This document shows positions 1 through 64,000 of a stretch of 64,000 nt of DNA, in pieces. The stretch's first letter is position 1, and every line of letters begins with the position of its first letter. The translations under genes and the position numbers were made by a program. The notes beneath the pieces are model-generated. The model was not told where the DNA came from. It did not search any database and was given only the letters and a program-made list of their open reading frames with translations. The stretch comes from an uncultured Opitutia bacterium (GTDB taxonomy: Bacteria; Verrucomicrobiota; Verrucomicrobiia; Opitutales; Opitutaceae): assembly GCA_903839035.1 (NCBI GenBank), contig CAIMAQ010000069.1:1-64000 (forward strand). Reading direction: 5' to 3'.

Positions 1-4
1 CATC

Positions 5-34
5 ATTCGCGTGAATTCGCGTCCATTCGCGGTT
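5..34. repeat. short 10-bp periodic repeat (attcgcg units)
   Basis: Three copies of ATTCGCG occur with an exact 10-bp period just downstream of the first gene on the minus strand. The units are ATTCGCGTGA, ATTCGCGTCC and ATTCGCGGTT. The composition resembles the other dispersed cgcgga/ccgcg repeats in this window near 6.4, 6.9 and 33.3 kb, but it is too short to assign to a named family. Confidence 0.5.
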
Positions 35-37
35 TAG

Positions 38-1018
38 TTACGGTTTGTACTCCGAGACCTTGAGCTTGCCGCTGACGATGTCGGCGCGCGCCTGGTCCAG
101 CCGCGACTTCATCGCGGGCGTCAGGACGGTGCGGTTGTGCTCATCGAACGAATAATCCACGCCGTTCTCCGCCAAGCCGAGCACGAGCTGGCCTGGTTTC
201 CACGTGCCGTTTTTCGCGTCCTCGAAGGCCTTGTAGACGGCGACATCCACGCGCTTCACCGCCGAGGTGAGCACGCTCCCCGGATGCAGGTAGTCCTGGT
301 TGCTGTCGCAGCCGATGCTGAGTTGGCCGGCGTCCTCCGCCGCCTGCATCACACCGATGCCCGTGGCCCCGGCGGCGTGGAACACCACGTCGGCGCCGCG
401 GCCGAACTGGCTCTTGGCCAGCTCCGCGCCCTTGGTCGGGTCGCCCCACGCGGCGGGCGTGGTGCCGGTCATGTTCTGGAAGACCTCGATGCCGGGGTTC
501 ACGTAGTGGGCCCCCTCGACGTAGCCGAGCGCGAATTTGCGGATGAGCGGGATGTCCATCCCGCCGACGAAGCCGATCTTGCCGGTCTTGGACGCCAGCG
601 CCGCCGCCATGCCGCAGAGGAAGGACGATTCCTGCTCGCGGAAGTTGATCGACTGGACGTTGGGCAGGTCCACCACGGCGTCGATGATGGTGAACTTCAC
701 GTTGGGAAACTGCTTGGCGACCTTCTCCACGGCCGAGGCCTGGGTGAAGCCCACCGCCACGATGATGTTGGCGCCGCGCTTGGCGGACTGGGCCATGATC
801 TGCTCGCGCTGGGCGGCGTTGGTGATCTCGAACTCGCGGAAGGCGATGCCGGTGTCGCGCTTGAACTTCTCGGCGCCCTCGCTGGCGGACTGGTTGAACG
901 ACCGGTCGAACTTGCCGCCGAAGTCATAGACGATGGCGGGGAGAAAATCCTTGGCGGACACCAGCGCGGTGGCGCCGGTGAGGAGAAACAACGCAAGCAG
1001 GCGGTGGGGGAAGGTCAT
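38..1018 (-). CDS. BMP-family periplasmic substrate-binding protein
   Basis: A 326-aa protein of the basic membrane protein family (Med/PnrA/TmpC type), which usually binds nucleosides or related small molecules in the periplasm for an ABC importer. The start is placed at MTFPHRLL because a clear signal peptide follows (hydrophobic LLALFLLTGATALVSA); an upstream in-frame ATG would add 36 Arg-rich residues and bury the signal. There is no lipobox Cys, so the product is probably soluble rather than a lipoprotein. Family landmarks are DFGGKFDRSFN near the mature N-terminus, the VVFHAAGATGIGV segment and SIGCDSNQDYL. No permease or ATPase gene is visible; such genes may lie left of the window. 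The ligand cannot be told from sequence alone. A hairpin lies 28 bases upstream of the start. Confidence 0.85.
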   Translation of the reverse strand: MTFPHRLLALFLLTGATALVSAKDFLPAIVYDFGGKFDRSFNQSASEGAEKFKRDTGIAFREFEITNAAQREQIMAQSAKRGANIIVAVGFTQASAVEKVAKQFPNVKFTIIDAVVDLPNVQSINFREQESSFLCGMAAALASKTGKIGFVGGMDIPLIRKFALGYVEGAHYVNPGIEVFQNMTGTTPAAWGDPTKGAELAKSQFGRGADVVFHAAGATGIGVMQAAEDAGQLSIGCDSNQDYLHPGSVLTSAVKRVDVAVYKAFEDAKNGTWKPGQLVLGLAENGVDYSFDEHNRTVLTPAMKSRLDQARADIVSGKLKVSEYKP

Positions 1019-1045
1019 CGGCGGAGCGACCCTGAACCTGCGAAA

Positions 1046-1080
1046 AAGCCGCCGGTGAATCAATGCCCAACGGCGGGCTT
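1046..1080 (-). promoter_or_regulatory. leader hairpin with T-run upstream of BMP gene
   Basis: Read on the minus strand, AAGCCCGCCG pairs with CGGCGGCTT (one bulged base) and is followed directly by a T-run, the form of an intrinsic terminator. It lies between the divergent genes, inside the presumed 5' leader of the BMP gene. An overlapping GCCCAA/TTGGGC pair (minus strand) could form a competing or pseudoknot fold. This could be attenuation or simply the end of another transcript; no known riboswitch core was recognised. Confidence 0.35.
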
Positions 1081-1166
1081 TCTTTGGGCGGGAACGAGAA
1101 AAAAGATTCGGCAACCGCGCCGACATCGCTAGCTAACTGCTGCCACCCCTCCGACCCACCCTCCGC

Positions 1167-1925
1167 ATGGCCCACCGACCCTTCCGCGAACACTTTGCCC
1201 CGCCCACCGAACCGTACTTCCGCTGGCGCGGCGGCGAGATCACCCGCATCGAGGGCTTCTCGGACGCGGTCTTCGCGTTTGCTGTCTCGCTGCTGGTCGT
1301 CGCGCTCGAGGTGCCGCACACGTACGCCGAACTGCGCGAAGTGCTGCATGCGTTCCCCGGGTTCATCGCGAGCTTCATGATGCTCTATCTTTTCTGGAGC
1401 TACCACTACCGCTACTTCCGGCGCTACGGGCTGGAGGACAATTTCTCCAAATGGCTCAACGCCGTGCTGCTCCTGCTCGTGCTGTTCTCCGTCTATCCGC
1501 TCAAGTTCCTCTTTGGGCTCATGTTCCAGGGCCTGTTCGGCAGCAGTGGCCTGCACGGGGCCCACGCGATCAGCCTCGGCTCTGAGCAGGAATGGTCCGG
1601 CCTGCTCTACATTTATGGCGCCGGGCTCGCCGGGATCTTCTGCTGCTATGCCGGCCTCTACCAGCACGCCTACAGCCTGCGGGCCCGGCTCCGGCTCACG
1701 CGGGCGGAGGAGATCCTCACCGTCAGCGCCGTGCGCGGCTACGCCATCGCGATCGGCGTCTGCCTGCTTTCCATTCTCATGGTGAATCTCGGCCGGCAGA
1801 CCCTCGCCGGGTACGTCTACTTCCTCATCGCGATCCTCGTGCCGATCAGCACGCGCTGGCACAAGCGCGCCGCGCGGCGGGCCGAGGAAGCCTGGCGGGC
1901 GCAGCGGCAGGCGGAATCGCGCTAA
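1167..1925 (+). CDS. TMEM175-family (DUF1211) potassium channel-like membrane protein
   Basis: A 252-aa integral membrane protein. Residues near 28-50 read RIEGFSDAVFAFAVSLLVV, carrying the RxxxFSD signature of the TMEM175/DUF1211 family, whose members form K+-selective channels in which the first helix lines the pore. About six hydrophobic segments follow (for example FIASFMMLYLFW, WLNAVLLLLVLFSVYPLKF, LLYIYGAGLAGIFCCYAGL, YAIAIGVCLLSILMV, YVYFLIAILVPI), ending in a basic cytoplasmic tail. The length fits the bacterial one-repeat form, which works as a tetramer. It is divergently transcribed from the BMP gene and stands alone. The family call is firm; channel activity is inferred from family knowledge. 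Confidence 0.85.
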   Translation: MAHRPFREHFAPPTEPYFRWRGGEITRIEGFSDAVFAFAVSLLVVALEVPHTYAELREVLHAFPGFIASFMMLYLFWSYHYRYFRRYGLEDNFSKWLNAVLLLLVLFSVYPLKFLFGLMFQGLFGSSGLHGAHAISLGSEQEWSGLLYIYGAGLAGIFCCYAGLYQHAYSLRARLRLTRAEEILTVSAVRGYAIAIGVCLLSILMVNLGRQTLAGYVYFLIAILVPISTRWHKRAARRAEEAWRAQRQAESR

Positions 1926-1950
1926 GGCGCGCTCCGGCTGATTGGATTTC

Positions 1951-1973
1951 GGGCGGAACCGTTGGGTCCGCCC
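1951..1973. terminator. GC-rich hairpin between convergent genes
   Basis: GGGCGGAACC, a GTT loop and GGGTCCGCCC form a 10-base stem with one mismatch between the ends of the TMEM175-like gene and glgP. No strong T-run follows. Its position between convergent stops makes a shared terminator plausible. Confidence 0.45.
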
Positions 1974-2010
1974 AACACCCGGCCGGCGGGCGCGGGCCAC
2001 CCGCGGAAAC

Positions 2011-4533
2011 CTACTTCACCGGCACCGGCGACAGGTTCCAGATGTCCTTCGCGTATTCGCGGATGGTGCGGTCGCTGGAGAACTTGCCCATGCGCGCGGT
2101 GTTGAGGATGGCCATTCTCGCCCACTTCGCCTGGTCGCGATAGGCGGCGTCCACGCGCAGGTGCGCGTCGCTGTAGGCGCGGAAATCCGCCAGCACCATG
2201 AAGGGATCGCCGCCTTGCAGGAGGCTGTTGCGCGTGAGGGCAAACGGTTCCGGCTCGCCCGGGGCGAAGTAGTCCGAGCCCAGCCAGTCCACCACGGCGC
2301 GCAGCTCCTCGTCGGAGTTGTAGACGTCCCCCGGGCGGTAACCCGCGGCCTGGCGGGCCACGACCTGCTCCACGGTGAGCCCGAAGATGAAGATGTTGTC
2401 GTCGCCGACCTCCTCCTTGATCTCGACATTGGCGCCGTCGAGCGTGCCGATGGTGAGGGCGCCGTTGAGGGCGAGCTTCATGTTGCCCGTGCCGGAGGCT
2501 TCCTTGCCGGCGGTCGAGATCTGCTCGGACAAGTCCGCCGCCGGGATGATCTTCTCGGCGAGGGAGACGCGGTAGTTGGGCAGAAAGGCGACCTTGAGTT
2601 TGCCGCCGATGCGGGTGTCGGCGTTGATCCGCGCCCCGATGAGGTTGATCGCGCGGATGATGTTCTTCGCGAGATCATAGCCCGGGGCGGCCTTCGCGCC
2701 GAAGACAAACACCCGCGGCACCATATCGAGGCCGGGGTTTTGCAGCAGCCGGCGGTAGAGGGCGAGGATGTGGAGCAGATTCAGGTGCTGGCGCTTGTAC
2801 TCGTGCAGCCGCTTGATCTGCACGTCGAAGAGCGCGGCGGGTGACACCTCGATGCCGCACTCCAGCTGGATGACCGTGGCGAGCTCCACCTTGTTGGCGT
2901 GCTTGATGGCCATGAACTCGCGCTGGAAGGCGGCATCGTCCGCCCACTGCTCCAGTCCGCGCAGCAGGTCGAGGTCACGCACCCAGGCCGTGCTGCCGAG
3001 CTTCGCGGTGATGAGGTCGGCGAGGCGCGGGTTGCTCTTGAGGAGCCAGCGGCGGGGCGTGATGCCGGTGGTCTTGTTCTGGAATTTGCCCGGGTAGAGC
3101 GCATCGAACTCGGGGAACAGGTCCTTTTTCAGGAGCGCGGTGTGCAGCGCGGCGACGCCGTTGACCGTGTGGGAGCCGGCGACGGCGAGGTTGGCCATGC
3201 GCACGAGCTTGTGCCCGTTTTCCTCGATGAGGGAACAGACGCGCTTCTTGTCGTTGTCGCCGGGCCACTTCGATTCGACCAACTGCATCAGGCGGATGTT
3301 GAGGTCGTAGATGAGCTGGAGATGACGCGGCAGGACGCGCTCGAACAGCCCCACGCCCCATTTTTCCAGCGCCTCGGGCAGCAGCGTGTGGTTGGTGTAG
3401 GCGAAAGTCTTGTTCGTGACGGCCCAGGCCGTCTCCCACGCCATGTTCTCCTCGTCCACGAGGATGCGCATCAACTCCACGATGGAGATGGCCGGGTGCG
3501 TGTCGTTCAGTTGCACGGCGACCTTGGCGGCGAAATTGCCCCACGTGTTGCCCGGGGTGCGGAAGTGGCGGCGGATGATGTCGCGCAAGGAGCAGGCGAT
3601 GAAGAAATACTGCTGCACCAGGCGGAGTTCCTTGCCGCTCTCGGTCTTGTCGTTCGGGTACAGCACCTTCGACACCGAGTCGCCAATGGCTTTTTCCTGC
3701 ACGGCGCCGACGTAGCCGCCGGTGTTGAAGGCGGCGAGGTCGAAGCCCTCGTCGGCCTTGGACGCCCACAGGCGGAGGAGATTCACCGTGCCCGTGCCGT
3801 AGCCGGCGATCGGGATGTCATGCGGCACACCGAGGACGGTCTTCGTGTCCACCCAGCGCGGCCGGTAGTTGCCGCGGTCGTCGAACACATTTTCGACCCG
3901 GCCGTAGAGGTGGATCTTCTGGATGTATTCGGGCCGCACGACTTCCCACGGGTCGCCGAAGCGGATCCAATTGTCGGGGTGCTCGATCTGGCTGCCGTTG
4001 ACGAACTCCTGCTTGAAGAGCCCGAACTCGTAGTAAATGCCGTAGCCGAGCGCCGGGTAATCGAGGGTCGCGAGCGAATCCAGGAAACACGCCGCCAGCC
4101 GGCCGAGGCCGCCGTTGCCGAGGCCCATGTCGACCTCCGTCTCGCGGATCTGCTCAAAGTTCTGCCCGAGCGACTCGAGCGCGGCCTTCGCGGCATCGAA
4201 CAGACCGGTGGCGAGGAGGTTGTTGCCGAACAGCCGGCCGATGAGGTACTCGAGGGAAAAATAGTAGATGCGGCGGACGTTCTGCTCGTTGTGCAGCGTC
4301 TGCGTGGCAATCATGCGCTCGTGGATGGTGTCGCGCACGGCCAGCGCGGTCGCGACCCACCAGTCGCGCGGCGTCGCCGAGCCGGCATGGCGCGCCAGGG
4401 TCGAGACCAGGTGCCGCTGGATGAGCGAGCGCATGATCACCTCAACGGAGTCCGGATGGGCGCGGCCGGCGGGCGTGGTGACGGCGGCGGGCTTGGCGGG
4501 TGATTTCTTCTTGGCGGCGGTCGGCATGGTCAA
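2011..4533 (-). CDS. glgP: glycogen/maltodextrin phosphorylase
   Basis: An 840-aa GT35 phosphorylase that releases glucose-1-phosphate from alpha-1,4-glucans using pyridoxal phosphate; cytoplasmic glycogen breakdown. The length matches the family (about 800-850 aa). Landmarks in order: [11 protein letters not shown] near residue 85, [17 protein letters not shown] near residue 135, [16 protein letters not shown] in the middle, TPRRWL near residue 495, and the PLP-lysine segment [19 protein letters not shown] near residue 690. The N-terminus starts with a short Lys/Ala/Pro-rich stretch ([18 protein letters not shown]) not part of the fold. The gene follows mutL on the same strand after about 50 bases, so the two may be cotranscribed. 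A starch-binding-like protein at 34.2-34.6 kb may act in the same polysaccharide metabolism, though it is unlinked. Confidence 0.97.
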
Positions 4534-4584
4534 AGGTGCGGGAGGGAGACCAAGATTCGTGCCAGCAGTGCCCCGATGGCACGC

Positions 4585-6414
4585 CTATTTTTGGAACCGG
4601 CGCGCAAGTTCACCGTGGTGTAACTCGATATAGGTCGGCCGGCCGGCGGGATTGGTCAGCGGCGAGCGGGTCGCAAACAGTTGCACGGCGAGGGCCTGCA
4701 CCTCGGCTTCGCCGGTCGTGGCGGGCAGCCGGATGGCCTTGGCGGCGGCCAGGCGGGCGAGTTCCTCCCGGGCCAGGCCGGGGTTGTTGTCGGGCACGCG
4801 GCCCTCGCGGAACGCCCCCAGCAGGTCGCGCAGGAACGGCTCGGCGTCCGCCGGCTCCATCCACGCCGGCACGGCCTCGACGCGGAAGAAATTGCGGCCG
4901 AACTCGGAAACCTCGAAGCCGTGGGCGTTGAGAAACGGCAACCGGTCGAGCAGCAGGGCCGTCAGGATGGGGTCGAGTTCCAGCGGGATTGGCAGCAACA
5001 GGCGCTGGCTGGGCACCGTCCCGGCGGCAAACTGCTCGCGCAACCGCTCGAACCACACCCGCTCGTGCGCCGCCCGGCGGTCGAGGAGCACCAGCCCCGC
5101 CGAGGTCTCGAACAACGCGTAATTGCCGTGCGCGAGCCCCACGAAACGCCAGTTCAACGCCGCCACCGGGCGGGGCGACAGCGCCGTCGGGCTGGAACCC
5201 ATGGCAGCGGCCGAAACTGGATTTGGCGTGAGGGACGGTTGGGCGGCCCACGCACCGGCTGGGGCCGCGGCCATGGGGCGGAAAACCGCCGGACTCGCCG
5301 CCGGCTGAATCCAACGCACCGGCTCCGGGGTAACCACAGCGGTTTTCGCCGGCAAAAAATCCGCCGGCACGCCGGGGCTGGAAGCCGGGCCGCCCGGCGT
5401 GGCCAGGGTTGGCATGGCCGCCGTCCCAAGTTCCCGCAGCCGCTGGAGCACGCTGCGGATCACAAACGCCCGCACCGCCGGCTCGCTGCGGAAGCGCACT
5501 TCGCGTTTCGCCGGGTGCACGTTCACGTCCACCGCGGCAGGATCACACTCGAAAAACACGAAGGCCAGTGGGTAGCGGCCCTTCGGCAGCGACTCATGAT
5601 AGCTCTCGATCAGCGCATAGTTCAGCGTGCGGCTGTCCACCGGGCGCTGGTTCACAAACACGATCATCTCGTGCCGCGTGGCGCGGCCCGTGCCCGGCCG
5701 GCCGATCAAGCCGCTCAGCCGCATCCCGGACTCCCCGGCCTCGAGCGGCACCAGCGCCGCGGCGTTTTGCCGGCCGAAGATCTCCGCCACGCGCTCCGCC
5801 AGCGTGGTGCATTCGGGCGAGCGAAAAATCACCCGGCCATCCTCGATCAGCGTGAAAGCCGTCGCCGGGCACGCCAGCGCGTACAGCCGCACGCACTGGA
5901 TGATGTGCGCCGCCTCGGTCGGGTCGGTCTTGAGGAATTTCCGGCGCGCCGGCACCGAGTTGAACAGGTGCGTGACCTCGATCCGGGTGCCCACCGGCCG
6001 GCCACAATCGCGCACGTGGACGAACTTGCCGCCGTTGACCAGAATCTCCGTGCCCACGTCGTTGCCCGCCTCGCGCGTCTGCAGCTCGAACCGCGACACG
6101 CTGGCGATGGACGGCAGCGCCTCGCCGCGGAAACCGTAGCTGGCGAGCCGGTCCAGGTCGGCCGCCTCGGCGATCTTGCTCGTGGCGTGGCGTTCCAGCG
6201 CCAGCAGCGCGTCGTCACGCGCCATGCCGGAGCCGTTGTCCTCGATGCGCATGAGCGAGCGGCCGCCGTGGCGGAACTCGACCTCGATGCGCGTGGCGCC
6301 GGCGTCGAGGGCGTTCTCGACGAGTTCCTTCACCACCGCGGCCGGGCGCTCGATGACCTCGCCCGCGGCGATCTGGTTGGCGACCCGGTCGGTGAGAATG
6401 CGGACTTTGGCCAT
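4585..6414 (-). CDS. mutL: DNA mismatch repair protein MutL
   Basis: A 609-aa MutL. The N-terminal GHKL ATPase is unmistakable: IAAGEVIERPAAVVKELVEN, DAGATRIEV, IEDNGSGM, ERHATSKI and GFRGEALPSIASVSRFEL all lie within the first 110 residues, followed by the transducer domain (NQRPVDSRTLNYAL, VDVNVHPAKREVRF). A Pro/Ala-rich linker (about residues 330-420) leads to the dimerisation domain. Start: MAKVRIL was chosen over an in-frame ATG five codons upstream because family members begin within a few residues of VRIL. Oddity: the nuclease motif DQHA(x)2E(x)4E reads DRRAAHERVWFE and the C-terminal CPHGRP motif reads NPAGRP, so the metal-binding His and Cys are missing. The protein may lack the latent endonuclease of many MutLs. 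No mutS is in the window. Confidence 0.95.
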   Translation of the reverse strand: MAKVRILTDRVANQIAAGEVIERPAAVVKELVENALDAGATRIEVEFRHGGRSLMRIEDNGSGMARDDALLALERHATSKIAEAADLDRLASYGFRGEALPSIASVSRFELQTREAGNDVGTEILVNGGKFVHVRDCGRPVGTRIEVTHLFNSVPARRKFLKTDPTEAAHIIQCVRLYALACPATAFTLIEDGRVIFRSPECTTLAERVAEIFGRQNAAALVPLEAGESGMRLSGLIGRPGTGRATRHEMIVFVNQRPVDSRTLNYALIESYHESLPKGRYPLAFVFFECDPAAVDVNVHPAKREVRFRSEPAVRAFVIRSVLQRLRELGTAAMPTLATPGGPASSPGVPADFLPAKTAVVTPEPVRWIQPAASPAVFRPMAAAPAGAWAAQPSLTPNPVSAAAMGSSPTALSPRPVAALNWRFVGLAHGNYALFETSAGLVLLDRRAAHERVWFERLREQFAAGTVPSQRLLLPIPLELDPILTALLLDRLPFLNAHGFEVSEFGRNFFRVEAVPAWMEPADAEPFLRDLLGAFREGRVPDNNPGLAREELARLAAAKAIRLPATTGEAEVQALAVQLFATRSPLTNPAGRPTYIELHHGELARRFQK

Positions 6415-6430
6415 GGCAGGCCCCATCAAA

Positions 6431-6513
6431 TCGCGGAATCACGGCGGAACGGAAGCGCGGAATTAGAATTCCAATCCGATCGCGGAGACGCGGAGGGACG
6501 GAAACACGGAACT
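6431..6513. repeat. tandem copy of cgcgga-type dispersed repeat
   Basis: Two similar segments of about 39 bases follow each other with a 48-base period (starting near 6431 and 6479), each beginning TCGCGGA and ending GCGGAATTAGAAT or ACGGAACTAGAAT. The second copy overlaps the last codons of the GxxExxY pseudogene and includes the left arm of the inverted repeat described there. The same word family recurs at 33.3-33.4 kb. Confidence 0.6.
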
Positions 6514-6921
6514 AGAATGTGAGTATGACGCGTCGGATTTCGACCGCAGGCTTGGCAAAGTTGATGACCAGCGCGATCGGGGCACCCGTCGCCTTGAGGC
6601 AGGAACGAGCCGTGGCGAGGTGAATGTCCTCGATGGCTCGGCAGGCTTTGAGCTCAATCACAACGCGTCCGGCGACCAACAGATCCAACCGATGCTCCCC
6701 GATGGCCTACCCCGCATAAAAAAGCACCACGATTTTCTGCCGTTCAAAAGCCAGCCGCCCTTTCGCGAACTCAATCGCCAAAGCCTCCTCGTAGATTTTC
6801 TCCAAGAATCCCGGGCCAAGCGCCCGATTTACCCGGATACAGCATCCGATGATTCGCTCAGAAAGCTCCGCTTCGACCAATTGCATTGGTCCTCCGTGTT
6901 TCCGCCTCTCCGCGCCTCCGC
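6482..6921. repeat. 29-bp inverted repeats flanking the GxxExxY pseudogene
   Basis: The left arm at 6482-6510 and the right arm at 6893-6921 are reverse complements at 26 of 29 positions; each carries GGAAACACGGA or its complement at the inner end. The arms enclose exactly one gene, the broken GxxExxY gene, giving the shape of a small gene cassette. No transposase is present. Confidence 0.7.
6512..6886 (-). pseudogene. GxxExxY protein, interrupted by an in-frame amber codon
   Basis: Reading the minus strand from the ATG gives 124 codons of a typical GxxExxY protein: the name motif GPGFLEKIYEEAL at residues 24-36, then HRLDLLVAGRVVIELKAC, AIEDIHLATARSCLKATG and ALVINFAK. This is the usual length (about 125 aa) and order for the family. 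Codon 60 is TAG (6707-6709), between FYAG and AIGEHRLDLL, so only the first half can be made. No other frame change is needed, so the decay looks recent. The gene is bracketed by 29-base inverted repeats at 6482-6510 and 6893-6921. The function of GxxExxY proteins is unknown; the RLDLLV and VIELK segments resemble a PD-(D/E)XK nuclease core. Amber readthrough or a sequencing error are the alternatives. Confidence 0.85.
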
Positions 6922-6936
6922 GCTAAATCCCCCGTC

Positions 6937-8340
6937 TTATTTCAGGATCTTTTCCCAGCGCTTGAACTGTTTCGCGACCTGGGCAGGGCCGGGCATGCCG
7001 GGGCCGGTGCGTTTCGCGAGCGCGCGCGTGAGGTCAAACACCTGCACCCAGTCCGCACCGAACGCGGAGTGAATCTTCTGCACCTCCGTAGTCGGGAGTT
7101 GGTCGAGCCGGATAACGCTCTTCTCCGCCAGCTGCACCACCGCGCCCACCGCATGGTGGGCATCGCGGAACGGCACCCCCTTGAGCACGAGATAGTCGGC
7201 GAGGTCCGTCGCCAGCAACGCCGGGTCCGCCACCGCAGCGGCGCAGCGCTCGCGGTTGAACGTCAGCCCGCCGAGCACACCGGCCAGCACGTCGGCGCAA
7301 AGCGCAGACTGGTCGTAGCTGTCGAAAATCGCCGGCTTGTCCTCCTGGAGGTCGCGGTTGTACGTCAGCGGCAGGCCCTTCACGAGCGTGAGCAGCGTGT
7401 GCAGGTTGCCCTGGAGGCGCGCGGACTTGCCGCGCAGCAACTCGCAGGCGTCGGGGTTCTTCTTCTGCGGCATCAGCGACGAGCCGGTGCTGAACGCATC
7501 GGCCATCTCGACGAACTTGAACTCGACACTGCTCCAGAGGATCAGGTCCTCCGCGATGCGGGAAAGGTGCACGCCGAACAGGGCGCACGCGGTGGCGAAC
7601 TCAATGTGCACGTCGCGGTCCGCCACGGCGTCCATCGAGTTGGGCGTGACCTGCGGCCGGCCCTTCGCATCGGTGAAGCCGAGCGCCTTCGCGGTGTACT
7701 CCCGGTCAATGGGCAGCGTGGTGCCGGCGATGGCGCCGGCGCCGAGCGGGCACCAGTTGGCGTGGTCCACCACGTCGGCCAGGCGCGCCCGGTCGCGCTC
7801 GAGCATCTCGAGCCACGCGAAAAGGTGATGGGCCGCCGGCACCGGCTGCGCGCGCTGGAGGTGCGTGTAGCCCGGGATCAGCACGTCGCGGTTGGCCTGG
7901 GCCAGGGCGAGGAGCGCGCGCTGGGCCGCGGCGATTTTTCCGGCCAGCACGCCGGCGGAGAACTTGAGCCAGAGCCGCATGTCGGTCGCGATCTGGTCGT
8001 TCCGGCTGCGCGCGGTGTGGAGCTTGGCGGCGGCGGGCACGCGCTTCGTCAGCGCGGCCTCGATGTTCATATGGACGTCCTCCAGCGCGGTGTCCCAGGT
8101 AAAATTGCCCGCGGCGATCTCGGCGAGGATGACGTCCAGCCCGGCGTGGATCGCGTCGCGTTCCTTCGCGGTGATGAGGCCGACGGACGCGAGCATGGCC
8201 GAGTGGGCCTTGCTCCCGGCGATGTCAAACGCGGCGAGGCGGCGGTCGAACGAGACGGACTCGCTGAACTGCAGCATCAACTCGGCGGGACCCGCGGTAA
8301 AGCGGCCGCCCCAAATCGCGGGGGAAGTCTTCTTGGCCAT
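6937..8340 (-). CDS. argH: argininosuccinate lyase
   Basis: A 467-aa enzyme of the fumarase/aspartase superfamily that splits argininosuccinate into arginine and fumarate, the last step of arginine synthesis. The start [14 protein letters not shown] and the early [14 protein letters not shown] fit the family. The superfamily signature loop with the catalytic serine reads [20 protein letters not shown] near residue 285; [18 protein letters not shown] near 110 and [20 protein letters not shown] near 160 are the other conserved regions, including the catalytic His of the second. The length matches (about 460 aa). It is divergent from the small secreted-protein gene across an 85-base spacer. No other arginine genes are in the window. 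Confidence 0.97.
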
Positions 8341-8425
8341 GGCGCCACCACAAGACGCCGGGGCGTGCCGGCGCGCAACGCGAAAACGGGATGGCCATGC
8401 CCCACCCGGCCTCCAAAGTCAGGGC

Positions 8426-8881
8426 ATGCTTCGTCGCCTGCTGCTGGCCTGCCTTGCCCTCGCGCTGGGGGGACCCACCGTGCGGGCCACGGAGGAGGCC
8501 ACGCTCCGCCGCTACGATTTGGTCACGGTCGAGCCGGTCAGCACATCCATCTACGTCGGCAGCGTGTCGCTGTCCGTGACGCCCTTTATCCGCAAGGCCG
8601 GCGTCTACCACTCCAACTATGTGGCCAAGGTTTTCCCCTATTTTTTCTGGGGTGAGCAGGGCCGGATCGCGATCGACCTGTCGGACGACGACCTGCGCCG
8701 GCTCGCGCAGGGCGAGGTCGTGCAGTTCAAGGGCCGGGGCCTGAACGACGACGGCGAGGAACGCCACATCGAGGGCCGGGCGGTGCCGGCCAACGCCCAT
8801 TCCGGCAAGATCAAGGTGCGCGTGTTCGTCTCCAAGCGCATCCAGCTGATTTTCAACTCGACGTACAAAATCGGGTCATAG
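8426..8881 (+). CDS. secreted protein of unknown function
   Basis: A 151-aa protein. The ATG was chosen because it opens directly into a signal peptide (LLLACLALALGGPTVRA, cleavage likely near residue 20). The mature part is mainly beta-prone, with YDLVTVEPVSTSIYVGSVSL, a YYHSNY-like segment (VYHSNYVAKVFPYFFW), IAIDLSDDDLRRLAQGEVVQ and a hydrophobic end (VRVFVSKRIQLIFN). There is no lipobox, enzyme motif or transmembrane anchor. I do not recognise the family; it looks like a small exported protein kept in related genomes. It is divergent from argH and ends at a hairpin shared with the OsmC gene. Confidence 0.7.
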   Translation: MLRRLLLACLALALGGPTVRATEEATLRRYDLVTVEPVSTSIYVGSVSLSVTPFIRKAGVYHSNYVAKVFPYFFWGEQGRIAIDLSDDDLRRLAQGEVVQFKGRGLNDDGEERHIEGRAVPANAHSGKIKVRVFVSKRIQLIFNSTYKIGS

Positions 8882-8884
8882 GTC

Positions 8885-8928
8885 ATGGGCGATGGGTTCG
8901 GAGGTTTTCCCTCTCGCCCATCGCCCAT
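8885..8928. terminator. bidirectional terminator hairpin
   Basis: ATGGGCGATGGG and CCCATCGCCCAT form a perfect 12-base stem around a 20-base loop. It sits between the convergent ends of the secreted-protein gene and the OsmC gene. A further CCCATCGCCC copy follows at about 8931, so alternative pairings exist. Confidence 0.65.
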
Positions 8929-8945
8929 CACCCATCGCCCGGCGG

Positions 8946-9356
8946 CTAAACCGCCCAGTGAAACGTGATCGGCTTCTCAATCGCCGGGTTCAGGCTCTGG
9001 GCAACGGGGCAGTTATGGGCGGCGGTTTCGAGCAGCTTGGCGGTTTCCGGCGTCTTCGCAATCGGCAGCCAGAACTGGGTGGCTAGGCGGATGATGCGGC
9101 GCGGGGCGTCGCTGGACATCTCCTTGGTCACCTCAAACTTCAGCCCGGGCAGCTCGAGGCCGTTTTTGCGCGCCACGAGGGCCATGGTGGTCGCGATGCA
9201 GGTGGCGAGCGACGTGGCAGTGAGGTCAGTCGGTGAAAATGCCTCCCCGCGGCCCTGGTTATCCTTGGGCGCATCCGTGTAAAGCCCGGTGCCCGAGGGC
9301 CCGTGGATCGCCTGACAGTGCAACTCGCCCTGGTATTCGCCGGTGATTTTGACCAT
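8946..9356 (-). CDS. OsmC-family peroxiredoxin-like protein
   Basis: A 136-aa OsmC/Ohr-fold protein. Two cysteines lie in the expected places: the first in ATSLATCIATTMAL near residue 53 on the central helix, the second in AAHNCPVAQSLNPA near residue 116. In this family the pair reduces hydroperoxides in the cytoplasm. Other landmarks are GRGEAFSPTDLTATSL and the opening MVKITGEYQGEL. The length is typical (about 135-145 aa). It lies 81 bases downstream of the single-receiver gene on the same strand, so readthrough from the signalling operon is possible, but no functional link is evident. OsmC versus YhfA-type subfamily was not resolved. Confidence 0.88.
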   Translation of the reverse strand: MVKITGEYQGELHCQAIHGPSGTGLYTDAPKDNQGRGEAFSPTDLTATSLATCIATTMALVARKNGLELPGLKFEVTKEMSSDAPRRIIRLATQFWLPIAKTPETAKLLETAAHNCPVAQSLNPAIEKPITFHWAV

Positions 9357-9437
9357 GCCGCCAGCGTCGGTATTTTTGCCGGCTTGGCAATGCCGGCGGA
9401 TGACCCGTCACACGGGTAGCGCGTGCTTCCTCGCCTG

Positions 9438-9839
9438 CTACGAGGTGTACTGCGCGAGGAGCTGGGCGAGGTGGTCAAAGTCCACCGGTTTGCTCAGGTG
9501 CAGCACTGCACCCGCCTCCCGGCAGCGGACGGCTTCCTTTTCCATCGCAAAGGCCGTCAGGCAGATGACCGGGATCTGCGCGGTCGCCGGATCCTGCTTG
9601 AGCGCTCGGGTCGCCGCCAGGCCGTCCATGTTCGGCATCTGGATATCCATCAGGATGAGACGGGGCTGGTGCTGGCGCGCGAGGGTAACCGCCTCGAGGC
9701 CGTCGCGGGCGATGACCACAGGATAGCCAAAGTGGCCGATGATCTCGGCCGTCATCTCCGCGGTCGCGAGGTGATCCTCCGCCAGCAAGATCGTGCGGCG
9801 AGGTTCGGCATCCACAGGGGTCTTAGGTATGTTAGGCAT
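9438..9839 (-). CDS. single-domain response regulator (CheY-like)
   Basis: A 133-aa receiver domain with no output domain. Key residues are visible: acidic pair in TILLAEDH, phosphoacceptor Asp in LILMDIQMPNMDGL, Thr in VICLTAF and Lys in HLSKPVDF. The start at MPNIPKTP is preferred because its ATG overlaps the stop of the upstream kinase by eight bases, a sign of translational coupling; an in-frame ATG 23 codons upstream would lie deep in that kinase. It is the last gene of the seven-gene signalling operon. Its sequence is close to the C-terminal receiver of the hybrid kinase in the same operon (both have LILMD, IPV and LSKPVDF), so it may compete for the same phosphate donors. Confidence 0.9.
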   Translation of the reverse strand: MPNIPKTPVDAEPRRTILLAEDHLATAEMTAEIIGHFGYPVVIARDGLEAVTLARQHQPRLILMDIQMPNMDGLAATRALKQDPATAQIPVICLTAFAMEKEAVRCREAGAVLHLSKPVDFDHLAQLLAQYTS

Positions 9840-12321
9840 GGGGGAAAGTTGCAGGGTCGATTCCGAGCGGGGTGGTGGGCAACTCAACCGTGAAGCGGCT
9901 GCCGGCACCGAGAGTGGAGGTCATCGAGATGGTCCCGCCGTGCAAGGCGGCGAGGCGCTTGACGATCGAGAGTCCCAGCCCGGTGCCCGAATAGCGACGC
10001 GCCAAGCGGCTGTCGATTTGCTCGAAGGGCCGGAACAGGCGCGCCTGATCTGCCGCCGTCAGGCCAATGCCCGTGTCCCAGACCGTGAACCGCATCGCGC
10101 GACCCTCATCCGTGGCTGCCACGTCAATACCGATGGCGCCGCCCTCGGGGGTGAACTTCACGGCGTTGCTGAGCAGGTTGTAGAGGATCTGGCGCAGGCG
10201 CCGTTTATCCGCCACCAGGTTGACGGTCCCCAGGGCGAGGTTGACGGCCAGCGTGAGCCGGCCCCGGACACACTCCTCCCGGAAAAAATCCTCACATTCC
10301 CGGATGAGTTGCGCGACATCCACCGGGGCCACCTCCAGTTCAATCTTGTCCGCCTCCAGCTTGGCGATGTCCAGGATATCATTGATGAGCACCAGCAATT
10401 GGTCCGCGCTGGACTTGATGCGGGTGATGCGGGTGGCCTGGGCCGGGCTCAGCGGGTCCGTCGCGGAACGTTGCAAAAGGTGAATGTTACCCAGCGTCAC
10501 GTTGAGCGGCGTGCGCAATTCATGGCTGACGGTGGCGAGAAATTCCGTCTTGGCCCGGTTGGCGCGCTCGGCCAACTGCCGGGCGGCCTCCAGGTCCTGC
10601 GTGCGCTCCCGCACCCGTTCGTCCAGTTCTTCCGTCAACAGCCGGAGATTGGTATTGCTGCGTTCGCGTTCCGCCACCGCCTGCTCGAGGTCGGCGTTAG
10701 TCTGCGCCAGGCTGGTCGCGGCGGTGCGCAGGTCCAGGGCCAGGTTGCGCCACTCCGTGGGCAGCAGGCCGGACGGCAGGATCAAGGGCAGCGGATTCCG
10801 GCGGAGGACGAGGGCGTGGGCATAACGGACGATCTCCTGGACCGGCTGGGTGAAGCGCTCCGACGTGTTGCGCGAGATCAGGAAGGCCAGTCCGAGCGCC
10901 CCGATCAGCGCGATGCCCTCCAACAGGAGGAACTTGGCCACCGGGGCCTCGCTGGTCCACACCTCTTCCCGGAGATAGATGTCCCACCCGAGCGACGGCA
11001 CGGCGTGCCAGATGCCAAGGTACCGCTGATAGGTGCCGGTCCTCGGATCCACCGCATCATCCGGCAGCAATTCGTCCTGCAGGTCGTGCGCGGGCAGCCG
11101 GTAGAGGGAGGAACTTTCAAAGTTCTCGCCGAATCCCTTCCGGAAAATAACCCGGGAGCGCTGGTCCAGCACGAGAATCTCGCGTTGCTGCACCTCGGAG
11201 TTGCGGAGCACCAGATCGCGCATCCGGTTCAAGTCCAGGGACCCCTCGATCACCGACCGGCGTCCGTCGGCGGTGGCATAGGCCGCGCTGATCGCGATGA
11301 TCAGGTCGTGGCCAAACCCGCGGCCGCGAAACACCGGGCTGACATACGCCCGGCCACCCAGCTGCGGGCGCAGAAAATAATCCCGGTCCCCGACGAGCAT
11401 TGGAGAGGCCGGCCGGTCATTCGCCGCCGTAACCTGCCGGGGGGCCACCACCCGCCCGGTCTCGTCCGTCACGAGCATGGTGATGAAGCCGCTGTTGTTG
11501 GCGGCGATGCGCTTCAGCAGGGAATCCAAGCTCGCCGGGTTTTGCGGGTGTCCCTCCAGGGCGGCCGCCGAGCTCTCAATCGCCTGGATGTGGTTGGCCA
11601 CGTAGGTGGCGACGACCTCGCTGGTCCAGTTGGCTTCGCGCGCCAGGTTGACTTGGACGTCATTGCGGTGCTGCCGGTTGACGATGTAAGCGGCGCCGAC
11701 GGCAAAGGCCGCGGCCGGGAGCACGACAATGATCATCAGGCGCCGGCTCAGATTCGTCTGCAGGCTCTCCTCGCGTTCGGCCAGCTTCGGTCTGACGGGC
11801 AACTTGAGAAAGGACCGCGTGAGAACCAGGAGCTGCACCACCACGTAGACGAGCAGCCCATTGACCAGGTACTTGATCACCATGGCCCAGTTGTGGGGGA
11901 ATGGCGGGTGCAACAGCCCCAGGAGGCAGATCGCGGTCACCGGCAGGCCCAACACCGCCCAGAAAGTCACCGTGGCGCGAAACAGGGTCTGGCCCCGCCG
12001 GTGCATGAGCCACCCGACCGTCCACGCCTCGAGGGAAAAAACCAGGAGGCCATAGGGGTGCCCCCACCCGCCGAGCGTCTCAAGATAGGTCCCCAGCGCC
12101 GTGAGCAGGCCCCACCACGGACCGTAGGCGACTGCCATGAGCATCGCGAAGATGCCGCCAAAAACCAGCTCAGTGCCGCCGAAAACCGGGATGGTGATGC
12201 CCATCAGGAGGTAACCGCACGCACCCGCGATCGTGCAAATGATCGCCCGGCGGCTCAGCGGGGTGAGCCAGACATTCGACCCGGAGGCCGGCGTCGCAGG
12301 AGTCGTATCAGTGTCCAACAT
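9832..12321 (-). CDS. membrane-bound sensor histidine kinase
   Basis: An 829-aa kinase. The N-terminal 150 residues contain five or six membrane helices (for example CTIAGACGYLLMGITIPVF, WGLLTALGTYLETLGGW), like an integral-membrane sensor of the MASE type. A further helix near residue 190 leads to a large extracytoplasmic region (about 215-455, Cache-like, with ALEGHPQNPASLDSLLKR) and a second anchor near 465. A coiled coil then connects to HisKA with the phosphoacceptor in ATVSHELRTPLNVTLGN near residue 600 and a HATPase with DTGIGL and GTGLGLSIVKRLAALHGG. It has no receiver. The gene overlaps its upstream kinase neighbour by 14 bases and the downstream receiver by eight, so the receiver is a likely partner. 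Confidence 0.9.
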   Translation of the reverse strand: MLDTDTTPATPASGSNVWLTPLSRRAIICTIAGACGYLLMGITIPVFGGTELVFGGIFAMLMAVAYGPWWGLLTALGTYLETLGGWGHPYGLLVFSLEAWTVGWLMHRRGQTLFRATVTFWAVLGLPVTAICLLGLLHPPFPHNWAMVIKYLVNGLLVYVVVQLLVLTRSFLKLPVRPKLAEREESLQTNLSRRLMIIVVLPAAAFAVGAAYIVNRQHRNDVQVNLAREANWTSEVVATYVANHIQAIESSAAALEGHPQNPASLDSLLKRIAANNSGFITMLVTDETGRVVAPRQVTAANDRPASPMLVGDRDYFLRPQLGGRAYVSPVFRGRGFGHDLIIAISAAYATADGRRSVIEGSLDLNRMRDLVLRNSEVQQREILVLDQRSRVIFRKGFGENFESSSLYRLPAHDLQDELLPDDAVDPRTGTYQRYLGIWHAVPSLGWDIYLREEVWTSEAPVAKFLLLEGIALIGALGLAFLISRNTSERFTQPVQEIVRYAHALVLRRNPLPLILPSGLLPTEWRNLALDLRTAATSLAQTNADLEQAVAERERSNTNLRLLTEELDERVRERTQDLEAARQLAERANRAKTEFLATVSHELRTPLNVTLGNIHLLQRSATDPLSPAQATRITRIKSSADQLLVLINDILDIAKLEADKIELEVAPVDVAQLIRECEDFFREECVRGRLTLAVNLALGTVNLVADKRRLRQILYNLLSNAVKFTPEGGAIGIDVAATDEGRAMRFTVWDTGIGLTAADQARLFRPFEQIDSRLARRYSGTGLGLSIVKRLAALHGGTISMTSTLGAGSRFTVELPTTPLGIDPATFPHA

Positions 12322-13042
12322 CGGGAGCAGTTAAACTGGGCGCGACCGGGAAAAACAAGCTTACGCAGGTGCCCTGACCCGGGGTGCTTTCGATCTGCAG
12401 CTCACCGCGGTGAGCCTGCATCACGCGGCGCACCGTCGGCAGGCCCAGCCCGAATCCCCGCCCCGCGGACTTGGTGGTGAAAAACGGCCGATCCAGTTGG
12501 GCGCGCTGGTCCGCGTTCAGGCCGGGACCGTGGTCCCGCACCGCCAAGACCACCCAGGCCTGGCCCGCCTCACTCCGGAATTCCGCGCTGATTTCCAAGG
12601 GCTCACTCGGCGCCGCCCGGCGGGAATTCTCCACGAGATGCCCGAGCGCGATCCGGATCAGGTCGGGACAACCGAAAATATCCGGGACCGGGCTGACTAA
12701 CCGCAGGTGCAGGGGTGACGTTGCGTCCGGTCCAGGCTTCGCGGTGAGCACGAATTCCCGCAGCAGTGGTTCCAACCCGAGGGGGCCAAAATCCCTCCGG
12801 GCGGGGGTCGCGGACCCGAATTCCGCCAACCGGTCCATGAGGAGGGTCGCGAGGTCCACATTGCCCCGCATCCGGCCGATCAGCTGCCGCAGGCGGACGT
12901 CGTCCACCTGCCGCGAAATCATTTCCAGCACGATGGGGAAGGAGGCGATCAGGTTCTTGACCTCGTGAGTCAGACCATCGGTCAGTTCCGCGATTTCGTC
13001 GGGGGCGGCGGGCGGCGGGAGATTTTTATCCGTGGGTTGCAT
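12308..13042 (-). CDS. small soluble histidine kinase
   Basis: A 244-aa kinase made only of a dimerisation/phosphoacceptor helix pair and an ATPase domain. The H-box reads DGLTHEVKNLIASFPIV near residue 25, of the HExxN form. The ATPase shows VENSRRAAPSEPL (N-box), VRDHGPGLNADQR (G1), and GFGLGLPTVRRVMQAHRGEL (G2). No membrane segment, PAS or receiver is present, so any signal must come through a partner, probably one of the flanking kinases. It overlaps the next gene by 14 bases and is 21 bases downstream of the hybrid kinase. The HE-type H-box separates it from the HELRTP kinases on each side. Confidence 0.88.
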   Translation of the reverse strand: MQPTDKNLPPPAAPDEIAELTDGLTHEVKNLIASFPIVLEMISRQVDDVRLRQLIGRMRGNVDLATLLMDRLAEFGSATPARRDFGPLGLEPLLREFVLTAKPGPDATSPLHLRLVSPVPDIFGCPDLIRIALGHLVENSRRAAPSEPLEISAEFRSEAGQAWVVLAVRDHGPGLNADQRAQLDRPFFTTKSAGRGFGLGLPTVRRVMQAHRGELQIESTPGQGTCVSLFFPVAPSLTAPDVGH

Positions 13043-13063
13043 GACTTGCCGGTGGCGAGGTGG

Positions 13064-16000
13064 CTAAATTTTCACCCGCAAGTGGGTGGCGAGCATCGCA
13101 TCGAGGGCGGCAAAATCCACGGGCTTGGACAGGTAGCCCACGGCTCCCGCCTCAAAGCACCGCGTGGCGTCCGAGAGGCGGGCAAAGGCCGTGAGCGAGA
13201 CAACGGGAATCTCCGCGGTCCGGGGGTCCGCCTTGAGGCGGCGCGTGGCCTCGAGACCGTCGATGCCGGACATGCGCACGTCCATCAGGATGAGGTTTGG
13301 CTGCAGGGAGAGGGCTTGGGTGAGCGCCTCCTCGCCGGAGGTGGCCTGAGCCACCCGGTAACCTTCCAGTTCAAGGTAGGACGCAAGGACCTCCAGGTTG
13401 CCGGGAAAGTCATCGACGGCCAAAATCAGGAAATCGCCCGGCCGCTCCGGCTTCGCCGGGGCGGACTCTGCCGCCGGGATAATTTCGGCGGCGCGAACCG
13501 GCGTCCGGATTGGCAGGCGCACGATAAACTCACTGGCATGGCCCGGCTCGCTACTGAGCACCAGGGACCCGCCGTGCAATTCCGCCAGGCGCCGGGCAAT
13601 GGTCAGCCCCAGGCCAGTGCCACTCGGCGCCAGCTTGGCCGCCTGGGCGGAGGAACCCTGCTGAAACTCCTCGAAGATCCGGTCGCGATCACCCGGGGCG
13701 ACCCCCACCCCGGTGTCGGACACGATGATGATGAGTTCCGGGGGCGTGACCGTTTCCCGTGTCCGCAGGGTGACAACACCCTGCTCGGGGGAGAACTTCA
13801 GCGCATTGCTCAGGAGGTTGACCAGGATCTGCTTCAGGCGCAGCGGATCAGCCTCGATCACCGGCGTGACATGGTTGAAGTCCTTCTGCAACCGGCTCGA
13901 CTTGAGCGCCGCCTGGTTCTCCACCATCACTAAACAGTCGTCGCACAGAGCGGTCACTGCCACGGCGCCCAGCTGCATGGCGATCTTGCCGGACTCGAAC
14001 TTGGTGACATCCAGCAGGTCGTTGATCAGGGAGAGCAAGTGGGCCCCGTTCACGTGGGCCTGCGAGAGAGAGACCTGCTGGCGGTCGTTGAGGGCGCCGA
14101 AGCGGCCTTTTTCGAGCATATGGAGGTTACCCAGAATCACATTCAGCGGGGTCCGCAGTTCGTGACTGACATTGGCGAGGAACGTGCTTTTTGCCTGGTT
14201 CGCCTCCTCGGCCCGCTGCTTCGCCTGCTCCAGCGCATGCGTGGCTTGCATCAGCCCCGTGATGTTCGAGCTGATGCCCAGGTAGTTCACCATCCGGCTG
14301 TCCTCGTCGAGAACCGGATGCACCTGGACACAGACCCAGATTTCGGCCCCGGCCTTGGTGTAGTTTTGCAGCACGACGGTGAATTCGCGCTGGGAAGCCA
14401 GGCCCTCGCGAAACCGCTGGGCGCCCGCCTGATTGGTTTCCGGCCGTTGCAGCAGGGAGCCGGGCGTGCAACCCACCGCTTCCGCCTGCGTATAACCGGT
14501 CGTGCGGGTGAAGCCCGCGTTGGTCCACAGGATCTTGCCCGCGGTATCCGTGAGGATCACCGCATCATTGGTGTACGTCGCCACCAGCGACAGCCGGCGC
14601 CGTTCCAAATCCTGGTCCCGGATGAGCCGGTTCGCGGCGAGGATGGATTCGTTGTAAGCCACCAACTGTTGATTCGCCAGACTGAGATCGCGGGTTCGCT
14701 CCACGGCGACCTGGTTCGCCCGCCGGGCAAAGCTCTTCAGGCTCATGACCAGTTCGGCCAGCAGCACGGTCACCAACGCCAGCCCGCCCGCCCCCCAGAA
14801 GGCCGCGAACTGCCCGAAACTTGCCGCCCTGGACGGGATGTCCAATGCCAGCGTGTAATGATTCTGCGCCAGCTGCAGCGCCACGTTCCGGTCAAACGTG
14901 TCGGGCGCCGGCGCGTCCCCATAAAGCAGGGCGGACGGCGCCGTGGAGGCGCCTTCATACAAGTAGCAGGAAAACTCCCGCCGCTCCGGACCCAGCGCAC
15001 CGTGGATGAAATCCTCGAAGACGAACGAGGAGTAGACCCAGCATTGGAAGGCGGCGCGACGCTGCGCGACGGTGGCGATTTCGTGTCCGGCCGCATAGAC
15101 CGGAACCATGAGCAGAAACCCCAGGCGTTGCCGGTCGTCCTGCAAGAGCCGGAGGGGACGCGTGATCTGGGGCATGCCCGTGTCCCGGGCCAATTCCGCG
15201 GCTTCCCGCCGGGTGCTCTCGGAGGCCAGATCCAATCCCAGGCCCGCCTTGGACTGGAGGGGCTCGATCAGGCTGATCACATAGTGCGGCCCGACGGCGG
15301 ACAGAGCTTGGCCTGGGGTGACCGCGTGGATCCGCAGGGCTGGCCGCCCGGTTTCGGCCGAGCCCGCCGCAAACGCGGCGAGTGATTCTGTGGCCACCGG
15401 GTAGACCACCCCTGCGCCATGGATCCCGGGATACTCGTCGAACAGGTGCAGACTGGAGACGTAGTTGCTCCACTGCGACTGGCTCAAGGGTGTGGTCCTA
15501 AGACTGAGCATGCTGCCCCCACCCCGCAGTATGTCCACGCAGGACCGCATCTGGTCCTGCAGGTTGTGCTTCGCCCCATCAATCAGCCCGGCCTCGTGCT
15601 GTTCGTCCAGCGTCAGCCGCGCTTCCTCCCTCATGGAAAAGAACCGGGCGCTCAGGCAAAAGCCCGTCAGGAGGATCAACCCCGACAAGCCGAACAGCTG
15701 GCGCCGGTCGAACGACGCGATCAAATAGCTGACCAGAGAGAAAAGCATCAGAAAGGCGCCGAGGAGCAGAAAATGGTCGTCCGCCTGTCCCGGAATAAGG
15801 GACCAACTGCGGAATCTCTCGGCCAGAACCAGCGCCGGGACGACGGCGGCGGGCGTGAGCAAAACCGCCTTCTCGCCGAGCAGGAGATGGACCACCGCGG
15901 GCAGCAACAGCAGCAGGAAGACCAGATTCCAACCTGCGGGGATCGCGACCAGGCCCCAGAGCGCAGGCGCGAGCAACCCGGCCAGGAGCGCCCCCAGCGC

Positions 16001-16561
16001 GAGTTTCCCCCACGCCATGTGCGCCTGGCTCACGACCCAGCTGCTGATCGTCAGGCACGCCGGGCCGACCGCCAGGATTCCCAACGCCTCACCCAGCCAC
16101 CAAGTCTGCACCATGGCGGGTGCATCGGCGGCCGGAATGTAGCCCAGCAGGATCAGGATACTGACGCCAATCAGCAGCGAGCAGAGCGGGCCCACTGCAG
16201 CTGAGACCAAAAATGCGACCGTTTCTCGCTGGCGATTCAGCCAGCCGCCGCGGGCCATGACCCAGCCAAAAATCGCGGCGCCCAGCCAGGCCGAGGTGGT
16301 TGCCCCGACGGCAATGCCCACGGCGCCCAAGGCGGAATTTTCAAACAGGGCGCTGCAAAGGGCCCCGAACAGCGTGCCCAGCAGGGTCCGCCGCCCACCC
16401 TTGATCGCCGCTGCCGTGGCCAGGCCCGCGGCGGGCCAGAAGGTGGAGATATGCTCGTGGGAATACCCGTAATCAACGCCGGCCCGGGCCAGAATAAAAT
16501 ACCCGGCGGCCACCATGGCCACGAGTGGGATCGTGGGGAAGGCCGGCCTATTTGGTCGCAT
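13064..16561 (-). CDS. hybrid histidine kinase, MASE1-CHASE-PAS-HisKA-HATPase-REC
   Basis: An 1165-aa hybrid kinase. Order of domains: a MASE1-like membrane sensor with about eight helices (residues 1-290, with ISTFWPAAGLATAAAIKGG), an extracytoplasmic CHASE region (about 320-555, with VSSLHLFDEYPGIHGAGVVY), a membrane anchor near 590, a PAS domain (about 655-765, VATYTNDAVILTDTAGK), HisKA with LANVSHELRTPLNVILGN near 797, HATPase (DTGVGVAPGD, GTGLGLTIARRL), and a C-terminal receiver (LILMDVRM, LSKPVDF). The start MRPNRPAFPTIP is set by the 14-base overlap with the upstream gene and by the membrane helix beginning 10 residues later. It likely phosphorylates its own receiver and perhaps the related lone receiver at the operon end. 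Confidence 0.93.
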   Translation of the reverse strand: MRPNRPAFPTIPLVAMVAAGYFILARAGVDYGYSHEHISTFWPAAGLATAAAIKGGRRTLLGTLFGALCSALFENSALGAVGIAVGATTSAWLGAAIFGWVMARGGWLNRQRETVAFLVSAAVGPLCSLLIGVSILILLGYIPAADAPAMVQTWWLGEALGILAVGPACLTISSWVVSQAHMAWGKLALGALLAGLLAPALWGLVAIPAGWNLVFLLLLLPAVVHLLLGEKAVLLTPAAVVPALVLAERFRSWSLIPGQADDHFLLLGAFLMLFSLVSYLIASFDRRQLFGLSGLILLTGFCLSARFFSMREEARLTLDEQHEAGLIDGAKHNLQDQMRSCVDILRGGGSMLSLRTTPLSQSQWSNYVSSLHLFDEYPGIHGAGVVYPVATESLAAFAAGSAETGRPALRIHAVTPGQALSAVGPHYVISLIEPLQSKAGLGLDLASESTRREAAELARDTGMPQITRPLRLLQDDRQRLGFLLMVPVYAAGHEIATVAQRRAAFQCWVYSSFVFEDFIHGALGPERREFSCYLYEGASTAPSALLYGDAPAPDTFDRNVALQLAQNHYTLALDIPSRAASFGQFAAFWGAGGLALVTVLLAELVMSLKSFARRANQVAVERTRDLSLANQQLVAYNESILAANRLIRDQDLERRRLSLVATYTNDAVILTDTAGKILWTNAGFTRTTGYTQAEAVGCTPGSLLQRPETNQAGAQRFREGLASQREFTVVLQNYTKAGAEIWVCVQVHPVLDEDSRMVNYLGISSNITGLMQATHALEQAKQRAEEANQAKSTFLANVSHELRTPLNVILGNLHMLEKGRFGALNDRQQVSLSQAHVNGAHLLSLINDLLDVTKFESGKIAMQLGAVAVTALCDDCLVMVENQAALKSSRLQKDFNHVTPVIEADPLRLKQILVNLLSNALKFSPEQGVVTLRTRETVTPPELIIIVSDTGVGVAPGDRDRIFEEFQQGSSAQAAKLAPSGTGLGLTIARRLAELHGGSLVLSSEPGHASEFIVRLPIRTPVRAAEIIPAAESAPAKPERPGDFLILAVDDFPGNLEVLASYLELEGYRVAQATSGEEALTQALSLQPNLILMDVRMSGIDGLEATRRLKADPRTAEIPVVSLTAFARLSDATRCFEAGAVGYLSKPVDFAALDAMLATHLRVKI

Positions 16562-17642
16562 GGAAAGTGAACCCGGCCTCGACACCCCGGCCCTCGTGGT
16601 TGCGGATGAAAAACGCGCAATCCACCATCTGGGCGAACAGGGTGCAGACCGCCAGCCCCAGGCCGATGCCCTGCTGCTCCGCGTGACCGCGGTCCGACTG
16701 GCGGAAGGTGCCGACCTGGGGAATGAACCCCTCGGCAATGCCGGGGCCGTGATCCACCATCGTCAATTGGTAGCCGGTGGGCGTCATCTGGCCAAACAAG
16801 TGGAGGGGCGTGCGCGGCAGGGTAAACTTGCAGGCGTTGTCCACCAGTTGCGCCACCACCCGGTGCATGAAGCCGTCGGGAATATTGAGTGCGGCCGGCG
16901 CCACGTTCAGTGAAAGGTCGCGCTCGCGGCCATATCGCTCCGCGGTCCATTTGGCCGAGGCCAGCACCTGCTCCCACCAGCTCGAGTTGCTGACCGGGTT
17001 CCGCGGACTCGGATCCCGGACCCGCGCGTCCAGTTCCAGCCATAGCGTAAACGTGTCCATCATCGCCATGAGCCGGTTGCCGCTCGCCTTGAGATTCGTG
17101 GCATACTGCCTGGTCTCTTCCGGCGTGAGCCCGCGGCCCTCGCGGGCGGTCTCCGACATGAGATCCGCGTAGCCCAGCAGCCCGGTCAGCGGTGTCCGGA
17201 TTTCATGTGGCAGGTAGCGCAGCAGGTAGCGCGTCTGCTCCTCGCGCGTGTGGCGAATCCGTTCGGCGCGCTCCAGGCGGACGCGGATGCTGCCGAGTGC
17301 GTCCGTCGGCTCAAACGGCTTGGAGATATAATCGTCCGCGCCCATCGCCAGGCCGGTGCGCACGTCATCGGCCGCGGCCTTGGCGGAAAGGAAGATGAAC
17401 GGCACGTCGTCGAGCGCCGGCAGGCTGCGCACGCTCCGCAGCAGCTCGTAGCCGTTCTTGTTCGGCATGCGGATATCGCTGAGGATCAGGGCGGGCTTGG
17501 CTCCCGCCAGCAGCAGGTCCAGCGCCACTTGGCCGTCCGTGGCCGTCAGCACCTCGTAGCCCTCGCCCACGAGGAGCATCTCCAGGGTGGCGATGATGAG
17601 CGGATCATCCTCCGCGATCAGCAGCAGGGGCTTGGGGTTCAT
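16548..17642 (-). CDS. REC-histidine kinase (receiver at N-terminus)
   Basis: A 364-aa cytoplasmic protein with reversed hybrid order: a receiver first (residues 3-120; IAEDDPL, LILSDIRMPNKNGY, FLSAKA, YISKPFEP), then HisKA with LLRYLPHEIRTPLTGLLGY near 148 and a HATPase (VAQLVDNACKF, VDHGPGIAE, GIGLGLAVCTLFAQM). This form suits a phosphorelay intermediate whose kinase is controlled by phosphorylation of its own receiver. It overlaps the upstream PAS kinase by four bases (ATGA), suggesting that kinase as the input. A second protein of the same length and architecture occurs at 20.9-22.0 kb, also directly after a PAS kinase. Confidence 0.92.
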   Translation of the reverse strand: MNPKPLLLIAEDDPLIIATLEMLLVGEGYEVLTATDGQVALDLLLAGAKPALILSDIRMPNKNGYELLRSVRSLPALDDVPFIFLSAKAAADDVRTGLAMGADDYISKPFEPTDALGSIRVRLERAERIRHTREEQTRYLLRYLPHEIRTPLTGLLGYADLMSETAREGRGLTPEETRQYATNLKASGNRLMAMMDTFTLWLELDARVRDPSPRNPVSNSSWWEQVLASAKWTAERYGRERDLSLNVAPAALNIPDGFMHRVVAQLVDNACKFTLPRTPLHLFGQMTPTGYQLTMVDHGPGIAEGFIPQVGTFRQSDRGHAEQQGIGLGLAVCTLFAQMVDCAFFIRNHEGRGVEAGFTFHATK

Positions 17643-19804
17643 GGGCTGGCGGCCGGTTGGTGCAGGGGAAAATACAGGTGGAACGTGGTGCCGGCGCCCT
17701 CGGCGCTGGTGAACTCGATGCGCCCGTGGTGGCTGTCCACCGCCCGTTTCACGATCGCCAGCCCGAGGCCGGTGCCCGGCGTCACCCCGACGTTGGAGGC
17801 CCGGAAGAACGCGGAGAAGACCTTGGCCTGCTGCTTCTGGGGAATGCCCCGGCCCTTGTCACTGATGCTGAAGGCCAGCTGGCCATCGACGGTCGCGACG
17901 CGGATGAGGACCTTGGTCGAGGAGGGCGAATATTTGATCGCGTTGGAAATCAGGTTTTCGAACGCGGCGCTCAACAGGGACTCATCCGCGTTGAGCGTGA
18001 GGTCCGGGGCCACGGTGCAGGTCAGCTGCAACCGGGGATCGGACGTGAGGGTCGTGTCGTTGAAGCGGGTGACGATCGAGGTGATCAGGTCCGCAATCGC
18101 CAGCGGCTTCATTTCCAGCTCCCCCATGCTGTACTCCAGCCGGTTCAGGAACAGCACCTGGTCCACCAATTCCTTCAGCGCCTGGATCGACTCCGCCTGC
18201 AGGTCGAAATAACGGGTCACCTTCTCATCGTCCGCCTGGTCGATCCGCTTCCGGAGCAGATAATGAGCCCCCTGGATGGCGGTGAGGGGCGTGCGGAATT
18301 CGTGCGAGATCATCGACACGAATTCGCGTTGCATCGTCAGCAGTTCACCCTGGTGGTCTGCGACCTTGGCCGCCTCACGCTCCAGCTGTCTCCGCTGGGT
18401 GACATCGAGGTAGATCCCGCCAATTTGGTGCAGCTGCCCGGCGTGGTCGAAGATCGGAAACTTCACCACCTCCAGCTCCATGTCACCCTCCGGCCGGTGA
18501 TACACTCCCAGTTGGCTCACGGCCTTGCCCGTGCGCAAGATCTCGGAGTCCACTTTCACAATTTGATTGGCATCAGCCGGGACCACTTCGTCGGCACGCC
18601 GCCCGATGATGGATTCATGGGTAATTCCCAGTATCTCGGATCCATGACGATTGAGAAAGATGCACCGCCCGTCCGGCTGCTTGATCGTGACGGCGGCCGG
18701 CACATGATCCACAAAACTGTGAAACAGCGTTTCGCTGGCCGCCACCCGCGCGTGCAACTCCACCTCGCTGCTGCGGTCGCGGCAGTTGCACGTAATCCCG
18801 CCGTCCGGCAGGATCGAGAGGGTCAGGTCCTCGCTAAAGATGGCTCCGTCCTTCCGGAGCGCCGGCATCACGCCGTGCCAATAGCCTTGGGACTGGAGCA
18901 CGGGGAACACCTCCGCCTGGATGCGCGCCACGCTTTCCGGTGGATAGAGGATCGCCCACGACTTGCCCAACAACTCCGACTGGTCCTTGAAACCGAACAT
19001 GTGCAGATGCTCCAGGTTCAAATAGGTGAAGCACCCGGCGGCGTCGGTCAGGGCAAAGCCCTCGCGGGACTTCTCGATCCCGTGCAGCAGCTTCTTCGAG
19101 CGATCATCCACCGCCGTGAACGGCGTGTAGTCCACCACGCTTCCCACGATCAGGGGTGGAACATGCGACTTCAGGAGGACGGCCTGATCCTTCAGGGTGT
19201 GAATCCGCCCGGCCGGGTCGCACAGGCGGTAGCTCCGGGTGCAATAACCCTGCTTTTTCACCAACGCGGTGGCCGCCTTGGCCTCGACTTGTGATTCGGG
19301 GAGCAGGCAGGAGTGCCACGCGTTGGGCGCGTCCCGCAACCGATCCAGGTCGGATCCACAAAGGGCGAGCAGCTCGTCCGCGACGAACACGGGACTGAGG
19401 TCATCGGCCTTCAACGCATAAAACATCGTGCCCGCCAGCTCCAGCGTCCGCAGCACCGATTGGCCCATGGCGGTGGCGACAAAACCGGGCAAATTCTCCT
19501 CACTGGGCGTGCAGGTCACGATCGCCTCGTCCGGGCCGGGGTTGAAAATCTGGAGCGTGGTGACTCCACCACCCTCAAGCGTCAGTTTCGCCTGGCCGTC
19601 GGGCTTCGCGGCTCCCCCAAAAATCCAGTGTCCCGCCAGCGCCGAGCGCTGCTCCGGCAGTTGTCGCGCCACCCGGGCGCCGGGGTTGGCCGCCGCGAGC
19701 CAGTCGGGGCCCAGCGAGCCCGCCACGACCGTGCATTGAACCGCGGAACCCTGCCGGCAAAACCGCAGGACCCCGGCCCCGGATGGGCGCGGGCCGGTCT
19801 TCAC
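17639..19804 (-). CDS. cytoplasmic multi-PAS sensor histidine kinase
   Basis: A 721-aa kinase with no membrane segment. Several PAS-like modules fill the first 480 residues; clear ones start at EKSREGFALTDAAGCFTYLN and FVDHVPAAVTIKQPDGRCIF, with a less clear one around LELAGTMFYALKADDLSPVF. HisKA carries SMISHEFRTPLTAIQGAHYL near residue 500 and the HATPase has FENLISNAIKYSP, SDKGRGIP and GTGLGLAIVKRAVDSHHGR. The GTG start was chosen because it overlaps the TGA of the LuxR-type regulator gene (GTGA, four bases), a common coupling arrangement; a longer frame with ATG 20 codons upstream lies inside that regulator. Its product is the natural partner of the regulator encoded just before it. Confidence 0.88.
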   Translation of the reverse strand: MKTGPRPSGAGVLRFCRQGSAVQCTVVAGSLGPDWLAAANPGARVARQLPEQRSALAGHWIFGGAAKPDGQAKLTLEGGGVTTLQIFNPGPDEAIVTCTPSEENLPGFVATAMGQSVLRTLELAGTMFYALKADDLSPVFVADELLALCGSDLDRLRDAPNAWHSCLLPESQVEAKAATALVKKQGYCTRSYRLCDPAGRIHTLKDQAVLLKSHVPPLIVGSVVDYTPFTAVDDRSKKLLHGIEKSREGFALTDAAGCFTYLNLEHLHMFGFKDQSELLGKSWAILYPPESVARIQAEVFPVLQSQGYWHGVMPALRKDGAIFSEDLTLSILPDGGITCNCRDRSSEVELHARVAASETLFHSFVDHVPAAVTIKQPDGRCIFLNRHGSEILGITHESIIGRRADEVVPADANQIVKVDSEILRTGKAVSQLGVYHRPEGDMELEVVKFPIFDHAGQLHQIGGIYLDVTQRRQLEREAAKVADHQGELLTMQREFVSMISHEFRTPLTAIQGAHYLLRKRIDQADDEKVTRYFDLQAESIQALKELVDQVLFLNRLEYSMGELEMKPLAIADLITSIVTRFNDTTLTSDPRLQLTCTVAPDLTLNADESLLSAAFENLISNAIKYSPSSTKVLIRVATVDGQLAFSISDKGRGIPQKQQAKVFSAFFRASNVGVTPGTGLGLAIVKRAVDSHHGRIEFTSAEGAGTTFHLYFPLHQPAASP

Positions 19805-20559
19805 GTTGCATTCCCCCGGGCTGCGGTGTTGAGCGTCACCGGCTGCGCCTCGATTTCCAGCCAACCCTGGGCGACGGCCAGAACCACCAAGTCTTCATTG
19901 GTCCGCGCCGAGAACTTGCCCCGGAGCTTCATGAGCAGCTTATAGATCATGGAGACGCTGAGATCGAGTTCGGTGGCGATTTCCTTCACCACCGCGCCCC
20001 GCGCCAAACCGCGCAGAATCGCCAAATCCTGCTTCGCCATGGTCTGCTTCACTCCGCCCCGGACGGCCTCCCGCAGCAAGGCGCTGGCCTGCGCGCCGAG
20101 ATAGGTGTGGCCTTCCCGCACGCGGTTCACGGCATCCACCAGCTCGGAGAACCGGGCGGACTTCTCCAGAAAACCATGGGCGCCGAGGCTGATGACCTCC
20201 CGGACCACCTGCATGGTGCAGGAAGCGGTGAACACGAGGACGTTGATGTCCGGGTAGTCCTTCCTCACCTCGGCCAGCAGCGCGTAACCCACGCTCTTTT
20301 CCGGCAAGCCGATGTCCAACAGCATGAGATTCGGGTGGGAGGTCGCGCAGGCTTCGCGCGCGCTCGCGGCATCGTGGGCGACGCCAGCGACCTCATAGCC
20401 AGGTTGCTGGGCGACAAAGTCAGCCAGCAGCTGGGCGATGGAATGATGATCATCAACGATCAGAATCCGACAGATGTTCACGGGTGATTCAGGGTGGGGT
20501 TTCGTGGCAGCGGGCATAATGCCCAGACTACCCAGAAATGGGTGAACTGGATATGCCAT
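19801..20559 (-). CDS. LuxR/NarL-type response regulator
   Basis: A protein of up to 252 aa: receiver (ILIVDDHHSIAQLLADFVAQ, LMLLDIGLPEKS, VLVFTAS, FLEKSARFSELV) followed by a C-terminal helix-turn-helix (ILRGLARGAVVKEIATELDL, SVSMIYKLLMKLRGKF) of the GerE/LuxR type. It is the first gene of the seven-gene operon and the only one with a DNA-binding domain, so it is the likely transcriptional output and may control its own promoter. Two in-frame starts are possible: MAYPVHPF (used here) and MPAATKPHP 14 codons in; neither has a strong ribosome-binding site. The upstream 340-base spacer is AT-rich and holds two near-identical 19-base repeats. Confidence 0.9.
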   Translation of the reverse strand: MAYPVHPFLGSLGIMPAATKPHPESPVNICRILIVDDHHSIAQLLADFVAQQPGYEVAGVAHDAASAREACATSHPNLMLLDIGLPEKSVGYALLAEVRKDYPDINVLVFTASCTMQVVREVISLGAHGFLEKSARFSELVDAVNRVREGHTYLGAQASALLREAVRGGVKQTMAKQDLAILRGLARGAVVKEIATELDLSVSMIYKLLMKLRGKFSARTNEDLVVLAVAQGWLEIEAQPVTLNTAARGNAT

Positions 20560-20573
20560 TTATTCCATCATGA

Positions 20574-20592
20574 TAGGGTTTTTTACCTATTT
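20574..20592. repeat. 19-bp direct repeat, copy 1
   Basis: TAGGGTTTTTTACCTATTT. It matches copy 2 at 18 of 19 positions and begins 15 bases upstream of the first possible start codon of the regulator gene. Candidate operator for the regulator or another factor. Confidence 0.6.
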
Positions 20593-20720
20593 ATAATTCT
20601 CCCACCCACGTGAGTGTTAGTACCTAGCACCCTTATTTTAAGCCGGTTTGTTGTGCCATTATTTTACTTATTAACATCAACTTATAACGCTTTGTCGGCT
20701 TTGGATCAGGAATTACAGTG

Positions 20721-20739
20721 TAGGGTGTTTTACCTATTT
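20721..20739. repeat. 19-bp direct repeat, copy 2
   Basis: TAGGGTGTTTTACCTATTT. It lies exactly 147 bases from copy 1, start to start, close to fourteen turns of B-DNA, so proteins bound at both would face the same side of the helix. Confidence 0.6.
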
Positions 20740-20903
20740 CATGTGCTCCATTCCACTTTCTAATCCATGCGATTTATTACCGTCTCTAGGGTGTTGATTG
20801 CCATCATTGGCTCAGTCGAGGCCGGATTGATTCACTCGAAGGCATCCGCGATCAAGCGTGGGGCTGCCTGCCGGGAAGCAAAATATCTCCGACGCTGAGT
20901 TTG

Positions 20904-21998
20904 TTAGTCAGGCCGAAAAAGCTGCTGGGAGATCGGCGGCACGTCCACGGGCAGTTCAAACCAGAAGGTGGTACCGGTGCCCGGGTTACTCGTGACCCCT
21001 ACCCGCCCATCGTGTTTTTCGACGATGCGGCGCACGATGGAGAGACCGAGCCCGTGGCCCTTGGATCTCACGCTGGCAATGCGGGTAAAGGGGATGAACA
21101 GTTGCGTCTGGGCCGCCGCGTCGAGGCCCGGCCCGAAATCCGTGACCGAGTAGCGCACAAAACGACCGTCCTGGCTCGTCTCCGCGCCGAGCTTGATGAG
21201 CGGCTCCGGACCGCCGTATTTCGCGGCGTTGCTGAGGTAATTCAGCCAAACTTCCATCACCCAGGGTGCGTGGCCGACGGCATTGGGCCAGACTGCGGGC
21301 TTTTCGATCCGTGCCGCGTGCTGCTTCAGCTCGCTTTCGAGGCGGTCAATGGCCTCGGAGACCACGGCCGCCATGTCGAGTGGGCGTAGCACGACAGCCT
21401 GTCGCAGCACGCCGGAAAGGACCATCAGCTCATCGATGATGCTGGCCAGCCGCGCGGCGGCCTTCTCGGCTTCGTCGAGCTGACGGCGCAGGGTGGCCTT
21501 GTCCCCACTGTCGAGCAGCAGCCGGGTGAGACCAAGCCGGCCGATGAGGGTGGCGAGCGGATTCTTCAGATCGTGGGCCACGGTGTGGCCGAAGGCCTCG
21601 AGCTCATCGAGCAGCTCCTGCCGCTCAATCCGGGAAGCAATGGATTGCAGCAGTTCATTCTCCGTAAACGGCTTGATGATGAAATCCGCGGCGCCCAGCT
21701 CCATGCCGCGGCGGGTGGCCTCCCGGTCCGCCTTCGCCGAGATCACGATCACCGGAATGGCCCGGAGCGCCACGTCCTTGTGCAACGCCTCGAGCAGTTC
21801 AAAGCCCGTCATCCCCGGCATGTTGACATCGGTGATGATGAGCGACGGCAACGCGTCTCTGGCAAGTTGCAGCCCCTCGGTTCCGTCGCGCGCGACAAGG
21901 ACGGAAAACTCATTCAATTCCAGCAGGTCGGCCACGGACTGGCGGAGCATTGCGTCGTCTTCAATGACCAGGATGCGCAGGTGTGTGTTCGAGTTCAT
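20904..21998 (-). CDS. REC-histidine kinase (receiver at N-terminus), second copy type
   Basis: A 364-aa cytoplasmic protein with receiver (residues 8-120; VIEDDAML, LIITDVNMPGMTGFELLEAL, VISAKAD, FIIKPFTENELL), a phosphoacceptor helix of the HDxKN form (GHTVAHDLKNPLATLIGRLG near residue 142), and a HATPase (LNYLSNAAKYG, VTDFGPGLD, GHGLGLSIVRRIVEKHDGRV). It has the same length and architecture as the protein encoded at 16.5-17.6 kb, but its H-box differs (HDLKNP versus HEIRTP). Its ATG overlaps the stop of the upstream giant PAS kinase by one base (TAATG), indicating coupled expression and a likely phosphate flow from that kinase into its receiver. Confidence 0.92.
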   Translation of the reverse strand: MNSNTHLRILVIEDDAMLRQSVADLLELNEFSVLVARDGTEGLQLARDALPSLIITDVNMPGMTGFELLEALHKDVALRAIPVIVISAKADREATRRGMELGAADFIIKPFTENELLQSIASRIERQELLDELEAFGHTVAHDLKNPLATLIGRLGLTRLLLDSGDKATLRRQLDEAEKAAARLASIIDELMVLSGVLRQAVVLRPLDMAAVVSEAIDRLESELKQHAARIEKPAVWPNAVGHAPWVMEVWLNYLSNAAKYGGPEPLIKLGAETSQDGRFVRYSVTDFGPGLDAAAQTQLFIPFTRIASVRSKGHGLGLSIVRRIVEKHDGRVGVTSNPGTGTTFWFELPVDVPPISQQLFRPD

Positions 21999-24900
21999 TA
22001 ACGGAGTGCGGGGGCGCCAGTACGGGGGAAAATGAGGATGAAACGGGTGCCGCCGCCCTCGGGTGACGCGACCTCGATGGTCCCACCCAACAGCAGGGTC
22101 ATGCGCTTGACGATGCTCAGGCCGAGCCCCGTGCCTTTGATGTTGCCGATGTTGGAGCCACGTTCGAAGGCCTCGAAGATGCGCGCGCGGTCTTCCTCGG
22201 GGACGCCGATTCCCTGGTCTTCCACGACCATCGTCACCCGGCTGGGCTCCGCCTCAATCCGCGCGGTGACGACCGTGCCGGCTGGGGAGTAGCGCATCGC
22301 GTTGCTCAGCAGATTGGAAAGGATCGGGCGCAGCAGGTCGACGTCCGTGACGAAGTGCGCCGTGTCGCCGGCCAGGTGGAGCTCGCAGGCATGGGCCTCG
22401 CGGTCGGCGAGCTTCGCCTCGGTCACGAGCCCCTGCATGAAGGCCGACAGGTCGATTGGCTTCAGGCGGACCGCGGTGCGATTGGCATCCATCCGGCTCA
22501 GCGTCAGCACATCATCGAGCATCTCAGTCAGGCGGTACAGCGAGCTGTGGATGCGGTCATGCATCTCCTGGCGCTTCGTCGGGGTGATGTGTTCGTGGTG
22601 GCTGGCCAGCAACTCGGCCGTGACCATGGCCGCGGTGATCGGTGTGCGAAACTCGTGCGATGCGACGGAAATGAAGCGCGTCTTCATCTCGGAAACCTCC
22701 CGCTCCTTCTCCAGCATGGCGCTGGTCTCCGCCTCCAGCTGCTTGCGATCCGTGATGTCGCGCACAAAGACCACGTACTCCTCCCGGCCGATCGGTGAGG
22801 CCCGGAATTCGGCGGTCAGCGGTCCGGTGGCGAGGTGCAGTTCCCCCTCGGTGACGGTGGTGGCGCCTCCGGCGAGGGCGCTGGCGCCGGTGTCCGCCGC
22901 GGTTTTCAACAGGCTTTCCGGCAGCCCGGTTCCGTGCCAGTCGCCGGGGGCCGGCACCAGGGCCGACAGCGGAGTCGACCCCTTGGCCGGCTGGAAGTTG
23001 ATCACGGTGCCGTCGCGTTTCATCCGCAGCACCAGGTCCGGGATCGATTTCAGCAGCGCCTCAATCTCGCGGTTGCGCAGGGCAATCTCCTCCGTGCGCA
23101 GCACCACCTTTTGCTCGAGCTCCTCGTTGAAGCGCTCAAGTTTAGCGCGCGCCTGCTGTTGCAGGGTGATGTCGCGGAGGGCGGCGACCGCGAGCAGCTG
23201 GCCCCGCCGCCGAAAGATCCGCATGCTGATCTCGACCGGAAAAATCGTGCCATCGGCCCGCCGGTGCAACCGGCACGGCACAAACCAGGCAGTGCCCTCG
23301 GACGCCATAATCTGGCGGTGAGTGGCCTTGGTGGCCTCGGGTTCGTCCGATAAATCCTCCGGACGCAGGGTGAGCAGGTGCTCCACCGCATAGCCGTAGC
23401 TCTGGCTCGCCGCCTGGTTGGCCATGACGATGCGGCCGGATTCAAGCTCATGGACCAGGATCGCATCCGTCCCGAGGTCGAAAACCTCACGGAATTGCTC
23501 CTCGCTTTCCCGCAGGGCTTCCTCGCTCCGGACGCGCGCCGTGATGTCGCGGGTGACCCCGAGGATCTGGGTCACGCGACCGTCGGCGTCGGACAGCAGC
23601 GTGGTCGCGATTTCGGTGGTCACGATGGAGCCGTCGCGGTGCACTTGGTCGACCTGGTCAATCTGCTTGACGGCGGAGTGATCGCCGGCGGCAAACCGGG
23701 CCAGGCGCACGGGCAGGACCCGCGCCAAATAGGCGTCGGATTCCGGCGTGAGCACCTCGTCCATCCTCTGCGCCAGGACTTCCTCCGGCGTGTAGCCCCG
23801 CAGCTTGACTACCGCGGGACTGCAGTAAGTGAACCTGGCCGCCACCGGATCGTACATCCAGATGACGTCGCTGGTGTTGTCCGTGATAAGCCGGTAGAGC
23901 TTTTGTGAATCCTGCAGCGCGGCTTCCATGATCATGCGCTGCGTGATGTCCTCCTTCAGCGCGACATAGTGGGTGACCTTCCCGGCGTCGTCGGTGATCG
24001 GGGCAATGACGGCACGCTCGTGATAGATCTCGCCGTTCTTCTTCCGGTTGCTGAACACCCCGCGCCACACCTCCTCGCAATGCAGCGCCTGCCACATGTC
24101 CGCGTAGGTTTCCGGCGGCGTCTGGCCCGATTTGAACATCCGCATATCCTGCCCCAGCACTTCCGCCTCGGTGTACCCGGTCGCCGTGAAGCAATGCGGG
24201 TTGGCGTATTCAATCACTCCCCAGGGGTCGGTGATGAGAATGCTCAGTGGGGCCTGCTCGACGGCCCGCGACAGCTGGCGCAACTTCCTTTCCGCGATCA
24301 CCCGGGCCGTGATGTCCTCCTTGAGGGCGATATAGTGGGTGGGCCGCCCCTGGGCATCGCGCACGGGCGTGACGAGCATGAGCTCGGTGTAACTCTCGCC
24401 GTTTTTCTTGCGGTTGATCAGCTCGCCGCGCCACACCTTGCCCCGGGTGATGGTGCGCCACAAATCCTGATAAACGGCCGGCGGGTTGAGTGCGGACTTG
24501 ATGACGCGGGGATTCTGGCCCCGGACCTCGTCCATCGTGTAGCCGCTGGTTTCGGTGAAGCGCGGGTTCACATATTCCAGCACCCCGTCGAGATTGGTGA
24601 TCATGATCGACGCCGGGCTTTGCTCCACCACCAGCGAGAGCTTGCGCAATTCGGCCTCGGCTCGTTTGCGCCTCTCCTCGCCGGCGAAGACCTCGAGCGC
24701 GAACGACACGTCGGCGGCCACCGCCTCCAGTTGCTCGACCTCGGAGGCGCCAAAATAGTCCCGTTCCGCGGCGTAAACGGATATCAGCCCAAGAATCCGC
24801 CCCTCGCAGCGCAGGGGCAGGACGATCGTCGACTGAATTTCATTGCGGCAGGCACGCTCGCGCCACGTCACGCTCAGCGGGTCGTGCAGGAAATCGTTGC

Positions 24901-27535
24901 ACACGTACGTACGCCCCTCGCGCAAGGCCGTGCCACTCGGTCCGCGGACCACCTGGACGGCCGCATCGGTCGAGAGGCGCATTCCGGGCACATAGCCCTG
25001 GTCGTCACCGGCGACAGCCGCGGGCTCGACCAGACGGGTGAGGGCGTTCAACCAACCCACCCACGCGAACGGATACTTGCCGACCTCGACCAGCACGCTG
25101 CAAATTTCCCGTACCAAAGCGTCCCGGCTCTTGGCCCGGACCAGGACTTGGTCGATCTTGCCCCGCACCAGATACTGCCGGCTCAACTTGGTGATTAGGG
25201 CTTCCTGCGCTTTACGCTGCGTCAGATCAACGAGCGTGGTGACGGCTCGACTGGCACCCGTCACGGGGTCCGTGTATCTCCGGCTCGTCATCTCCGCCCA
25301 CTGTATCCCGCCGTCCGGGCGAACGTAGCGCTTCTCAACGGTGTAGTGATCCACTTCGCCTTGGAGGAAAGCGGCCGCCACCTGCAGCTGCCGGGCGTGG
25401 TCCTCGGGCGGCGTGACCCGGACATAGGCCGAGGGATCCGCGGATTCGGCCAAAGACACGCCGGTGATGCGGATACACTCGGCGTTCACCAATTCCACCT
25501 TCCCCTGGGCCGACAGCGAAATGCCCACGGGTGCGTGGTCAAAGACGGACCGAAAACGCGCCTCCTCCCGCCCAAGCGTCTCCAGCAGCTGCTTGCGCTC
25601 GCTGATGTCGCGCACGATCGAAAACACATGGGATTTACCTTCGATCTTGACCGATTTCGAGCTGACCTCGACCGGGAAGGTGGTGCCATCCTTGCGCTGG
25701 TGCGTGGTCTCGAACACGAGCCCCCCCCTGATCAGGGCGGAGGAAAAGTCCCGCTCGGTCGCGTCGGCCGAATCAACGGCGCGCAGTTGAGCCGCCGTGA
25801 GCTGCAACAGTTCCGACCCCGTGTAGCCGTAGAGCTGGCTCGCCCGGTCGTTGGCTTCGACAATGCGCATCTCGGCGTCGTAGAGGAAGAACACGTCATT
25901 GGCGTGCCGCATCACCAAGGCGAGACGTTGCGCGGCGGCATGCCGCTGATTCACCGCGACGTAGTGCTCGTTCTCCAGGACGCGCTGGCGGTTCCGCCAG
26001 AAGTTGCCGAAAAGGAGTCCGAGCACGACCAAGACCGACACGATGCAAGCGACCATGGACCAAATTTCCGTTTGGACCGTCGCGTATACCTCCAAGCAAT
26101 CCGCCTTGGCCAACAGCACCCATGGGCTGCCGAACACCGGCCGCGAAACCCAGAAGACCGGCACCCCGCGATAATCGATCCCTTCGCTCAGCTCTACCCG
26201 GCGCTCAACAACCGCCCGGGCCGCGGGCAAAGAGAGTTGGCTCGTCGGAAAGTGCAGGTTGAGCACCGCCTTCGGGTTAAATCGGAGCGGGTTGAGATAT
26301 TCCACCTCAAGCCCTTGGCGGCGCACGAGGAGGGCCTCTTCGCTGCCAAACATCGTGAACGGCAGTCTGACGTAGGGCATCAACTGCTGCCGGGCATTCA
26401 CCTGGAGTTGCAAGTACCCATTGATGACCCCGTCGGGGCCGCGCACCGGCACGACAAATTCCATCAATATCTTGCCCGCGGCGTCGCGGTGCAAATCGAC
26501 CACCGTCACGTCTCCTGAGGTCGCCGCCGAATGCGCCACTTCCGCCGCCAGCAGGTCGGACGACCCGGCCGTCGCGGGTATCGTCAGCACGCATTTGCGC
26601 GAGCGGTCAAAAAACGCAATCGACTCATAGCCATAGTTGCGTTCCAACTCGGAGAAATAGGCCAGCATTCGAGGGAAGAATACCCCGTCTCCCCGCCGCA
26701 GGGCCGTCGGGTCGAGCGCGTCGACCAGAAAGGGATCCCTCATCAGGACCCGGGCATCGCCGATCCGTTCTTTTCGCCAGTTAATAATTTGCGCCACCTT
26801 GAGGTCGGCCACGTTGGTGAGCCGCGGCCCTATTTCCTCACGCACCTGGCGGACATGAAATCCCAGGTAGGAGAAGAGTCCCAAGGACAACACCACTCCC
26901 ACCAAGCCGCCGATCCGCACTGCGCTCCAACGCCGCCGCTGCTGCGTGGCCGCATCCAAAACAATCTGCGCCTCTTCTTCGCCCATGAAATTCACAAAAA
27001 ACCAGCCGCTGAGGTTGCGCACGAGCACTAGGCCCAGGCTCAGGGCGACAAACACGAAGGTGGTCGCGATCGAGGGCGGAGACTCGCCAAAATCCGGCAG
27101 CAGGTACATGCCGTGAATCCGGCCCATCAACAACACGCCATGCGCACCCAGGAGTAGCAGGGCGACCCCCAGGCCGGCCTCGCTCGCCCGCGGTCGCTGG
27201 GCGGAGACCAGCACGCCCATCATCAGGATCAGCGAGCCGGCGGACGTTGGGTTAATATTCGGCCAGCCCGGCACCCGACCCGCCAGCACCACACAGACCA
27301 GCGTACCCGCGCCAACCAGGCCATCCACGACCCAGCGCCAGCCTGACTGGCGGCACCAGAGCTGCCAGAGCAAGCCCAGGCTGAGAATCAACAGGCCTGC
27401 CGACGACGAGGGGACCATCCCGCCCGCCGCCGCCAGCCAGGGCAGGTGCAACCACCGCGCCGCGCACCCCAAGAGTGATATCAGCCCGGCGGCGACCGCG
27501 CATAGGGTGCTCAGCTGACGCTCGACGCGGGTCAA
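21998..27535 (-). CDS. giant sensor histidine kinase with seven PAS and one GAF domain
   Basis: An 1845-aa kinase. Residues 1-240 hold a multi-helix membrane region; about 245-490 is an extracytoplasmic sensor bounded by WRKERIGDARVLM and WSMVACIVSVLVVLGLLFGN. PAS modules begin near residues 538 (ALVMRHANDVFFLYD), 658 (RFRSVFDHAPVGISLS), 961, 1085, 1215, 1345 and 1492, with a GAF domain near 790-940 (GKYPFAWVGWLN, STIVLPLRCEGRILGL). HisKA shows SVASHEFRTPITAAMVTAEL near 1627; HATPase ends with GTGLGLSIVKRMTLLLGG. PAS 3 and 4 look like a tandem duplication (WRGELINRKKNGES and WRGVFSNRKKNGEI). Its sensor region is related to that of the divergently encoded hybrid kinase. It has no receiver; the REC-kinase immediately downstream is the probable target. 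Confidence 0.93.
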   Translation of the reverse strand: MTRVERQLSTLCAVAAGLISLLGCAARWLHLPWLAAAGGMVPSSSAGLLILSLGLLWQLWCRQSGWRWVVDGLVGAGTLVCVVLAGRVPGWPNINPTSAGSLILMMGVLVSAQRPRASEAGLGVALLLLGAHGVLLMGRIHGMYLLPDFGESPPSIATTFVFVALSLGLVLVRNLSGWFFVNFMGEEEAQIVLDAATQQRRRWSAVRIGGLVGVVLSLGLFSYLGFHVRQVREEIGPRLTNVADLKVAQIINWRKERIGDARVLMRDPFLVDALDPTALRRGDGVFFPRMLAYFSELERNYGYESIAFFDRSRKCVLTIPATAGSSDLLAAEVAHSAATSGDVTVVDLHRDAAGKILMEFVVPVRGPDGVINGYLQLQVNARQQLMPYVRLPFTMFGSEEALLVRRQGLEVEYLNPLRFNPKAVLNLHFPTSQLSLPAARAVVERRVELSEGIDYRGVPVFWVSRPVFGSPWVLLAKADCLEVYATVQTEIWSMVACIVSVLVVLGLLFGNFWRNRQRVLENEHYVAVNQRHAAAQRLALVMRHANDVFFLYDAEMRIVEANDRASQLYGYTGSELLQLTAAQLRAVDSADATERDFSSALIRGGLVFETTHQRKDGTTFPVEVSSKSVKIEGKSHVFSIVRDISERKQLLETLGREEARFRSVFDHAPVGISLSAQGKVELVNAECIRITGVSLAESADPSAYVRVTPPEDHARQLQVAAAFLQGEVDHYTVEKRYVRPDGGIQWAEMTSRRYTDPVTGASRAVTTLVDLTQRKAQEALITKLSRQYLVRGKIDQVLVRAKSRDALVREICSVLVEVGKYPFAWVGWLNALTRLVEPAAVAGDDQGYVPGMRLSTDAAVQVVRGPSGTALREGRTYVCNDFLHDPLSVTWRERACRNEIQSTIVLPLRCEGRILGLISVYAAERDYFGASEVEQLEAVAADVSFALEVFAGEERRKRAEAELRKLSLVVEQSPASIMITNLDGVLEYVNPRFTETSGYTMDEVRGQNPRVIKSALNPPAVYQDLWRTITRGKVWRGELINRKKNGESYTELMLVTPVRDAQGRPTHYIALKEDITARVIAERKLRQLSRAVEQAPLSILITDPWGVIEYANPHCFTATGYTEAEVLGQDMRMFKSGQTPPETYADMWQALHCEEVWRGVFSNRKKNGEIYHERAVIAPITDDAGKVTHYVALKEDITQRMIMEAALQDSQKLYRLITDNTSDVIWMYDPVAARFTYCSPAVVKLRGYTPEEVLAQRMDEVLTPESDAYLARVLPVRLARFAAGDHSAVKQIDQVDQVHRDGSIVTTEIATTLLSDADGRVTQILGVTRDITARVRSEEALRESEEQFREVFDLGTDAILVHELESGRIVMANQAASQSYGYAVEHLLTLRPEDLSDEPEATKATHRQIMASEGTAWFVPCRLHRRADGTIFPVEISMRIFRRRGQLLAVAALRDITLQQQARAKLERFNEELEQKVVLRTEEIALRNREIEALLKSIPDLVLRMKRDGTVINFQPAKGSTPLSALVPAPGDWHGTGLPESLLKTAADTGASALAGGATTVTEGELHLATGPLTAEFRASPIGREEYVVFVRDITDRKQLEAETSAMLEKEREVSEMKTRFISVASHEFRTPITAAMVTAELLASHHEHITPTKRQEMHDRIHSSLYRLTEMLDDVLTLSRMDANRTAVRLKPIDLSAFMQGLVTEAKLADREAHACELHLAGDTAHFVTDVDLLRPILSNLLSNAMRYSPAGTVVTARIEAEPSRVTMVVEDQGIGVPEEDRARIFEAFERGSNIGNIKGTGLGLSIVKRMTLLLGGTIEVASPEGGGTRFILIFPRTGAPALR

Positions 27536-27713
27536 CGGCCGCTTAGTTGAAAAAGGGATCGGTGTAATTATGCGTCGGCGTGTGGGACACCAATCACAGG
27601 GTAAAAAGCGACTTGGACGCCTCCAAGTTGAATTTATTACAACAATTCCCTCCGTAATTACTTAAAGTGGAATTTACCTTCCACTGGGGTGTCGCCGGCT
27701 GTACCTTGCCGGC
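27536..27713. promoter_or_regulatory. divergent promoter region with two inverted repeats
   Basis: A 178-base spacer between the divergently transcribed kinase units. It is A/T-rich in the middle and holds ACTTGGA-CGCC-TCCAAGT (27611-27628) and AGTGGAA-TTTACC-TTCCACT (27666-27685), each a perfect 7-base inverted repeat. These could be operators or the stems of short leaders; neither has a clear T-run. Confidence 0.5.
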
Positions 27714-28127
27714 ATGAGGACCGATGCTGCGCATGTGCGTCCGTTAACCCTGCTGCGGGTCGCGGTCGCGGACAGCGGGATTTCCGCCCACGACAGCCTC
27801 ACCGCTCTGTTGTCCGAATTCGACGGCGTCAGTCCGGGTGCTGGGGGGCCAGGAGCCCGCCATGGGGCTCATGCTGGTGCAGACGACCAGCCCGACATGG
27901 CGATTCTCGATCTGCAATCCGAGCCGGGGACCGCCCTCCATCCGTTGCAGCAAATCAAGCGCTCCTGCGCTCCGGTGGTGAGTATGCTCTCGAATTACGA
28001 CCTGCCGCCCCTCCGGCAGGCCGCCCTCGCCGCCGGCGCCGATCATTTTCTCATCAAGGCGTCGGAGTCCGGGCGCCTGCAGAAAGTGCGGCCGGCGCTG
28101 GGGCGGAAATCGCAGCAGAAAAACTGA
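27714..28127 (+). CDS. degenerate receiver-domain protein
   Basis: A 137-aa protein resembling a lone receiver. Conserved parts are the first strand LLRVAVADSG (only one acidic residue in place of the usual pair), the phosphoacceptor region PDMAILDLQSEPG (Asp66), VVSML and the Lys region AGADHFLIKAS (Lys115). Residues 41-60 (PGAGGPGARH and onward) do not look like a receiver; in the +1-offset frame the same DNA reads LGGQEPAMGLMLVQTTS, which would fit the missing helix and strand. This suggests a one-base insertion near 27831 and a one-base loss near 27895 that cancel out. The gene ends one base before the hybrid kinase start, so the two are cotranscribed. It may be partly inactive. Confidence 0.7.
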   Translation: MRTDAAHVRPLTLLRVAVADSGISAHDSLTALLSEFDGVSPGAGGPGARHGAHAGADDQPDMAILDLQSEPGTALHPLQQIKRSCAPVVSMLSNYDLPPLRQAALAAGADHFLIKASESGRLQKVRPALGRKSQQKN

Positions 28128-28128
28128 C

Positions 28129-31100
28129 ATGACCCCGGAGCGCACAACCCATTCAGCGCAGTTGGCCCGGCTCGCGGGAGCGCTGGCGGTGCTGGTCGGC
28201 GCCGTGGTGCTCACCGGCTGGGCGCTCGATCTTGCGCCGTTGAAAAGTGTCCTGCCGGGCTGGGTCACAATGAAGCCGAATACGGCCGGCGCATTCATCC
28301 TGACCGGGCTGGCGCTGCTATTATCTACCACCTTCCGCCTTCCACCATGGTGCGCCCGCCTCGCCCAGCTCTGTGCCCTGCTCGCCGGACTGATCGGGTT
28401 GCTTTCGCTGGCCGAATACATCTTCGGTTGGCATCCCGGCTTCGACCAGTGGCTGTTCCCCGAGCCGGCAGGCGCGGTCGGCACCTCGGATATGGGGCGC
28501 ATGGCACCGGACACGGCACTGTGTTTCATGCTGTTTGCCGCGGGATTCGCGATCGCCCGCCGCCCGCGTCAGACGATGGGGATCTTGATCGCGGTCCTGC
28601 TGTTCGGCTCGGCGATCACGGCCGTGGCCCTGATTGAATTATCTTCCTACTTCTCGCCGACCTTTCGCGCCTATGGTTGGGGCGGCTTGACGATGATGGC
28701 GCTGCCCACGGCAGTCGTGTTTGCGGCGCTGGGCGTGGCGCTGATCAGCATCGCGGTGCGGAGCGAAACATCGACGGCGGACTCGCCGGCTCAGCCCAGC
28801 ATGCAATCAGGGTCTAGTGGCGGGCCGACGCTCCTGCTGATTTTCGCCCTGCTGGCGACAGCCATCATCGCTGTCGGGTCTGTCTATCTGCGGAGTTACG
28901 AGTACCACTCCCGCAGCGACGCGGAGCAGGAGCTCGCCGCCATTGCAGATTTGAAGTCGAGCGAACTGAAGCTGTGGCGCAAGGAACGGCTGGCCGACGG
29001 CTTCATCATATTCCATAACTCCGCCTTTTCCGCCCTAGTGTGGCGCTATCTGGAGAAGCCGGAGGAAACGGACGCCCAACGCCAGCTTCAGCAATGGATC
29101 GAGAAAATCCAGCTGCACTATAGTTATGACCGGGTTGATCTACTGGATGCTCAAGGCGTCACCCGCGTGTCATCGCCCGCCGGACTGACACCGGCCAGTC
29201 CTGAGGTTGCGCGCGGTGCCGCCGAAGCCCTGCGGTCCGACCAGGTGAGGCTTCAGGATTTTTACGGCAACAAATCGGACCAGCGTATCTATCTGGCGAT
29301 CCTGGTTCCCATTTTCGAAGAAGCCGGCGCTCGTCGGCCATTGGGCACGGTCGTCCTGCGGATCGACCCGAAGTCTTATCTTTTTCCCTTCATCCAGAGC
29401 TGGCCGACGCCCTCCCTAACCGCCGAGACGCTGCTCTTCCGCCGGGAGGGCAACGATGTCCTGTATTTGAATGACCTCCGGTTCCACCAGGGCGCTGCCC
29501 TCAGCCTGCGATTCCCGCTCACTCGAGACGATCTTCCGGCCGCCAAAGCAGTCCTAGGGCAGAGGGGAATCACGCAGGGCAACGACTATCGCGGCCAGCA
29601 GGTTTTGGCTGCCTTACGCGACATTCCGAATTCGCCCTGGTACATGGTGGCCAAGATTGACCTCGCGGAAATCAATAAGCCGATCCGGGAACATCTCTGG
29701 CAAGTGATCGTGATGATCGGGATAATGCTCTTCGGGGCCGGAGCCGGTGTGGGGTTGGTTTGGCGGCGGCAGCGCCTGAAGTTAATTCTGTCAAATTATG
29801 AGTCGACGGCGGCCCGCGCGCAGCTGGCCGCGATTGTGGAATCCTCCTCCGATGCCATCATCGGCAAGGATCTGGCCGGCCACATTACCAGCTGGAATGA
29901 GGGTGCTGAAAAGCTCTTCGGCTATGCTGCGGACGAAATAGCAGGAGCCCCCCTTGAGCGGGTGCTTCCGCCCAACCGGGGAGAAGAAGAGGCGATTATC
30001 CGGCAGATCCAGCGAGGCGAACGGGTGCCGAACTATGATACCGTGGGGCTGACTAAAGACGGCCGGCCGCTCAACGTCTCGGTCACCAGCTCTCCGATCC
30101 GCAACGGCGCTGGCGAGTTGGTCGGCGCGTCAAAGGTGGTGCACGACATCTCCGCCCGCTTGCGTGCTGAAGAACAGCTGCGCGCCTCCGAATTGCGTTA
30201 CCGCACGATTTTCGACAGCCACCCGGTGCCGTTGCTGCTCTATGACCTCGAGACCCTGCAGATCCGGGAGGCCAACAGCGCGGCCGAGCGGCAGTATGGC
30301 TTCACGCGCGAGGAATTTCTCGCCCTGAAAATCACGGACCTGTTCCCGACGGAGGACGTCCAGGCCGTGCTGCTGGAAATCAAGCGGGTGCATACCGATC
30401 TGACCAGCACCCGGGAGTGGAGGCACCGGCGGAAGGACCAGACGCTCATCTCGGTGGCCATCGTCTCCTCCCCTCTGGTCTTTGAGGGCCACCCTTCGCG
30501 GATCGTGATCGCCACGGACATCACCGAGCAAAAGCTCTTCGAGGAGAAAACCCTCCAACTCCAGCGGCTCGAGAGCCTGGGTATGCTGGCGGCGGGCATC
30601 GCCCATGATCTCAACAACGTGCTCACCCCCATTCTGTTTGCCCCGCCGCTGCTGCGCGCCAGCCACCCCTCGGAGCGCGACCTGAAGATCCTGGACAACC
30701 TGGAACGGAGCGCCCTGCGTGGCGCCAGCCTGGTCAAGCAAATCCTCGGGTTTGCCCGCTCCTCAAGCGGGGAATTCCAGCCCATCCAGCTGAAACACAT
30801 CACCCGGGACATCATCGACATCATGGAGGAAACGTTCCCCAAGAACATCGTGCTGGAGCACTCCATCCCCTCCGACCTCTGGGCGGTGCAGGGCAATCCC
30901 ACGCAGGTTCATCAGGTGCTCCTCAACCTGTGCGTGAACGCCCGCGACGCCATGCCCGCCGGCGGCACCCTGCGCCTGACCGCGTCCAATCGCACGCTCG
31001 AGGCGGTGGAGGCCGCGGCGATACCCGAAAGCCGCGCGGGCTCCTGGCTCGAACTGGAAGTCAGCGACACGGGCACGGGCATTCCGCCCGAGATACTGGA

Positions 31101-31704
31101 GCGCATCTGGCAGCCATTTTTCACCACCAAGGATCCCGGCAAGGGCACGGGGTTGGGGCTGTCGACAGTTCGCGGTATCGTGGTCAACCACCAGGGATTT
31201 GTCGAATTGCACACGGAGGTGGGCCACGGCACCACCTTCCGGGTGTTTCTTCCGGTCGCCGCCAGCGATCGGCCCCTGGAGGCCACCCCCCTGCCGTTCC
31301 CAATACCGGCCGGCGGGAGCGAGTTCATCCTCGTGGCGGATGACGATCCCATCATCCGCGACCTCCTCACCTGGATCCTCGAGGAGCACGGCTACCGCGT
31401 CATCAACTGCCCCAATGGCTGGGAGGCCCTCGCCCTTTTCTCCGCCAGCCCTGATAAATTCCAGCTGCTGATCACCGACCTCACAATGCCTCGGCTCGGC
31501 GGCTTGGAACTCATCCGTGCCATCCTGCAGATTCCGTCCAGGATCCGGCTCATCGGCATGAGCGGAATGGCCGACAACAAGTCCAGCGAGTCCGATATTG
31601 CCGCGGTCAAGGCACTCACGCACGCGTTTATCGCCAAGCCTTTCACCGCCAATGCCCTACTCGCCCTGGTGCACCGGACGCTGCATCCGGCGGGCAAGGC
31701 GTGA
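28129..31704 (+). CDS. hybrid histidine kinase with membrane sensor, two PAS and C-terminal receiver
   Basis: An 1191-aa kinase. Residues 1-220 hold about seven membrane helices (VLVGAVVLTGWALDL, AGAFILTGLALLLS, MGILIAVLLFGSAITAVAL); an extracytoplasmic sensor follows, opening with LKLWRKERLADGF and ending before a helix near 523-548. Two PAS domains start near 565 (IVESSSDAIIGKDLAGH) and 691 (YRTIFDSHPVPLLLYD). The H-box is of the LNN type (MLAAGIAHDLNNVLTPILF near 824), followed by a HATPase (DTGTGIPPEI, GTGLGLSTVRGI) and a receiver (VADDDPII, LLITDLTMPRLGG, FIAKPFTANALL). The sensor is related to that of the 1845-aa kinase transcribed the other way. It follows the degenerate receiver after one base. 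Confidence 0.93.
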   Translation: MTPERTTHSAQLARLAGALAVLVGAVVLTGWALDLAPLKSVLPGWVTMKPNTAGAFILTGLALLLSTTFRLPPWCARLAQLCALLAGLIGLLSLAEYIFGWHPGFDQWLFPEPAGAVGTSDMGRMAPDTALCFMLFAAGFAIARRPRQTMGILIAVLLFGSAITAVALIELSSYFSPTFRAYGWGGLTMMALPTAVVFAALGVALISIAVRSETSTADSPAQPSMQSGSSGGPTLLLIFALLATAIIAVGSVYLRSYEYHSRSDAEQELAAIADLKSSELKLWRKERLADGFIIFHNSAFSALVWRYLEKPEETDAQRQLQQWIEKIQLHYSYDRVDLLDAQGVTRVSSPAGLTPASPEVARGAAEALRSDQVRLQDFYGNKSDQRIYLAILVPIFEEAGARRPLGTVVLRIDPKSYLFPFIQSWPTPSLTAETLLFRREGNDVLYLNDLRFHQGAALSLRFPLTRDDLPAAKAVLGQRGITQGNDYRGQQVLAALRDIPNSPWYMVAKIDLAEINKPIREHLWQVIVMIGIMLFGAGAGVGLVWRRQRLKLILSNYESTAARAQLAAIVESSSDAIIGKDLAGHITSWNEGAEKLFGYAADEIAGAPLERVLPPNRGEEEAIIRQIQRGERVPNYDTVGLTKDGRPLNVSVTSSPIRNGAGELVGASKVVHDISARLRAEEQLRASELRYRTIFDSHPVPLLLYDLETLQIREANSAAERQYGFTREEFLALKITDLFPTEDVQAVLLEIKRVHTDLTSTREWRHRRKDQTLISVAIVSSPLVFEGHPSRIVIATDITEQKLFEEKTLQLQRLESLGMLAAGIAHDLNNVLTPILFAPPLLRASHPSERDLKILDNLERSALRGASLVKQILGFARSSSGEFQPIQLKHITRDIIDIMEETFPKNIVLEHSIPSDLWAVQGNPTQVHQVLLNLCVNARDAMPAGGTLRLTASNRTLEAVEAAAIPESRAGSWLELEVSDTGTGIPPEILERIWQPFFTTKDPGKGTGLGLSTVRGIVVNHQGFVELHTEVGHGTTFRVFLPVAASDRPLEATPLPFPIPAGGSEFILVADDDPIIRDLLTWILEEHGYRVINCPNGWEALALFSASPDKFQLLITDLTMPRLGGLELIRAILQIPSRIRLIGMSGMADNKSSESDIAAVKALTHAFIAKPFTANALLALVHRTLHPAGKA

Positions 31705-31748
31705 GGGCGAGGGCAAAAAAGATCCGGCTCGGTGCATGAATGCCAAGG

Positions 31749-31780
31749 GGCGTGACCGGGACGCGCCACGAGATCACGCC
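31749..31780 (+). terminator. weak hairpin after hybrid kinase gene
   Basis: GGCGTGA and TCACGCC can pair around an 18-base loop about 45 bases after the stop, followed by GTTCCGATTTTC. A weak terminator is possible. The rest of the spacer to the tRNA gene shows no coding frame. Confidence 0.3.
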
Positions 31781-31868
31781 GTTCCGATTTTCAAACCGGC
31801 TGACGACAAACTTTGTTTGATTCATGCTTAGGTCGCCACGCCAACTGGGCAACCTAGCTTCCGGGAAA

Positions 31869-31899
31869 ACTTAACTCGCGAGCGAATCGCGTGTTAAGT
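31869..31899. terminator. 31-base inverted repeat abutting the tRNA-Asp 3' end
   Basis: ACTTAACTCGCGA and TCGCGTGTTAAGT pair at 12 of 13 positions around a GCGAA loop. On the minus strand it starts at the last A of the tRNA CCA end, so it may serve as the tRNA terminator or processing signal, although only a short run of T follows. Confidence 0.5.
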
Positions 31900-31975
31900 G
31901 GCGGGATGGACGGGACTCGAACCCGCGACCTTCTGCGTGACAGGCAGACGCTCTAACCAGCTGAGCTACCACCCC
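31899..31975 (-). tRNA. tRNA-Asp (GTC)
   Basis: A full 77-base cloverleaf with encoded CCA. Acceptor stem GGGGTGG pairs with CCATCCC; the D arm is GCTCAGCTGGTTAGAGC; the anticodon stem-loop TCTGC-CTGTCAC-GCAGA has anticodon GTC; the T arm is GCGGG-TTCGAGT-CCCGT. The discriminator is G, as expected for aspartate. Confidence 0.95.
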
Positions 31976-32379
31976 GTGATGAGGGAAAGAGGCGGAAAGT
32001 AGAATCGGAGGTAGGCAAGTCAAGTGTGGTTTTCCCCCGGACCTCGCGCGGGATTCACCAGCCCTCCGCCCCGGCCGGAAGTCCACTCGTCCTCGCACTC
32101 CCCAGGGATGATTCATTCAAACCGTCCGGTTGAAAAAACATCTTCGCCACGTGTCCCCAGCCCCGATAAAGGCCACCCCAACCCCGGCTTGCTCCAGGCC
32201 TCTGGCGGCCGACTCCCGCTCACCCTTCACCCAACTGGGCACCTACCCTGAACAAGCCCATCGACCGCGTCACCCTGCTCAACACCGTGCGCCAGTCCCT
32301 CGACCGAGAGTGAGCCGCGGCGGCGTGGTTTTCCCCTTGTCGCGCCGCGGGCTGCCCGCTACCCGTGCTGCACCCAAAT
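31976..32379. other. 404-base spacer between tRNA-Asp and tRNA-Arg
   Basis: No intact gene. A stop-terminated 21-codon fragment of a receiver domain is listed separately. Near 32123-32130 a short AACCGTCCGGTT palindrome is visible, perhaps within the upstream region of tRNA-Asp. Frames of about 90 codons crossing into the tRNA gene are not coding. Confidence 0.5.
32248..32313 (+). pseudogene. C-terminal remnant of a response-regulator receiver
   Basis: The frame ending at TGA 32311-32313 reads LNKPIDRVTLLNTVRQSLDRE, which matches the end of a receiver domain: conserved Lys-Pro after strand five, then helix five (compare LSKPVDFAALDAMLATHL at the end of the hybrid kinase in this window). Upstream the frame shows no receiver sequence or start. 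It is probably the scar of a deleted regulator gene next to a tRNA. With only 21 codons the call is uncertain. Confidence 0.4.
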
Positions 32380-32456
32380 GCAGTGGTAGCTCAGCTGGAT
32401 AGAGCAGCGGTTTTCTAAACCGCCGGTCGGGTGTTCGAGTCACCTCCACTGCGCCA
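32380..32456 (+). tRNA. tRNA-Arg (TCT)
   Basis: A 77-base cloverleaf with encoded CCA. Acceptor GCAGTGG pairs with CCACTGC; D arm GCTCAGCTGGATAGAGC; anticodon arm GCGGT-TTTCTAA-ACCGC with anticodon TCT, read as Arg (AGA); T arm GGGTG-TTCGAGT-CACCT with one G-T type pair. The discriminator is G. Confidence 0.93.
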
Positions 32457-32663
32457 TACTTCGCTCGATGGTCGTTGCCCCTCGAGCTTCGTAGGGCAGG
32501 CCATTTGGTTGGCAGGCGAAAACCAACCCCGCAGCGAAGTAGGCCGTTCGTAGTCCCGGTTCCACGGGACGTCGTAGGGCCCATGCCACTCCATTACACT
32601 TAGCTCACGCTGCATTCCTCGCTCAGACCGTTGGTCCGCGAGTTCGATTTAGGGCCCAACCCC

Positions 32664-32751
32664 ATGCCCTATGTTTATCTCATCGAGGGCGAAATTCGAG
32701 AAATACCTCAAAGTCGGTTCAGGCCATGCTTTCGCCCGCCGTCATCTTTGG
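32664..32751 (+). pseudogene. internally deleted GIY-YIG nuclease gene
   Basis: The stretch opens with ATG and MPYVYLIEGE, the N-terminus of small GIY-YIG nuclease-like proteins (usually MxYVYLLES). In the +1 frame (offset by one base), the same stretch reads AKFEKYLKVGSGHAFARRHL, the very conserved C-terminus of that family (FEKYLKSGSGxAFAxRH). The two ends are joined within about ten bases with a frame change, so the central 50-60 codons, including YIG and the catalytic Arg/Glu, are gone. The end overlaps, antisense, the last codons of the convergent hypothetical gene. It follows tRNA-Arg by about 200 bases. Clearly a non-functional relic. Confidence 0.7.
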
Positions 32752-33282
32752 TCGTTCACTCAGCACGCTGCGCCACAACTCCGCTTCGCCGGGCAAACCG
32801 TACGCGTTCAGCTGGGCGGAGATCTCTTCCAGCGTGGGCTCAGCGATGGCGTGTTTCGGGTCGCCGGGCAGGTCCGGGCGCACCGCCCGGGTCAGCGCCC
32901 AGCAGGCCCAGGCGCGCCAGCGGCGCGGCTCCCGGCGGGGCTCGTTCATCCGGCCGGCGTAGTGTTGGAAATGCACCCGGGGATTCCCCATGAAAACACC
33001 CGGGGGCGTGTGCACGACCAGCCAGGCCATCGCCGCGTACGGCAGCGGCCAGGTGCGCAGCACCGGTTCATCGCCCCGCAAATCCGACCCCAACGCCCGG
33101 TCCAGGCAGAGCATCGCGCGGGCGGCGAGACCGCGCTGCCACAGGGCCTGGGCGTACTCGAGGCAATCGTGGTAAAACTCCGCGCCGCGGACGTCCTCGC
33201 GGTGGACATGCAGCGTCCGCCAGTCGAGCCCGGCGCGGGGCGCGGGCAGGTACGGACAGGGCGGCAGGGCGGAGGGCAGCAT
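32719..33282 (-). CDS. conserved-looking hypothetical protein
   Basis: A 187-aa soluble protein of unknown function. The start MLPSALPPCPYL is preferred to an ATG 17 codons upstream. The centre is helix-rich and looks structured: EFYHDCLEYAQALWQRGLAA, RAMLCLDRALGSDLRGDEPV, PLPYAAMAWLVVHTPPG, then a basic stretch and a C-terminal part AEPTLEEISAQLNAYGLPGE. The repeated helical hairpins resemble TPR-like packing but no motif is firm. There is no signal peptide or membrane helix. It is divergent from the DUF374 gene, with a strong inverted repeat in between. Confidence 0.65.
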   Translation of the reverse strand: MLPSALPPCPYLPAPRAGLDWRTLHVHREDVRGAEFYHDCLEYAQALWQRGLAARAMLCLDRALGSDLRGDEPVLRTWPLPYAAMAWLVVHTPPGVFMGNPRVHFQHYAGRMNEPRREPRRWRAWACWALTRAVRPDLPGDPKHAIAEPTLEEISAQLNAYGLPGEAELWRSVLSERPKMTAGESMA

Positions 33283-33342
33283 GAGCAGGGGTGAGAGTTG
33301 AACCACAAAGGGCCCGAAAGACAGGAAGCTCAAGCCACAGAA

Positions 33343-33419
33343 TTGATCGCGGAAGCGCGGAAATACCGGGAAACAGAAGATTGTGCCGCGTTTCCGTTCT
33401 TTCGCGCTTCCGCGATCAA
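33343..33419. repeat. inverted repeat of cgcggaagcgcgg family
   Basis: TTGATCGCGGAAGCGCG (33343-33359) is the exact reverse complement of 33403-33419, a 17-base perfect inverted repeat 43 bases apart. The inner parts (GGGAAAC and GTTTCC words) also pair loosely. The same words flank the GxxExxY pseudogene at 6.4-6.9 kb, so this may be an empty copy of that cassette or a related small element. It sits in a divergent promoter region. Confidence 0.7.
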
Positions 33420-33578
33420 ATGGGCTGGGTTTTGTGATTAACCGGCCTGCGACTCTTCGCTTGGCGCGCGCGCAAGTTTCGTGGACAAAGACCCGCGCTG
33501 AACCCGCCGCCCACAGTCACCCCGCCGCCCTGCCTCGACCGGACCGTCTTTGGCATCCCCCTCTGGCGCCGCGCGCTG

Positions 33579-34193
33579 TTGTGGCCGTTCGTCATGCTGG
33601 TGCGGCTCTGGGGGATGACCCTGCGGTTCGAATCCTCACCGGAAGATGAGCGCAACATGGCCAAGTGCGACGTGCCGGTGGCGTTTGTCCTGTGGCACAA
33701 CCGCCTCTTTCTCGCGTCGGAGATCCACCGGCGCTACCGCCCCACCCGGCCGCTCTACGCGCTCATCAGCGCGAGCAAGGACGGTGCGTGGCTCGAGGCG
33801 TTTTTCTCCATGGTCGGCGGCCTGCGCGCGACCCGCGGCTCCAGCAGCCGGCTCGGCCGCGAGGCCGCCACCGCGCTGGTCGAGGTGCAACGCGAGGGGC
33901 ACGACATCGGCATCACCCCGGACGGACCACGCGGCCCGTGCTACGATTTCAAGCCGGGCGCGGTCATCGTGCCGCGGCGCACCGGTGCGCCCCTGCTGCT
34001 GGTCGGCGGTGACTTTTCCGCGTCCTGGCGGATGGGCAGCTGGGACCGCTTTTATCTGCCCGTGCCCTTCTCCCGGGTGCGCGTGCAGTGCGTGCTGGTG
34101 GAGAACAGCGAGCTCAAGGAGCGCGCTGCCGCCGTCACGCTGATCAAGGCGCGTCTGCTCGAGCTAAACCCCGACCGCGCCCGGCCGGCTTAA
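33579..34193 (+). CDS. DUF374-type lysophospholipid acyltransferase-like protein
   Basis: A 204-aa protein of the DUF374 branch of the LPLAT acyltransferases, which acylate lipid or lipid A-like acceptors at the membrane. The motif PVAFVLWHNRLFLASE near residue 30 carries the WHN form of the acyltransferase box; ASKDGAWLEAFFSMVGG, RGSSSRLGREAATALV and GITPDGPRGPCYDFKPGA follow in the family order. No ATG suits the N-terminus. Position 33579 is a TTG; homologous start sequence (FGIPLWRRALLWPFVMLVRLW) continues upstream in frame to about 33508, where only CTG/GTG-like codons are available, so translation may begin earlier. The end overlaps the convergent starch-binding-like gene by four bases. 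Confidence 0.8.
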   Translation: MWPFVMLVRLWGMTLRFESSPEDERNMAKCDVPVAFVLWHNRLFLASEIHRRYRPTRPLYALISASKDGAWLEAFFSMVGGLRATRGSSSRLGREAATALVEVQREGHDIGITPDGPRGPCYDFKPGAVIVPRRTGAPLLLVGGDFSASWRMGSWDRFYLPVPFSRVRVQCVLVENSELKERAAAVTLIKARLLELNPDRARPA

Positions 34194-34558
34194 AACGCCG
34201 GGGCCACGACGGCGCTGGCGCCGGGCTTGGCCGTGTAGTCCTCACCCGTGCTCCAGACCTCGTCGTTGAGCAGGAATTTAAAGATGACCGGACGCGCGGA
34301 CTCGCTGAGCTTGAGCGTCCACTGGGCATCGCTGGTGCATTCCATCACGATCCCCTGGTCCCAGCTCAGGCCGGGACCTTCGCCGCGGAGGTAGAGGGTG
34401 TTGCCGAAACCGACGTCGATGTTGGCGGTGATGGTGGTGAGAATGGCCTTGGGCGCCGTCTTCTTGACGGCGGGAGCGACCCGAGCCTTGCGGACGGACG
34501 GCGCGGATTTCTTGGCCCGGGCGGGCGTCTTGGAGGTCTTCTTGGATGATTTTTTCAT
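34190..34558 (-). CDS. Lys/Ala-rich tail plus starch-binding-like (CBM20/48-type) domain protein
   Basis: A 122-aa protein in two parts. Residues 1-38 are very basic (MKKSSKKTSKTPARAKK, VRKARVAPAVKKTAPK), like histone-H1-type tails. Residues 39-122 form a small beta-domain, with GFGNTLYLRGEGPGLSWDQG, AQWTLKLSESARPVIFKFLL and NDEVWSTGEDY, the pattern of starch/glycogen-binding CBM20/CBM48 folds with conserved Trp residues. No signal peptide, so it stays in the cytoplasm, where glycogen is a plausible ligand. The tail could bind DNA, RNA or acidic polymer. The domain call comes from its Gly-Trp-Asp pattern and is not certain. Confidence 0.7.
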   Translation of the reverse strand: MKKSSKKTSKTPARAKKSAPSVRKARVAPAVKKTAPKAILTTITANIDVGFGNTLYLRGEGPGLSWDQGIVMECTSDAQWTLKLSESARPVIFKFLLNDEVWSTGEDYTAKPGASAVVAPAF

Positions 34559-34820
34559 GACGGTGTAGGGAGCCTTGGTTGAAAATTAGGTTCCACCCTT
34601 TAAAAAGCAAATCGAGGGCCAAAGCACCGCATATGTCAGATTTTGCCGGGCTGTAACGTGAATGGCCCCGGTTTGGGCCGCCGGTTGGGCTGGGTGCAGG
34701 ACCTTGCGGCGCGGTGGCCCGCCGTTGCCGAGGCCAGGGCGGGTTATTTCCCTTCAGCCTCCGCTGGAAAATAGGTGTTTACTCGCGCGGGGCGATTGCC
34801 CAAAACCACCCCTCCCTAAC

Positions 34821-34896
34821 GGGGCAGTAGCTCAGTTGATAGAGCGCGTCGTTCGCAACGACGAGGTCGTGGGTTTGATCCCCATCTGCTCCACCA
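34821..34896 (+). tRNA. tRNA-Ala (CGC)
   Basis: A 76-base cloverleaf with encoded CCA. Acceptor GGGGCAG pairs with CTGCTCC and includes the G3-U70 pair that marks alanine tRNAs. D arm GCTCAGTTGATAGAGC; anticodon arm CGTCG-TTCGCAA-CGACG with anticodon CGC; T arm GTGGG-TTTGATC-CCCAT. Discriminator A. The 262-base spacer before it holds no gene. Confidence 0.93.
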
Positions 34897-34925
34897 ATTT
34901 ACCATCGGAATCCGATGGTAAATTG
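34895..34925. terminator. 31-base near-perfect palindrome at tRNA-Ala 3' end
   Basis: CAATTTACCATCGGA, a single A, then the exact reverse complement TCCGATGGTAAATTG. It starts at the C of the tRNA CCA end. It may act as a terminator/processing stem; the central loop of one base would open to about three. The same 15+1+15 design with a central A is found before aroA. Confidence 0.55.
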
Positions 34926-34984
34926 ACCGCCAGGCCTTGGCGTCGACGGGCCTCCGGCCCGTCGGGGACCAACGGCTGTCCCCT

Positions 34985-35989
34985 TCAGCTCGCGCTGATC
35001 AGCTTGGCAAAGACCATCTTGCCTCCCGCGGTGGGCAGGATGCTGACGATCTCGGCGCTGACGCGGCGGCCGATGAAAGCGCGGGATGCGGTGACGACCA
35101 CCATGGCGCCATCCTCGAGGAAACCCACGGCCTGGCCGTCGTCCTTGCCCGGCTTGACGAGCTCGATCTCGACGGTCTCGCCGAGCATCAGCTCGGTCCG
35201 CAGCGACCGCGCCAGTTCGTTGAGATTGAGCCAGGGCACGCCCTGAAATTCCGCCATCTTCGCGAGGTTGTAGTCCGTGGTGAGCAGCTTGGCCCGCATG
35301 CTCTGGGCGAGGAAGACGAGCTTGGCCTCGATGTCCTCCCGCTTCGCGACCTCACTCTCCGCGATGCGAATGTCGAGGCGCTTGTTGCGGCGCAGCTCGT
35401 TCAGCACCTCGAGCCCACGGCGCCCGCGCGCCTGTTTGTGCAGGTCGGCGGAGTCGGCGACGGCCTGCAGTTCGTTCAGCACGAAGCGCGGGATGATCAG
35501 CGCCGCGCCGAGAAACCCGGCGTCACACACCCGCGCGATGCGGCCGTCGATCAGCACGCTCGTGTCCACGACCACCAGCGGCACATCCACGTCATGCGGC
35601 ACGAAGCGCACGTACGGGATCACGAGGTTGAACTCGTCCTTGCCGCGCAGGGCGATGACCGTGCTGAGGTAGGTGCAGACGATAAACAGGGCGAGCTGCG
35701 AAAGGAAGATGATCTGCGGATCGCCAAACCGGAACAGCGGCGAAGTGCCGATGAAATACGCGATCAGCGTGCCCATCCCGAGGCCGAAGGTGATGGCCGA
35801 CAGGCCGCGCAGCGAAAAGCCCTTGAGCATGAAGTCCACGAGGATGACCAGCGCGCCCAGCAGCAGGCCGATGATGGTCGCCAGGAGCCGGTGCGCATCC
35901 CATTCCTCGATCGCATAACACACGAGCCAGCCCCCCGCCCCGCAGAGCACAAAAAACACCGAGCGGATGGCGAGCATCGTCTTGTTCAT
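34985..35989 (-). CDS. YacL-type PIN-TRAM membrane protein
   Basis: A 334-aa protein. Four membrane helices occupy residues 1-115 (AIRSVFFVLCGAGGWLVCYA, LLATIIGLLLGALVILVDFM, AITFGLGMGTLIAYFIG, FLSQLALFIVCTYLSTVIAL). A PIN ribonuclease domain follows (VVVDTSVLIDGRIARVCDAG, FVLNELQAVADSAD, RRGLEVLNEL, KLLTTDYNLAKMA), with acidic residues of the metal site preserved, and a C-terminal TRAM RNA-binding domain (VEIELVKPGKDDGQAVGFL). This is the YacL order and length. The family is presumed to be a membrane-tethered RNase; substrate unknown. A 37-codon membrane ORF lies 12 bases upstream on the same strand. Confidence 0.92.
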   Translation of the reverse strand: MNKTMLAIRSVFFVLCGAGGWLVCYAIEEWDAHRLLATIIGLLLGALVILVDFMLKGFSLRGLSAITFGLGMGTLIAYFIGTSPLFRFGDPQIIFLSQLALFIVCTYLSTVIALRGKDEFNLVIPYVRFVPHDVDVPLVVVDTSVLIDGRIARVCDAGFLGAALIIPRFVLNELQAVADSADLHKQARGRRGLEVLNELRRNKRLDIRIAESEVAKREDIEAKLVFLAQSMRAKLLTTDYNLAKMAEFQGVPWLNLNELARSLRTELMLGETVEIELVKPGKDDGQAVGFLEDGAMVVVTASRAFIGRRVSAEIVSILPTAGGKMVFAKLISAS

Positions 35990-36001
35990 GAAGCGGCGGA
36001 T

Positions 36002-36115
36002 TTAGCGGAAAAAATAGAACAAAGCGAGCGGCAGCAGGGTACCCACCGCCATGACCACGAAGATAATCCGCAGATCACGGCCGGCTTTTGCCTTTTCAGG
36101 GGGATCCTCGTCCAT
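36002..36115 (-). CDS. small single-pass membrane protein (37 aa)
   Basis: An ATG frame of 38 codons on the minus strand encodes MDEDPPEKAKAGRDLR followed by a hydrophobic helix (IIFVVMAVGTLLPLALFYFF) and a final Arg. The acidic/basic head plus one helix is a typical small membrane protein layout. It ends 12 bases before the PIN-TRAM gene, so the two are probably cotranscribed, and it could interact with that protein in the membrane. No family recognised. Confidence 0.6.
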   Translation of the reverse strand: MDEDPPEKAKAGRDLRIIFVVMAVGTLLPLALFYFFR

Positions 36116-36146
36116 TTCAGTGCCAGCGCACCAAACTCCCCTCTGC

Positions 36147-36557
36147 ATGACAACCCAATACTGGCTGGTGAAATCCGAACCCGAGGCCTACGCGTGGACC
36201 GACCTGGTCCGCGACGGCCGCACCGCCTGGACCGGCGTGCGCAATTATGCGGCGCGCATCCATCTCAACGCCATGCGGCGCGGCGACCGCGTCTTGTTCT
36301 ATGAGAGCATGACCACGAAGGCCGTCGTTGGCGTCGCCGAGGTCACCAAGCCCTCGTTCCCGGATACCACCGCGGACGAACCCGGCTGGGTGGCGGTCGA
36401 ACTCAAGGCGGACGCGTCCCTCCCCCAGCCCGTCACCCTGCCCCAGCTCCGGGCGGATCCCACCCTCGCGAAAATGACCCTCTTCCGTCAGAACCGGCTG
36501 TCCGTCACCCCGGTCACTAAGGCTGAGTTCGACCGCATCGTGAAGCTCGGTGGGTAA
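36147..36557 (+). CDS. EVE domain protein
   Basis: A 136-aa PUA-like EVE domain protein. It opens with YWLVKSEPEAYAWTDLVRDG, then TAWTGVRNYAARIHLNAMRR and GDRVLFYESMTTKAVVGVAE, the standard EVE pattern, and ends with TLAKMTLFRQNRLSVTPVTK. EVE domains bind modified bases in DNA or RNA; as a stand-alone domain the exact role is unknown. The usual length is 135-155 aa. The start is the only ATG before the conserved YWLVKSEP. It is divergent from the small membrane ORF/PIN-TRAM pair by only 31 bases. Confidence 0.92.
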   Translation: MTTQYWLVKSEPEAYAWTDLVRDGRTAWTGVRNYAARIHLNAMRRGDRVLFYESMTTKAVVGVAEVTKPSFPDTTADEPGWVAVELKADASLPQPVTLPQLRADPTLAKMTLFRQNRLSVTPVTKAEFDRIVKLGG

Positions 36558-36758
36558 GGCAGGAGGAGCCGTCAGCGGTCAGCGATCACCCGTCAGCGCT
36601 GGGCCACGACCAGACTTCGCGAACGAGGATCACTCATTGGTTCACCGCTCACGAATGGATGGGACGCAGGAATTTGCCGCTGAGAGCTGATGCCCGGCCG
36701 CTGATTACCCCGATTCCCGACGCTCGACAGCCAGTGCTTTTGCCGTTTCCAAGGAGTC

Positions 36759-37613
36759 ATGTCCGCCACCCTCACCATCCTCGCCCCCGGCCTGCTCGGC
36801 GGCTCCGTGGCCCGCGCCGCGCGCACGCATGGCACCGCCTCGCGCATCGTGCTCTGGGCGCGGCGGCCCGAGGTGCGGCTGAAGCTGCGCGAACAGCCGT
36901 GGTGTGACGCCGTGGCCGACACGCCCGAGGAGGCCGTGCGCGGGGCCAGTCTGGTCGTCATCGCCGCGCCCGTGGACCGCATTGTCCCGCTCGTCCAGCA
37001 AATCGCGCCCCACCTCGCCCCCGGCGCGATCGTGACCGACGTCGGCAGCGTGAAGGGCGACATTGCCCGCCTCGGTCATGCCGCCCTCGGCGAACGCGCG
37101 CATTTCGTCGGCTCCCACCCCATGGCCGGCTCGGAAAAGACCGGCTGGGAGCACGCCAGCGCCGGCCTCTTCGAGCGCCGCACCTGTTTTGTGACCCCGC
37201 TCGAGTCGAGCCAGCCGGCCGCCGTCGCGGCCGTGGTGCGCTTCTGGCACGAGCTCGGCGGCGATCCCGTCACGCTCTCGCCCGACCAGCATGACGAGAT
37301 TGTCGCCCACATCAGCCACCTGCCGCAGGTCCTGGCCTCGAGCCTCTGTGCGTTTCTGGCCAAAAAGGACCCGACCTGGCGCAACTACTCCGGCGGCGGG
37401 CTGCGCGACACCACCCGCATCGCCGCGAGCGACCCGCAGCTGTGGCGCACCATCCTCGAGCAAAACCGCGACGAGATTCTCCGCGCGCTCCGGCAATACC
37501 AGGACGAGCTCCAGACCCTGCACGCCGCGGTCTCCAACCGCGAATGGCTCGAGGTCATCGCTCGCCTCGAACGCGGCAAGGCCTACCGCGACCAGTTCCG
37601 CCCGCTGCCCTGA
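36759..37613 (+). CDS. tyrA: prephenate dehydrogenase
   Basis: A 284-aa NAD(P)-dependent dehydrogenase that converts prephenate to 4-hydroxyphenylpyruvate in tyrosine synthesis. The nucleotide-binding loop reads LAPGLLGGSVARAA at the N-terminus (first Gly of GxGxxG is Ala, still compatible). The core shows VTDVGSVKGDIARL, FVGSHPMAGSEKTGWEHA (active-site HPMAGSE) and SPDQHDEIVAHISHLPQ, then YSGGGLRDTTRIAASDP. The length fits the monofunctional form. AAGGAG at 36751 precedes the ATG at a short distance. It heads a cluster with aroA, cmk and plsC, separated from aroA by a 245-base spacer containing a long palindrome. Confidence 0.95.
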   Translation: MSATLTILAPGLLGGSVARAARTHGTASRIVLWARRPEVRLKLREQPWCDAVADTPEEAVRGASLVVIAAPVDRIVPLVQQIAPHLAPGAIVTDVGSVKGDIARLGHAALGERAHFVGSHPMAGSEKTGWEHASAGLFERRTCFVTPLESSQPAAVAAVVRFWHELGGDPVTLSPDQHDEIVAHISHLPQVLASSLCAFLAKKDPTWRNYSGGGLRDTTRIAASDPQLWRTILEQNRDEILRALRQYQDELQTLHAAVSNREWLEVIARLERGKAYRDQFRPLP

Positions 37614-37720
37614 CGACAGGCACCGCCCTGCCTCCCCGGACGGCCGTTTTAGGAGCAACAGGAGCGGGCCTCCCTGCCCCGCGTTCACGCCGCGAAGCCG
37701 GCCGACAGAGGCAACGCCCA

Positions 37721-37783
37721 CCCCTCCTGCGCCAACTGTCGATTTCACTTAATAAGTGAAATCGACATTGGGCGCAGGAGGGG
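37721..37783. terminator. long imperfect palindrome between tyrA and aroA
   Basis: The core is TGTCGATTTCACTTA, a single A, and the exact reverse complement TAAGTGAAATCGACA (37737-37767). Outside it, after a 4-base internal loop on each side, CCCCTCCTGCGC (37721-37732) pairs with GCGCAGGAGGGG (37772-37783). The whole 63-base unit could form a long hairpin or cruciform. It may be a terminator for tyrA or a mobile/regulatory palindrome; no T-run follows. A further GCGCAGGAG copy lies directly after it. Confidence 0.6.
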
Positions 37784-37858
37784 GCGCAGGAGCGCGGCGG
37801 TGGGGCGGCGAAAAAACACCTTGGCGCAGAGGGCGGGCTCATTGACGCTGGGGATGCC

Positions 37859-39127
37859 ATGTCCCTGCCCGACCTGCTGCCGATCCGCCCGTTCACGCAT
37901 CCCGTGCGCGGCGAGGTCACGCTACCCGGGTCGAAAAGCATCACCAACCGCGCGCTCATCCTCGCGGCGTTGGCGGACGGCCCGGTCACGCTGACCAATG
38001 CGCTGTTCAGCCGGGACACGGAAATCATGGCGGCGGCGCTCAACCAGCTCGGCATCGCGGTCACCACCGACGCCCGGACCATGCACATCGCCGGCTGCGG
38101 CGGAAAAATCCCGGTGGCCTCGGCCAGGCTCTTTGTCGGCAATGCCGGCACGGCCGCCCGTTTTCTGACCGCCTTCGTCTGCCTGCGGCCGGGCGGTTCG
38201 TATCATTTCGACAGCGACCCCGCGATGTACCGCCGCCCGATCGGCCCGCTGCTCGATGCCCTCGCCACCCAGGGCGCGAAGGCCAGTGCGCGGAATTTCC
38301 CCTTCACCCTGCAGACCGCGGGCCTGGCCGGCGGCGCAGTCGAGATCGATGCGTCCGAGAGCTCCCAGCTGCTCTCCGCCCTGCTGCTTATCGCCCCGCA
38401 TGCCCGCACCCCGCTGACGGTAAAATTGCAGGGCGGGACCGTGTCGAAGCCCTTCATCGCGATGACGGAGCGGATGCTCCGGCAGTTCGCCGGGCGCCCC
38501 CGGACCTACGCCATCGAGGGCGACGCCTCGGCCGCGAGCTACTTTCTCGTCCTGCCGCTCGTGACCCGCGGCCAGCTCGCGCTGCCCGGTTACGCGATCG
38601 CCACCAGCCTGCAGGGAGACGTGGCGTTTGCCCCGGTGCTCGCGCCGGCCGGCCTGGCCGTGACGGAAAGGCCGGACCACTCTGGCGCGGATGCCTCGGT
38701 CGTGACCGGCGCGCCCCGCCGCGGGGTGACCGCGGATTTCAACGCGTTCTCCGACACCTTCCTCACGCTCGCGGCCATCGCGCCGCTGCTCTCCGGGCCG
38801 ACGAAAATCACCGGCATCGCCCACACACGCAAGCAGGAGACCGACCGCGTCGCCGGGATGGCGCGCGAGTTGCGCAAGCTGGGTCAGGACGTGGTCGAGA
38901 CCGAGGACTCGCTCACGATCACGCCGTGCCCGCTCCAGGCCGGCGTCGAAATCGAAACCTATCACGACCACCGTTTTGCCATGAGCTTCGGCATCCTCGG
39001 CTGCCACAATCTCCACGGCGACGGCCGGCCGTGGCTCTCCATCCAGGATCCCGCCTGCTGCGCGAAAACGTTTCCCGATTTTTTTGAGTTGCTGGAGTCG
39101 CTCCGCCAAAGGTCACTCGCCCCCTGA
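37859..39127 (+). CDS. aroA: 3-phosphoshikimate 1-carboxyvinyltransferase (EPSP synthase)
   Basis: A 422-aa EPSP synthase, joining shikimate-3-phosphate with phosphoenolpyruvate in the shikimate pathway. Conserved segments in order: TLPGSKSITNRALILAALAD (substrate-binding Lys/Ser/Arg), FVGNAGTAARFLTAFVCL (PEP-binding NAGT), YRRPIGPLLDALATQGA, SSQLLSALLLIAPHA, EGDASAASYFLVL, FNAFSDTFLTLAAIAP, RKQETDRVAGMARELRKLG and TYHDHRFAMSFGILG. The length is typical. The stop overlaps the cmk start (TGATG), so the two are translationally coupled. The segment SAASYFLVLPL and the general form look like class I, but class was not tested. Confidence 0.96.
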   Translation: MSLPDLLPIRPFTHPVRGEVTLPGSKSITNRALILAALADGPVTLTNALFSRDTEIMAAALNQLGIAVTTDARTMHIAGCGGKIPVASARLFVGNAGTAARFLTAFVCLRPGGSYHFDSDPAMYRRPIGPLLDALATQGAKASARNFPFTLQTAGLAGGAVEIDASESSQLLSALLLIAPHARTPLTVKLQGGTVSKPFIAMTERMLRQFAGRPRTYAIEGDASAASYFLVLPLVTRGQLALPGYAIATSLQGDVAFAPVLAPAGLAVTERPDHSGADASVVTGAPRRGVTADFNAFSDTFLTLAAIAPLLSGPTKITGIAHTRKQETDRVAGMARELRKLGQDVVETEDSLTITPCPLQAGVEIETYHDHRFAMSFGILGCHNLHGDGRPWLSIQDPACCAKTFPDFFELLESLRQRSLAP

Positions 39128-39798
39128 TGGCCGCCTCCCCCTTCATCATTGTCGCCATCGACGGCGGTGCCGCCTCCGGCAAGTCGTCCTCCTCGCGCAC
39201 GCTCAGCGAGCAGTTCGACCTGCTGCACGTGGACACCGGCTCGTACTACCGCGCGCTCACGGCGGAGATGCTCCGCCAAGGTGTGAAACCCGACGACCTG
39301 GCGGGCCTGCGGACCGCGTTCGCCGGGCTGAAGCTCAGCACCCGGCTCAACGGCCGATCGGCCGAGATGGAGATCGGCGGACGCGTAGCCGGCGAGGAGA
39401 TCCGCAGCCGCGAGGTCAATGATGCCGTGTCGCATTTTGCCGCGATTCCCGAGCTGCGGACGGCCCTGCTGACGTACCAGCGCGGGCTCGCCGACGTGGC
39501 GCGCGCCCGGGGCTTTCACGGGCTGGTGATGGAAGGCCGCGACATCGGCTCGGTGATTTTCCCCGGGGCGGACTTCCGGTTTTTCCTGCATGCCGACGCA
39601 GGTGAGCGCGAACGCCGGCGGGCGGGCCAGGGATTGCACGACCAGATCCGTGAGCGCGACCGCATCGACTCTTCCCGGAAGACCTCGCCGCTCACCTGCC
39701 CGGACGGGGCGACGTCGATCAACACCACCCACGTCACCCTCGACCAGGTCGTGCAACAGATGGCCGCCGCCATCGCCCTCAAGCTCCGCCCTGCATGA
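39127..39798 (+). CDS. cmk: cytidylate kinase
   Basis: A 223-aa (d)CMP kinase that phosphorylates CMP and dCMP with ATP. The Walker A loop reads AIDGGAASGKSSSSRTLSEQ near residue 12. LLHVDTGSYYRALTAEML follows, then LVMEGRDIGSVIFPGADFRF with the conserved GRDIG, RRRAGQG and ERDRIDSSRKTSPL in the lid and nucleotide-binding parts. The length matches the family (215-230 aa). It sits between aroA and plsC with coding overlaps on both sides (1 and 4 bases), a gene order seen in several bacterial groups. Confidence 0.95.
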   Translation: MAASPFIIVAIDGGAASGKSSSSRTLSEQFDLLHVDTGSYYRALTAEMLRQGVKPDDLAGLRTAFAGLKLSTRLNGRSAEMEIGGRVAGEEIRSREVNDAVSHFAAIPELRTALLTYQRGLADVARARGFHGLVMEGRDIGSVIFPGADFRFFLHADAGERERRRAGQGLHDQIRERDRIDSSRKTSPLTCPDGATSINTTHVTLDQVVQQMAAAIALKLRPA

Positions 39799-40454
39799 AC
39801 CGGTCCTACCAGCAGGTGGAAATGCGGCCGGTGTACGGGTTTTTCCATTATCTCTCGGCGGTGCTGTACGACATCGCCTTCCGCGGCGAGGTCGCCGGCC
39901 TGGAAAACCTGCCGCGCGCGGGCTCGTTCCTCCTCGCGGCCAACCACGCCAGTTACCTCGATCCGTTCCTGATCGGCGCGCAAGTCGAGCGCCAGATCGC
40001 CTTCTTCGCGCGCAAGACCCTGTGGAAGCCCGGGTTTGCCTCGTGGTGGCTCGACATGGTCGGCACCATCCCCGTGGACCGCGATGGCGGGCAGGCCTTA
40101 AGCGCGATCAAACGCGTGTTGCGCGCCCTCAAGGATAACCGCGGGCTGATTCTTTTCCCCGAGGGAACCCGCTCGCCGGATGGCAATCTGCAAAGCCCGA
40201 AGCCGGGCGTGGGCATGATTGCCTGCAGTACTCAGGTGCCCGTGGTCCCGGTGCGGATTTTTGGCTCCTACAAGGCCATGGGCAAGGGCCAGGGCCTCCG
40301 GTTCGACACGCCCATCACGATTGTCTTTGGCCGGGCGATCATCCCGGCGGAGTATGATGATCCCACCGCGGGCAAGGAGCGCTACCAAATCGCCAGCAAT
40401 CGCATCATGGCCAGGATTGCCCTGCTGCAGGAGCCGCCGGGGCTGGTGATTTAA
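39795..40454 (+). CDS. plsC: 1-acyl-sn-glycerol-3-phosphate acyltransferase family protein
   Basis: A 219-aa acyltransferase of the PlsC family, which makes phosphatidic acid at the inner membrane. Motif I reads LLAANHASYLDPFLIGA (NHxxxxD), motif II includes WWLDMVGTIPVDRDGG, motif III GLILFPEGTRSPDG and motif IV VPVVPVRIFGSY. The hydrophobic N-terminus GFFHYLSAVLYDIAF could lie on the membrane. It overlaps cmk by four bases (ATGA). The family is certain; acceptor specificity (lysophosphatidate or another lysolipid) is not shown by sequence, so the symbol is provisional. Confidence 0.88.
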   Translation: MNRSYQQVEMRPVYGFFHYLSAVLYDIAFRGEVAGLENLPRAGSFLLAANHASYLDPFLIGAQVERQIAFFARKTLWKPGFASWWLDMVGTIPVDRDGGQALSAIKRVLRALKDNRGLILFPEGTRSPDGNLQSPKPGVGMIACSTQVPVVPVRIFGSYKAMGKGQGLRFDTPITIVFGRAIIPAEYDDPTAGKERYQIASNRIMARIALLQEPPGLVI

Positions 40455-40509
40455 GGAGAACGGACCTCCCGGTCCGTTTCCCATCAACAGACCGGGAGGT
40501 CCGTTCTCC
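40455..40509. terminator. 20-base perfect inverted repeat between convergent genes
   Basis: GGAGAACGGACCTCCCGGTC and its exact reverse complement GACCGGGAGGTCCGTTCTCC lie 15 bases apart, one base after the plsC stop and six bases before the trpS stop. It is strongly suited to terminate both transcripts. The arm is longer than needed for a terminator and may be a genome-wide repeat. Confidence 0.75.
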
Positions 40510-40515
40510 TCCCAA

Positions 40516-41481
40516 TCACTCCAACCCGCTCGCCTTGCGGGCGCGCTTGAGCACGACGCTGGCCACCGCGCGGGCGCGCGTCGCGCCGTCGCGCAGCACG
40601 CTCTCGACGTAATCCGGATTGGCCGCGAGTTCCGCGCGCCGCGCCCGGGCGACGGTGAAGTAGCCCCAATAATGCTCAAACAGCGCCTTCTTCAGGTCGC
40701 CGTAGCCGAGTCCGCCGGCGCGCAACCGGTTTTCGTAGTCGAGGGCGACCGCGGCGGGCGCCACCAGGCGCAGCAACTGGATGGCGAGGTTCTTGTCGGC
40801 GTCGGGCTTCGGCTCCGCGGGCGTGCGGCTGTCCATCTTGATGCCCATGATTTTTTTCCGGAGCACCGCCTCGTCGCCGAAGATCTCGATCGTGTTGCCG
40901 TAGCTCTTGCTCATCTTCTGGCCGTCGAGGCCGGGCACCACCGCCACCTCGTCGCGAATCACGGGCTCAGGCACGACCAGCGTCTCGCCGTAGGCCTCGT
41001 TGAACTTGATGGCCATGTCGCGCGTCATCTCGACGTGCTGCTTCTGGTCGCGGCCGACCGGGACGCGCTGGGTGTCGTACAGCAGGATGTCCGCGGCCAT
41101 GAGCACCGGGTAGGCAAAGAGGCCGAAGTTGGCGGGGATGCCCTTCGCGGTCTTGTCCTTGAAACTGTGGGCGCGCTCCAGCAGCCCCATCGGCGTGAGC
41201 GAGCCGATCATCCAGGTGAGCTCGCAGACCTCGGGCACGTCGCTCTGCCGCCAGAAAACGCTCGTTTGCGGGTCCAGGCCGCAGGCGAGCCAGTCGAGCG
41301 CGATGCCCCGGGTGTGGGTCCGGCGCTCCGCCGGGTTGGTCACCGTCGTCATCGAGTGGTAGTCGGCGATGAAATAGAAGCAGTCGCCCTGCGCCTGGGC
41401 CTCGATGGCGGGCCGCATCGCGCCAAAATAATTGCCAATGTGGAGGGAGCCGGAGGGCGTGATGCCGGTGAGGGTGCGCAT
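40516..41481 (-). CDS. trpS: tryptophanyl-tRNA synthetase
   Basis: A 321-aa class I aminoacyl-tRNA synthetase that charges tRNA-Trp. The HIGH-type motif appears as GITPSGSLHIGNYFGAMRPA at residue 7 and the KMSKS loop as GLDGQKMSKSYGNTIEIFG near 195. Between them are FYFIADYHSMTT, SVFWRQSDVPEVCELTWM and YPVLMAADILLYDTQRVPVG, the usual TrpRS blocks. The length is typical (320-340 aa). The ATG is the expected one since family members start two or three residues before the first strand. It follows the beta-helix gene by 36 bases on the same strand. Confidence 0.96.
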   Translation of the reverse strand: MRTLTGITPSGSLHIGNYFGAMRPAIEAQAQGDCFYFIADYHSMTTVTNPAERRTHTRGIALDWLACGLDPQTSVFWRQSDVPEVCELTWMIGSLTPMGLLERAHSFKDKTAKGIPANFGLFAYPVLMAADILLYDTQRVPVGRDQKQHVEMTRDMAIKFNEAYGETLVVPEPVIRDEVAVVPGLDGQKMSKSYGNTIEIFGDEAVLRKKIMGIKMDSRTPAEPKPDADKNLAIQLLRLVAPAAVALDYENRLRAGGLGYGDLKKALFEHYWGYFTVARARRAELAANPDYVESVLRDGATRARAVASVVLKRARKASGLE

Positions 41482-41517
41482 GGGAGGAGTGAGCTTCGCG
41501 GAAGGCGCCGTCCGGCG

Positions 41518-42201
41518 TCAATCCCGGCGCGGCAGCGTGGACAGTTGCTGGCGGCTGTGGGCGATGGTCGCGGCCGGGAGGAAGCCGCCGAAGGCCGTGA
41601 GCGGCATCACCAGGGACCGCGGGCCGAGCAGCGTGCCGGGCTGCAGCACGGCGTTGCAGCCCACCTCGGACCGGTCGCCCACGATCGCGCCGAACTTTCT
41701 CAGGCCGGTGTCGACCACCACCCCGCCGGGTAGGTGCACACTGACGTTTTTCTGGTCGAGCCGGACATTCGAGCAGATCACCCCCGCGCCAAAATGCGCG
41801 CCGTTGCCGAGGATCGAGTCGCCCACGTAGTTGAAATGCGGTGTCTGCACCCGGTTCATGAGCAGGCAGTTCTTGAACTCACAGGCGTTGCCGAGGACGC
41901 AGCTCTCGCCGACGATGACATTGCCCCGGATGAATGCCCCCGGACGGATCTCGGTGTTCGCGCCGATCCACGCCGGGCCGATGATCGTGGCCGTGTGCGG
42001 CAGGATGACCGACGGGTGCAGGTAAACAAAGCCTTCCACGTGGACGCCCGGCGGCAGCTTCATCATGGGCTGGTCGAACGGGTGGGCCGCCAGCGCGGAC
42101 GCGATGCCCTTCAGCCAGTCCCACGGCGCGGCATCGGCGGGAAAAGCCGCGGCGAAAGGGGCCAACGAGGCGGGCAGGGCGAAGAAATCGGAGGCTTTCA
42201 C
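41518..42201 (-). CDS. left-handed beta-helix (LbH) protein, sugar nucleotidyltransferase-like
   Basis: A 227-aa protein built of hexapeptide repeats from about residue 60 on: VYLHPSVILPHTATIIGPAW, IGANTEIRPGAFIRGNVIVG, ESCVLGNACEFKNCLLMN, LGNGAHFGAGVICSNVRL. This is the C-terminal beta-helix part of GlmU-type enzymes, without the nucleotidyltransferase half; the first 55 residues (ASDFFALPASLAPFAAAF) are a separate helical cap. It may be an acyl- or acetyltransferase or a scaffold; acceptor unknown. A GTG start (VKASDFF) is preferred to an ATG 12 codons upstream, whose added residues are low-complexity. It is divergent from the lipoprotein gene and probably cotranscribed with trpS. Confidence 0.8.
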   Translation of the reverse strand: MKASDFFALPASLAPFAAAFPADAAPWDWLKGIASALAAHPFDQPMMKLPPGVHVEGFVYLHPSVILPHTATIIGPAWIGANTEIRPGAFIRGNVIVGESCVLGNACEFKNCLLMNRVQTPHFNYVGDSILGNGAHFGAGVICSNVRLDQKNVSVHLPGGVVVDTGLRKFGAIVGDRSEVGCNAVLQPGTLLGPRSLVMPLTAFGGFLPAATIAHSRQQLSTLPRRD

Positions 42202-42421
42202 GCCGCAAAGTAAGGGCGGTCTGCCGGTCCGTCGCAACGCACGAATCAGACCTCCGTCCCCGCACGAACGGGCCCGGGGCCGGCACCCGCCAAATACCCC
42301 CTTGACGGTCTAGGCGTACCGGGATTTGCTGAAGGCAACCCTTCGCCCGATTGCGTGTCGCAATGGCCAGCCAACTGGGACATATCTGACCGGCGGTCCC
42401 CGCCCTAGCTTCCTCCCCACT

Positions 42422-42952
42422 ATGAAAACAAGCCTCCCCCTCATCGGCGCCGCCCTCGGGCTCGCCTTGCTGATCACCGGTTGTGAAACCGACAACTCAG
42501 CCGCCCGCATCCAGGAAAAATCCGCCGTCTATGCCTCCCTGAAGCCGTGGCAGAAGAAGTACATTGATACCGGCGTCGTGGCGGTGAACTTCACCCCGGA
42601 CATGGTTTACATGGCGGTTGGCAACCCCTCGACCAAGCAGCCCACCGGCGATGGTGAAGTGTGGATCTACAAGAACTACTATCCCACGGTCGCCGCCACC
42701 AAGGTGAAGTACAAGCTGAGCTCCGAGAATCAGCTGGGCGCCGGCAAGGTCATCGGCGGGGTCCTTCAGGAATCCAACGGCACCGGCGGCTCACGGGTCG
42801 CGGGTTCAGCCCAAGGCGGCGCCGGCCAGAGTATTTCCACCACGGGCGGCCCCCAGGGCGGCTCAATGGAACCGGCCGACCTGCAGGCCTACACGCTCAC
42901 CATCACCTTTGCCAATGGCACCGTGAGCAAGATGGTGCTGGATCCGAACTAA
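42422..42952 (+). CDS. lipoprotein of unknown function
   Basis: A 176-aa lipoprotein. The ATG opens into a signal peptide ending with the lipobox LLITGC (Cys20). The mature part has KSAVYASLKPWQKKYIDTGV and FTPDMVYMAVGNPSTKQPTG, reminiscent of small outer-membrane proteins that carry a SmpA/BamE-like start (a short helix followed by DMVYxAVGxP). A Gly/Ser-rich insert (SAQGGAGQSISTTGG) precedes a last strand, YTLTITFANGTVSKMVL. No enzyme motif. It ends at a strong terminator and is not in an operon, so it is probably expressed from its own promoter in the divergent spacer. A BamE-like role is only a possibility. Confidence 0.72.
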   Translation: MKTSLPLIGAALGLALLITGCETDNSAARIQEKSAVYASLKPWQKKYIDTGVVAVNFTPDMVYMAVGNPSTKQPTGDGEVWIYKNYYPTVAATKVKYKLSSENQLGAGKVIGGVLQESNGTGGSRVAGSAQGGAGQSISTTGGPQGGSMEPADLQAYTLTITFANGTVSKMVLDPN

Positions 42953-43475
42953 TTCCCTGCCATCGCTTTAGAACGAAAAAGACCCCCGGTTTAGCACCGG
43001 GGGTCTTCCCCGGCTTCATGGCGGTGCGGCAGGTGGGGTGCGGTCGCCAAGGCTTGCCGGAATTCCATCTGCCGGAGGGTGGATTTTTCCAGAGTCACGT
43101 CCTCGTCCGTCACGGGTGTCCATACGTGCACTGTCACCAGGCCCCGATTGAACTGACCGCCATAAAGACCATGATGTCACGGGTGATTTCGCTCAGGCCG
43201 CCTTCCTTTAGGTCACCCGCCCGCACTTCAATCGCAACATGCATGCGAGAAACACTCCGGGGGCTTCGAGCGATGCGAAAGTCATCGGAGAATTTGCCGG
43301 CCCGCCTTGAGTTTGGCCGCAGGGCGGAATCCACGAAGCCTGGGGAGCGGGAAGGAGCGACGCAGCGACCAGGCGAGGTTGGCGCGGGTCTCGCGCAAGG
43401 CCCGGGCCAGCCTCTGGCCGGCGGCGCCGCATCACCAATCTTGACAGTCTCCCGGTTCGCTTGGCTTCTAATTCC
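42953..43475. other. 523-base spacer between lipoprotein and ACP genes
   Basis: After the terminator at 42979-43007 I see no convincing gene. A minus-strand frame (GTG start, VHVWTPVTDEDV, about 46 codons, ending at 42993) and other frames of 65-90 codons have no recognisable motif. The last 150 bases would hold the promoter of the ACP-led operon. Confidence 0.5.
42979..43007 (+). terminator. intrinsic terminator after lipoprotein gene
   Basis: AAGACCCCCGGT, loop TTAGC, ACCGGGGGTCTT: a perfect 12-base stem 26 bases after the stop, with A-run before and TCTT after. One of the clearest terminators in the window. Confidence 0.85.
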
Positions 43476-43838
43476 ATGAGCGATTCCTATCCTATTGCGG
43501 ATGATCTGCGCGCCACGCTGCGCGGATTTCCCGAGGAAACCGTGCAGGCTTGCGCCGAATTCAAGGCTACCAAGAGCCCGACAGCCTTCGATCGGGCGCT
43601 GCTCGGGCTACTCCATCATCACCTGAGTCCCAAGCCGCCACGACCCCTCTCCACCTACCCGGGCACCACCCCCTTGGTCGCAGAGCTGGGACTGGACTCC
43701 ATCACGATGGTGGAGCTGACCTTCATTTTCGAGGACCTCTTCCAAGCCAAACTGCCCCAAGAGGAACTCGTCAAGATCGTGACGATCGACGATCTCCGCG
43801 CCCTGCTCCACCGCTCGCTGCCCGGAGCGCCGGCCTGA
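43476..43838 (+). CDS. acyl carrier protein-like protein
   Basis: A 120-aa protein with a phosphopantetheine-binding site in its C-terminal 60 residues: PLVAELGLDSITMVELTFIF, with the attachment serine at residue 75, followed by EDLFQAKLPQEELVKIVTID. Its N-terminal 55 residues (FPEETVQACAEFKATKSPTA, ALLGLLHHHLSPK) are an extra helical part not found in FabF-type ACPs, so this is probably a dedicated carrier for secondary lipid or polyketide work. It is the first gene of a seven-gene operon and overlaps the ketosynthase start by one base (TGATG), indicating that the two work together. Confidence 0.88.
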   Translation: MSDSYPIADDLRATLRGFPEETVQACAEFKATKSPTAFDRALLGLLHHHLSPKPPRPLSTYPGTTPLVAELGLDSITMVELTFIFEDLFQAKLPQEELVKIVTIDDLRALLHRSLPGAPA

Positions 43839-45133
43839 TGAACGCGACCGTGGGCGCGCGCCGGGTGGTCATCAGCGGGCTCGGTTTCATCTCGAGCATC
43901 GGCAACGAAACCACGGAGGTGACCCGGAGCCTGCGTGAGCTGCGGCACGGGCTAGCCTCGCATGAGTTCCTGCCCGGGCAGGATCTTCCGGTTAAAGTCG
44001 CGGGCACCATCAAGGGCTTCGACACGCGCTCAACCCACCACGCCGAATGGCACTGGCCGGCGCGCTACAGCTTCACCCGTGACCTCCTGCGCAGCCTGCC
44101 ACCGCACGGCCTGCATGCCTTCTGCGCGGTCGAGCAGCTCGTGGCCGACGCCCGGCTGACGCCGGAATTGCTGGCCGACGGTGAGACCGGCCTGTTCACC
44201 GCCTCCGCCGGCTCCCCGTTCCTGCAGCGCCACTATCTCAACATGCTGCACGAATCGGCCGGCGCCCGCATGCATCCGATGGGCGTGGTCAGCACCATCC
44301 CAGGCACGCTCAACTTCAACCTCGCCCCGCACTACCACATCAAGGGCGGGGTCTGCGGCTTCGTCTCCGCCTGCGCGTCAACGGCCCACGCCATCGGTTA
44401 CGCCAGCGACGATATCCGCCGCGGCCGGCAACAGCGCATCCTAGTGGTCGGGGCCGAGGATCTCAGCTGCGAGTCCACGTATTCGTTCCAAGGCATGCGG
44501 GCCCTTTCACGCAACCCCGATCCCGCCACGGCCTCGCGGCCCTTTGACCGCGATCGCGACGGATTTGTCGGCACCGGCGGCTCCGCCGCGCTGCTGCTCG
44601 AGGAGGCGGCCAGCGCTCAGGCCCGCGGGGCGCCCATCTACGGCGAACTGCTTGGCTGGGGCCAGGCTTCCGACGGCTACAACATGGCCATCGCCGAGCC
44701 CGACGGCCGCGGCCTAACCGAGGCCATGCTCCGCGCGCTGGTGGACGCCGGGATCACACCGGGCGACGTGGACTACATCAACGCCCATGGCACCTCGACG
44801 CCCAACGGGGACCTTTCGGAGCTTCGCGCCATCAAGTCCGTTTTCAATTCGGTGGGCGCCAGCCCGGCGATCAGCAGCACGAAGGCCCTGACCGGCCACG
44901 CGCTCTCGATGGCCTCGGCCCTGGAAACCGGTTTCTGCGCCCTCGCCCTGCGGGACGGCTTCACGCCCGGCCAGGCCCATCTCGTCAACCCCGACCCGGA
45001 ATGCGAGGGCCTACACCTGCCCCGCCACACCCTATCCATGGCCCCGGAGATCATCCTGAAAAACAGCAGCGGCTTCGGCGGCAGCAATGTTTCCCTCGTG
45101 CTGCAGCGCTGGCCCGCTGGCCGGGCCAGCTGA
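43838..45133 (+). CDS. beta-ketoacyl-ACP synthase (FabF-like)
   Basis: A 431-aa ketosynthase of the KAS II/polyketide type, joining an acyl chain with malonyl-ACP. The catalytic triad is present: Cys179 in GFVSACASTAHAIGY, His317 in INAHGTSTPNGD and His354 in STKALTGHALSMASALE. The dinucleotide-like start RRVVISGLGFISSIG and the GFGGSNVSLVL end are canonical. It is coupled to an ACP and followed by sugar-processing genes, so it is more likely to serve a special acyl chain (aryl polyene, flexirubin-like, or lipid for a glycan) than the housekeeping fatty acid cycle. Substrate chain length cannot be read from sequence. Confidence 0.92.
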   Translation: MNATVGARRVVISGLGFISSIGNETTEVTRSLRELRHGLASHEFLPGQDLPVKVAGTIKGFDTRSTHHAEWHWPARYSFTRDLLRSLPPHGLHAFCAVEQLVADARLTPELLADGETGLFTASAGSPFLQRHYLNMLHESAGARMHPMGVVSTIPGTLNFNLAPHYHIKGGVCGFVSACASTAHAIGYASDDIRRGRQQRILVVGAEDLSCESTYSFQGMRALSRNPDPATASRPFDRDRDGFVGTGGSAALLLEEAASAQARGAPIYGELLGWGQASDGYNMAIAEPDGRGLTEAMLRALVDAGITPGDVDYINAHGTSTPNGDLSELRAIKSVFNSVGASPAISSTKALTGHALSMASALETGFCALALRDGFTPGQAHLVNPDPECEGLHLPRHTLSMAPEIILKNSSGFGGSNVSLVLQRWPAGRAS

Positions 45134-45140
45134 CTCTCGC

Positions 45141-46085
45141 ATGCACAGGCTATCCCAGACCGAAGTTTACAGCTCAACCGACCGCTGTCTCGCCTTTGCC
45201 AGGACGCTCCCGCCCTCGTCACCGCGGCCGCTCACGCCGGTGCATTTTTTCTGGCAGGGCCGCGCGTTCAGCGCCAAGGCGGCCCTCTGCCTCCGATCCT
45301 TCCTGGCCACGCAGGACCCGCGGTGCTTTCGAGCTTGGTTATGGCTGGAAGACGAAACCGCGTTCAGCCAGGCCGCGCGCAATCCCTATCTCGCCCCCCT
45401 GTTGCCCCACCTGAACGTCCAGCGGTATGATTGGGCGGAACTCTCCCGCGGCACACCGCTTGCGAACCGCCCGTGGACCCGTTCCCTGGCCCCGGCCGCG
45501 CGTTCCGATCTCGCGCGGCTCGTCTGCCTGGCCCGGTATGGAGGTTGCTACTCCGACCTCGACGCCCTGTTTCTGCGCGACCTTGGCCCACTCCTGGACT
45601 TGGCTGGCGACGCGGAGTTTTGCTTTCAATGGGGCGCCGTGGCGCGGGGCACCAACGCCTTCTGCCGCCACCGCGCCGCGGGAGCCATGATCGAGTCCCT
45701 CATGTGCCGGGCGGACACCGCCCAAACCGCCCATCCCACCCACCTGCTGGACTTCACGTTCGCACCCGAGGAACTGCTGTTGCTGCCCGTGGGCTTGTTC
45801 TCACCGCTATGGCTGCATGACGACGGGCATGAGCGGTGCAGGGCCGCGCCCTTCCGGCATTTTTCCGGCTTCTACCGCAAATTCGGCTGGTTTCACCGGC
45901 GGCCCGCGACGACGGTCACCCTCAGCTCGTTTTTTCCCGGTGCGTTCACCTACCATTGGCACGGCCAGTGGGCCGCGCCCGAGCACGCCGACTCCTATGC
46001 GGGGTTGCTCGACCAGGATTGCCGCGCCCGGCTGGCCTTGCTCGGCTCGCTTCCCGCCTTCGGCACACGATCGGCCCAGGCATGA
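45141..46085 (+). CDS. glycosyltransferase with DXD motif (GT32/sugar-transferase type)
   Basis: A 314-aa protein of the DXD sugar-transferase type. VHFFWQGRAFSAKAALCLRS is the opening of the GT32-like fold (usually iPkiiHqIW), and ARLVCLARYGGCYSDLDALF near residue 130 contains the DLD (DXD) nucleotide-sugar metal site. Further on are GDAEFCFQWGAVARGTNAFC and TYHWHGQW, similar to polymannosyl/capsule transferases. There is no membrane segment, so it acts at the cytoplasmic side. It follows the ketosynthase by seven bases and overlaps the next gene by four (ATGA), firmly inside the operon. Donor and acceptor sugars are unknown. Confidence 0.82.
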   Translation: MHRLSQTEVYSSTDRCLAFARTLPPSSPRPLTPVHFFWQGRAFSAKAALCLRSFLATQDPRCFRAWLWLEDETAFSQAARNPYLAPLLPHLNVQRYDWAELSRGTPLANRPWTRSLAPAARSDLARLVCLARYGGCYSDLDALFLRDLGPLLDLAGDAEFCFQWGAVARGTNAFCRHRAAGAMIESLMCRADTAQTAHPTHLLDFTFAPEELLLLPVGLFSPLWLHDDGHERCRAAPFRHFSGFYRKFGWFHRRPATTVTLSSFFPGAFTYHWHGQWAAPEHADSYAGLLDQDCRARLALLGSLPAFGTRSAQA

Positions 46086-46996
46086 TCACCGCCACCCGCC
46101 ATTTTCACGCCACCTTCCTGTCCGGCTGGTGGCGCTGGCCGCGGGAACACTTCCGGGTGCTGGTCGGCCGCGATCCCCGCCAGCTGCACCCGATTCGCGC
46201 GCCGTTCGGCCGCTACTACGCCGATCCCTTCCCTTGGGTGCATGAGGGGCAGGTCTGGCTGTTTCTCGAGGAATTCTGCTATTCCGAAAATCGCGGCCGG
46301 CTGGTGGCGCTGCCGCTGGACTCCCGGCTTCAACCCGCCGGTCCCGCCCTCCCGCTCAACCTGGCGGACGGAATCCACCGCTCCTATCCCCTCGTCTTCT
46401 CCGTCGCGGGCGAACTGCTGCTCCTGCCTGAAGCCGGCGCGACCGGCGCGGTCGATCTCTACGTTTGCGAGCGGTTTCCCGATCGCTGGCGCCACCGGTG
46501 CCGGCTGTTGTCGGGTCTGGATGCGGCCGACCCGACCCCCTTGCACCATGCGGGACGCTGGTGGCTGTTTGCCGCCGTGCGAGCGCAGCCCACGGATGGC
46601 GGCCGCCGGGGCCTAGCCATTCATTCCGCCACCGACCTGTTTCAATGCGAATGGGAACCGCACCCCATCAATGCCCGGCGGCTTTATGCGGAGTCCCCGG
46701 TTTCGTTCGGCCGGCCGGCGGGGCCGTTCATCCCCGCGCCGGCCGGCGGCTGGTTGCGCCCGATGCAGGCGAACCGGCGATATTATGGCGAGACCACGCG
46801 ATGGATGGAAATCGAGACACTCACGCCCACGGAGTTTCGCGAACGGCCTTTCACCGGAGCACCTCCGCTGGCCGGACTGGGCGCCGGGATCTCGCCCCAT
46901 CACGTGGCCGCAGCCGGCGGGGTGGTCGCCTGCGACGTGCGGGACCGGTTTCGGGTCGAGCCGGCGCGCCCGGGAGCGACCGGCGCGGGCGAGTAA
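46082..46996 (+). CDS. GINT1-like N-terminal domain / beta-propeller protein
   Basis: A 304-aa protein of the family annotated as glucosamine inositolphosphorylceramide transferase-like, a GH43-type five-bladed propeller. Typical segments are GRYYADPFPWVHEGQVWLFL with EEFCYSENRGRLVALPLD, IHRSYPLVFSVAGELLLLPE, DPTPLHHAGRWWLFAAV and RLYAESPVSFGRPAGPFIPA with final LRPMQANRRYYG. In bacteria such proteins sit in surface polysaccharide clusters and their activity is not firmly known. Here it lies between a sugar transferase and an ABC exporter in the same operon. The name link to plant sphingolipid glycosylation is interesting given the lipid genes nearby, but should not be read as proof. Confidence 0.72.
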   Translation: MITATRHFHATFLSGWWRWPREHFRVLVGRDPRQLHPIRAPFGRYYADPFPWVHEGQVWLFLEEFCYSENRGRLVALPLDSRLQPAGPALPLNLADGIHRSYPLVFSVAGELLLLPEAGATGAVDLYVCERFPDRWRHRCRLLSGLDAADPTPLHHAGRWWLFAAVRAQPTDGGRRGLAIHSATDLFQCEWEPHPINARRLYAESPVSFGRPAGPFIPAPAGGWLRPMQANRRYYGETTRWMEIETLTPTEFRERPFTGAPPLAGLGAGISPHHVAAAGGVVACDVRDRFRVEPARPGATGAGE

Positions 46997-47037
46997 TTGA
47001 TTGCGTTGCAGAAGGCGGCTTTCTTCCCTTGGCCGGA

Positions 47038-48672
47038 ATGCGCCTTTTGCTCCTGCTGCTCCGCACCTCGCGCTGGGACGCGACGGCCGGCATCCTTGCC
47101 GGAGTGGTGGCGGGCCTCGCCACGAGCGGGTTTGCCTGGACGCTACAGGGCGCCATTGCCGAACAGGGGGCGCACTGGTCGCGTTATGCCGCGACATTCA
47201 TCGGCTGCTGGCTGGCCTATGGCGCGGGCTCCGTGCTGGCCGACAACCGCCTGACCCGGGTGGCGCAGCGCGCCGTGCGCGAACTGCGGGTCTCGATCAG
47301 CCGCCGCATCCTCGCGGTGCCGCTGCCCCTGCTGGAGCGGGAACAGTCACGCATCTTCCCCGTGTTGACCGAAGATGTCGCCGCCGTTTCCCGCGCGGCC
47401 GAGAACCTGCCTTCCGCCGTCACGGGCCTGGTCACGGTGCTCGGGTGTTTTGCCCTGCTGGCCGTAATCTCCTTGCCGCTGGCCGCCGCCTCCCTCGCGC
47501 TGGTCGCGTTCACCACCGGCGGCTATGTGCTCCCGCTGCACCGCTTCCAGCGGCACCTCGCACGCTGGCGCGCCGATTGGGACGGAGTCAGCGCCCTCCT
47601 CGACGCCATCGTGCGCGGCCACAAGGAACTGCAGCTCGACGACCGCAAGCTCGCCGTCTTTTTTGACCGGCACCTTGAGCCGCTCTGCCGCCACCAGGAA
47701 ATCGAGCTGACCCGCGCCAACACTTGGGAAACCCTGGTCCGGCGCTGGGGCGAACTGCTGCTGCTGCTCGGCGTCGGCGGGCTCCTCTTCACCCTGCGGT
47801 GGCACGGCTGGGCCACCTATGAACAGTTCGGCCGCTTTCTCTTTGTCGCCCTCTTCATGCTGGCGCCCCTCGCGACGCTCGTGGGGTTCAGCACCCACCT
47901 GAGCCGCGTGAATCTCGCGCTGGATCTCGCCAGCCAGCTGGGGCTCCTGCTCGATGCAGCGGCCGCCGGTCCGGCCCGCCCCGTTGCCCCGCCGCCGGTG
48001 CGCCCGGAACCATTCCGCTTCGCCCTGCGCGCGGTGACCTACCGCCACGAGCGCGGCGACGAGGCCCCCTTCCACCTCGGCCCCGTCTCGCTGGAGTTCG
48101 ACCGGCCGGAATTGGTGTTCATCAGCGGCGGCAACGGCAGCGGCAAGACCACGCTGCTCAAGCTCCTTTGCGGACTCTACCCGCCGGCGCAAGGGCAACT
48201 GCTCGCCGACGGACGGGTGATCGGGGAGGTGGAGATCACCGCCCACCGCCGCCGCTTCGGCGTCATCTTCGCGGATTTTTTCCTCTTCGGCAGCCTGCTC
48301 GGCTACGAGGATGCGCCGGCGGACGAAGCGGCCCGGCTGTTGCGCGAGGTGCATCTGGAAAAGCAGGTGGCCATCGACGCGGCCGGGACCTTTTCGACCA
48401 CGAAGCTTTCCCAAGGCCAGCGCAAGCGCCTCGCCCTCGTCGCCGCCCTGCTGGAGGACAAGCCCGTGTATGTCTTCGACGAATGGGCCGCGGATCAGGA
48501 TCCCGAGTTCCGGCGCTGGTTCTATGAACGGATCCTGCCCGGCCTGCGCGCGCGCGGCAAACTCGTGCTGGCCATCACCCATGACGAGGCGTTCTACCCG
48601 CTGGCCGACCGGCTCGTGCGGCTCGCGGAAGGCCGCATTGTCTCGGATACGCGCCCGGCCGCCCGCGGCTGA
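47038..48672 (+). CDS. SyrD/PvdE-like ABC exporter (fused permease-ATPase)
   Basis: A 544-aa fused ABC transporter half-molecule. An N-terminal membrane domain with about six helices (residues 10-300: AGILAGVVAGLATSGFAWTL, GLVTVLGCFALLAVISLPL) is followed by an ATPase with Walker A SGGNGSGKTTLLKLLCGLYP near 358, the signature KLSQGQRKRLALVAAL and Walker B KPVYVFDEWAADQDPEFRRW. The DEWAADQDP form is typical of cyclic-peptide and pyoverdine-precursor exporters (SyrD, PvdE, YojI). In this operon it could carry a peptide or lipid-linked sugar. The start ATG follows a 41-base gap after the propeller gene. Confidence 0.88.
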   Translation: MRLLLLLLRTSRWDATAGILAGVVAGLATSGFAWTLQGAIAEQGAHWSRYAATFIGCWLAYGAGSVLADNRLTRVAQRAVRELRVSISRRILAVPLPLLEREQSRIFPVLTEDVAAVSRAAENLPSAVTGLVTVLGCFALLAVISLPLAAASLALVAFTTGGYVLPLHRFQRHLARWRADWDGVSALLDAIVRGHKELQLDDRKLAVFFDRHLEPLCRHQEIELTRANTWETLVRRWGELLLLLGVGGLLFTLRWHGWATYEQFGRFLFVALFMLAPLATLVGFSTHLSRVNLALDLASQLGLLLDAAAAGPARPVAPPPVRPEPFRFALRAVTYRHERGDEAPFHLGPVSLEFDRPELVFISGGNGSGKTTLLKLLCGLYPPAQGQLLADGRVIGEVEITAHRRRFGVIFADFFLFGSLLGYEDAPADEAARLLREVHLEKQVAIDAAGTFSTTKLSQGQRKRLALVAALLEDKPVYVFDEWAADQDPEFRRWFYERILPGLRARGKLVLAITHDEAFYPLADRLVRLAEGRIVSDTRPAARG

Positions 48673-48678
48673 ACTCCC

Positions 48679-49482
48679 ATGACGGTGCATCTCGTGTGTT
48701 ATGCGGATGGCCCCGGCATCCATTTCCGCAACCAGGCCGCCCTAGTCGCGTCCGCCCGGCGGCACGGGGTGTCCAGCCTCTTGGCCCGCGACCGCGGCAC
48801 GGTCGCGACCGGCTTCACCGCCGCGCACCGCACCCTGCTCGCCGAGCGCGAGGGCGCCGGCTACTGGCTGTGGAAGCCGCGGATCATCCTCGACGCCCTG
48901 GAGCGCGCCACCGAGGGCGACCTGGTGGTCTACGCCGATTCCGGCTCCGACCTGCGCGGACCGCTCCGGGCGCTGGCCGCGGCGGCGCAGGGCCGCGATG
49001 GCGTGCTGTTTTGGAACGACTACCCCAACTGGATGCACGTGAAGCGCGACGCCTTCATCCTCACCGGCACCGACCTGCCGCGCTACCACCAGGCCCATCA
49101 GCTCGACGCGGCGTTCCTCGTCTTGCGCAACAACGGACGCGTGCGTGCCTTCGTGCGCCTCTGGCTGGAGCATTGCACCGACCCGCGCCAGCTCACCGAC
49201 CAGCCCAACACCTGCGGGCTGCCCGATCTTCCCGGCTTTAGCCAGCACCGGCACGACCAGTCGCTGCTCACGCTGCTTTTTTTGCGCGAGCGTGCCGGGC
49301 TGGATTTCAAGACCGTCGCCCGCCGCCTGAAAAACCGCCACTTCCGGCACCACCGCCGCCGCGCCGCCTGGCAACCCATCTGGCTGTGGCACGCGTGCCA
49401 CGACGGGGGCGAGGCCGCACTCGACCGCCTCCGCCGCCGCTGGCGGGTGGGCTTCAAGCAGCTGCGCCAGCTGATTTTCTGA
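48679..49482 (+). CDS. putative glycan-biosynthesis protein, unknown family
   Basis: A 267-aa soluble protein. The pattern GAGYWLWKPRIILDALERAT followed by EGDLVVYADSGSDLRGPLRA resembles glycosyltransferase-like proteins in surface polysaccharide clusters, where YxWKP and an acidic YxDSG loop recur. Later parts are DAFILTGTDLPRYHQAHQLD and FSQHRHDQSLLTLLF. The acidic D-x-G-x-D group could bind metal or nucleotide sugar, but no standard DXD is certain. The C-terminal tail is rich in Arg, His and Trp. It lies 6 bases after the exporter and 4 bases before the next gene. Enzymatic role is not established. Confidence 0.65.
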   Translation: MTVHLVCYADGPGIHFRNQAALVASARRHGVSSLLARDRGTVATGFTAAHRTLLAEREGAGYWLWKPRIILDALERATEGDLVVYADSGSDLRGPLRALAAAAQGRDGVLFWNDYPNWMHVKRDAFILTGTDLPRYHQAHQLDAAFLVLRNNGRVRAFVRLWLEHCTDPRQLTDQPNTCGLPDLPGFSQHRHDQSLLTLLFLRERAGLDFKTVARRLKNRHFRHHRRRAAWQPIWLWHACHDGGEAALDRLRRRWRVGFKQLRQLIF

Positions 49483-49486
49483 ACTG

Positions 49487-50479
49487 ATGTCCGCCGTCCC
49501 CACCCGTCCCCCGCCGTCCTTCCGCCTGCACTCGCCGCTGCCCGCCCCGCGCGTGCGCGACCGCCTGCTCGTCATCACCCATCGCCGCGACACGCTCGGT
49601 GGCTGGCTGAGCAAACAGCAGGGGCTATTCTCGGAATTCTTCGCTGTGCTCGGCGCGCTGCGCTATGCGGAGCGCAATGGGGCCGCCGGCGTGAAAGTCG
49701 AGTTCAGCTCCGATCTCTACCGCGACCCGGCCCGCGACGCCAACTGGTGGAGCTATTTCTTCGCGCCCCTGATGTGGCTGGGCCCGCCGCGGCCGGACCC
49801 GCCCGTGGTTCGCGCCGACGGTTGGACGCGTTTCGGCCCGCACGCGTGGAACGACTCCTGGACCGCGCAGATCATTCCCGGCAACGCCGGCCGCCGGCCC
49901 TACCCGATCGACTCGTCCGCCGAAATGCACGAGGCCGCCCGGCTCACCGCGCGCCACATCCGCCCGCAACCGGCACTGCTCGCCCGGCTCGGGGAGCGCT
50001 GGACCGCGCACACCGCGCCCGGCGATTTTGTCGTGGGGCTCCACTATCGCGGCACCGACAAGATCACCGCCTATCCCTACCGCTCGCCCGACTACCGGCT
50101 CTACGCCGAACAGCTTGAGCGCGTACTAGCCCGGCACCAGCCGAAGGCTTGGCGCGTGTGCGTCGCCACGGATGAAACCGAGTTCATCGACTGGGCCGTC
50201 GGGCGCTACGGCGACCGCGTCTTCTTCCAGCCCGACGCCCCCCGCCTTTCCTCGGGTGATCCCGTGGCGCGCCGCACCGGCACACACAAGAATCTCGCCT
50301 TGCCGGGCTACCTCAAGGGCGAGACCGCCGTCCTCGACTGCCTGCTCCTGTCCCGCTGCCACCACCTGATCAAGAACCGTTCCAGCCTGTCCGACATCTC
50401 GCTCGCGTTCAACGCGGCCCTGCCGTGGACCTTCATCCTCGCCGACGGCCTGGTTTACGAGAGCGGCACCCCTGGCTGA
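49487..50479 (+). CDS. fucosyltransferase-like (NodZ/GT23-type) protein
   Basis: A 330-aa protein resembling the NodZ/alpha-1,6-fucosyltransferase superfamily. The motif DFVVGLHYRGTDKITAYPYR near residue 185 matches the GDP-binding HxRxTDK region, followed by VCVATDETEFIDWAVGRYGD and CHHLIKNRSSLSDISLAFNA, the downstream nucleotide-sugar elements. An early part FEFFAVLGALRYAERNG-like segment (FSEFFAVLGALRYAERNG) fits the first strand-helix of the fold. No membrane helix. It is the last gene of the seven-gene operon; its last 25 bases overlap the end of the convergent VTT/CDP-alcohol gene. Sugar donor and acceptor are inferred only from the family. Confidence 0.7.
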   Translation: MSAVPTRPPPSFRLHSPLPAPRVRDRLLVITHRRDTLGGWLSKQQGLFSEFFAVLGALRYAERNGAAGVKVEFSSDLYRDPARDANWWSYFFAPLMWLGPPRPDPPVVRADGWTRFGPHAWNDSWTAQIIPGNAGRRPYPIDSSAEMHEAARLTARHIRPQPALLARLGERWTAHTAPGDFVVGLHYRGTDKITAYPYRSPDYRLYAEQLERVLARHQPKAWRVCVATDETEFIDWAVGRYGDRVFFQPDAPRLSSGDPVARRTGTHKNLALPGYLKGETAVLDCLLLSRCHHLIKNRSSLSDISLAFNAALPWTFILADGLVYESGTPG

Positions 50480-52191
50480 TTCCGCCAGCGCCAGTAGCCG
50501 CCAAACTCCTGCAGGAATCCCACGACCAGGCCCACATTGCGCCCCAGCAGATAGATCGCCACGGCGCCGGCCGCCCACGGTGAAGGCAGGCTGGCGACCG
50601 CCGCGGCCACCATGGCCATCGGCGCCACCCAATCAGGCCGCGGCGCTGGGGTTCCCCGCAGGTGCGACGCAATCACCCTCCCGGTGTAATCGGCCCCATA
50701 CAAGGTGAGCGGCAACGCGATTTCCCACCAAGCCACTCCGCGCCACCGGCCCAGACCGCACACGACGATCCCGCCGAGCCCGAATCCCACGAGCTCCAAG
50801 GGCAGGCGCCCGATCCGGCGCACACAGGAGGCCGCTGTCAGCAGACTGCCCACCGCACCGGCGATCATCACCGCCTCGAAAAGCGTGAAGCCCGCGGCGC
50901 ACGGCGCCTGCCACCAGCCGGCGGCGGCGCCGGAACACCAGCTCGCGAAATACGCGATCGTCAGCAGCATTCCCTCCAGTGGCCCGATAAACCCGAAGTA
51001 AAGCTGCTTCCGCTCGCGCTCCTCCATCATCGTGGCCGCGCCCGCCAGCGTCACCGTCCACAGCAGCGGCCCGAGCAGCGGCGAATCCGCCCGACCCGCG
51101 ACCAGAAACATCACCACGACTGTTATCGAGCCGTGAAACCCATCCGTGAAATGGTCGAGGAACTCCCCCAGCGGGCTGCTCGTGCCCGTGCGACGCGAGT
51201 GCATGCCGTCCGCATGGTCGTAGATCACATAACCCGCCATCAGGATCAGATACCACGGCGCCAGCGCCCGCGCGTCGGCCGCCGTCGTCGCGAGCCAGAG
51301 CATCACCCACATGCAGCCAGACGAGCCCAGCGTCAGCAGGTTCGCGGGCACGACCGGCGGCATCCATTGCACGAACCAGCGCACAAGATACCGGCAGAAT
51401 GGCCCCACTAGGGGCGAGCGGTCCACACAGCGGTAAGTGTAGAGAGGAACTTCGGGGCGCATCAGCCCCCAGTGGAGGGATGACTCCGCCGGGTGTCGCG
51501 AAAAAAAACCGCCTCGCCCGTCACGCCTTTCCGCCGGGCAGCCGTTTTTCCGCCACAGATGAAAACCCGCCGCCGTCGCGCCGAGCACCCCCGCCCCCGT
51601 CAGCGCCGCCAGCGGGTTGCCCGCGAGCACTCCGCGGCCCACGATCACTCCGCCCACCACCCACGGCACCGTCAGGAGCCACGACACGACCAGGTAGAGG
51701 CGGAACGGCATGCCCGCCAGCGCGAGCAGATAGCACTGCAGGCACAACGGCGGGCCCGGCGTGAGCCGCACCACCAGCGCCAGCGCCACGGCGTTGTCCC
51801 GCGTCAGTTGCGGAATGCGATAACCGCGCTTTTCCAGCCACGCGGTCAACGGCGGGCGAAACACCCGCTGCGCCAGCCAGTAGGACAGCGCGATGTTCAC
51901 CGCGACCGCCGCCAGTGCCGCCGCAATCACCCCGGGCAGGGTTAATTGCGCCGCAAACGCCTCGCCCGCCGGCACCGTGAACCAGAACAACGGCGCCGGC
52001 AGCACCGCCATCGCCGTGAAAAACACCGCCGGTCCCGCCGCCCGGATCAGCCCGAGTCCCCATGTCACCGCCTCGCGGGGCGCGCTGCCGCCCGCCAGCA
52101 GCAACCCGGCGGCCGCCAGCACCACGACAACCGCCAGCCGGGTGGCCCAGGGCATTTTTCCCGGGACGACCGGCGCCGGTTTCGGTGGCAT
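50455..52191 (-). CDS. VTT (TVP38/DedA-type) - CDP-alcohol phosphotransferase fusion
   Basis: A 578-aa membrane protein joining two lipid-related domains in one uninterrupted frame. Residues 1-230 form a TVP38/VTT domain: LPAPLFWFTVPAGEAFAAQL, LVVRLTPGPPLCLQCYLLAL and FRLYLVVSWLLTVPWVVGG. After the link HPAESSLHWGLMRPEVPLY, residues 250-578 are a CDP-alcohol phosphotransferase; the signature DHADGMHSRRTGTSSPLGEF with FLDHFTD holds all the Asp/Gly residues of D-x2-DG-x2-AR-x8-G-x3-D-x3-D in shape, with Ser for Ala. VTT proteins are lipid scramblases or carriers, CDP-alcohol enzymes make phospholipid headgroups; coupling of synthesis and flipping is inferred. No stop separates the halves; an internal ATG (MRPEVPLY) could also start a shorter form. 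Confidence 0.85.
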   Translation of the reverse strand: MPPKPAPVVPGKMPWATRLAVVVVLAAAGLLLAGGSAPREAVTWGLGLIRAAGPAVFFTAMAVLPAPLFWFTVPAGEAFAAQLTLPGVIAAALAAVAVNIALSYWLAQRVFRPPLTAWLEKRGYRIPQLTRDNAVALALVVRLTPGPPLCLQCYLLALAGMPFRLYLVVSWLLTVPWVVGGVIVGRGVLAGNPLAALTGAGVLGATAAGFHLWRKNGCPAERRDGRGGFFSRHPAESSLHWGLMRPEVPLYTYRCVDRSPLVGPFCRYLVRWFVQWMPPVVPANLLTLGSSGCMWVMLWLATTAADARALAPWYLILMAGYVIYDHADGMHSRRTGTSSPLGEFLDHFTDGFHGSITVVVMFLVAGRADSPLLGPLLWTVTLAGAATMMEERERKQLYFGFIGPLEGMLLTIAYFASWCSGAAAGWWQAPCAAGFTLFEAVMIAGAVGSLLTAASCVRRIGRLPLELVGFGLGGIVVCGLGRWRGVAWWEIALPLTLYGADYTGRVIASHLRGTPAPRPDWVAPMAMVAAAVASLPSPWAAGAVAIYLLGRNVGLVVGFLQEFGGYWRWRNQPGVPLS

Positions 52192-52428
52192 TCGCGCAGC
52201 TTGCTGGGCCGGGAGGCGCACCGTCAAGCCCCGCTCCGCGCGGGTCGTGGGTCGGTTGGGTTCTCCCGGGGATCGGGTTGTTTTTGCGCGCCGGGAGACT
52301 ATCCCCTGCTGGTTTTCCCGGCGGGTTGGGCGCAGCGCCCGACCCACCGCAAACCGACCCATCACCGCCCGCGCGGAGAATACACTGGAGCGTCGCGCCG
52401 ATTTGTGCCGCCCTTGTCGCGCCGTTCC
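52192..52428. promoter_or_regulatory. divergent spacer with palindromic repeats
   Basis: 237 bases between the VTT fusion and the Stealth gene. It is rich in GGGTCGG/CCGACCC words; the clearest palindrome is GGGTTGGGCGC-AG-CGCCCGACCC at 52323-52345. A regulator-binding role is possible. No gene is visible. Confidence 0.4.
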
Positions 52429-53349
52429 ATGCCCGCCCCCTCTCCCGAAATCGACGCGGTCTACACCTGGGTGGATGGCACCCGCCCCGATTACCTGGAA
52501 CAGCTCGGGCGCCACGCCCGGGAGCCGCGCGACCTGAACCCCGAGCGTTACCGCGACGCCTACGACTGCCTGCGCCACAGCCTCCGCTCGCTCGAACTGC
52601 ACGCGCCTTGGGTACGCTGGGTCTATCTCGTCACCTGCCGGCCGCAGGTTCCCGCCTGGCTCCGTCGCGACCACCCGCGCCTCCGGATCGTGCACCACGA
52701 TGAGATCATGCCGCCCACGGTCGCCCAGCCCACGTTCAACAGCAACGTCATCGAGTGCTTCCTGCACCGGCTGCCGGGCATTTCCCGGCATTTTGTCTAT
52801 TTCAACGACGACTACTTTCTCGGCGCCGCCGTCTCGCCGGAGGATTTCCTCACCGCCGACGGCCGCATCCGGGTCTTCGGCACCCTCGTCGGCGAACGCG
52901 CCCGCTGGCTCGTGCGCGAGCGGCAGCCGGTCTACTTCGGCCTTGTCGAGCACGGGCCCATCCTCGTCGACTGCGACGAGTGGGCGGAGATGCCGCGGTT
53001 CTTCGCGGACGAGTGGGCGGACTTCCTGCAGCACCGCTTCCGCCAGCCCGGCGACTTCCGGCCCGAGCGGCTCTACCGCTGGCACCTGCTCACGCACCGC
53101 CGCGCCCGCACGCAGCTCGTGCCGTTCTGGCAATACCTGCGCCACTCCGTTTTCCACAAGATCACGCCCGGACCCGCCGCGCGCCAGCGCGTCCGGCTCG
53201 ACCGCATCGCCCGCCGTCGGCCGCGCTTCCTCTGCCTGAATGACGACCTCGGGTTCCCCGCCGATCCCGCCGTGGTCGCGGAGGTCCGCGCCTTCCTCGC
53301 CCGGATGTTTCCTCAGCCTTCGTCGTTCGAGATCGGCGCGCCCCCGTAA
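52429..53349 (+). CDS. Stealth-family capsular sugar-phosphotransferase
   Basis: A 306-aa Stealth protein, the family of hexose-1-phosphotransferases that build phosphodiester-linked capsules and resemble GlcNAc-1-phosphotransferase. CR1 is EIDAVYTWVDGTRPDYLEQL at the N-terminus; CR2 includes YDCLRHSLRSLELHAPWVRW and IECFLHRLPGISRHFVYFND with DDYFLG; later comes FWQYLRHSVFHKITPGPAAR (CR3-like) and PRFLCLNDDLGFPADP (CR4). The start MPAPSPEIDAV is fixed by CR1, which lies at the end of the family N-terminus. It probably adds sugar-1-phosphate groups to a surface glycan. Its 3' end overlaps the convergent GT4 gene by 37 bases, which is unusually long. Confidence 0.92.
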   Translation: MPAPSPEIDAVYTWVDGTRPDYLEQLGRHAREPRDLNPERYRDAYDCLRHSLRSLELHAPWVRWVYLVTCRPQVPAWLRRDHPRLRIVHHDEIMPPTVAQPTFNSNVIECFLHRLPGISRHFVYFNDDYFLGAAVSPEDFLTADGRIRVFGTLVGERARWLVRERQPVYFGLVEHGPILVDCDEWAEMPRFFADEWADFLQHRFRQPGDFRPERLYRWHLLTHRRARTQLVPFWQYLRHSVFHKITPGPAARQRVRLDRIARRRPRFLCLNDDLGFPADPAVVAEVRAFLARMFPQPSSFEIGAPP

Positions 53350-54392
53350 ATCCCGATCAGCCGCCCCACCCCGCGCTCCCAGTCGTAACGCGCCGCCACC
53401 TCGCGGGCCCGCCGCGCACACCGCGCATGGCCCGCAGTATCGCCCGCCAGCCGCCGGATCGCCGACGCCAGCGCCGCCGCGTCGCCCGGCGCCACCAACC
53501 CGCCCACGCCCGCGCCGTCGAGCCAGTCGGCGTAACCGCGGATCGCCGACGCCACCACCGGCACGCCGTGCGCCAGCGCTTCGAGCGCAACCAGGCCGAA
53601 ACTTTCCCCGCCGAGCGAGGGCACTGCACACACGTCCGCCGTCGCATAGGCTGCAGCCAACTCCGCCGCGCTCACCGTCCCGCGTTTCGTCGCCGGCCCC
53701 ACGGCGTCGAGGACAAAGGCGCCCGGCGCCTCCGCCTCCAGCCGGCGCATCGCCTCGTGCAGCACCGCAAAGCCCTTGCGCGGTTCATCGGCGCGCCCGA
53801 CGAAGAGCACCCGCGCCGGCCGGCCGGCCGGCCGCTCCGCCCGGCCGGCGCCAGCCGGCGGCAGGCGCACGCCGTTCGGCACGACCGCGAAGGCTGCGGG
53901 GTGCCAGCGGGTCGCGAACTCCCGCGCCGGAACCGATACCGCCACCCGCGCGTCAAGCCGCGCATTCACCCACCGGCACCACGGCCAGGCCCAGAGGTAG
54001 CCGCGGCTGGTTTCCGAATACGTGTGAAAGGTGCCCACCCTCCGCGCCGCCCCCGCATGGAGCAGGGCAAAACTGTTCAACGTCGGCAAAAACGGCTCCT
54101 GCACGTGGATCACCTCCGGCCGGAATTCGCGGATCAGCCGCCGCACTTCGCCGCCTATGCCCAGGTCCAGGGTCACCCGGCTGCGGGCCCCGTTCAGGGC
54201 CCCCACCCACACGCGGCCGATGCGGTGGATGCGTTCGTTGTTTTCCAAGGCCACCTGCGCCGAGGCCGGTCCCGCCAGCCGCACGTCGAACCCGCGCCGC
54301 AACAGCGTGGCCAGCAGGTCGAGTACATGGCGGTTCACGCCGCCGGGCACGGCCAGATCGTAGGGAGTCGTAAGCAGGACGCGCATGATCAC
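53313..54392 (-). CDS. GT4-family glycosyltransferase (PimA-like)
   Basis: A 359-aa retaining GT-B glycosyltransferase. The N-terminus MRVLLTTPYDLAVPGGVNRH contains the GGVxxH loop seen in PimA and other GT4 mannosyltransferases; the C-terminal nucleotide-binding half shows RVLFVGRADEPRKGFAVLHE, AVPSLGGESFGLVALEALAH (ExxGxxxxEA) and VPVVASAIRGYADWLDGAG. The order PEVIHVQEPFLPTLNSFALL and GTFHTYSE in between is also PimA-like. In PimA this fold mannosylates phosphatidylinositol, but here the acceptor is unknown. Two in-frame starts (MIMRV or MRV, two codons apart) are equivalent. It is divergent from tolC and overlaps the Stealth gene at its end. Confidence 0.88.
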   Translation of the reverse strand: MIMRVLLTTPYDLAVPGGVNRHVLDLLATLLRRGFDVRLAGPASAQVALENNERIHRIGRVWVGALNGARSRVTLDLGIGGEVRRLIREFRPEVIHVQEPFLPTLNSFALLHAGAARRVGTFHTYSETSRGYLWAWPWCRWVNARLDARVAVSVPAREFATRWHPAAFAVVPNGVRLPPAGAGRAERPAGRPARVLFVGRADEPRKGFAVLHEAMRRLEAEAPGAFVLDAVGPATKRGTVSAAELAAAYATADVCAVPSLGGESFGLVALEALAHGVPVVASAIRGYADWLDGAGVGGLVAPGDAAALASAIRRLAGDTAGHARCARRAREVAARYDWERGVGRLIGIYGGAPISNDEG

Positions 54393-54656
54393 AACAAGCC
54401 GCCGAGCGTGGGCCAGGTTCCCCGCACAGCAAAGGCGGAAAATTCATCCGCCGCGCGGCGTTCGCTGCCGCCACCGGGCCGGCTTCCCAGCCGCTCCTGC
54501 CACCCCGAGTGCAATCGCATTGACACGCACGACCGGAAAGTTGCCATCCTCAGTAGCGCGCCCTGCGATTCAGCCGCCCGCTGCCAGCAGATGGGCTTCG
54601 AGAACCTTTCCGCCCATCTGCCCCCCTTCCACCTTTCCCACCAGCCTCCGCCCACC
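54393..54656. promoter_or_regulatory. divergent spacer upstream of the TolC-like gene
   Basis: 264 bases between the GT4 gene and the TolC-like start. An alternative in-frame ATG at 54591 lies here and would extend the TolC signal peptide by 22 residues. No other feature was recognised. Confidence 0.4.
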
Positions 54657-56189
54657 GTGCCCTCGCTCCTCCGCCTGCTCCCCACCACTGCTTTTATCCT
54701 GATTGTCCCAATCGCCGTAGCCGCCGAACCCGCGCCCGCCGCGGCCACCGAGACCCTTTCCCTGCGCGACGCCCTGGGCGCCACGCTCGAGCACAGCCCG
54801 GCGTTGCGCGTGCAGAAATCGGTTATCGAGCAGAAGTCTGGCATCATGGAGCAGGCCAGCGGCGCCTTCGACTGGACCGGCACCGCCGGGGCCAGTTTCA
54901 CCGGGGACCGCACGCCCGTGCCCGGCCTGCCCGGCACCGAACCGGTCAATCACACAAACAGCTCCACCTACACCGCGGGACTCCAACATCTCTTCCGCAA
55001 CGGCGTCTCCGTGCGCCCCTCGGTCAACGTCGGCGTGGACGAAAACCTCTCCCCAGCCAGCCCGACCTACGGGGTCTCGCAGTTGAGCGTGGAGATCGTC
55101 GTCCCGCTGCTGCGCGGACTGGGGCGCGACAGCACCGGGGCCGGCGAAGCCGCGGCCCGCGGCGACATCGAGGTGGCCCGGCTGCTTTACCAGCACGCCC
55201 TCTCCTCGCAGGCCTTCGCCACCGCCGCCAACTACTGGAACAGTCGCCGCGCCGATGACACCCTCACGGTACAGCTCGATGTGGAGCAGGCCGCCGCGCG
55301 GCTCGTCGAATCCACCAAGGTCTTGGTAAAAAGCGGCGTCTTCCCGCCCGCCTACCTCCTGCAGGCCGAGGCCAATCTTCGCGACAAGCGCACCGTGCGC
55401 ATCAACGCCGAGCTCGATGCCCACAATGCGCGTTTCACGCTCGGCCAGTCGCTCGGCCTCGCGCCTGAGGCCATCGGCTCCACCCCGGCCCCCGCGGATC
55501 CGTTCCCGCACCTGCCGGACGCCATCGCCCCTTTTTCGCCCGAGACCCGCAACACTCTTATCGTGCGCGCCCTGCATCAGCGGGCCGATTACCGCGCCTC
55601 CCAGCAGAGCCTCATCCCGCTCAACATCCTCGCCCGGCAGGCCGAACTCGACCTGAAGCCCGAGGTGAACCTTTCGGCGTCCACCGGCTACAAGGGCCTG
55701 AGCGCCGGCAGCTCGCCCCTCTCGCCCTTGGACAAGCGCCTCACCGGGCTCAACACCGAGGTGGGCGTGTCCGTCGCCTGGCCCTTCCGCAACAGCTACC
55801 AACACGGGCTTCTGCGAGAACGCCGCGCCAACCAGGACCAGACCGAGGCTCAGTCCGTGCAACTCGCCCAGGGCGTCGCCGGCGACGTGCTCCTCGCGCT
55901 CGAGCAGCTGCGCCTGCGCGCCGACACCGTGCGCTCGGCGAGCGAAACCGTCCAAATCGCCAAGCGCGCCGTCGCCGCCCAATACGACCAGCTCAAGACC
56001 GGCGACGGCACCATCCTCGACGTGATCACCCTCGAAAACCTCTACTCCTCCGCGCGCATCAGCTACATCGGCGCCCAGGCCTCGTATGCGATCTCCGTCG
56101 CCCAGCTGCGCTACGCCTTGGGCGACGTTTTCAACGGCAGCGCCTCCACCCTCACCTTGGCCGATCTCACCCTCGTGCCCACGCTCTGA
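54657..56189 (+). CDS. TolC-like outer-membrane efflux protein
   Basis: A 510-aa outer-membrane factor forming the exit channel of type I exporters. The GTG start gives a normal signal peptide (SLLRLLPTTAFILIVPIAVA); an ATG 22 codons upstream would place 20 polar residues in front. The mature protein has the two TolC halves: LSLRDALGATLEHSPALRVQ at the start of the first repeat and VSVAWPFRNSYQHGLLRERR at the second, with coiled-coil stretches (EVARLLYQHALSSQAFATAA, ALEQLRLRADTVRSASETVQ) and LKTGDGTILDVITLENLYSS near the end. It is the first gene of a five-gene export operon with DevB, two DevC and DevA, so it is probably the matching outer channel. Confidence 0.9.
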   Translation: MPSLLRLLPTTAFILIVPIAVAAEPAPAAATETLSLRDALGATLEHSPALRVQKSVIEQKSGIMEQASGAFDWTGTAGASFTGDRTPVPGLPGTEPVNHTNSSTYTAGLQHLFRNGVSVRPSVNVGVDENLSPASPTYGVSQLSVEIVVPLLRGLGRDSTGAGEAAARGDIEVARLLYQHALSSQAFATAANYWNSRRADDTLTVQLDVEQAAARLVESTKVLVKSGVFPPAYLLQAEANLRDKRTVRINAELDAHNARFTLGQSLGLAPEAIGSTPAPADPFPHLPDAIAPFSPETRNTLIVRALHQRADYRASQQSLIPLNILARQAELDLKPEVNLSASTGYKGLSAGSSPLSPLDKRLTGLNTEVGVSVAWPFRNSYQHGLLRERRANQDQTEAQSVQLAQGVAGDVLLALEQLRLRADTVRSASETVQIAKRAVAAQYDQLKTGDGTILDVITLENLYSSARISYIGAQASYAISVAQLRYALGDVFNGSASTLTLADLTLVPTL

Positions 56190-56217
56190 TCGCTCTCCGT
56201 CGAACATTTTCTGCCCG

Positions 56218-57141
56218 ATGAAATCCCTCCTCCTCCCCCGCCTCGCCCTGCTCGGCTCCCTGCTGCTGCCCGTGCTCGCTTCCGCCGCCACCGTGTCGGC
56301 CCTCGGGCGGGTGCTGCCCCGCTCGGGCATCGTCGACCTCTACGGCGTCGCCGGCGATACCCTCCAGGCCATCAACGTTAGCGAGGGCGATTGGGTGCAG
56401 GCCGGCCAGTCGCTGGCCACCCTCAGCTCCACCGCCGGCGCCCGCTCGCGCCTGCAGCTGGCCGAGACCGATCTCGCCACCACCCGCCTCAGCACCGCCC
56501 GCGACCTTGAGATCGCCCAGGCACAGGTAGCCACCAGCGAACTGGAGCTGAAATACGCCGCCAACCGCTACGACCGCATCATGGCCGCCGGCAACAGTGA
56601 GTTCATCTCCCCCGACCAGATCGAGACGCGCACGCTCGGCAAGCAGCAGGCCGAGCTGAAGGTCGCCCAGGTGAAACAGGACCTGGTTCGCGCCCAGACC
56701 GACGCCCGCCACAGCCTCCAGGCGGCCGAGAACGCGGTCGAGGCCGCCCGCTCCGCGCTCGCCGCCGCCGAGGTGCAGGCCCCCATCGCCGCCCGCGTCC
56801 TCAAGATCCGCGGCCGCGTCGGCGCCCAGCTCAACGGCCGCAGCGAACTCATGAAGCTCGGCGACACCCGGGGCATGGACGTCGTGGCCGAGGTCTACGA
56901 GTCCGAGGTCCTCAAGGTGAAGACCGGCCAGAAAGCCGTGATCTCCTCTGCCGCCCTGCCCGCCAAGCTGACCGGCGTCGTCACCGGGGTGAGCCCCATC
57001 GCCTTCCGCAACACGATCGAGAGCATGGACCCGAACGCCAGCACGCAGGCCCGCGTGGTGGAGGTGACGATCCGCATGGATGCGGTCGAGCCCCTCGACC
57101 GGCTCGTCTTCCTCCAGGTCGACGTTGCCATCGAAATCTGA
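56218..57141 (+). CDS. devB: DevB-like periplasmic adaptor (HlyD family)
   Basis: A 307-aa membrane-fusion protein. A signal peptide (LALLGSLLLPVLASA) leads to a lipoyl half (GRVLPRSGIVDLYGVAGDTL, VSEGDWVQAGQSLATLSS), then a long coiled-coil hairpin (about residues 80-190, QLAETDLATTRLSTARDLEI, QAAENAVEAARSALAAAEVQ) and a closing lipoyl/beta part (APIAARVLKIRGRVGAQLNG, MDVVAEVYESEVLKVKTGQ). DevB proteins connect DevC/DevA to TolC; in cyanobacteria the set exports heterocyst glycolipids. The ATG lies 28 bases after the TolC-like stop. The long gene family match is clear, but the exported cargo here is unknown. Confidence 0.88.
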   Translation: MKSLLLPRLALLGSLLLPVLASAATVSALGRVLPRSGIVDLYGVAGDTLQAINVSEGDWVQAGQSLATLSSTAGARSRLQLAETDLATTRLSTARDLEIAQAQVATSELELKYAANRYDRIMAAGNSEFISPDQIETRTLGKQQAELKVAQVKQDLVRAQTDARHSLQAAENAVEAARSALAAAEVQAPIAARVLKIRGRVGAQLNGRSELMKLGDTRGMDVVAEVYESEVLKVKTGQKAVISSAALPAKLTGVVTGVSPIAFRNTIESMDPNASTQARVVEVTIRMDAVEPLDRLVFLQVDVAIEI

Positions 57142-57171
57142 GCGCCATCCCGGCCGTCAGCCTGTTTCACA

Positions 57172-58302
57172 ATGCGGACCCCCCTGGCATGGCTGAACAC
57201 CATCCAAAACCGGAAGCGTAGCGCCACCGCGGTGGGCGGCATCTGCTTCGCCATCCTGCTCATCTTCATGCAGGCGGGCTTCCTCGGGGCGGCGAAGCTC
57301 AACGCCTCGCTCGCCTACCGCGAGATGCGCTTCGACCTCATGATCGTCTCGCGGGGCTACCTGATGCTCACGCGCAGCGAGACGATCGACATCTACCGGA
57401 TCCTGCAGGCGCGCAACCTCCCCGGCGTCGCCGCCGTGCACGCGCTGCGGCTCGACGGCGGCCGCTGGAGCAACCGCACGAGCGGCGGCTCCACCAGCTG
57501 CTTCGTCTTCGGGCTGGCTCCCGGCGAATCCTATTTCCGCAACGAGACCCTCAACGCCACCGCGACCCGGCTGCAGACGCGGCAGACCGTGCTCGTCGAC
57601 CGGCTCGCGCGCTCCAGCTACGGCCCCTGGTCGGTCGGCGGCACCGCCGTCATCAACGGGCAGGAGCTCTCCATCCAAGGGGACTATGCCCTCGGCATGG
57701 GGCTCCTGGCGGACGGCAGCGCCATCGTCAGCCACGACACCTACCTGCGCCTGTATCACATCCCGCGGCTCGACCGCGTGGAATTCGGCCTGGTGGAGCT
57801 CGCCCCGGGCGCCGATCTCGCGCAGGTCGCGGCCGCCCTGCGGACCGCCCTGCCGGGCGACGTCATGGTCCTGACCCGGCAGGAGTTGATCGACCGCGAG
57901 GAGAACTACTTCGTGAACGTGAAACCCGTCGGGATCATGTTCCAGGTCGGCATGTTCGTCGCCTTCGTCGTCGGCGCGGTGATCCTCTATCAGATCCTGG
58001 CGAGTGAGATCACCAACCGGCTGCGGGAATTCGCCACCCTCAAGGCCATGGGCTACACCGAGCGCTACATCTACGGCATCGGCATCAAGCAGGGCCTGAT
58101 CTTCTCGTTCCTCGGCTACTTCCCCTCGCTCCTGCTGTCCATCGGGCTTTACCGGCTGCTGCGCGCCCTGTCCTCCTTCCCGGTCTACATGGACTGGACG
58201 CGCGCGGTGTTCGTCTTCTGTCTCTCCCTCGCAATGTGCGCCATCGCGGCGGTCTTCGCCCTGGGCAAGATCAAGCGCGCCGACCCGGCCGACCTCTTCT
58301 GA
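57172..58302 (+). CDS. devC: DevC-type ABC permease (first copy)
   Basis: A 376-aa FtsX/MacB-type permease of the DevC group. The start LAWLNTIQNRKRSATAVGGI and CFAILLIFMQAGFLGAAKLN is typical of DevC (first helix with conserved MQ-G). A large periplasmic part (about residues 50-250) follows, then helices MFVAFVVGAVILYQILASEI, LIFSFLGYFPSLLLSIGLYR and AVFVFCLSLAMCAIAAVFAL. The C-terminus ALGKIKRADPADLF has the RADPADLF end that is shared with the second permease (TTDPADLF), suggesting gene duplication. Two DevC copies would form a heterodimer with one DevA ATPase. It is 30 bases downstream of devB. Confidence 0.88.
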   Translation: MRTPLAWLNTIQNRKRSATAVGGICFAILLIFMQAGFLGAAKLNASLAYREMRFDLMIVSRGYLMLTRSETIDIYRILQARNLPGVAAVHALRLDGGRWSNRTSGGSTSCFVFGLAPGESYFRNETLNATATRLQTRQTVLVDRLARSSYGPWSVGGTAVINGQELSIQGDYALGMGLLADGSAIVSHDTYLRLYHIPRLDRVEFGLVELAPGADLAQVAAALRTALPGDVMVLTRQELIDREENYFVNVKPVGIMFQVGMFVAFVVGAVILYQILASEITNRLREFATLKAMGYTERYIYGIGIKQGLIFSFLGYFPSLLLSIGLYRLLRALSSFPVYMDWTRAVFVFCLSLAMCAIAAVFALGKIKRADPADLF

Positions 58303-58305
58303 ACG

Positions 58306-59445
58306 ATGCGCCTGCTCCGCCCCCTGCCCATTGCCTGGCGCATGCTGATCGACAAGCCGTCGCGCTTCGTGCTGTCCGGCCTCGCGGTCGCCTTCTCCGT
58401 CGTGATCATGTTCATGGAGCTCGGCTTCTTCAACGGCTCCAACGACAGCGCGGCCAACCTGCCGCCGCATTTTGCCTGCGACCTCATCCTGTCGCACCGG
58501 GAGAAGAACCACCTCAAGACCGGCGAGGAATTCCCCTTCGCCTGGCTCCTCCTCGCCCGCGACGCGCCGGGCGTGGCCGCGGCCGTGCCCCTCTACAGTG
58601 GCGCCGACTACTGGTGGAATCCGCAGGACAGTTCGCGCAACCGCGTCTTCCTCCTCGGGGTCAATCTCCCGGACCCGATGTTCGCCCCCGAGGTCGTCGC
58701 CGCCCACCGGGCCGCCCTGGAACTCCCCGGCACCGTGATCTACGACCGCCTTTCGCGCCACGAACTCGGCGAGATCACCGTCGGCACCACCACCACACTT
58801 GGCCTGATGGGCGTCAAGGTGGTCGGGCTCTTCGAGCTCGGGCCCAACTTCGCCTACGAGGGGCACATGCTCACCAGCGCCGACAACTTCTGCAAACTCA
58901 ACGGCCAGCCGACGGACGTCGTGGACCTCGGCCTCATCCGCGTAAAGCCCGGCGCCGACGTGCAGGCCGTGCGCGCCGCCCTGATCAGGCACCTGCCGCC
59001 CCAGGCCCTGCTGCTCACCCCCGCGGAGATCCAGCAGCGGGAGATCACCTACACCACGCAGCACAGCCCGGCCGGCATCGTCTTTGGCCTGGGGCTCGTC
59101 GTCGGCTTTGCGATCGGCGTCATCATCTGCTACCAGATCCTCTTCAACGAGGTGAACGACAACCTGCCCCAGTTCGCCACCTTGAAGGCCATGGGGCACT
59201 CGCCGCGCTTCATCTCCGGCATCGTCTTCCACGAGGCGATGCTGATGGCCGTCATCGGCTTCATCCCCGGCGCCCTCCTCGGCAGCGGGATCTACCATCT
59301 GCTGGAAAGCACCACCCAGATCCAGATGTTCCTCACGCCGGGCCGGCTGCTCCTCATCTTTGTCCTCACGGGCGGCATGTGCCTCATCGCCGGCCGCCTC
59401 GCCATCCGGAAAGTCCACACCACCGATCCCGCCGACCTGTTCTGA
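58306..59445 (+). CDS. devC: DevC-type ABC permease (second copy)
   Basis: A 379-aa permease of the same family as the preceding gene, from which it is three bases away. It starts with LPIAWRMLIDKPSRFVLSGL and VAFSVVIMFMELGFFNGSND; the periplasmic part is of similar size; the last helices are VFGLGLVVGFAIGVIICYQI, MLMAVIGFIPGALLGSGIYH and LLLIFVLTGGMCLIAGRLAI. It ends with TTDPADLF, like the first copy. Together they probably make an asymmetric membrane channel. Sequence identity between the copies is low over the periplasmic part, so specialised roles are likely. Other DevBCA loci usually carry only one devC gene, to my knowledge. Confidence 0.87.
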   Translation: MRLLRPLPIAWRMLIDKPSRFVLSGLAVAFSVVIMFMELGFFNGSNDSAANLPPHFACDLILSHREKNHLKTGEEFPFAWLLLARDAPGVAAAVPLYSGADYWWNPQDSSRNRVFLLGVNLPDPMFAPEVVAAHRAALELPGTVIYDRLSRHELGEITVGTTTTLGLMGVKVVGLFELGPNFAYEGHMLTSADNFCKLNGQPTDVVDLGLIRVKPGADVQAVRAALIRHLPPQALLLTPAEIQQREITYTTQHSPAGIVFGLGLVVGFAIGVIICYQILFNEVNDNLPQFATLKAMGHSPRFISGIVFHEAMLMAVIGFIPGALLGSGIYHLLESTTQIQMFLTPGRLLLIFVLTGGMCLIAGRLAIRKVHTTDPADLF

Positions 59446-59471
59446 GGCCCCACCCGCTTCCTTTTACCGCC

Positions 59472-60578
59472 ATGAGCCTTCCTCCCTCCCGCGAAGCCGC
59501 GATCCAAATCACCGGCCTCAACCACTTCTTTGGCAAGGGCGACGCCCAAAAGCAGGCCCTCTACGATAACAACCTCACGGTCAACCGCAGCGAGATCATC
59601 ATCATGACCGGCCCCTCCGGGTCCGGCAAGACCACGCTCCTCACTCTGATCGGCGCCCTGCGCTCGGTGCAGCAGGGCAGCATCAAGCTCGCCGGCACCG
59701 AGCTCGCCGGCCTGAACCCTCGGCAGCAGGTGGAGATGCGCCGCAACCTCGGCTTCATCTTCCAGGCCCACAACCTCCTCGACGGCCTGACCGCCCGCCA
59801 GAACGTCCGCATGGCCATCGAGCTCACCGCCACGCCCCGTAGCGACTACGACAAGGTCGCCGACGCCATGCTGGGTGCGGTCGGCCTGTCCGATCGCGCT
59901 ACCTACAAGCCGCGCAACCTCTCCGGCGGTCAGCGCCAGCGCGTCGCCATCGCCCGGGCCCTCGTCAACAAGCCCCGCCTCATCCTCGCGGACGAGCCCA
60001 CCGCCGCCCTCGACAAGGACTCCGGCGCCAACGTCGTCCACCTGCTCCGCGAGCTCGCCACCCACCACGGCACCACGGTCATGATCGTCACCCACGACAG
60101 CCGCATCATCAGCGTGGCCGACCGGATCGTGAACATGGTCGACGGCCACATCGTGTCCGACGTGCGCATCAAGGAGACAATGGTGATCTGCGCCATCCTC
60201 CGGAAATGCTCCGTGTTCAAGGAAATGTCCCCGTCGGACCTGACCGACATTGCGCAGAAGATGACCGAGGAACATTTTGCCCCGGGCCAGAGCATCATCC
60301 GCATCGGCGACATCGGCGACAAGTTCTACGTCATCGCCCGCGGCTCGACCGACATCACCATCGAGTCGACCGGCACCAGCCGTGCCGTGGCCAAGCTCCG
60401 CGAAGGGGATTTCTTCGGCGAGGTCGCCCTCCTGCGCGACCAGCCTCGCAACGCCACGGTCACCACCCGCGAGCCGGTCGTCGTCTACTCGCTCTCCAAG
60501 GAGAACTTCCTCGCCGCCATGAAGAGCCACAAGACTTTCGAGGACCAGATGTCGCACATGCTTTTCACCCGCGCCTGA
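59472..60578 (+). CDS. devA: DevA-like ABC ATPase fused to a cyclic-nucleotide-binding domain
   Basis: A 368-aa protein. Residues 10-230 are a MacB/DevA-type ATPase: Walker A IMTGPSGSGKTTLLTLIGAL, Q-loop GFIFQAHNLLDGLTARQN, signature NLSGGQRQRVAIARALVNKP, Walker B RLILADEPTAALDKDSG and the switch His in IVTHDSR. From about residue 235 a CNBD/CRP-like domain follows (FKEMSPSDLTDIAQKMTEEH), with the phosphate-binding cassette GDFFGEVALLRDQPRNATVT intact, including Arg. A cyclic nucleotide, perhaps cAMP, cGMP or c-di-GMP-like, could thus control export directly. The CNBD is not part of ordinary DevA. It is the last gene of the operon; its end overlaps the convergent PAP2 gene by 14 bases. Confidence 0.88.
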   Translation: MSLPPSREAAIQITGLNHFFGKGDAQKQALYDNNLTVNRSEIIIMTGPSGSGKTTLLTLIGALRSVQQGSIKLAGTELAGLNPRQQVEMRRNLGFIFQAHNLLDGLTARQNVRMAIELTATPRSDYDKVADAMLGAVGLSDRATYKPRNLSGGQRQRVAIARALVNKPRLILADEPTAALDKDSGANVVHLLRELATHHGTTVMIVTHDSRIISVADRIVNMVDGHIVSDVRIKETMVICAILRKCSVFKEMSPSDLTDIAQKMTEEHFAPGQSIIRIGDIGDKFYVIARGSTDITIESTGTSRAVAKLREGDFFGEVALLRDQPRNATVTTREPVVVYSLSKENFLAAMKSHKTFEDQMSHMLFTRA

Positions 60579-61503
60579 GCGCCTCCGCCGTCCGGCGCCG
60601 GGCCCACCACCGGACGCCCACCCACACGCCGAGTGCAAAGACCATGCCCACCAGCCCGTCGATCACGTAATGGTGGTTCAGGTAGACGGAGGCAAAAAAC
60701 ACCAGGAGCCAAAACCCGGTGGTGAAGCCGCGCAGCGAGCGGAACTGCCAGGCATAGAGCACCGCGAGGAACGTCTGTCCCACGTGCAGGGAAGGGATGG
60801 CCCCAAAGACATTCGCGTTGCGCCCATAATAGCCGGCGAACCAGCGTACGCCCAGCAGCGCGTCGAACCGCGCTGCGCCCGCCGCCTCCGGCGCCGCCGA
60901 GAGTATCGCGGGCCCCAGGCCATAGTGGTCCACATACCAAGGTGGCGCCGCCGGATAAAGGAGGTAGGTCGCATAGGCGGCGAGATTGAGCCCGAGCATG
61001 GCCCACATCACGAGGTCGGCGTCGCGGATCTTCGCCTTGAAAAGCCACCAGCCGGCGACGCCAAAAAAGACCGGGATGAAAAGCAGGTACGCCGCTCCGC
61101 AGGCCAGGTCCATGGCCGCGCGCGTGCGGGTTTGCAGCCATGCCGCCGGCGTCACAAGGCGGCCGCCTTCCGCGAGGCCGAACCAGTCGAGTTCCCCTTG
61201 GTGAGGCCCCGCCACATGCACTGTCGCCCGCAGCGCGTCCGCCCAGTAGCGCTGGGCGTCGTAGACCGCCCCGACGATCAAGATGGGCAGCAGAAAAAGA
61301 AAAAACAGCCGCACCCGCGGCCCGGCATAATAACCCGCCAGCACCACGCCGGCGAGCAGGCCGTGGTCCGGACGCAGTCCGCCGAGCCCGGCATGCACCG
61401 CCAGAAATCCCAGCGCCCCCAGGACCGGCAGCCAGCGGGCCGCCGCGCCAAGTCCGTCCCACCAGTCGCCCCACTCCCGCCGGATCGTGGCCCCGGCCGT
61501 CAT
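60565..61503 (-). CDS. PAP2-family, inositol phosphorylceramide synthase (AUR1)-like enzyme
   Basis: A 312-aa polytopic membrane protein with about six helices. The lipid phosphatase/phosphotransferase motifs are C2 GAIPSLHVGQTFLAVLYAW and C3 VYLNHHYVIDGLVGMVFALG, with the two catalytic His residues and the Asp in place. LLFIPVFFGVAGWW, YLLYPAAPPWYVDHYG and the spacing between motifs fit the AUR1/Ipt1 group of phosphoinositol or phospho-alcohol transferases rather than simple PAP2 phosphatases. In such enzymes a headgroup is moved from phosphatidyl-alcohol to ceramide or diacylglycerol. The start MTAGATIRREW overlaps the stop of the upstream GNAT gene by one base, so it belongs to the lipid operon. 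Confidence 0.82.
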   Translation of the reverse strand: MTAGATIRREWGDWWDGLGAAARWLPVLGALGFLAVHAGLGGLRPDHGLLAGVVLAGYYAGPRVRLFFLFLLPILIVGAVYDAQRYWADALRATVHVAGPHQGELDWFGLAEGGRLVTPAAWLQTRTRAAMDLACGAAYLLFIPVFFGVAGWWLFKAKIRDADLVMWAMLGLNLAAYATYLLYPAAPPWYVDHYGLGPAILSAAPEAAGAARFDALLGVRWFAGYYGRNANVFGAIPSLHVGQTFLAVLYAWQFRSLRGFTTGFWLLVFFASVYLNHHYVIDGLVGMVFALGVWVGVRWWARRRTAEALRRG

Positions 61504-62630
61504 CAGAGTGCCTTCTCGTAAAGCCGCAGAGTCTGCACGCGCTTTCCCCCAATCCGCTCGATCAGGGCGATGGTCTCGTGGTTGTCCTCCAGGATCCAGG
61601 AGAACTCCATCTGCCGCAGATGCGGTGCGTTCACCAGCAACTGGTGATAGCGGCGGATGAACAGCACAGGAAGGCCCAGCCGACGCGCCTCCTTCCTCAC
61701 CCCCAGCAAAAAGAGCCGCACGCCGGTCACCCGCTTGCGCTGCATAAGGAGCGACCACCAGCCCAGCGGCCACAGCCGGCCGCCGATGCGCTGGATGATC
61801 TCGTTCATGTCGGGGATCGCCACCATCATGCCCAGCGGCTCCCCGTCGCGTTCCGCGAGCAAAATCAATTCGGGGTCGATGAACAGCCGGTAGGCCTGGG
61901 AATATTTCAGGAATTCCGCCTGCGTGATCGGCTGCGCCCCCCAGTTGTCCTGCCAGGCTTCCGCAAAGATGCGCGCCATGCGCCCGGCCTCGGCGGGCAG
62001 GTCGCACAGTTTGATTGGGCGCACCGTCACCCCCTGCGCCACGCGGTCCGCCACCGCGCACATGCGGTCGAACGGTTCCTGGCGGAAATCAGCGCGGGTC
62101 AGCCGGAAGACAAACAGGTCCTTCGCCTTCCCGTAATCCGCCGCCTCCAGCAGCCGGCGGTAATACGGCGGCGTGTAACCCATGCCCGCCATCGGCGCAT
62201 GCTCGAAGCCGTCCAATAGCACGCCAGCCTCGTCCTGCACGCTGAAATTGGCCGGCCCGCGCACCACCTTGAGCCCTGCCCCCCGCAGCCAGGCTTCCGC
62301 CGCCCGCAGCAGCGCGGCCGCCGTGGCCGGATCGTCCTCACACTCGAAAAAGCCGAAGAACCCCGCCCCATCCGCATGCGCGGCGAGGTGCCGCCGGTTG
62401 TGCAGGGCCGCGATCCGCCCCACGGGCTCAGCCCCGCGGTAGGCGAGGTAGCACTCGCCGGTGGAGTGCTTAAAATAATCACCCTTTTCCGGATCCAGCT
62501 GCGGCCGCACATCCGCCAGAAGCGGCGGCACCCAGGCCGGCAGCCCGCGGTAGAATCGCGCCGGCAGCCGCAAAAAAACCTCCCGCGCGCGCCGGTCTCG
62601 CACCGGCACAATCCGCACCACCTCGCTCAT
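61503..62630 (-). CDS. GNAT-type acyltransferase, candidate bacterial ceramide synthase
   Basis: A 375-aa protein of the acyl-CoA N-acyltransferase fold. VRIVPVRDRRAREVFLRLPA begins the protein; GECYLAYRGAEPVGRIAALH, ILLAERDGEPLGMMVAIPDM and FSWILEDNHETIALIERIGG are GNAT-like strand/acetyl-CoA-loop elements. The start MSEVVRIV is used since its ATG overlaps the stop of the oxoamine synthase (ATGA, four bases); an ATG six codons upstream lies inside that gene. Ceramide synthases of Caulobacter and relatives are GNAT-like and of similar size. Lying between an oxoamine synthase and an AUR1-like enzyme, this protein could N-acylate the long-chain base. Acylation of another amine is possible. Confidence 0.7.
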   Translation of the reverse strand: MSEVVRIVPVRDRRAREVFLRLPARFYRGLPAWVPPLLADVRPQLDPEKGDYFKHSTGECYLAYRGAEPVGRIAALHNRRHLAAHADGAGFFGFFECEDDPATAAALLRAAEAWLRGAGLKVVRGPANFSVQDEAGVLLDGFEHAPMAGMGYTPPYYRRLLEAADYGKAKDLFVFRLTRADFRQEPFDRMCAVADRVAQGVTVRPIKLCDLPAEAGRMARIFAEAWQDNWGAQPITQAEFLKYSQAYRLFIDPELILLAERDGEPLGMMVAIPDMNEIIQRIGGRLWPLGWWSLLMQRKRVTGVRLFLLGVRKEARRLGLPVLFIRRYHQLLVNAPHLRQMEFSWILEDNHETIALIERIGGKRVQTLRLYEKAL

Positions 62631-64000
62631 GCGCGGGCCTCCCGCCACTGCGCCCGGATCTCCGCCAGCGCGTCAGCCGTCTCCCGCAACTGCGCTTCCG
62701 TGTGCCCCGCTGTCATGAAGAACCGCAGGCGCGCCTTTCCCTCCTCCACCGCCGGATGGAAGATGGGCTGCACGTTGATGCCCCGCTCGCCGAGGGCCTG
62801 GCTCATGTGCAGGGCCAGCTCGGACGAGCCCGTCAGGAAGGGCACGACGGCCGAGTGCCGGCTCAGGCCGGTGTCGAGGCCGCGCTCCCGGCACAGGTCG
62901 CGGAAAAATTCGCTGCGCGCTTGCAGGCGCCGCGGCAGCTCCGGCCGCTGCCCCAGCAGGCGCAGCGCCGCCAGCGCCGCCGCCGCATTGGCCGGCGGCA
63001 GGCCCACGCTGTAAACGAAGCCGGGCAGCGTGTAGCGCAGATAGTCGATTAGCGCCGCCTCGCCCGCAACGTAGCCGCCGCAGCTGGCCAGCGCTTTCGA
63101 GAGCGTGCCCATCCACAAATCCACCGCCGCCCGCGGCACCCCGAAATGCTCCCCGATCCCGCGGCCCGTCGCCCCGAGCACGCCGAGCGAGTGCGCCTCG
63201 TCCACCAGCAGCAGCGCGTCGTGCCGCTGTTTCAGCGCGATCACCTCGTCGAGGGGCGCCAGGTCGCCGTCCATGCTGTAGACACCCTCGACCGCGACCA
63301 GGGCCCGGCGTGCCTTCGGCCGCTCGACCTCCAGCAGGCGGGCGAGCGCCGCGACGTCATTGTGCGGAAACACCAGCCGGCGCGCACCCGACAGCCGCGC
63401 CCCGCTCACGATGCAGTCGTGCGCGAGGCTGTCGTGGATCACGATATCCTCCGGTCCGAACAGATGGCTGATCAGCGTGACGTTGGTCGCGTGTCCGCTC
63501 ACCAGCGTGAGCGCGTCGTCACAACCGAGGAAACCGGCGACCGCGCGCTCCAGTTCCCCGTGCAGCGGCCGCTCGCCCGAGGCGACCCGACTCGCCGAGG
63601 CCGACGTGCCGTAGCGCTGCACCGCGTCGGCCGACGCCCGGTTGACCGCCGGATCGCCCGCGAGGCCGAGGTAATTGTAGGAGGAAAAATTGACGAACTC
63701 ACGGCCGCCGATGCGCGTGATCGCGCCCGCCACGCCCTCGTGCGCATGGAAATACGGCATCGTGAAGCCGGACGCGGCGAGCGACGCCTTGCGGGCCGCG
63801 AGCGCCTGCACTTCCGGCCAGGCCGCCACCGCGGGCTTGGGCTCGGCGACCGCGCCGATCACCTGCGCCTCCACGCCGCGCCATTGCACCACCAGGACAC
63901 CTTGCGCATCCCGCAAATCGAAATCCCCCAGCAGCCGGTCCGGCGTGGCGCCGGTCAGCCGGCCCGTGCAGGCCAGGTCCCCGGCCCGCGGCCAGGGCGC
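62627..64000 (-). CDS. PKS dehydratase-like domain fused to alpha-oxoamine synthase (partial, 5' end outside window)
   Basis: 457 residues of a larger protein; the frame is open to the window edge. The first visible part (ACTGRLTGATPDRLLGDFDL, RDAQGVLVVQWRGVEAQVIG) resembles the end of a polyketide-synthase dehydratase domain. Next is a complete alpha-oxoamine synthase domain (fold type I PLP enzymes such as serine palmitoyltransferase): FVNFSSYNYLGLAGDPAVNR, HDSLAHDCIVSGARLSGA, LLLVDEAHSLGVLGATGRGI and the PLP-lysine segment MGTLSKALASCGGYVAGEAA. Such a domain would release an acyl chain from a PKS by decarboxylative condensation with an amino acid. An internal TTG at 63916 or later starts could make a stand-alone enzyme. 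Co-transcribed with the GNAT and PAP2 genes. Confidence 0.8.
   Translation of the reverse strand, partial: APWPRAGDLACTGRLTGATPDRLLGDFDLRDAQGVLVVQWRGVEAQVIGAVAEPKPAVAAWPEVQALAARKASLAASGFTMPYFHAHEGVAGAITRIGGREFVNFSSYNYLGLAGDPAVNRASADAVQRYGTSASASRVASGERPLHGELERAVAGFLGCDDALTLVSGHATNVTLISHLFGPEDIVIHDSLAHDCIVSGARLSGARRLVFPHNDVAALARLLEVERPKARRALVAVEGVYSMDGDLAPLDEVIALKQRHDALLLVDEAHSLGVLGATGRGIGEHFGVPRAAVDLWMGTLSKALASCGGYVAGEAALIDYLRYTLPGFVYSVGLPPANAAAALAALRLLGQRPELPRRLQARSEFFRDLCRERGLDTGLSRHSAVVPFLTGSSELALHMSQALGERGINVQPIFHPAVEEGKARLRFFMTAGHTEAQLRETADALAEIRAQWREARA

Follow-up and report, generated by a model that had tools for sequence, protein, structure and literature searches.

Does this DNA encode one lipid pathway together with its own exporter, or two gene sets that merely lie side by side? 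The window, by which we mean the whole 64,000-nt stretch analysed (C69:1-64000, part of a 3.39-Mb draft genome of the family Opitutaceae), had received a first-pass annotation describing two units that converge near its right end, one proposed to make a lipid and the other to export it. We found all of the genes named there at the positions given, including the convergent PAP2 and DevA units (Table 1), and followed them beyond the window and into related genomes.

The lipid block, its flanks and the pump

Contig C69 extends past the window to 67595. Its terminal 141 nt are identical to the initial 141 nt of contig C60, the overlap being exactly 141 nt, so the two contigs very probably adjoin in the genome; relatives show the same gene order as C69 plus C60, each on a single contig. 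The SDR gene is divergent from the fusion gene across a gap of 140 nt. The reading frames of the fusion and GNAT genes overlap by ATGA and those of the GNAT and PAP2 genes by TGATG, for which reason the three are probably translationally coupled in one operon. In four genomes (G000, G037, G115 and G075), the 3' ends of the PAP2 and DevA genes overlap by 14 nt. The exporter is complete, as had been claimed: all five genes are present, DevA and DevB scoring above the NCBIfam cut-offs of the heterocyst families and both DevC proteins being full length with scores below the cut-off. The cluster in the window is flanked by the GT4 gene and a Stealth sugar-phosphate transferase.

Table 1 Features of the locus on contigs C69 and C60 (positions refer to C69 unless C60 is given)
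Feature	Position	Strand	Basis
GT4 glycosyltransferase	53313..54392	-	PF13692/PF13439; weak MshA-like NCBIfam match
TolC-family outer-membrane channel	54591..56189 (start 54591 or GTG 54657)	+	PF02321 3e-30
DevB-family adaptor	56218..57141	+	TIGR02971 169.4 bits, cut-off 129
DevC permease 1	57172..58302	+	TIGR01185 4.5e-78, 262.9 bits, cut-off 290.35
DevC permease 2	58306..59445	+	TIGR01185 6e-70, 236.1 bits, cut-off 290.35
DevA ATPase with C-terminal cyclic-nucleotide-binding domain (residues 267-353)	59472..60578	+	TIGR02982 323.7 bits, cut-off 295.8; PF00027 4e-22
PAP2_3 membrane protein, 312 aa, AUR1 / phosphoinositol-dihydroceramide-synthase-like	60565..61503	-	PF14378 75.8 bits
GNAT-fold protein, 375 aa, YghO / CC_1154 homologue	61503..62630	-	PF00583
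KS-ACP-DH-AOS fusion, 1316 aa	62627-66577 (in window, 62627..64000, the 3' part)	-	Domain profiles
KDSR-like SDR	66718-67548 (outside window)	+	SDR family, position
CDP-alcohol transferase	C60:91-819 (outside window)	+	PI-phosphate-synthase-like
LicD-family protein	C60:~821-1468 (outside window)	+	LicD family
Inositol-3-phosphate synthase	C60:1452-2564 (outside window)	-	Convergent to LicD

Co-occurrence of the lipid genes and the pump

The order and orientation SDR / fusion-GNAT-PAP2 / DevA-DevC-DevC-DevB-TolC are kept in the seven genomes first found, where the fusion is 60-85% identical, and the cluster order recurs in relatives at 60-90%. The SDR is conserved in relatives at 66-91%, and the CDP-alcohol transferase and LicD genes, which lie on C60 in the window genome, adjoin it in six relatives. 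The inositol-phosphate synthase beside them occupies the same spot as one of two unlike types, the first found in G000, G037, G130, G041, G075 and G136 and the second in G044 and, judged by homology, in G115. The GT4 gene is on the cluster contig in eight of the nine cluster genomes searched (orthologues 64-90% identical); its loss from G130 and G115 was ruled out, the gene lying ~4.7 kb further out. Further fusions were found in G753, G755 and G716, where the gene is split across two contigs, and G139 carries a split version of the cluster with a divergent pump. In place of the fusion, G136 has a complete KS-AT-DH-ER-KR-ACP PKS and a separate AOS; it retains the SDR, GNAT, PAP2, inositol and GT4 genes and the pump.

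The cluster is present in 13 of 252 Opitutaceae genomes, intact in 12 and decayed to KS and SDR only in G126. Full-length DevC was found in 17 of the 252: in 12/12 genomes with an intact cluster (in G755 the two lie on separate contigs) and in five others, that is, in only 5/239 genomes without any cluster. With G126 counted as a cluster genome, Fisher's test gives p = 8e-16, a value that overstates the strength of the association because related genomes are treated as independent. The other eleven listed members of the window's genus contain neither the lipid unit nor the DevC pump. Two observations show that this arrangement is more than chance: the gene order of lipid block and pump is found again in relatives at 60-90% identity, and over the 252 genomes DevC occurs together with the cluster. 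The proposed connection between the two units is thus supported at the level of gene content: they stay together down to 60% identity, and the contrary case, an exporter not conserved with the lipid genes, does not hold.

The lipid could be made as proposed while the Dev pump exports another cargo, such as a glycan or another lipid. We consider this unlikely. The two units are convergent rather than co-transcribed, and the five genomes with DevC and no cluster count against a single pathway. In the one of these five that was inspected, G006, a DevA-cNMP pump has a GT4 gene and a gene of sulfatase fold as neighbours, and no AOS or GNAT gene was found within the 20 kb read around it. Against mere neighbours, the pump is present with every intact cluster, and the nine cluster genomes of a 150-genome sample contain no additional full-length DevC. 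Moreover, G136 has kept both units on one contig despite an 11-kb integrase-bearing insertion between them, and no full-length DevC was found in the genome with the decayed cluster. A further point against a single pathway is that the DevC and PAP2 proteins score below NCBIfam equivalog cut-offs.

The FGE...PRNATV motif is retained in the C-terminal cNMP domain of DevA, and this domain is 62-89% identical across the clusters of relatives in which DevA was read, with the exception of G139. The presence of such a domain suggests that the DevA pump may be regulated by a cyclic nucleotide. Pump and headgroup genes also vary among relatives. Between G130 and G000, DevC is 53-56% and DevB 66% identical, compared with 78-91% for the other genes; DevB and DevC of G130 have been replaced relative to G000, and G115 shares the replaced type. 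Between GT4 and TolC, both G130 and G115 carry a PEP mutase-NTP transferase fusion, a phosphonopyruvate decarboxylase and a 2-aminoethylphosphonate transaminase (all three above NCBIfam cut-offs in G130), as well as a second NTP transferase and PhyH; homologues of PepM, NTP transferase and PhyH lie near the clusters of G753 and G139. These genes point to an aminoethylphosphonate variant of the predicted lipid, and suggest that the headgroup modules, inositol phosphate and aminoethylphosphonate, are exchangeable. The idea that the permeases follow the headgroup is unsupported: G753 has phosphonate genes and G044 has none in the stretch read, yet their DevC proteins are 93-94% identical. This result is a further point against the single-pathway reading.

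The fusion enzyme and its partners

Followed to its start at C69:66577, the gene described earlier as a PKS-dehydratase-like/oxoamine synthase fusion is complete and encodes KS (residues 3-455; PF00109/PF02801), ACP (~602-669; PF00550), PKS dehydratase (DH, ~680-915; PF14765) and oxoamine synthase (AOS, ~925-1310; PF00155) domains. Of the KS, AT and ACP modules that the first-pass annotation proposed to look for ahead of the AOS, KS and ACP are there, on the same polypeptide, and AT is not; a domain profile search of the whole 1316 aa detected no AT, KR or ER domain. The sequence LPPSPLATRRFW at residue 559 resembles what we take to be the usual post-AT linker motif. Residues C201/H336/H374 of the KS, S632 of the ACP, H696/D830 of the DH and the PLP lysine K1161 are invariant in seven homologues. 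A structural model of the DH region (pLDDT 72, pTM 0.75) finds its best matches among PKS dehydratases, with Z up to 19.6. In 388 genomes sampled from the phylum, the full fusion was not found outside Opitutaceae.

The AOS domain is 56-59% identical to AOS enzymes encoded on Caballeronia, Paraburkholderia and Pseudomonas plasmids, and in Caballeronia and Pseudomonas a large PKS gene adjoins the plasmid relative. A maximum-likelihood tree, with a Pseudomonas plasmid PKS-AOS pair as proxy for SgaB of strain MYb115, places the domain in the SgaB/RkpG clade (100/100), outside SPT, KBL and BioF. The same clade holds these plasmid relatives, S. meliloti RkpG and the PKS-fused AOS domains of Planktothrix and Streptomyces. 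This placement rules out a plain SPT or BioF/KBL enzyme, and with KS and ACP present, the opposing case, a plain serine palmitoyltransferase or biotin-type synthase with no PKS, falls. PfSgaB is a proven serine palmitoyltransferase whose cluster yields C24-C28 sphinganines, and PfSgaC is a KDSR homologue (PMC12134224). A second, SPT-like AOS is encoded elsewhere in the same genome (C68), so the fusion cluster need not be the genome's only sphingoid route.

The nearest SgaB/RkpG relatives are located in capsule loci (Caballeronia, Pseudomonas and S. meliloti). Together with the GT4 and Stealth genes that flank the window cluster, this setting would suit a lipid that anchors a surface polysaccharide, as presumed for the rkp/wcb PKS-AOS loci, the pump being secondary. 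We regard such a role as quite improbable, because the conserved block contains no genes for a capsule-type ABC exporter, for chain-length control or for Kdo, and its conserved partners are instead a homologue of ceramide synthase, an enzyme resembling AUR1 and the inositol genes.

The first of these partners, the GNAT protein, had been likened to a ceramide synthase from its placement, and homology bears this out. It is 32.6% identical to E. coli YghO over 99% of the query (E 2e-40), and its full-length matches, at 33-38%, are YghO and GNAT proteins beside SPT-like genes, those in Roseomonas, Rubrobacter and Streptomyces belonging to loci that contain such genes. YghO is given as the orthologue of CC_1154 (PMC9386255), the N-acyltransferase required for ceramide in Caulobacter (PMC9386255, PMC11324152). 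The GNAT protein is therefore a homologue of the bacterial ceramide synthase family and a predicted N-acyltransferase. Neither a profile nor a single-sequence search gave a PDB match, and its AlphaFold model (pLDDT 53) was set aside.

The PAP2 protein proved AUR1-like, as annotated: AUR1 inositol-phosphorylceramide synthases are its sole PDB matches (5e-15), and the conserved motif GAIPSLHVG...LNHHYVIDG keeps the H-H-D catalytic motif (PSLH, HHYxxD). Its only NCBIfam match, NF052609 (5.9e-48), reaches 163.8 bits against a cut-off of 480, below equivalog level. For this reason we do not file it as a member of the AUR1 / PI-dihydroceramide synthase group, although we predict that it works like one. 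The best NCBIfam relatives of the CDP-alcohol transferase, all below cut-off, are archaetidylinositol-phosphate, PI-phosphate and BT1523 synthases. The phospho-headgroup suggested by the first-pass annotation becomes more specific with these genes, since PI-phosphate-synthase-like and inositol-phosphate-synthase genes adjoin the locus. In Bacteroides, formation of phosphoinositol dihydroceramide requires the AUR1 homologue BT_1522, whose gene is clustered with those of BT_1523 and of BT_1526, the inositol-phosphate synthase (PMC9246714).

It is very improbable that the locus yields a small secreted metabolite, an aminoketone or a sphinganine analogue, the GNAT protein then acting as acetyltransferase and PAP2 as phosphatase: PKS-AOS enzymes do also yield such compounds, of the fumonisin type (PMC7711896), and the distribution is patchy (13/252 genomes), but the GNAT is of the ceramide-synthase family, the PAP2 is of the IPC-synthase type, and genes of the PI-phosphate-synthase-like and inositol-phosphate-synthase kinds are constant neighbours.

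Predicted pathway and known systems

With moderate confidence, we favour a single pathway with its own pump, leading from a PKS-extended sphingoid base through a ceramide with a phosphoinositol headgroup to Dev-type export. Gene content, homology, active-site conservation, gene order and co-occurrence are what we observed; from these we infer the reactions, the product and the cargo. The KS of the fusion would elongate an acyl chain carried by the protein's own ACP, with malonyl loading and ketoreduction presumably supplied in trans because the fusion is without AT, KR and ER, and the DH would dehydrate the extended chain. The AOS would release it in a PLP-dependent decarboxylative condensation, the amino acid partner most likely being serine, to give a 3-keto sphingoid base. 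Reduction of the 3-ketone by the SDR and N-acylation by the GNAT protein of the bCerS/YghO family, giving ceramide, could occur in either order; in Caulobacter, acylation before reduction has been proposed (PMC11087976). Inositol-3-phosphate synthase and the CDP-alcohol transferase would make phosphatidylinositol(-phosphate), from which the AUR1-like PAP2 enzyme would transfer phosphoinositol to the ceramide, and GT4 and LicD may decorate the phosphoinositol ceramide. DevA(cNMP)-DevC-DevC-DevB-TolC would then transport this lipid as far as the outer membrane or past it. On our best reading, the product is a PKS-extended, probably glycosylated, inositol-phosphoryl-ceramide-like lipid, of which serine use, headgroup and export by this pump are predicted features.

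Because the fusion keeps a DH and is without ER, we predict a 4,5-unsaturated sphingoid base, although an ER or KR may act in trans on the fusion-bound chain. A more specific scheme is possible, though rather unlikely: the last KS extension and the DH would hand a trans-2-enoyl chain to the AOS, so that the 4,5-double bond would be set before serine is added, with no desaturase, and the glycosylated IPC would be exported by a cyclic-nucleotide-gated Dev pump. If true, complex sphingolipids would have a second route, resembling that of plants and fungi, and bacteria a dedicated sphingolipid exporter. The route of bacterial sphingolipids from inner to outer membrane is not known (PMC11324152), and no flippase or transporter for them has been identified (PMC11087976); with a pump fixed to ceramide genes, the transport question becomes testable by a single gene deletion.

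Four known systems resemble parts of this locus. In PfSgaABC of Pseudomonas fluorescens MYb115 (PMC12134224) and in rkpA-rkpG-rkpH / wcb, a PKS likewise feeds an AOS of the same clade, and the SDR of our locus is, by SDR family and position, a putative counterpart of their KDSR-like enzyme. There, however, PKS and AOS are separate and the PKS relatives read are of KS-AT-DH-ER-KR-ACP architecture, whereas here one KS-ACP-DH-AOS polypeptide lacks AT, KR and ER; a complete iterative PKS of the SgaABC/RkpAGH type is missing from the window cluster and present in G136 of the same family. The ceramide synthase homologue, phosphoinositol genes and Dev pump are further distinguishing features of our locus. 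The ceramide pathway of Caulobacter and E. coli BL21 (spt, acpR, aasR, cerR, CC_1154/yghO) shares the GNAT-type ceramide N-acyltransferase homologue, but in our locus the AOS lies outside the canonical SPT clade, the ACP is built in, the SDR is predicted to be of KDSR type, and no AasR or Lpt-like genes were seen beside the window cluster. With Bacteroides BT_1522/1523/1525/1526 (PMC9246714) it shares a clustered AUR1-like PAP2, PI-phosphate-synthase-like CDP-alcohol transferase and inositol-phosphate synthase, here joined to a PKS-AOS, a ceramide synthase homologue and an exporter, with LicD present and no PgpA-like phosphatase seen in the window block. The Anabaena DevBCA-TolC(HgdD) heterocyst glycolipid exporter (PMC6161253) shares DevB, DevC, DevA and TolC; a PKS-type lipid cargo is known there and predicted here, and our pump differs in its two DevC genes, the cNMP domain on DevA and the predicted sphingolipid cargo. 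A literature search, mostly outside subscription journals, found neither the combination nor the fusion enzyme described. With this locus, the PKS-derived sphingolipids reported from Pseudomonas in 2025 would be extended to Verrucomicrobiota; its enzyme architecture is new, and its predicted phosphoinositol headgroup module is eukaryote-like. It is thus a new combination of known parts (SgaABC, bCerS, a BT_1522-type synthase and DevBCA) with a new fusion enzyme.

Genes linked to or flanking the probable lipid cluster

Linked genes for aminoethylphosphonate synthesis and a PhyH dioxygenase accompany the clusters of four relatives, each of which was checked for all or some of these genes. The synthesis set consists of a PEP mutase-NTP transferase, a phosphonopyruvate decarboxylase, a PhnW-like protein and a second NTP transferase. 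In the related genome G044, only a PhyH remnant of 36 aa was observed, located in the DevA-PAP2 interval.

The FabF-like ketosynthase of the window has a homologue (54%) in G139, which is accompanied by a small ACP gene and lies near the oxoamine synthase gene of that genome. Orthologues of the three genes beside the GT4 glycosyltransferase are found close to the clusters of several relatives. Most genomes of the family contain oxoamine synthase matches similar to the second oxoamine synthase of G000, the genome containing the window.

Features in the window and in genomes of the family
Feature	Location	Strand	Remark
Aminoethylphosphonate/PhyH genes	L088 (G130:C4:9001-16400) 2569-7192		
Aminoethylphosphonate/PhyH genes	L089		
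Aminoethylphosphonate/PhyH genes	L097 3796-7243 and 18113-18835		
Aminoethylphosphonate/PhyH genes	G139 contig C23, around 30910-36852		
FabF-like ketosynthase	window 43853-45133		~10 kb from cluster
Second CDP-alcohol phosphotransferase	window 50455-51408	-	beside GT4
VTT/DedA-like membrane protein	window 51424-52062	-	beside GT4
Stealth sugar-phosphate transferase	window 52468-53349	+	beside GT4
DevA, C-terminal cyclic-nucleotide-binding domain	window 59472-60578		
Second oxoamine synthase of G000	L008 (G000:C68), about 4141-5229	+	nearest models SPT (NF047600, below cut-off)
Decayed cluster copy	L058 (G126:C381) 10297-12993		
11-kb insertion, PAP2-DevA interval	L057 16052-20000 and L063 1-7000 (G136:C2)		

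The cyclic-nucleotide-binding domain of DevA

This domain is kept across those relatives' clusters that were read. It is also present at the C-terminus of DevA in G006, whose pump is similar to that of the cluster; oxoamine synthase and GNAT genes were absent from the 20 kb read.

Decayed and interrupted copies

In G126, the ketosynthase reading frame is interrupted by several stops and the SDR homologue is retained. No oxoamine synthase was found on contig C381, and no DevC genome-wide in this draft (91% complete). Judged by eye, the G136 insertion holds one Fic-like and one sigma-factor-like gene, together with a nearly identical repeat and a tyrosine recombinase similar to an integron integrase.
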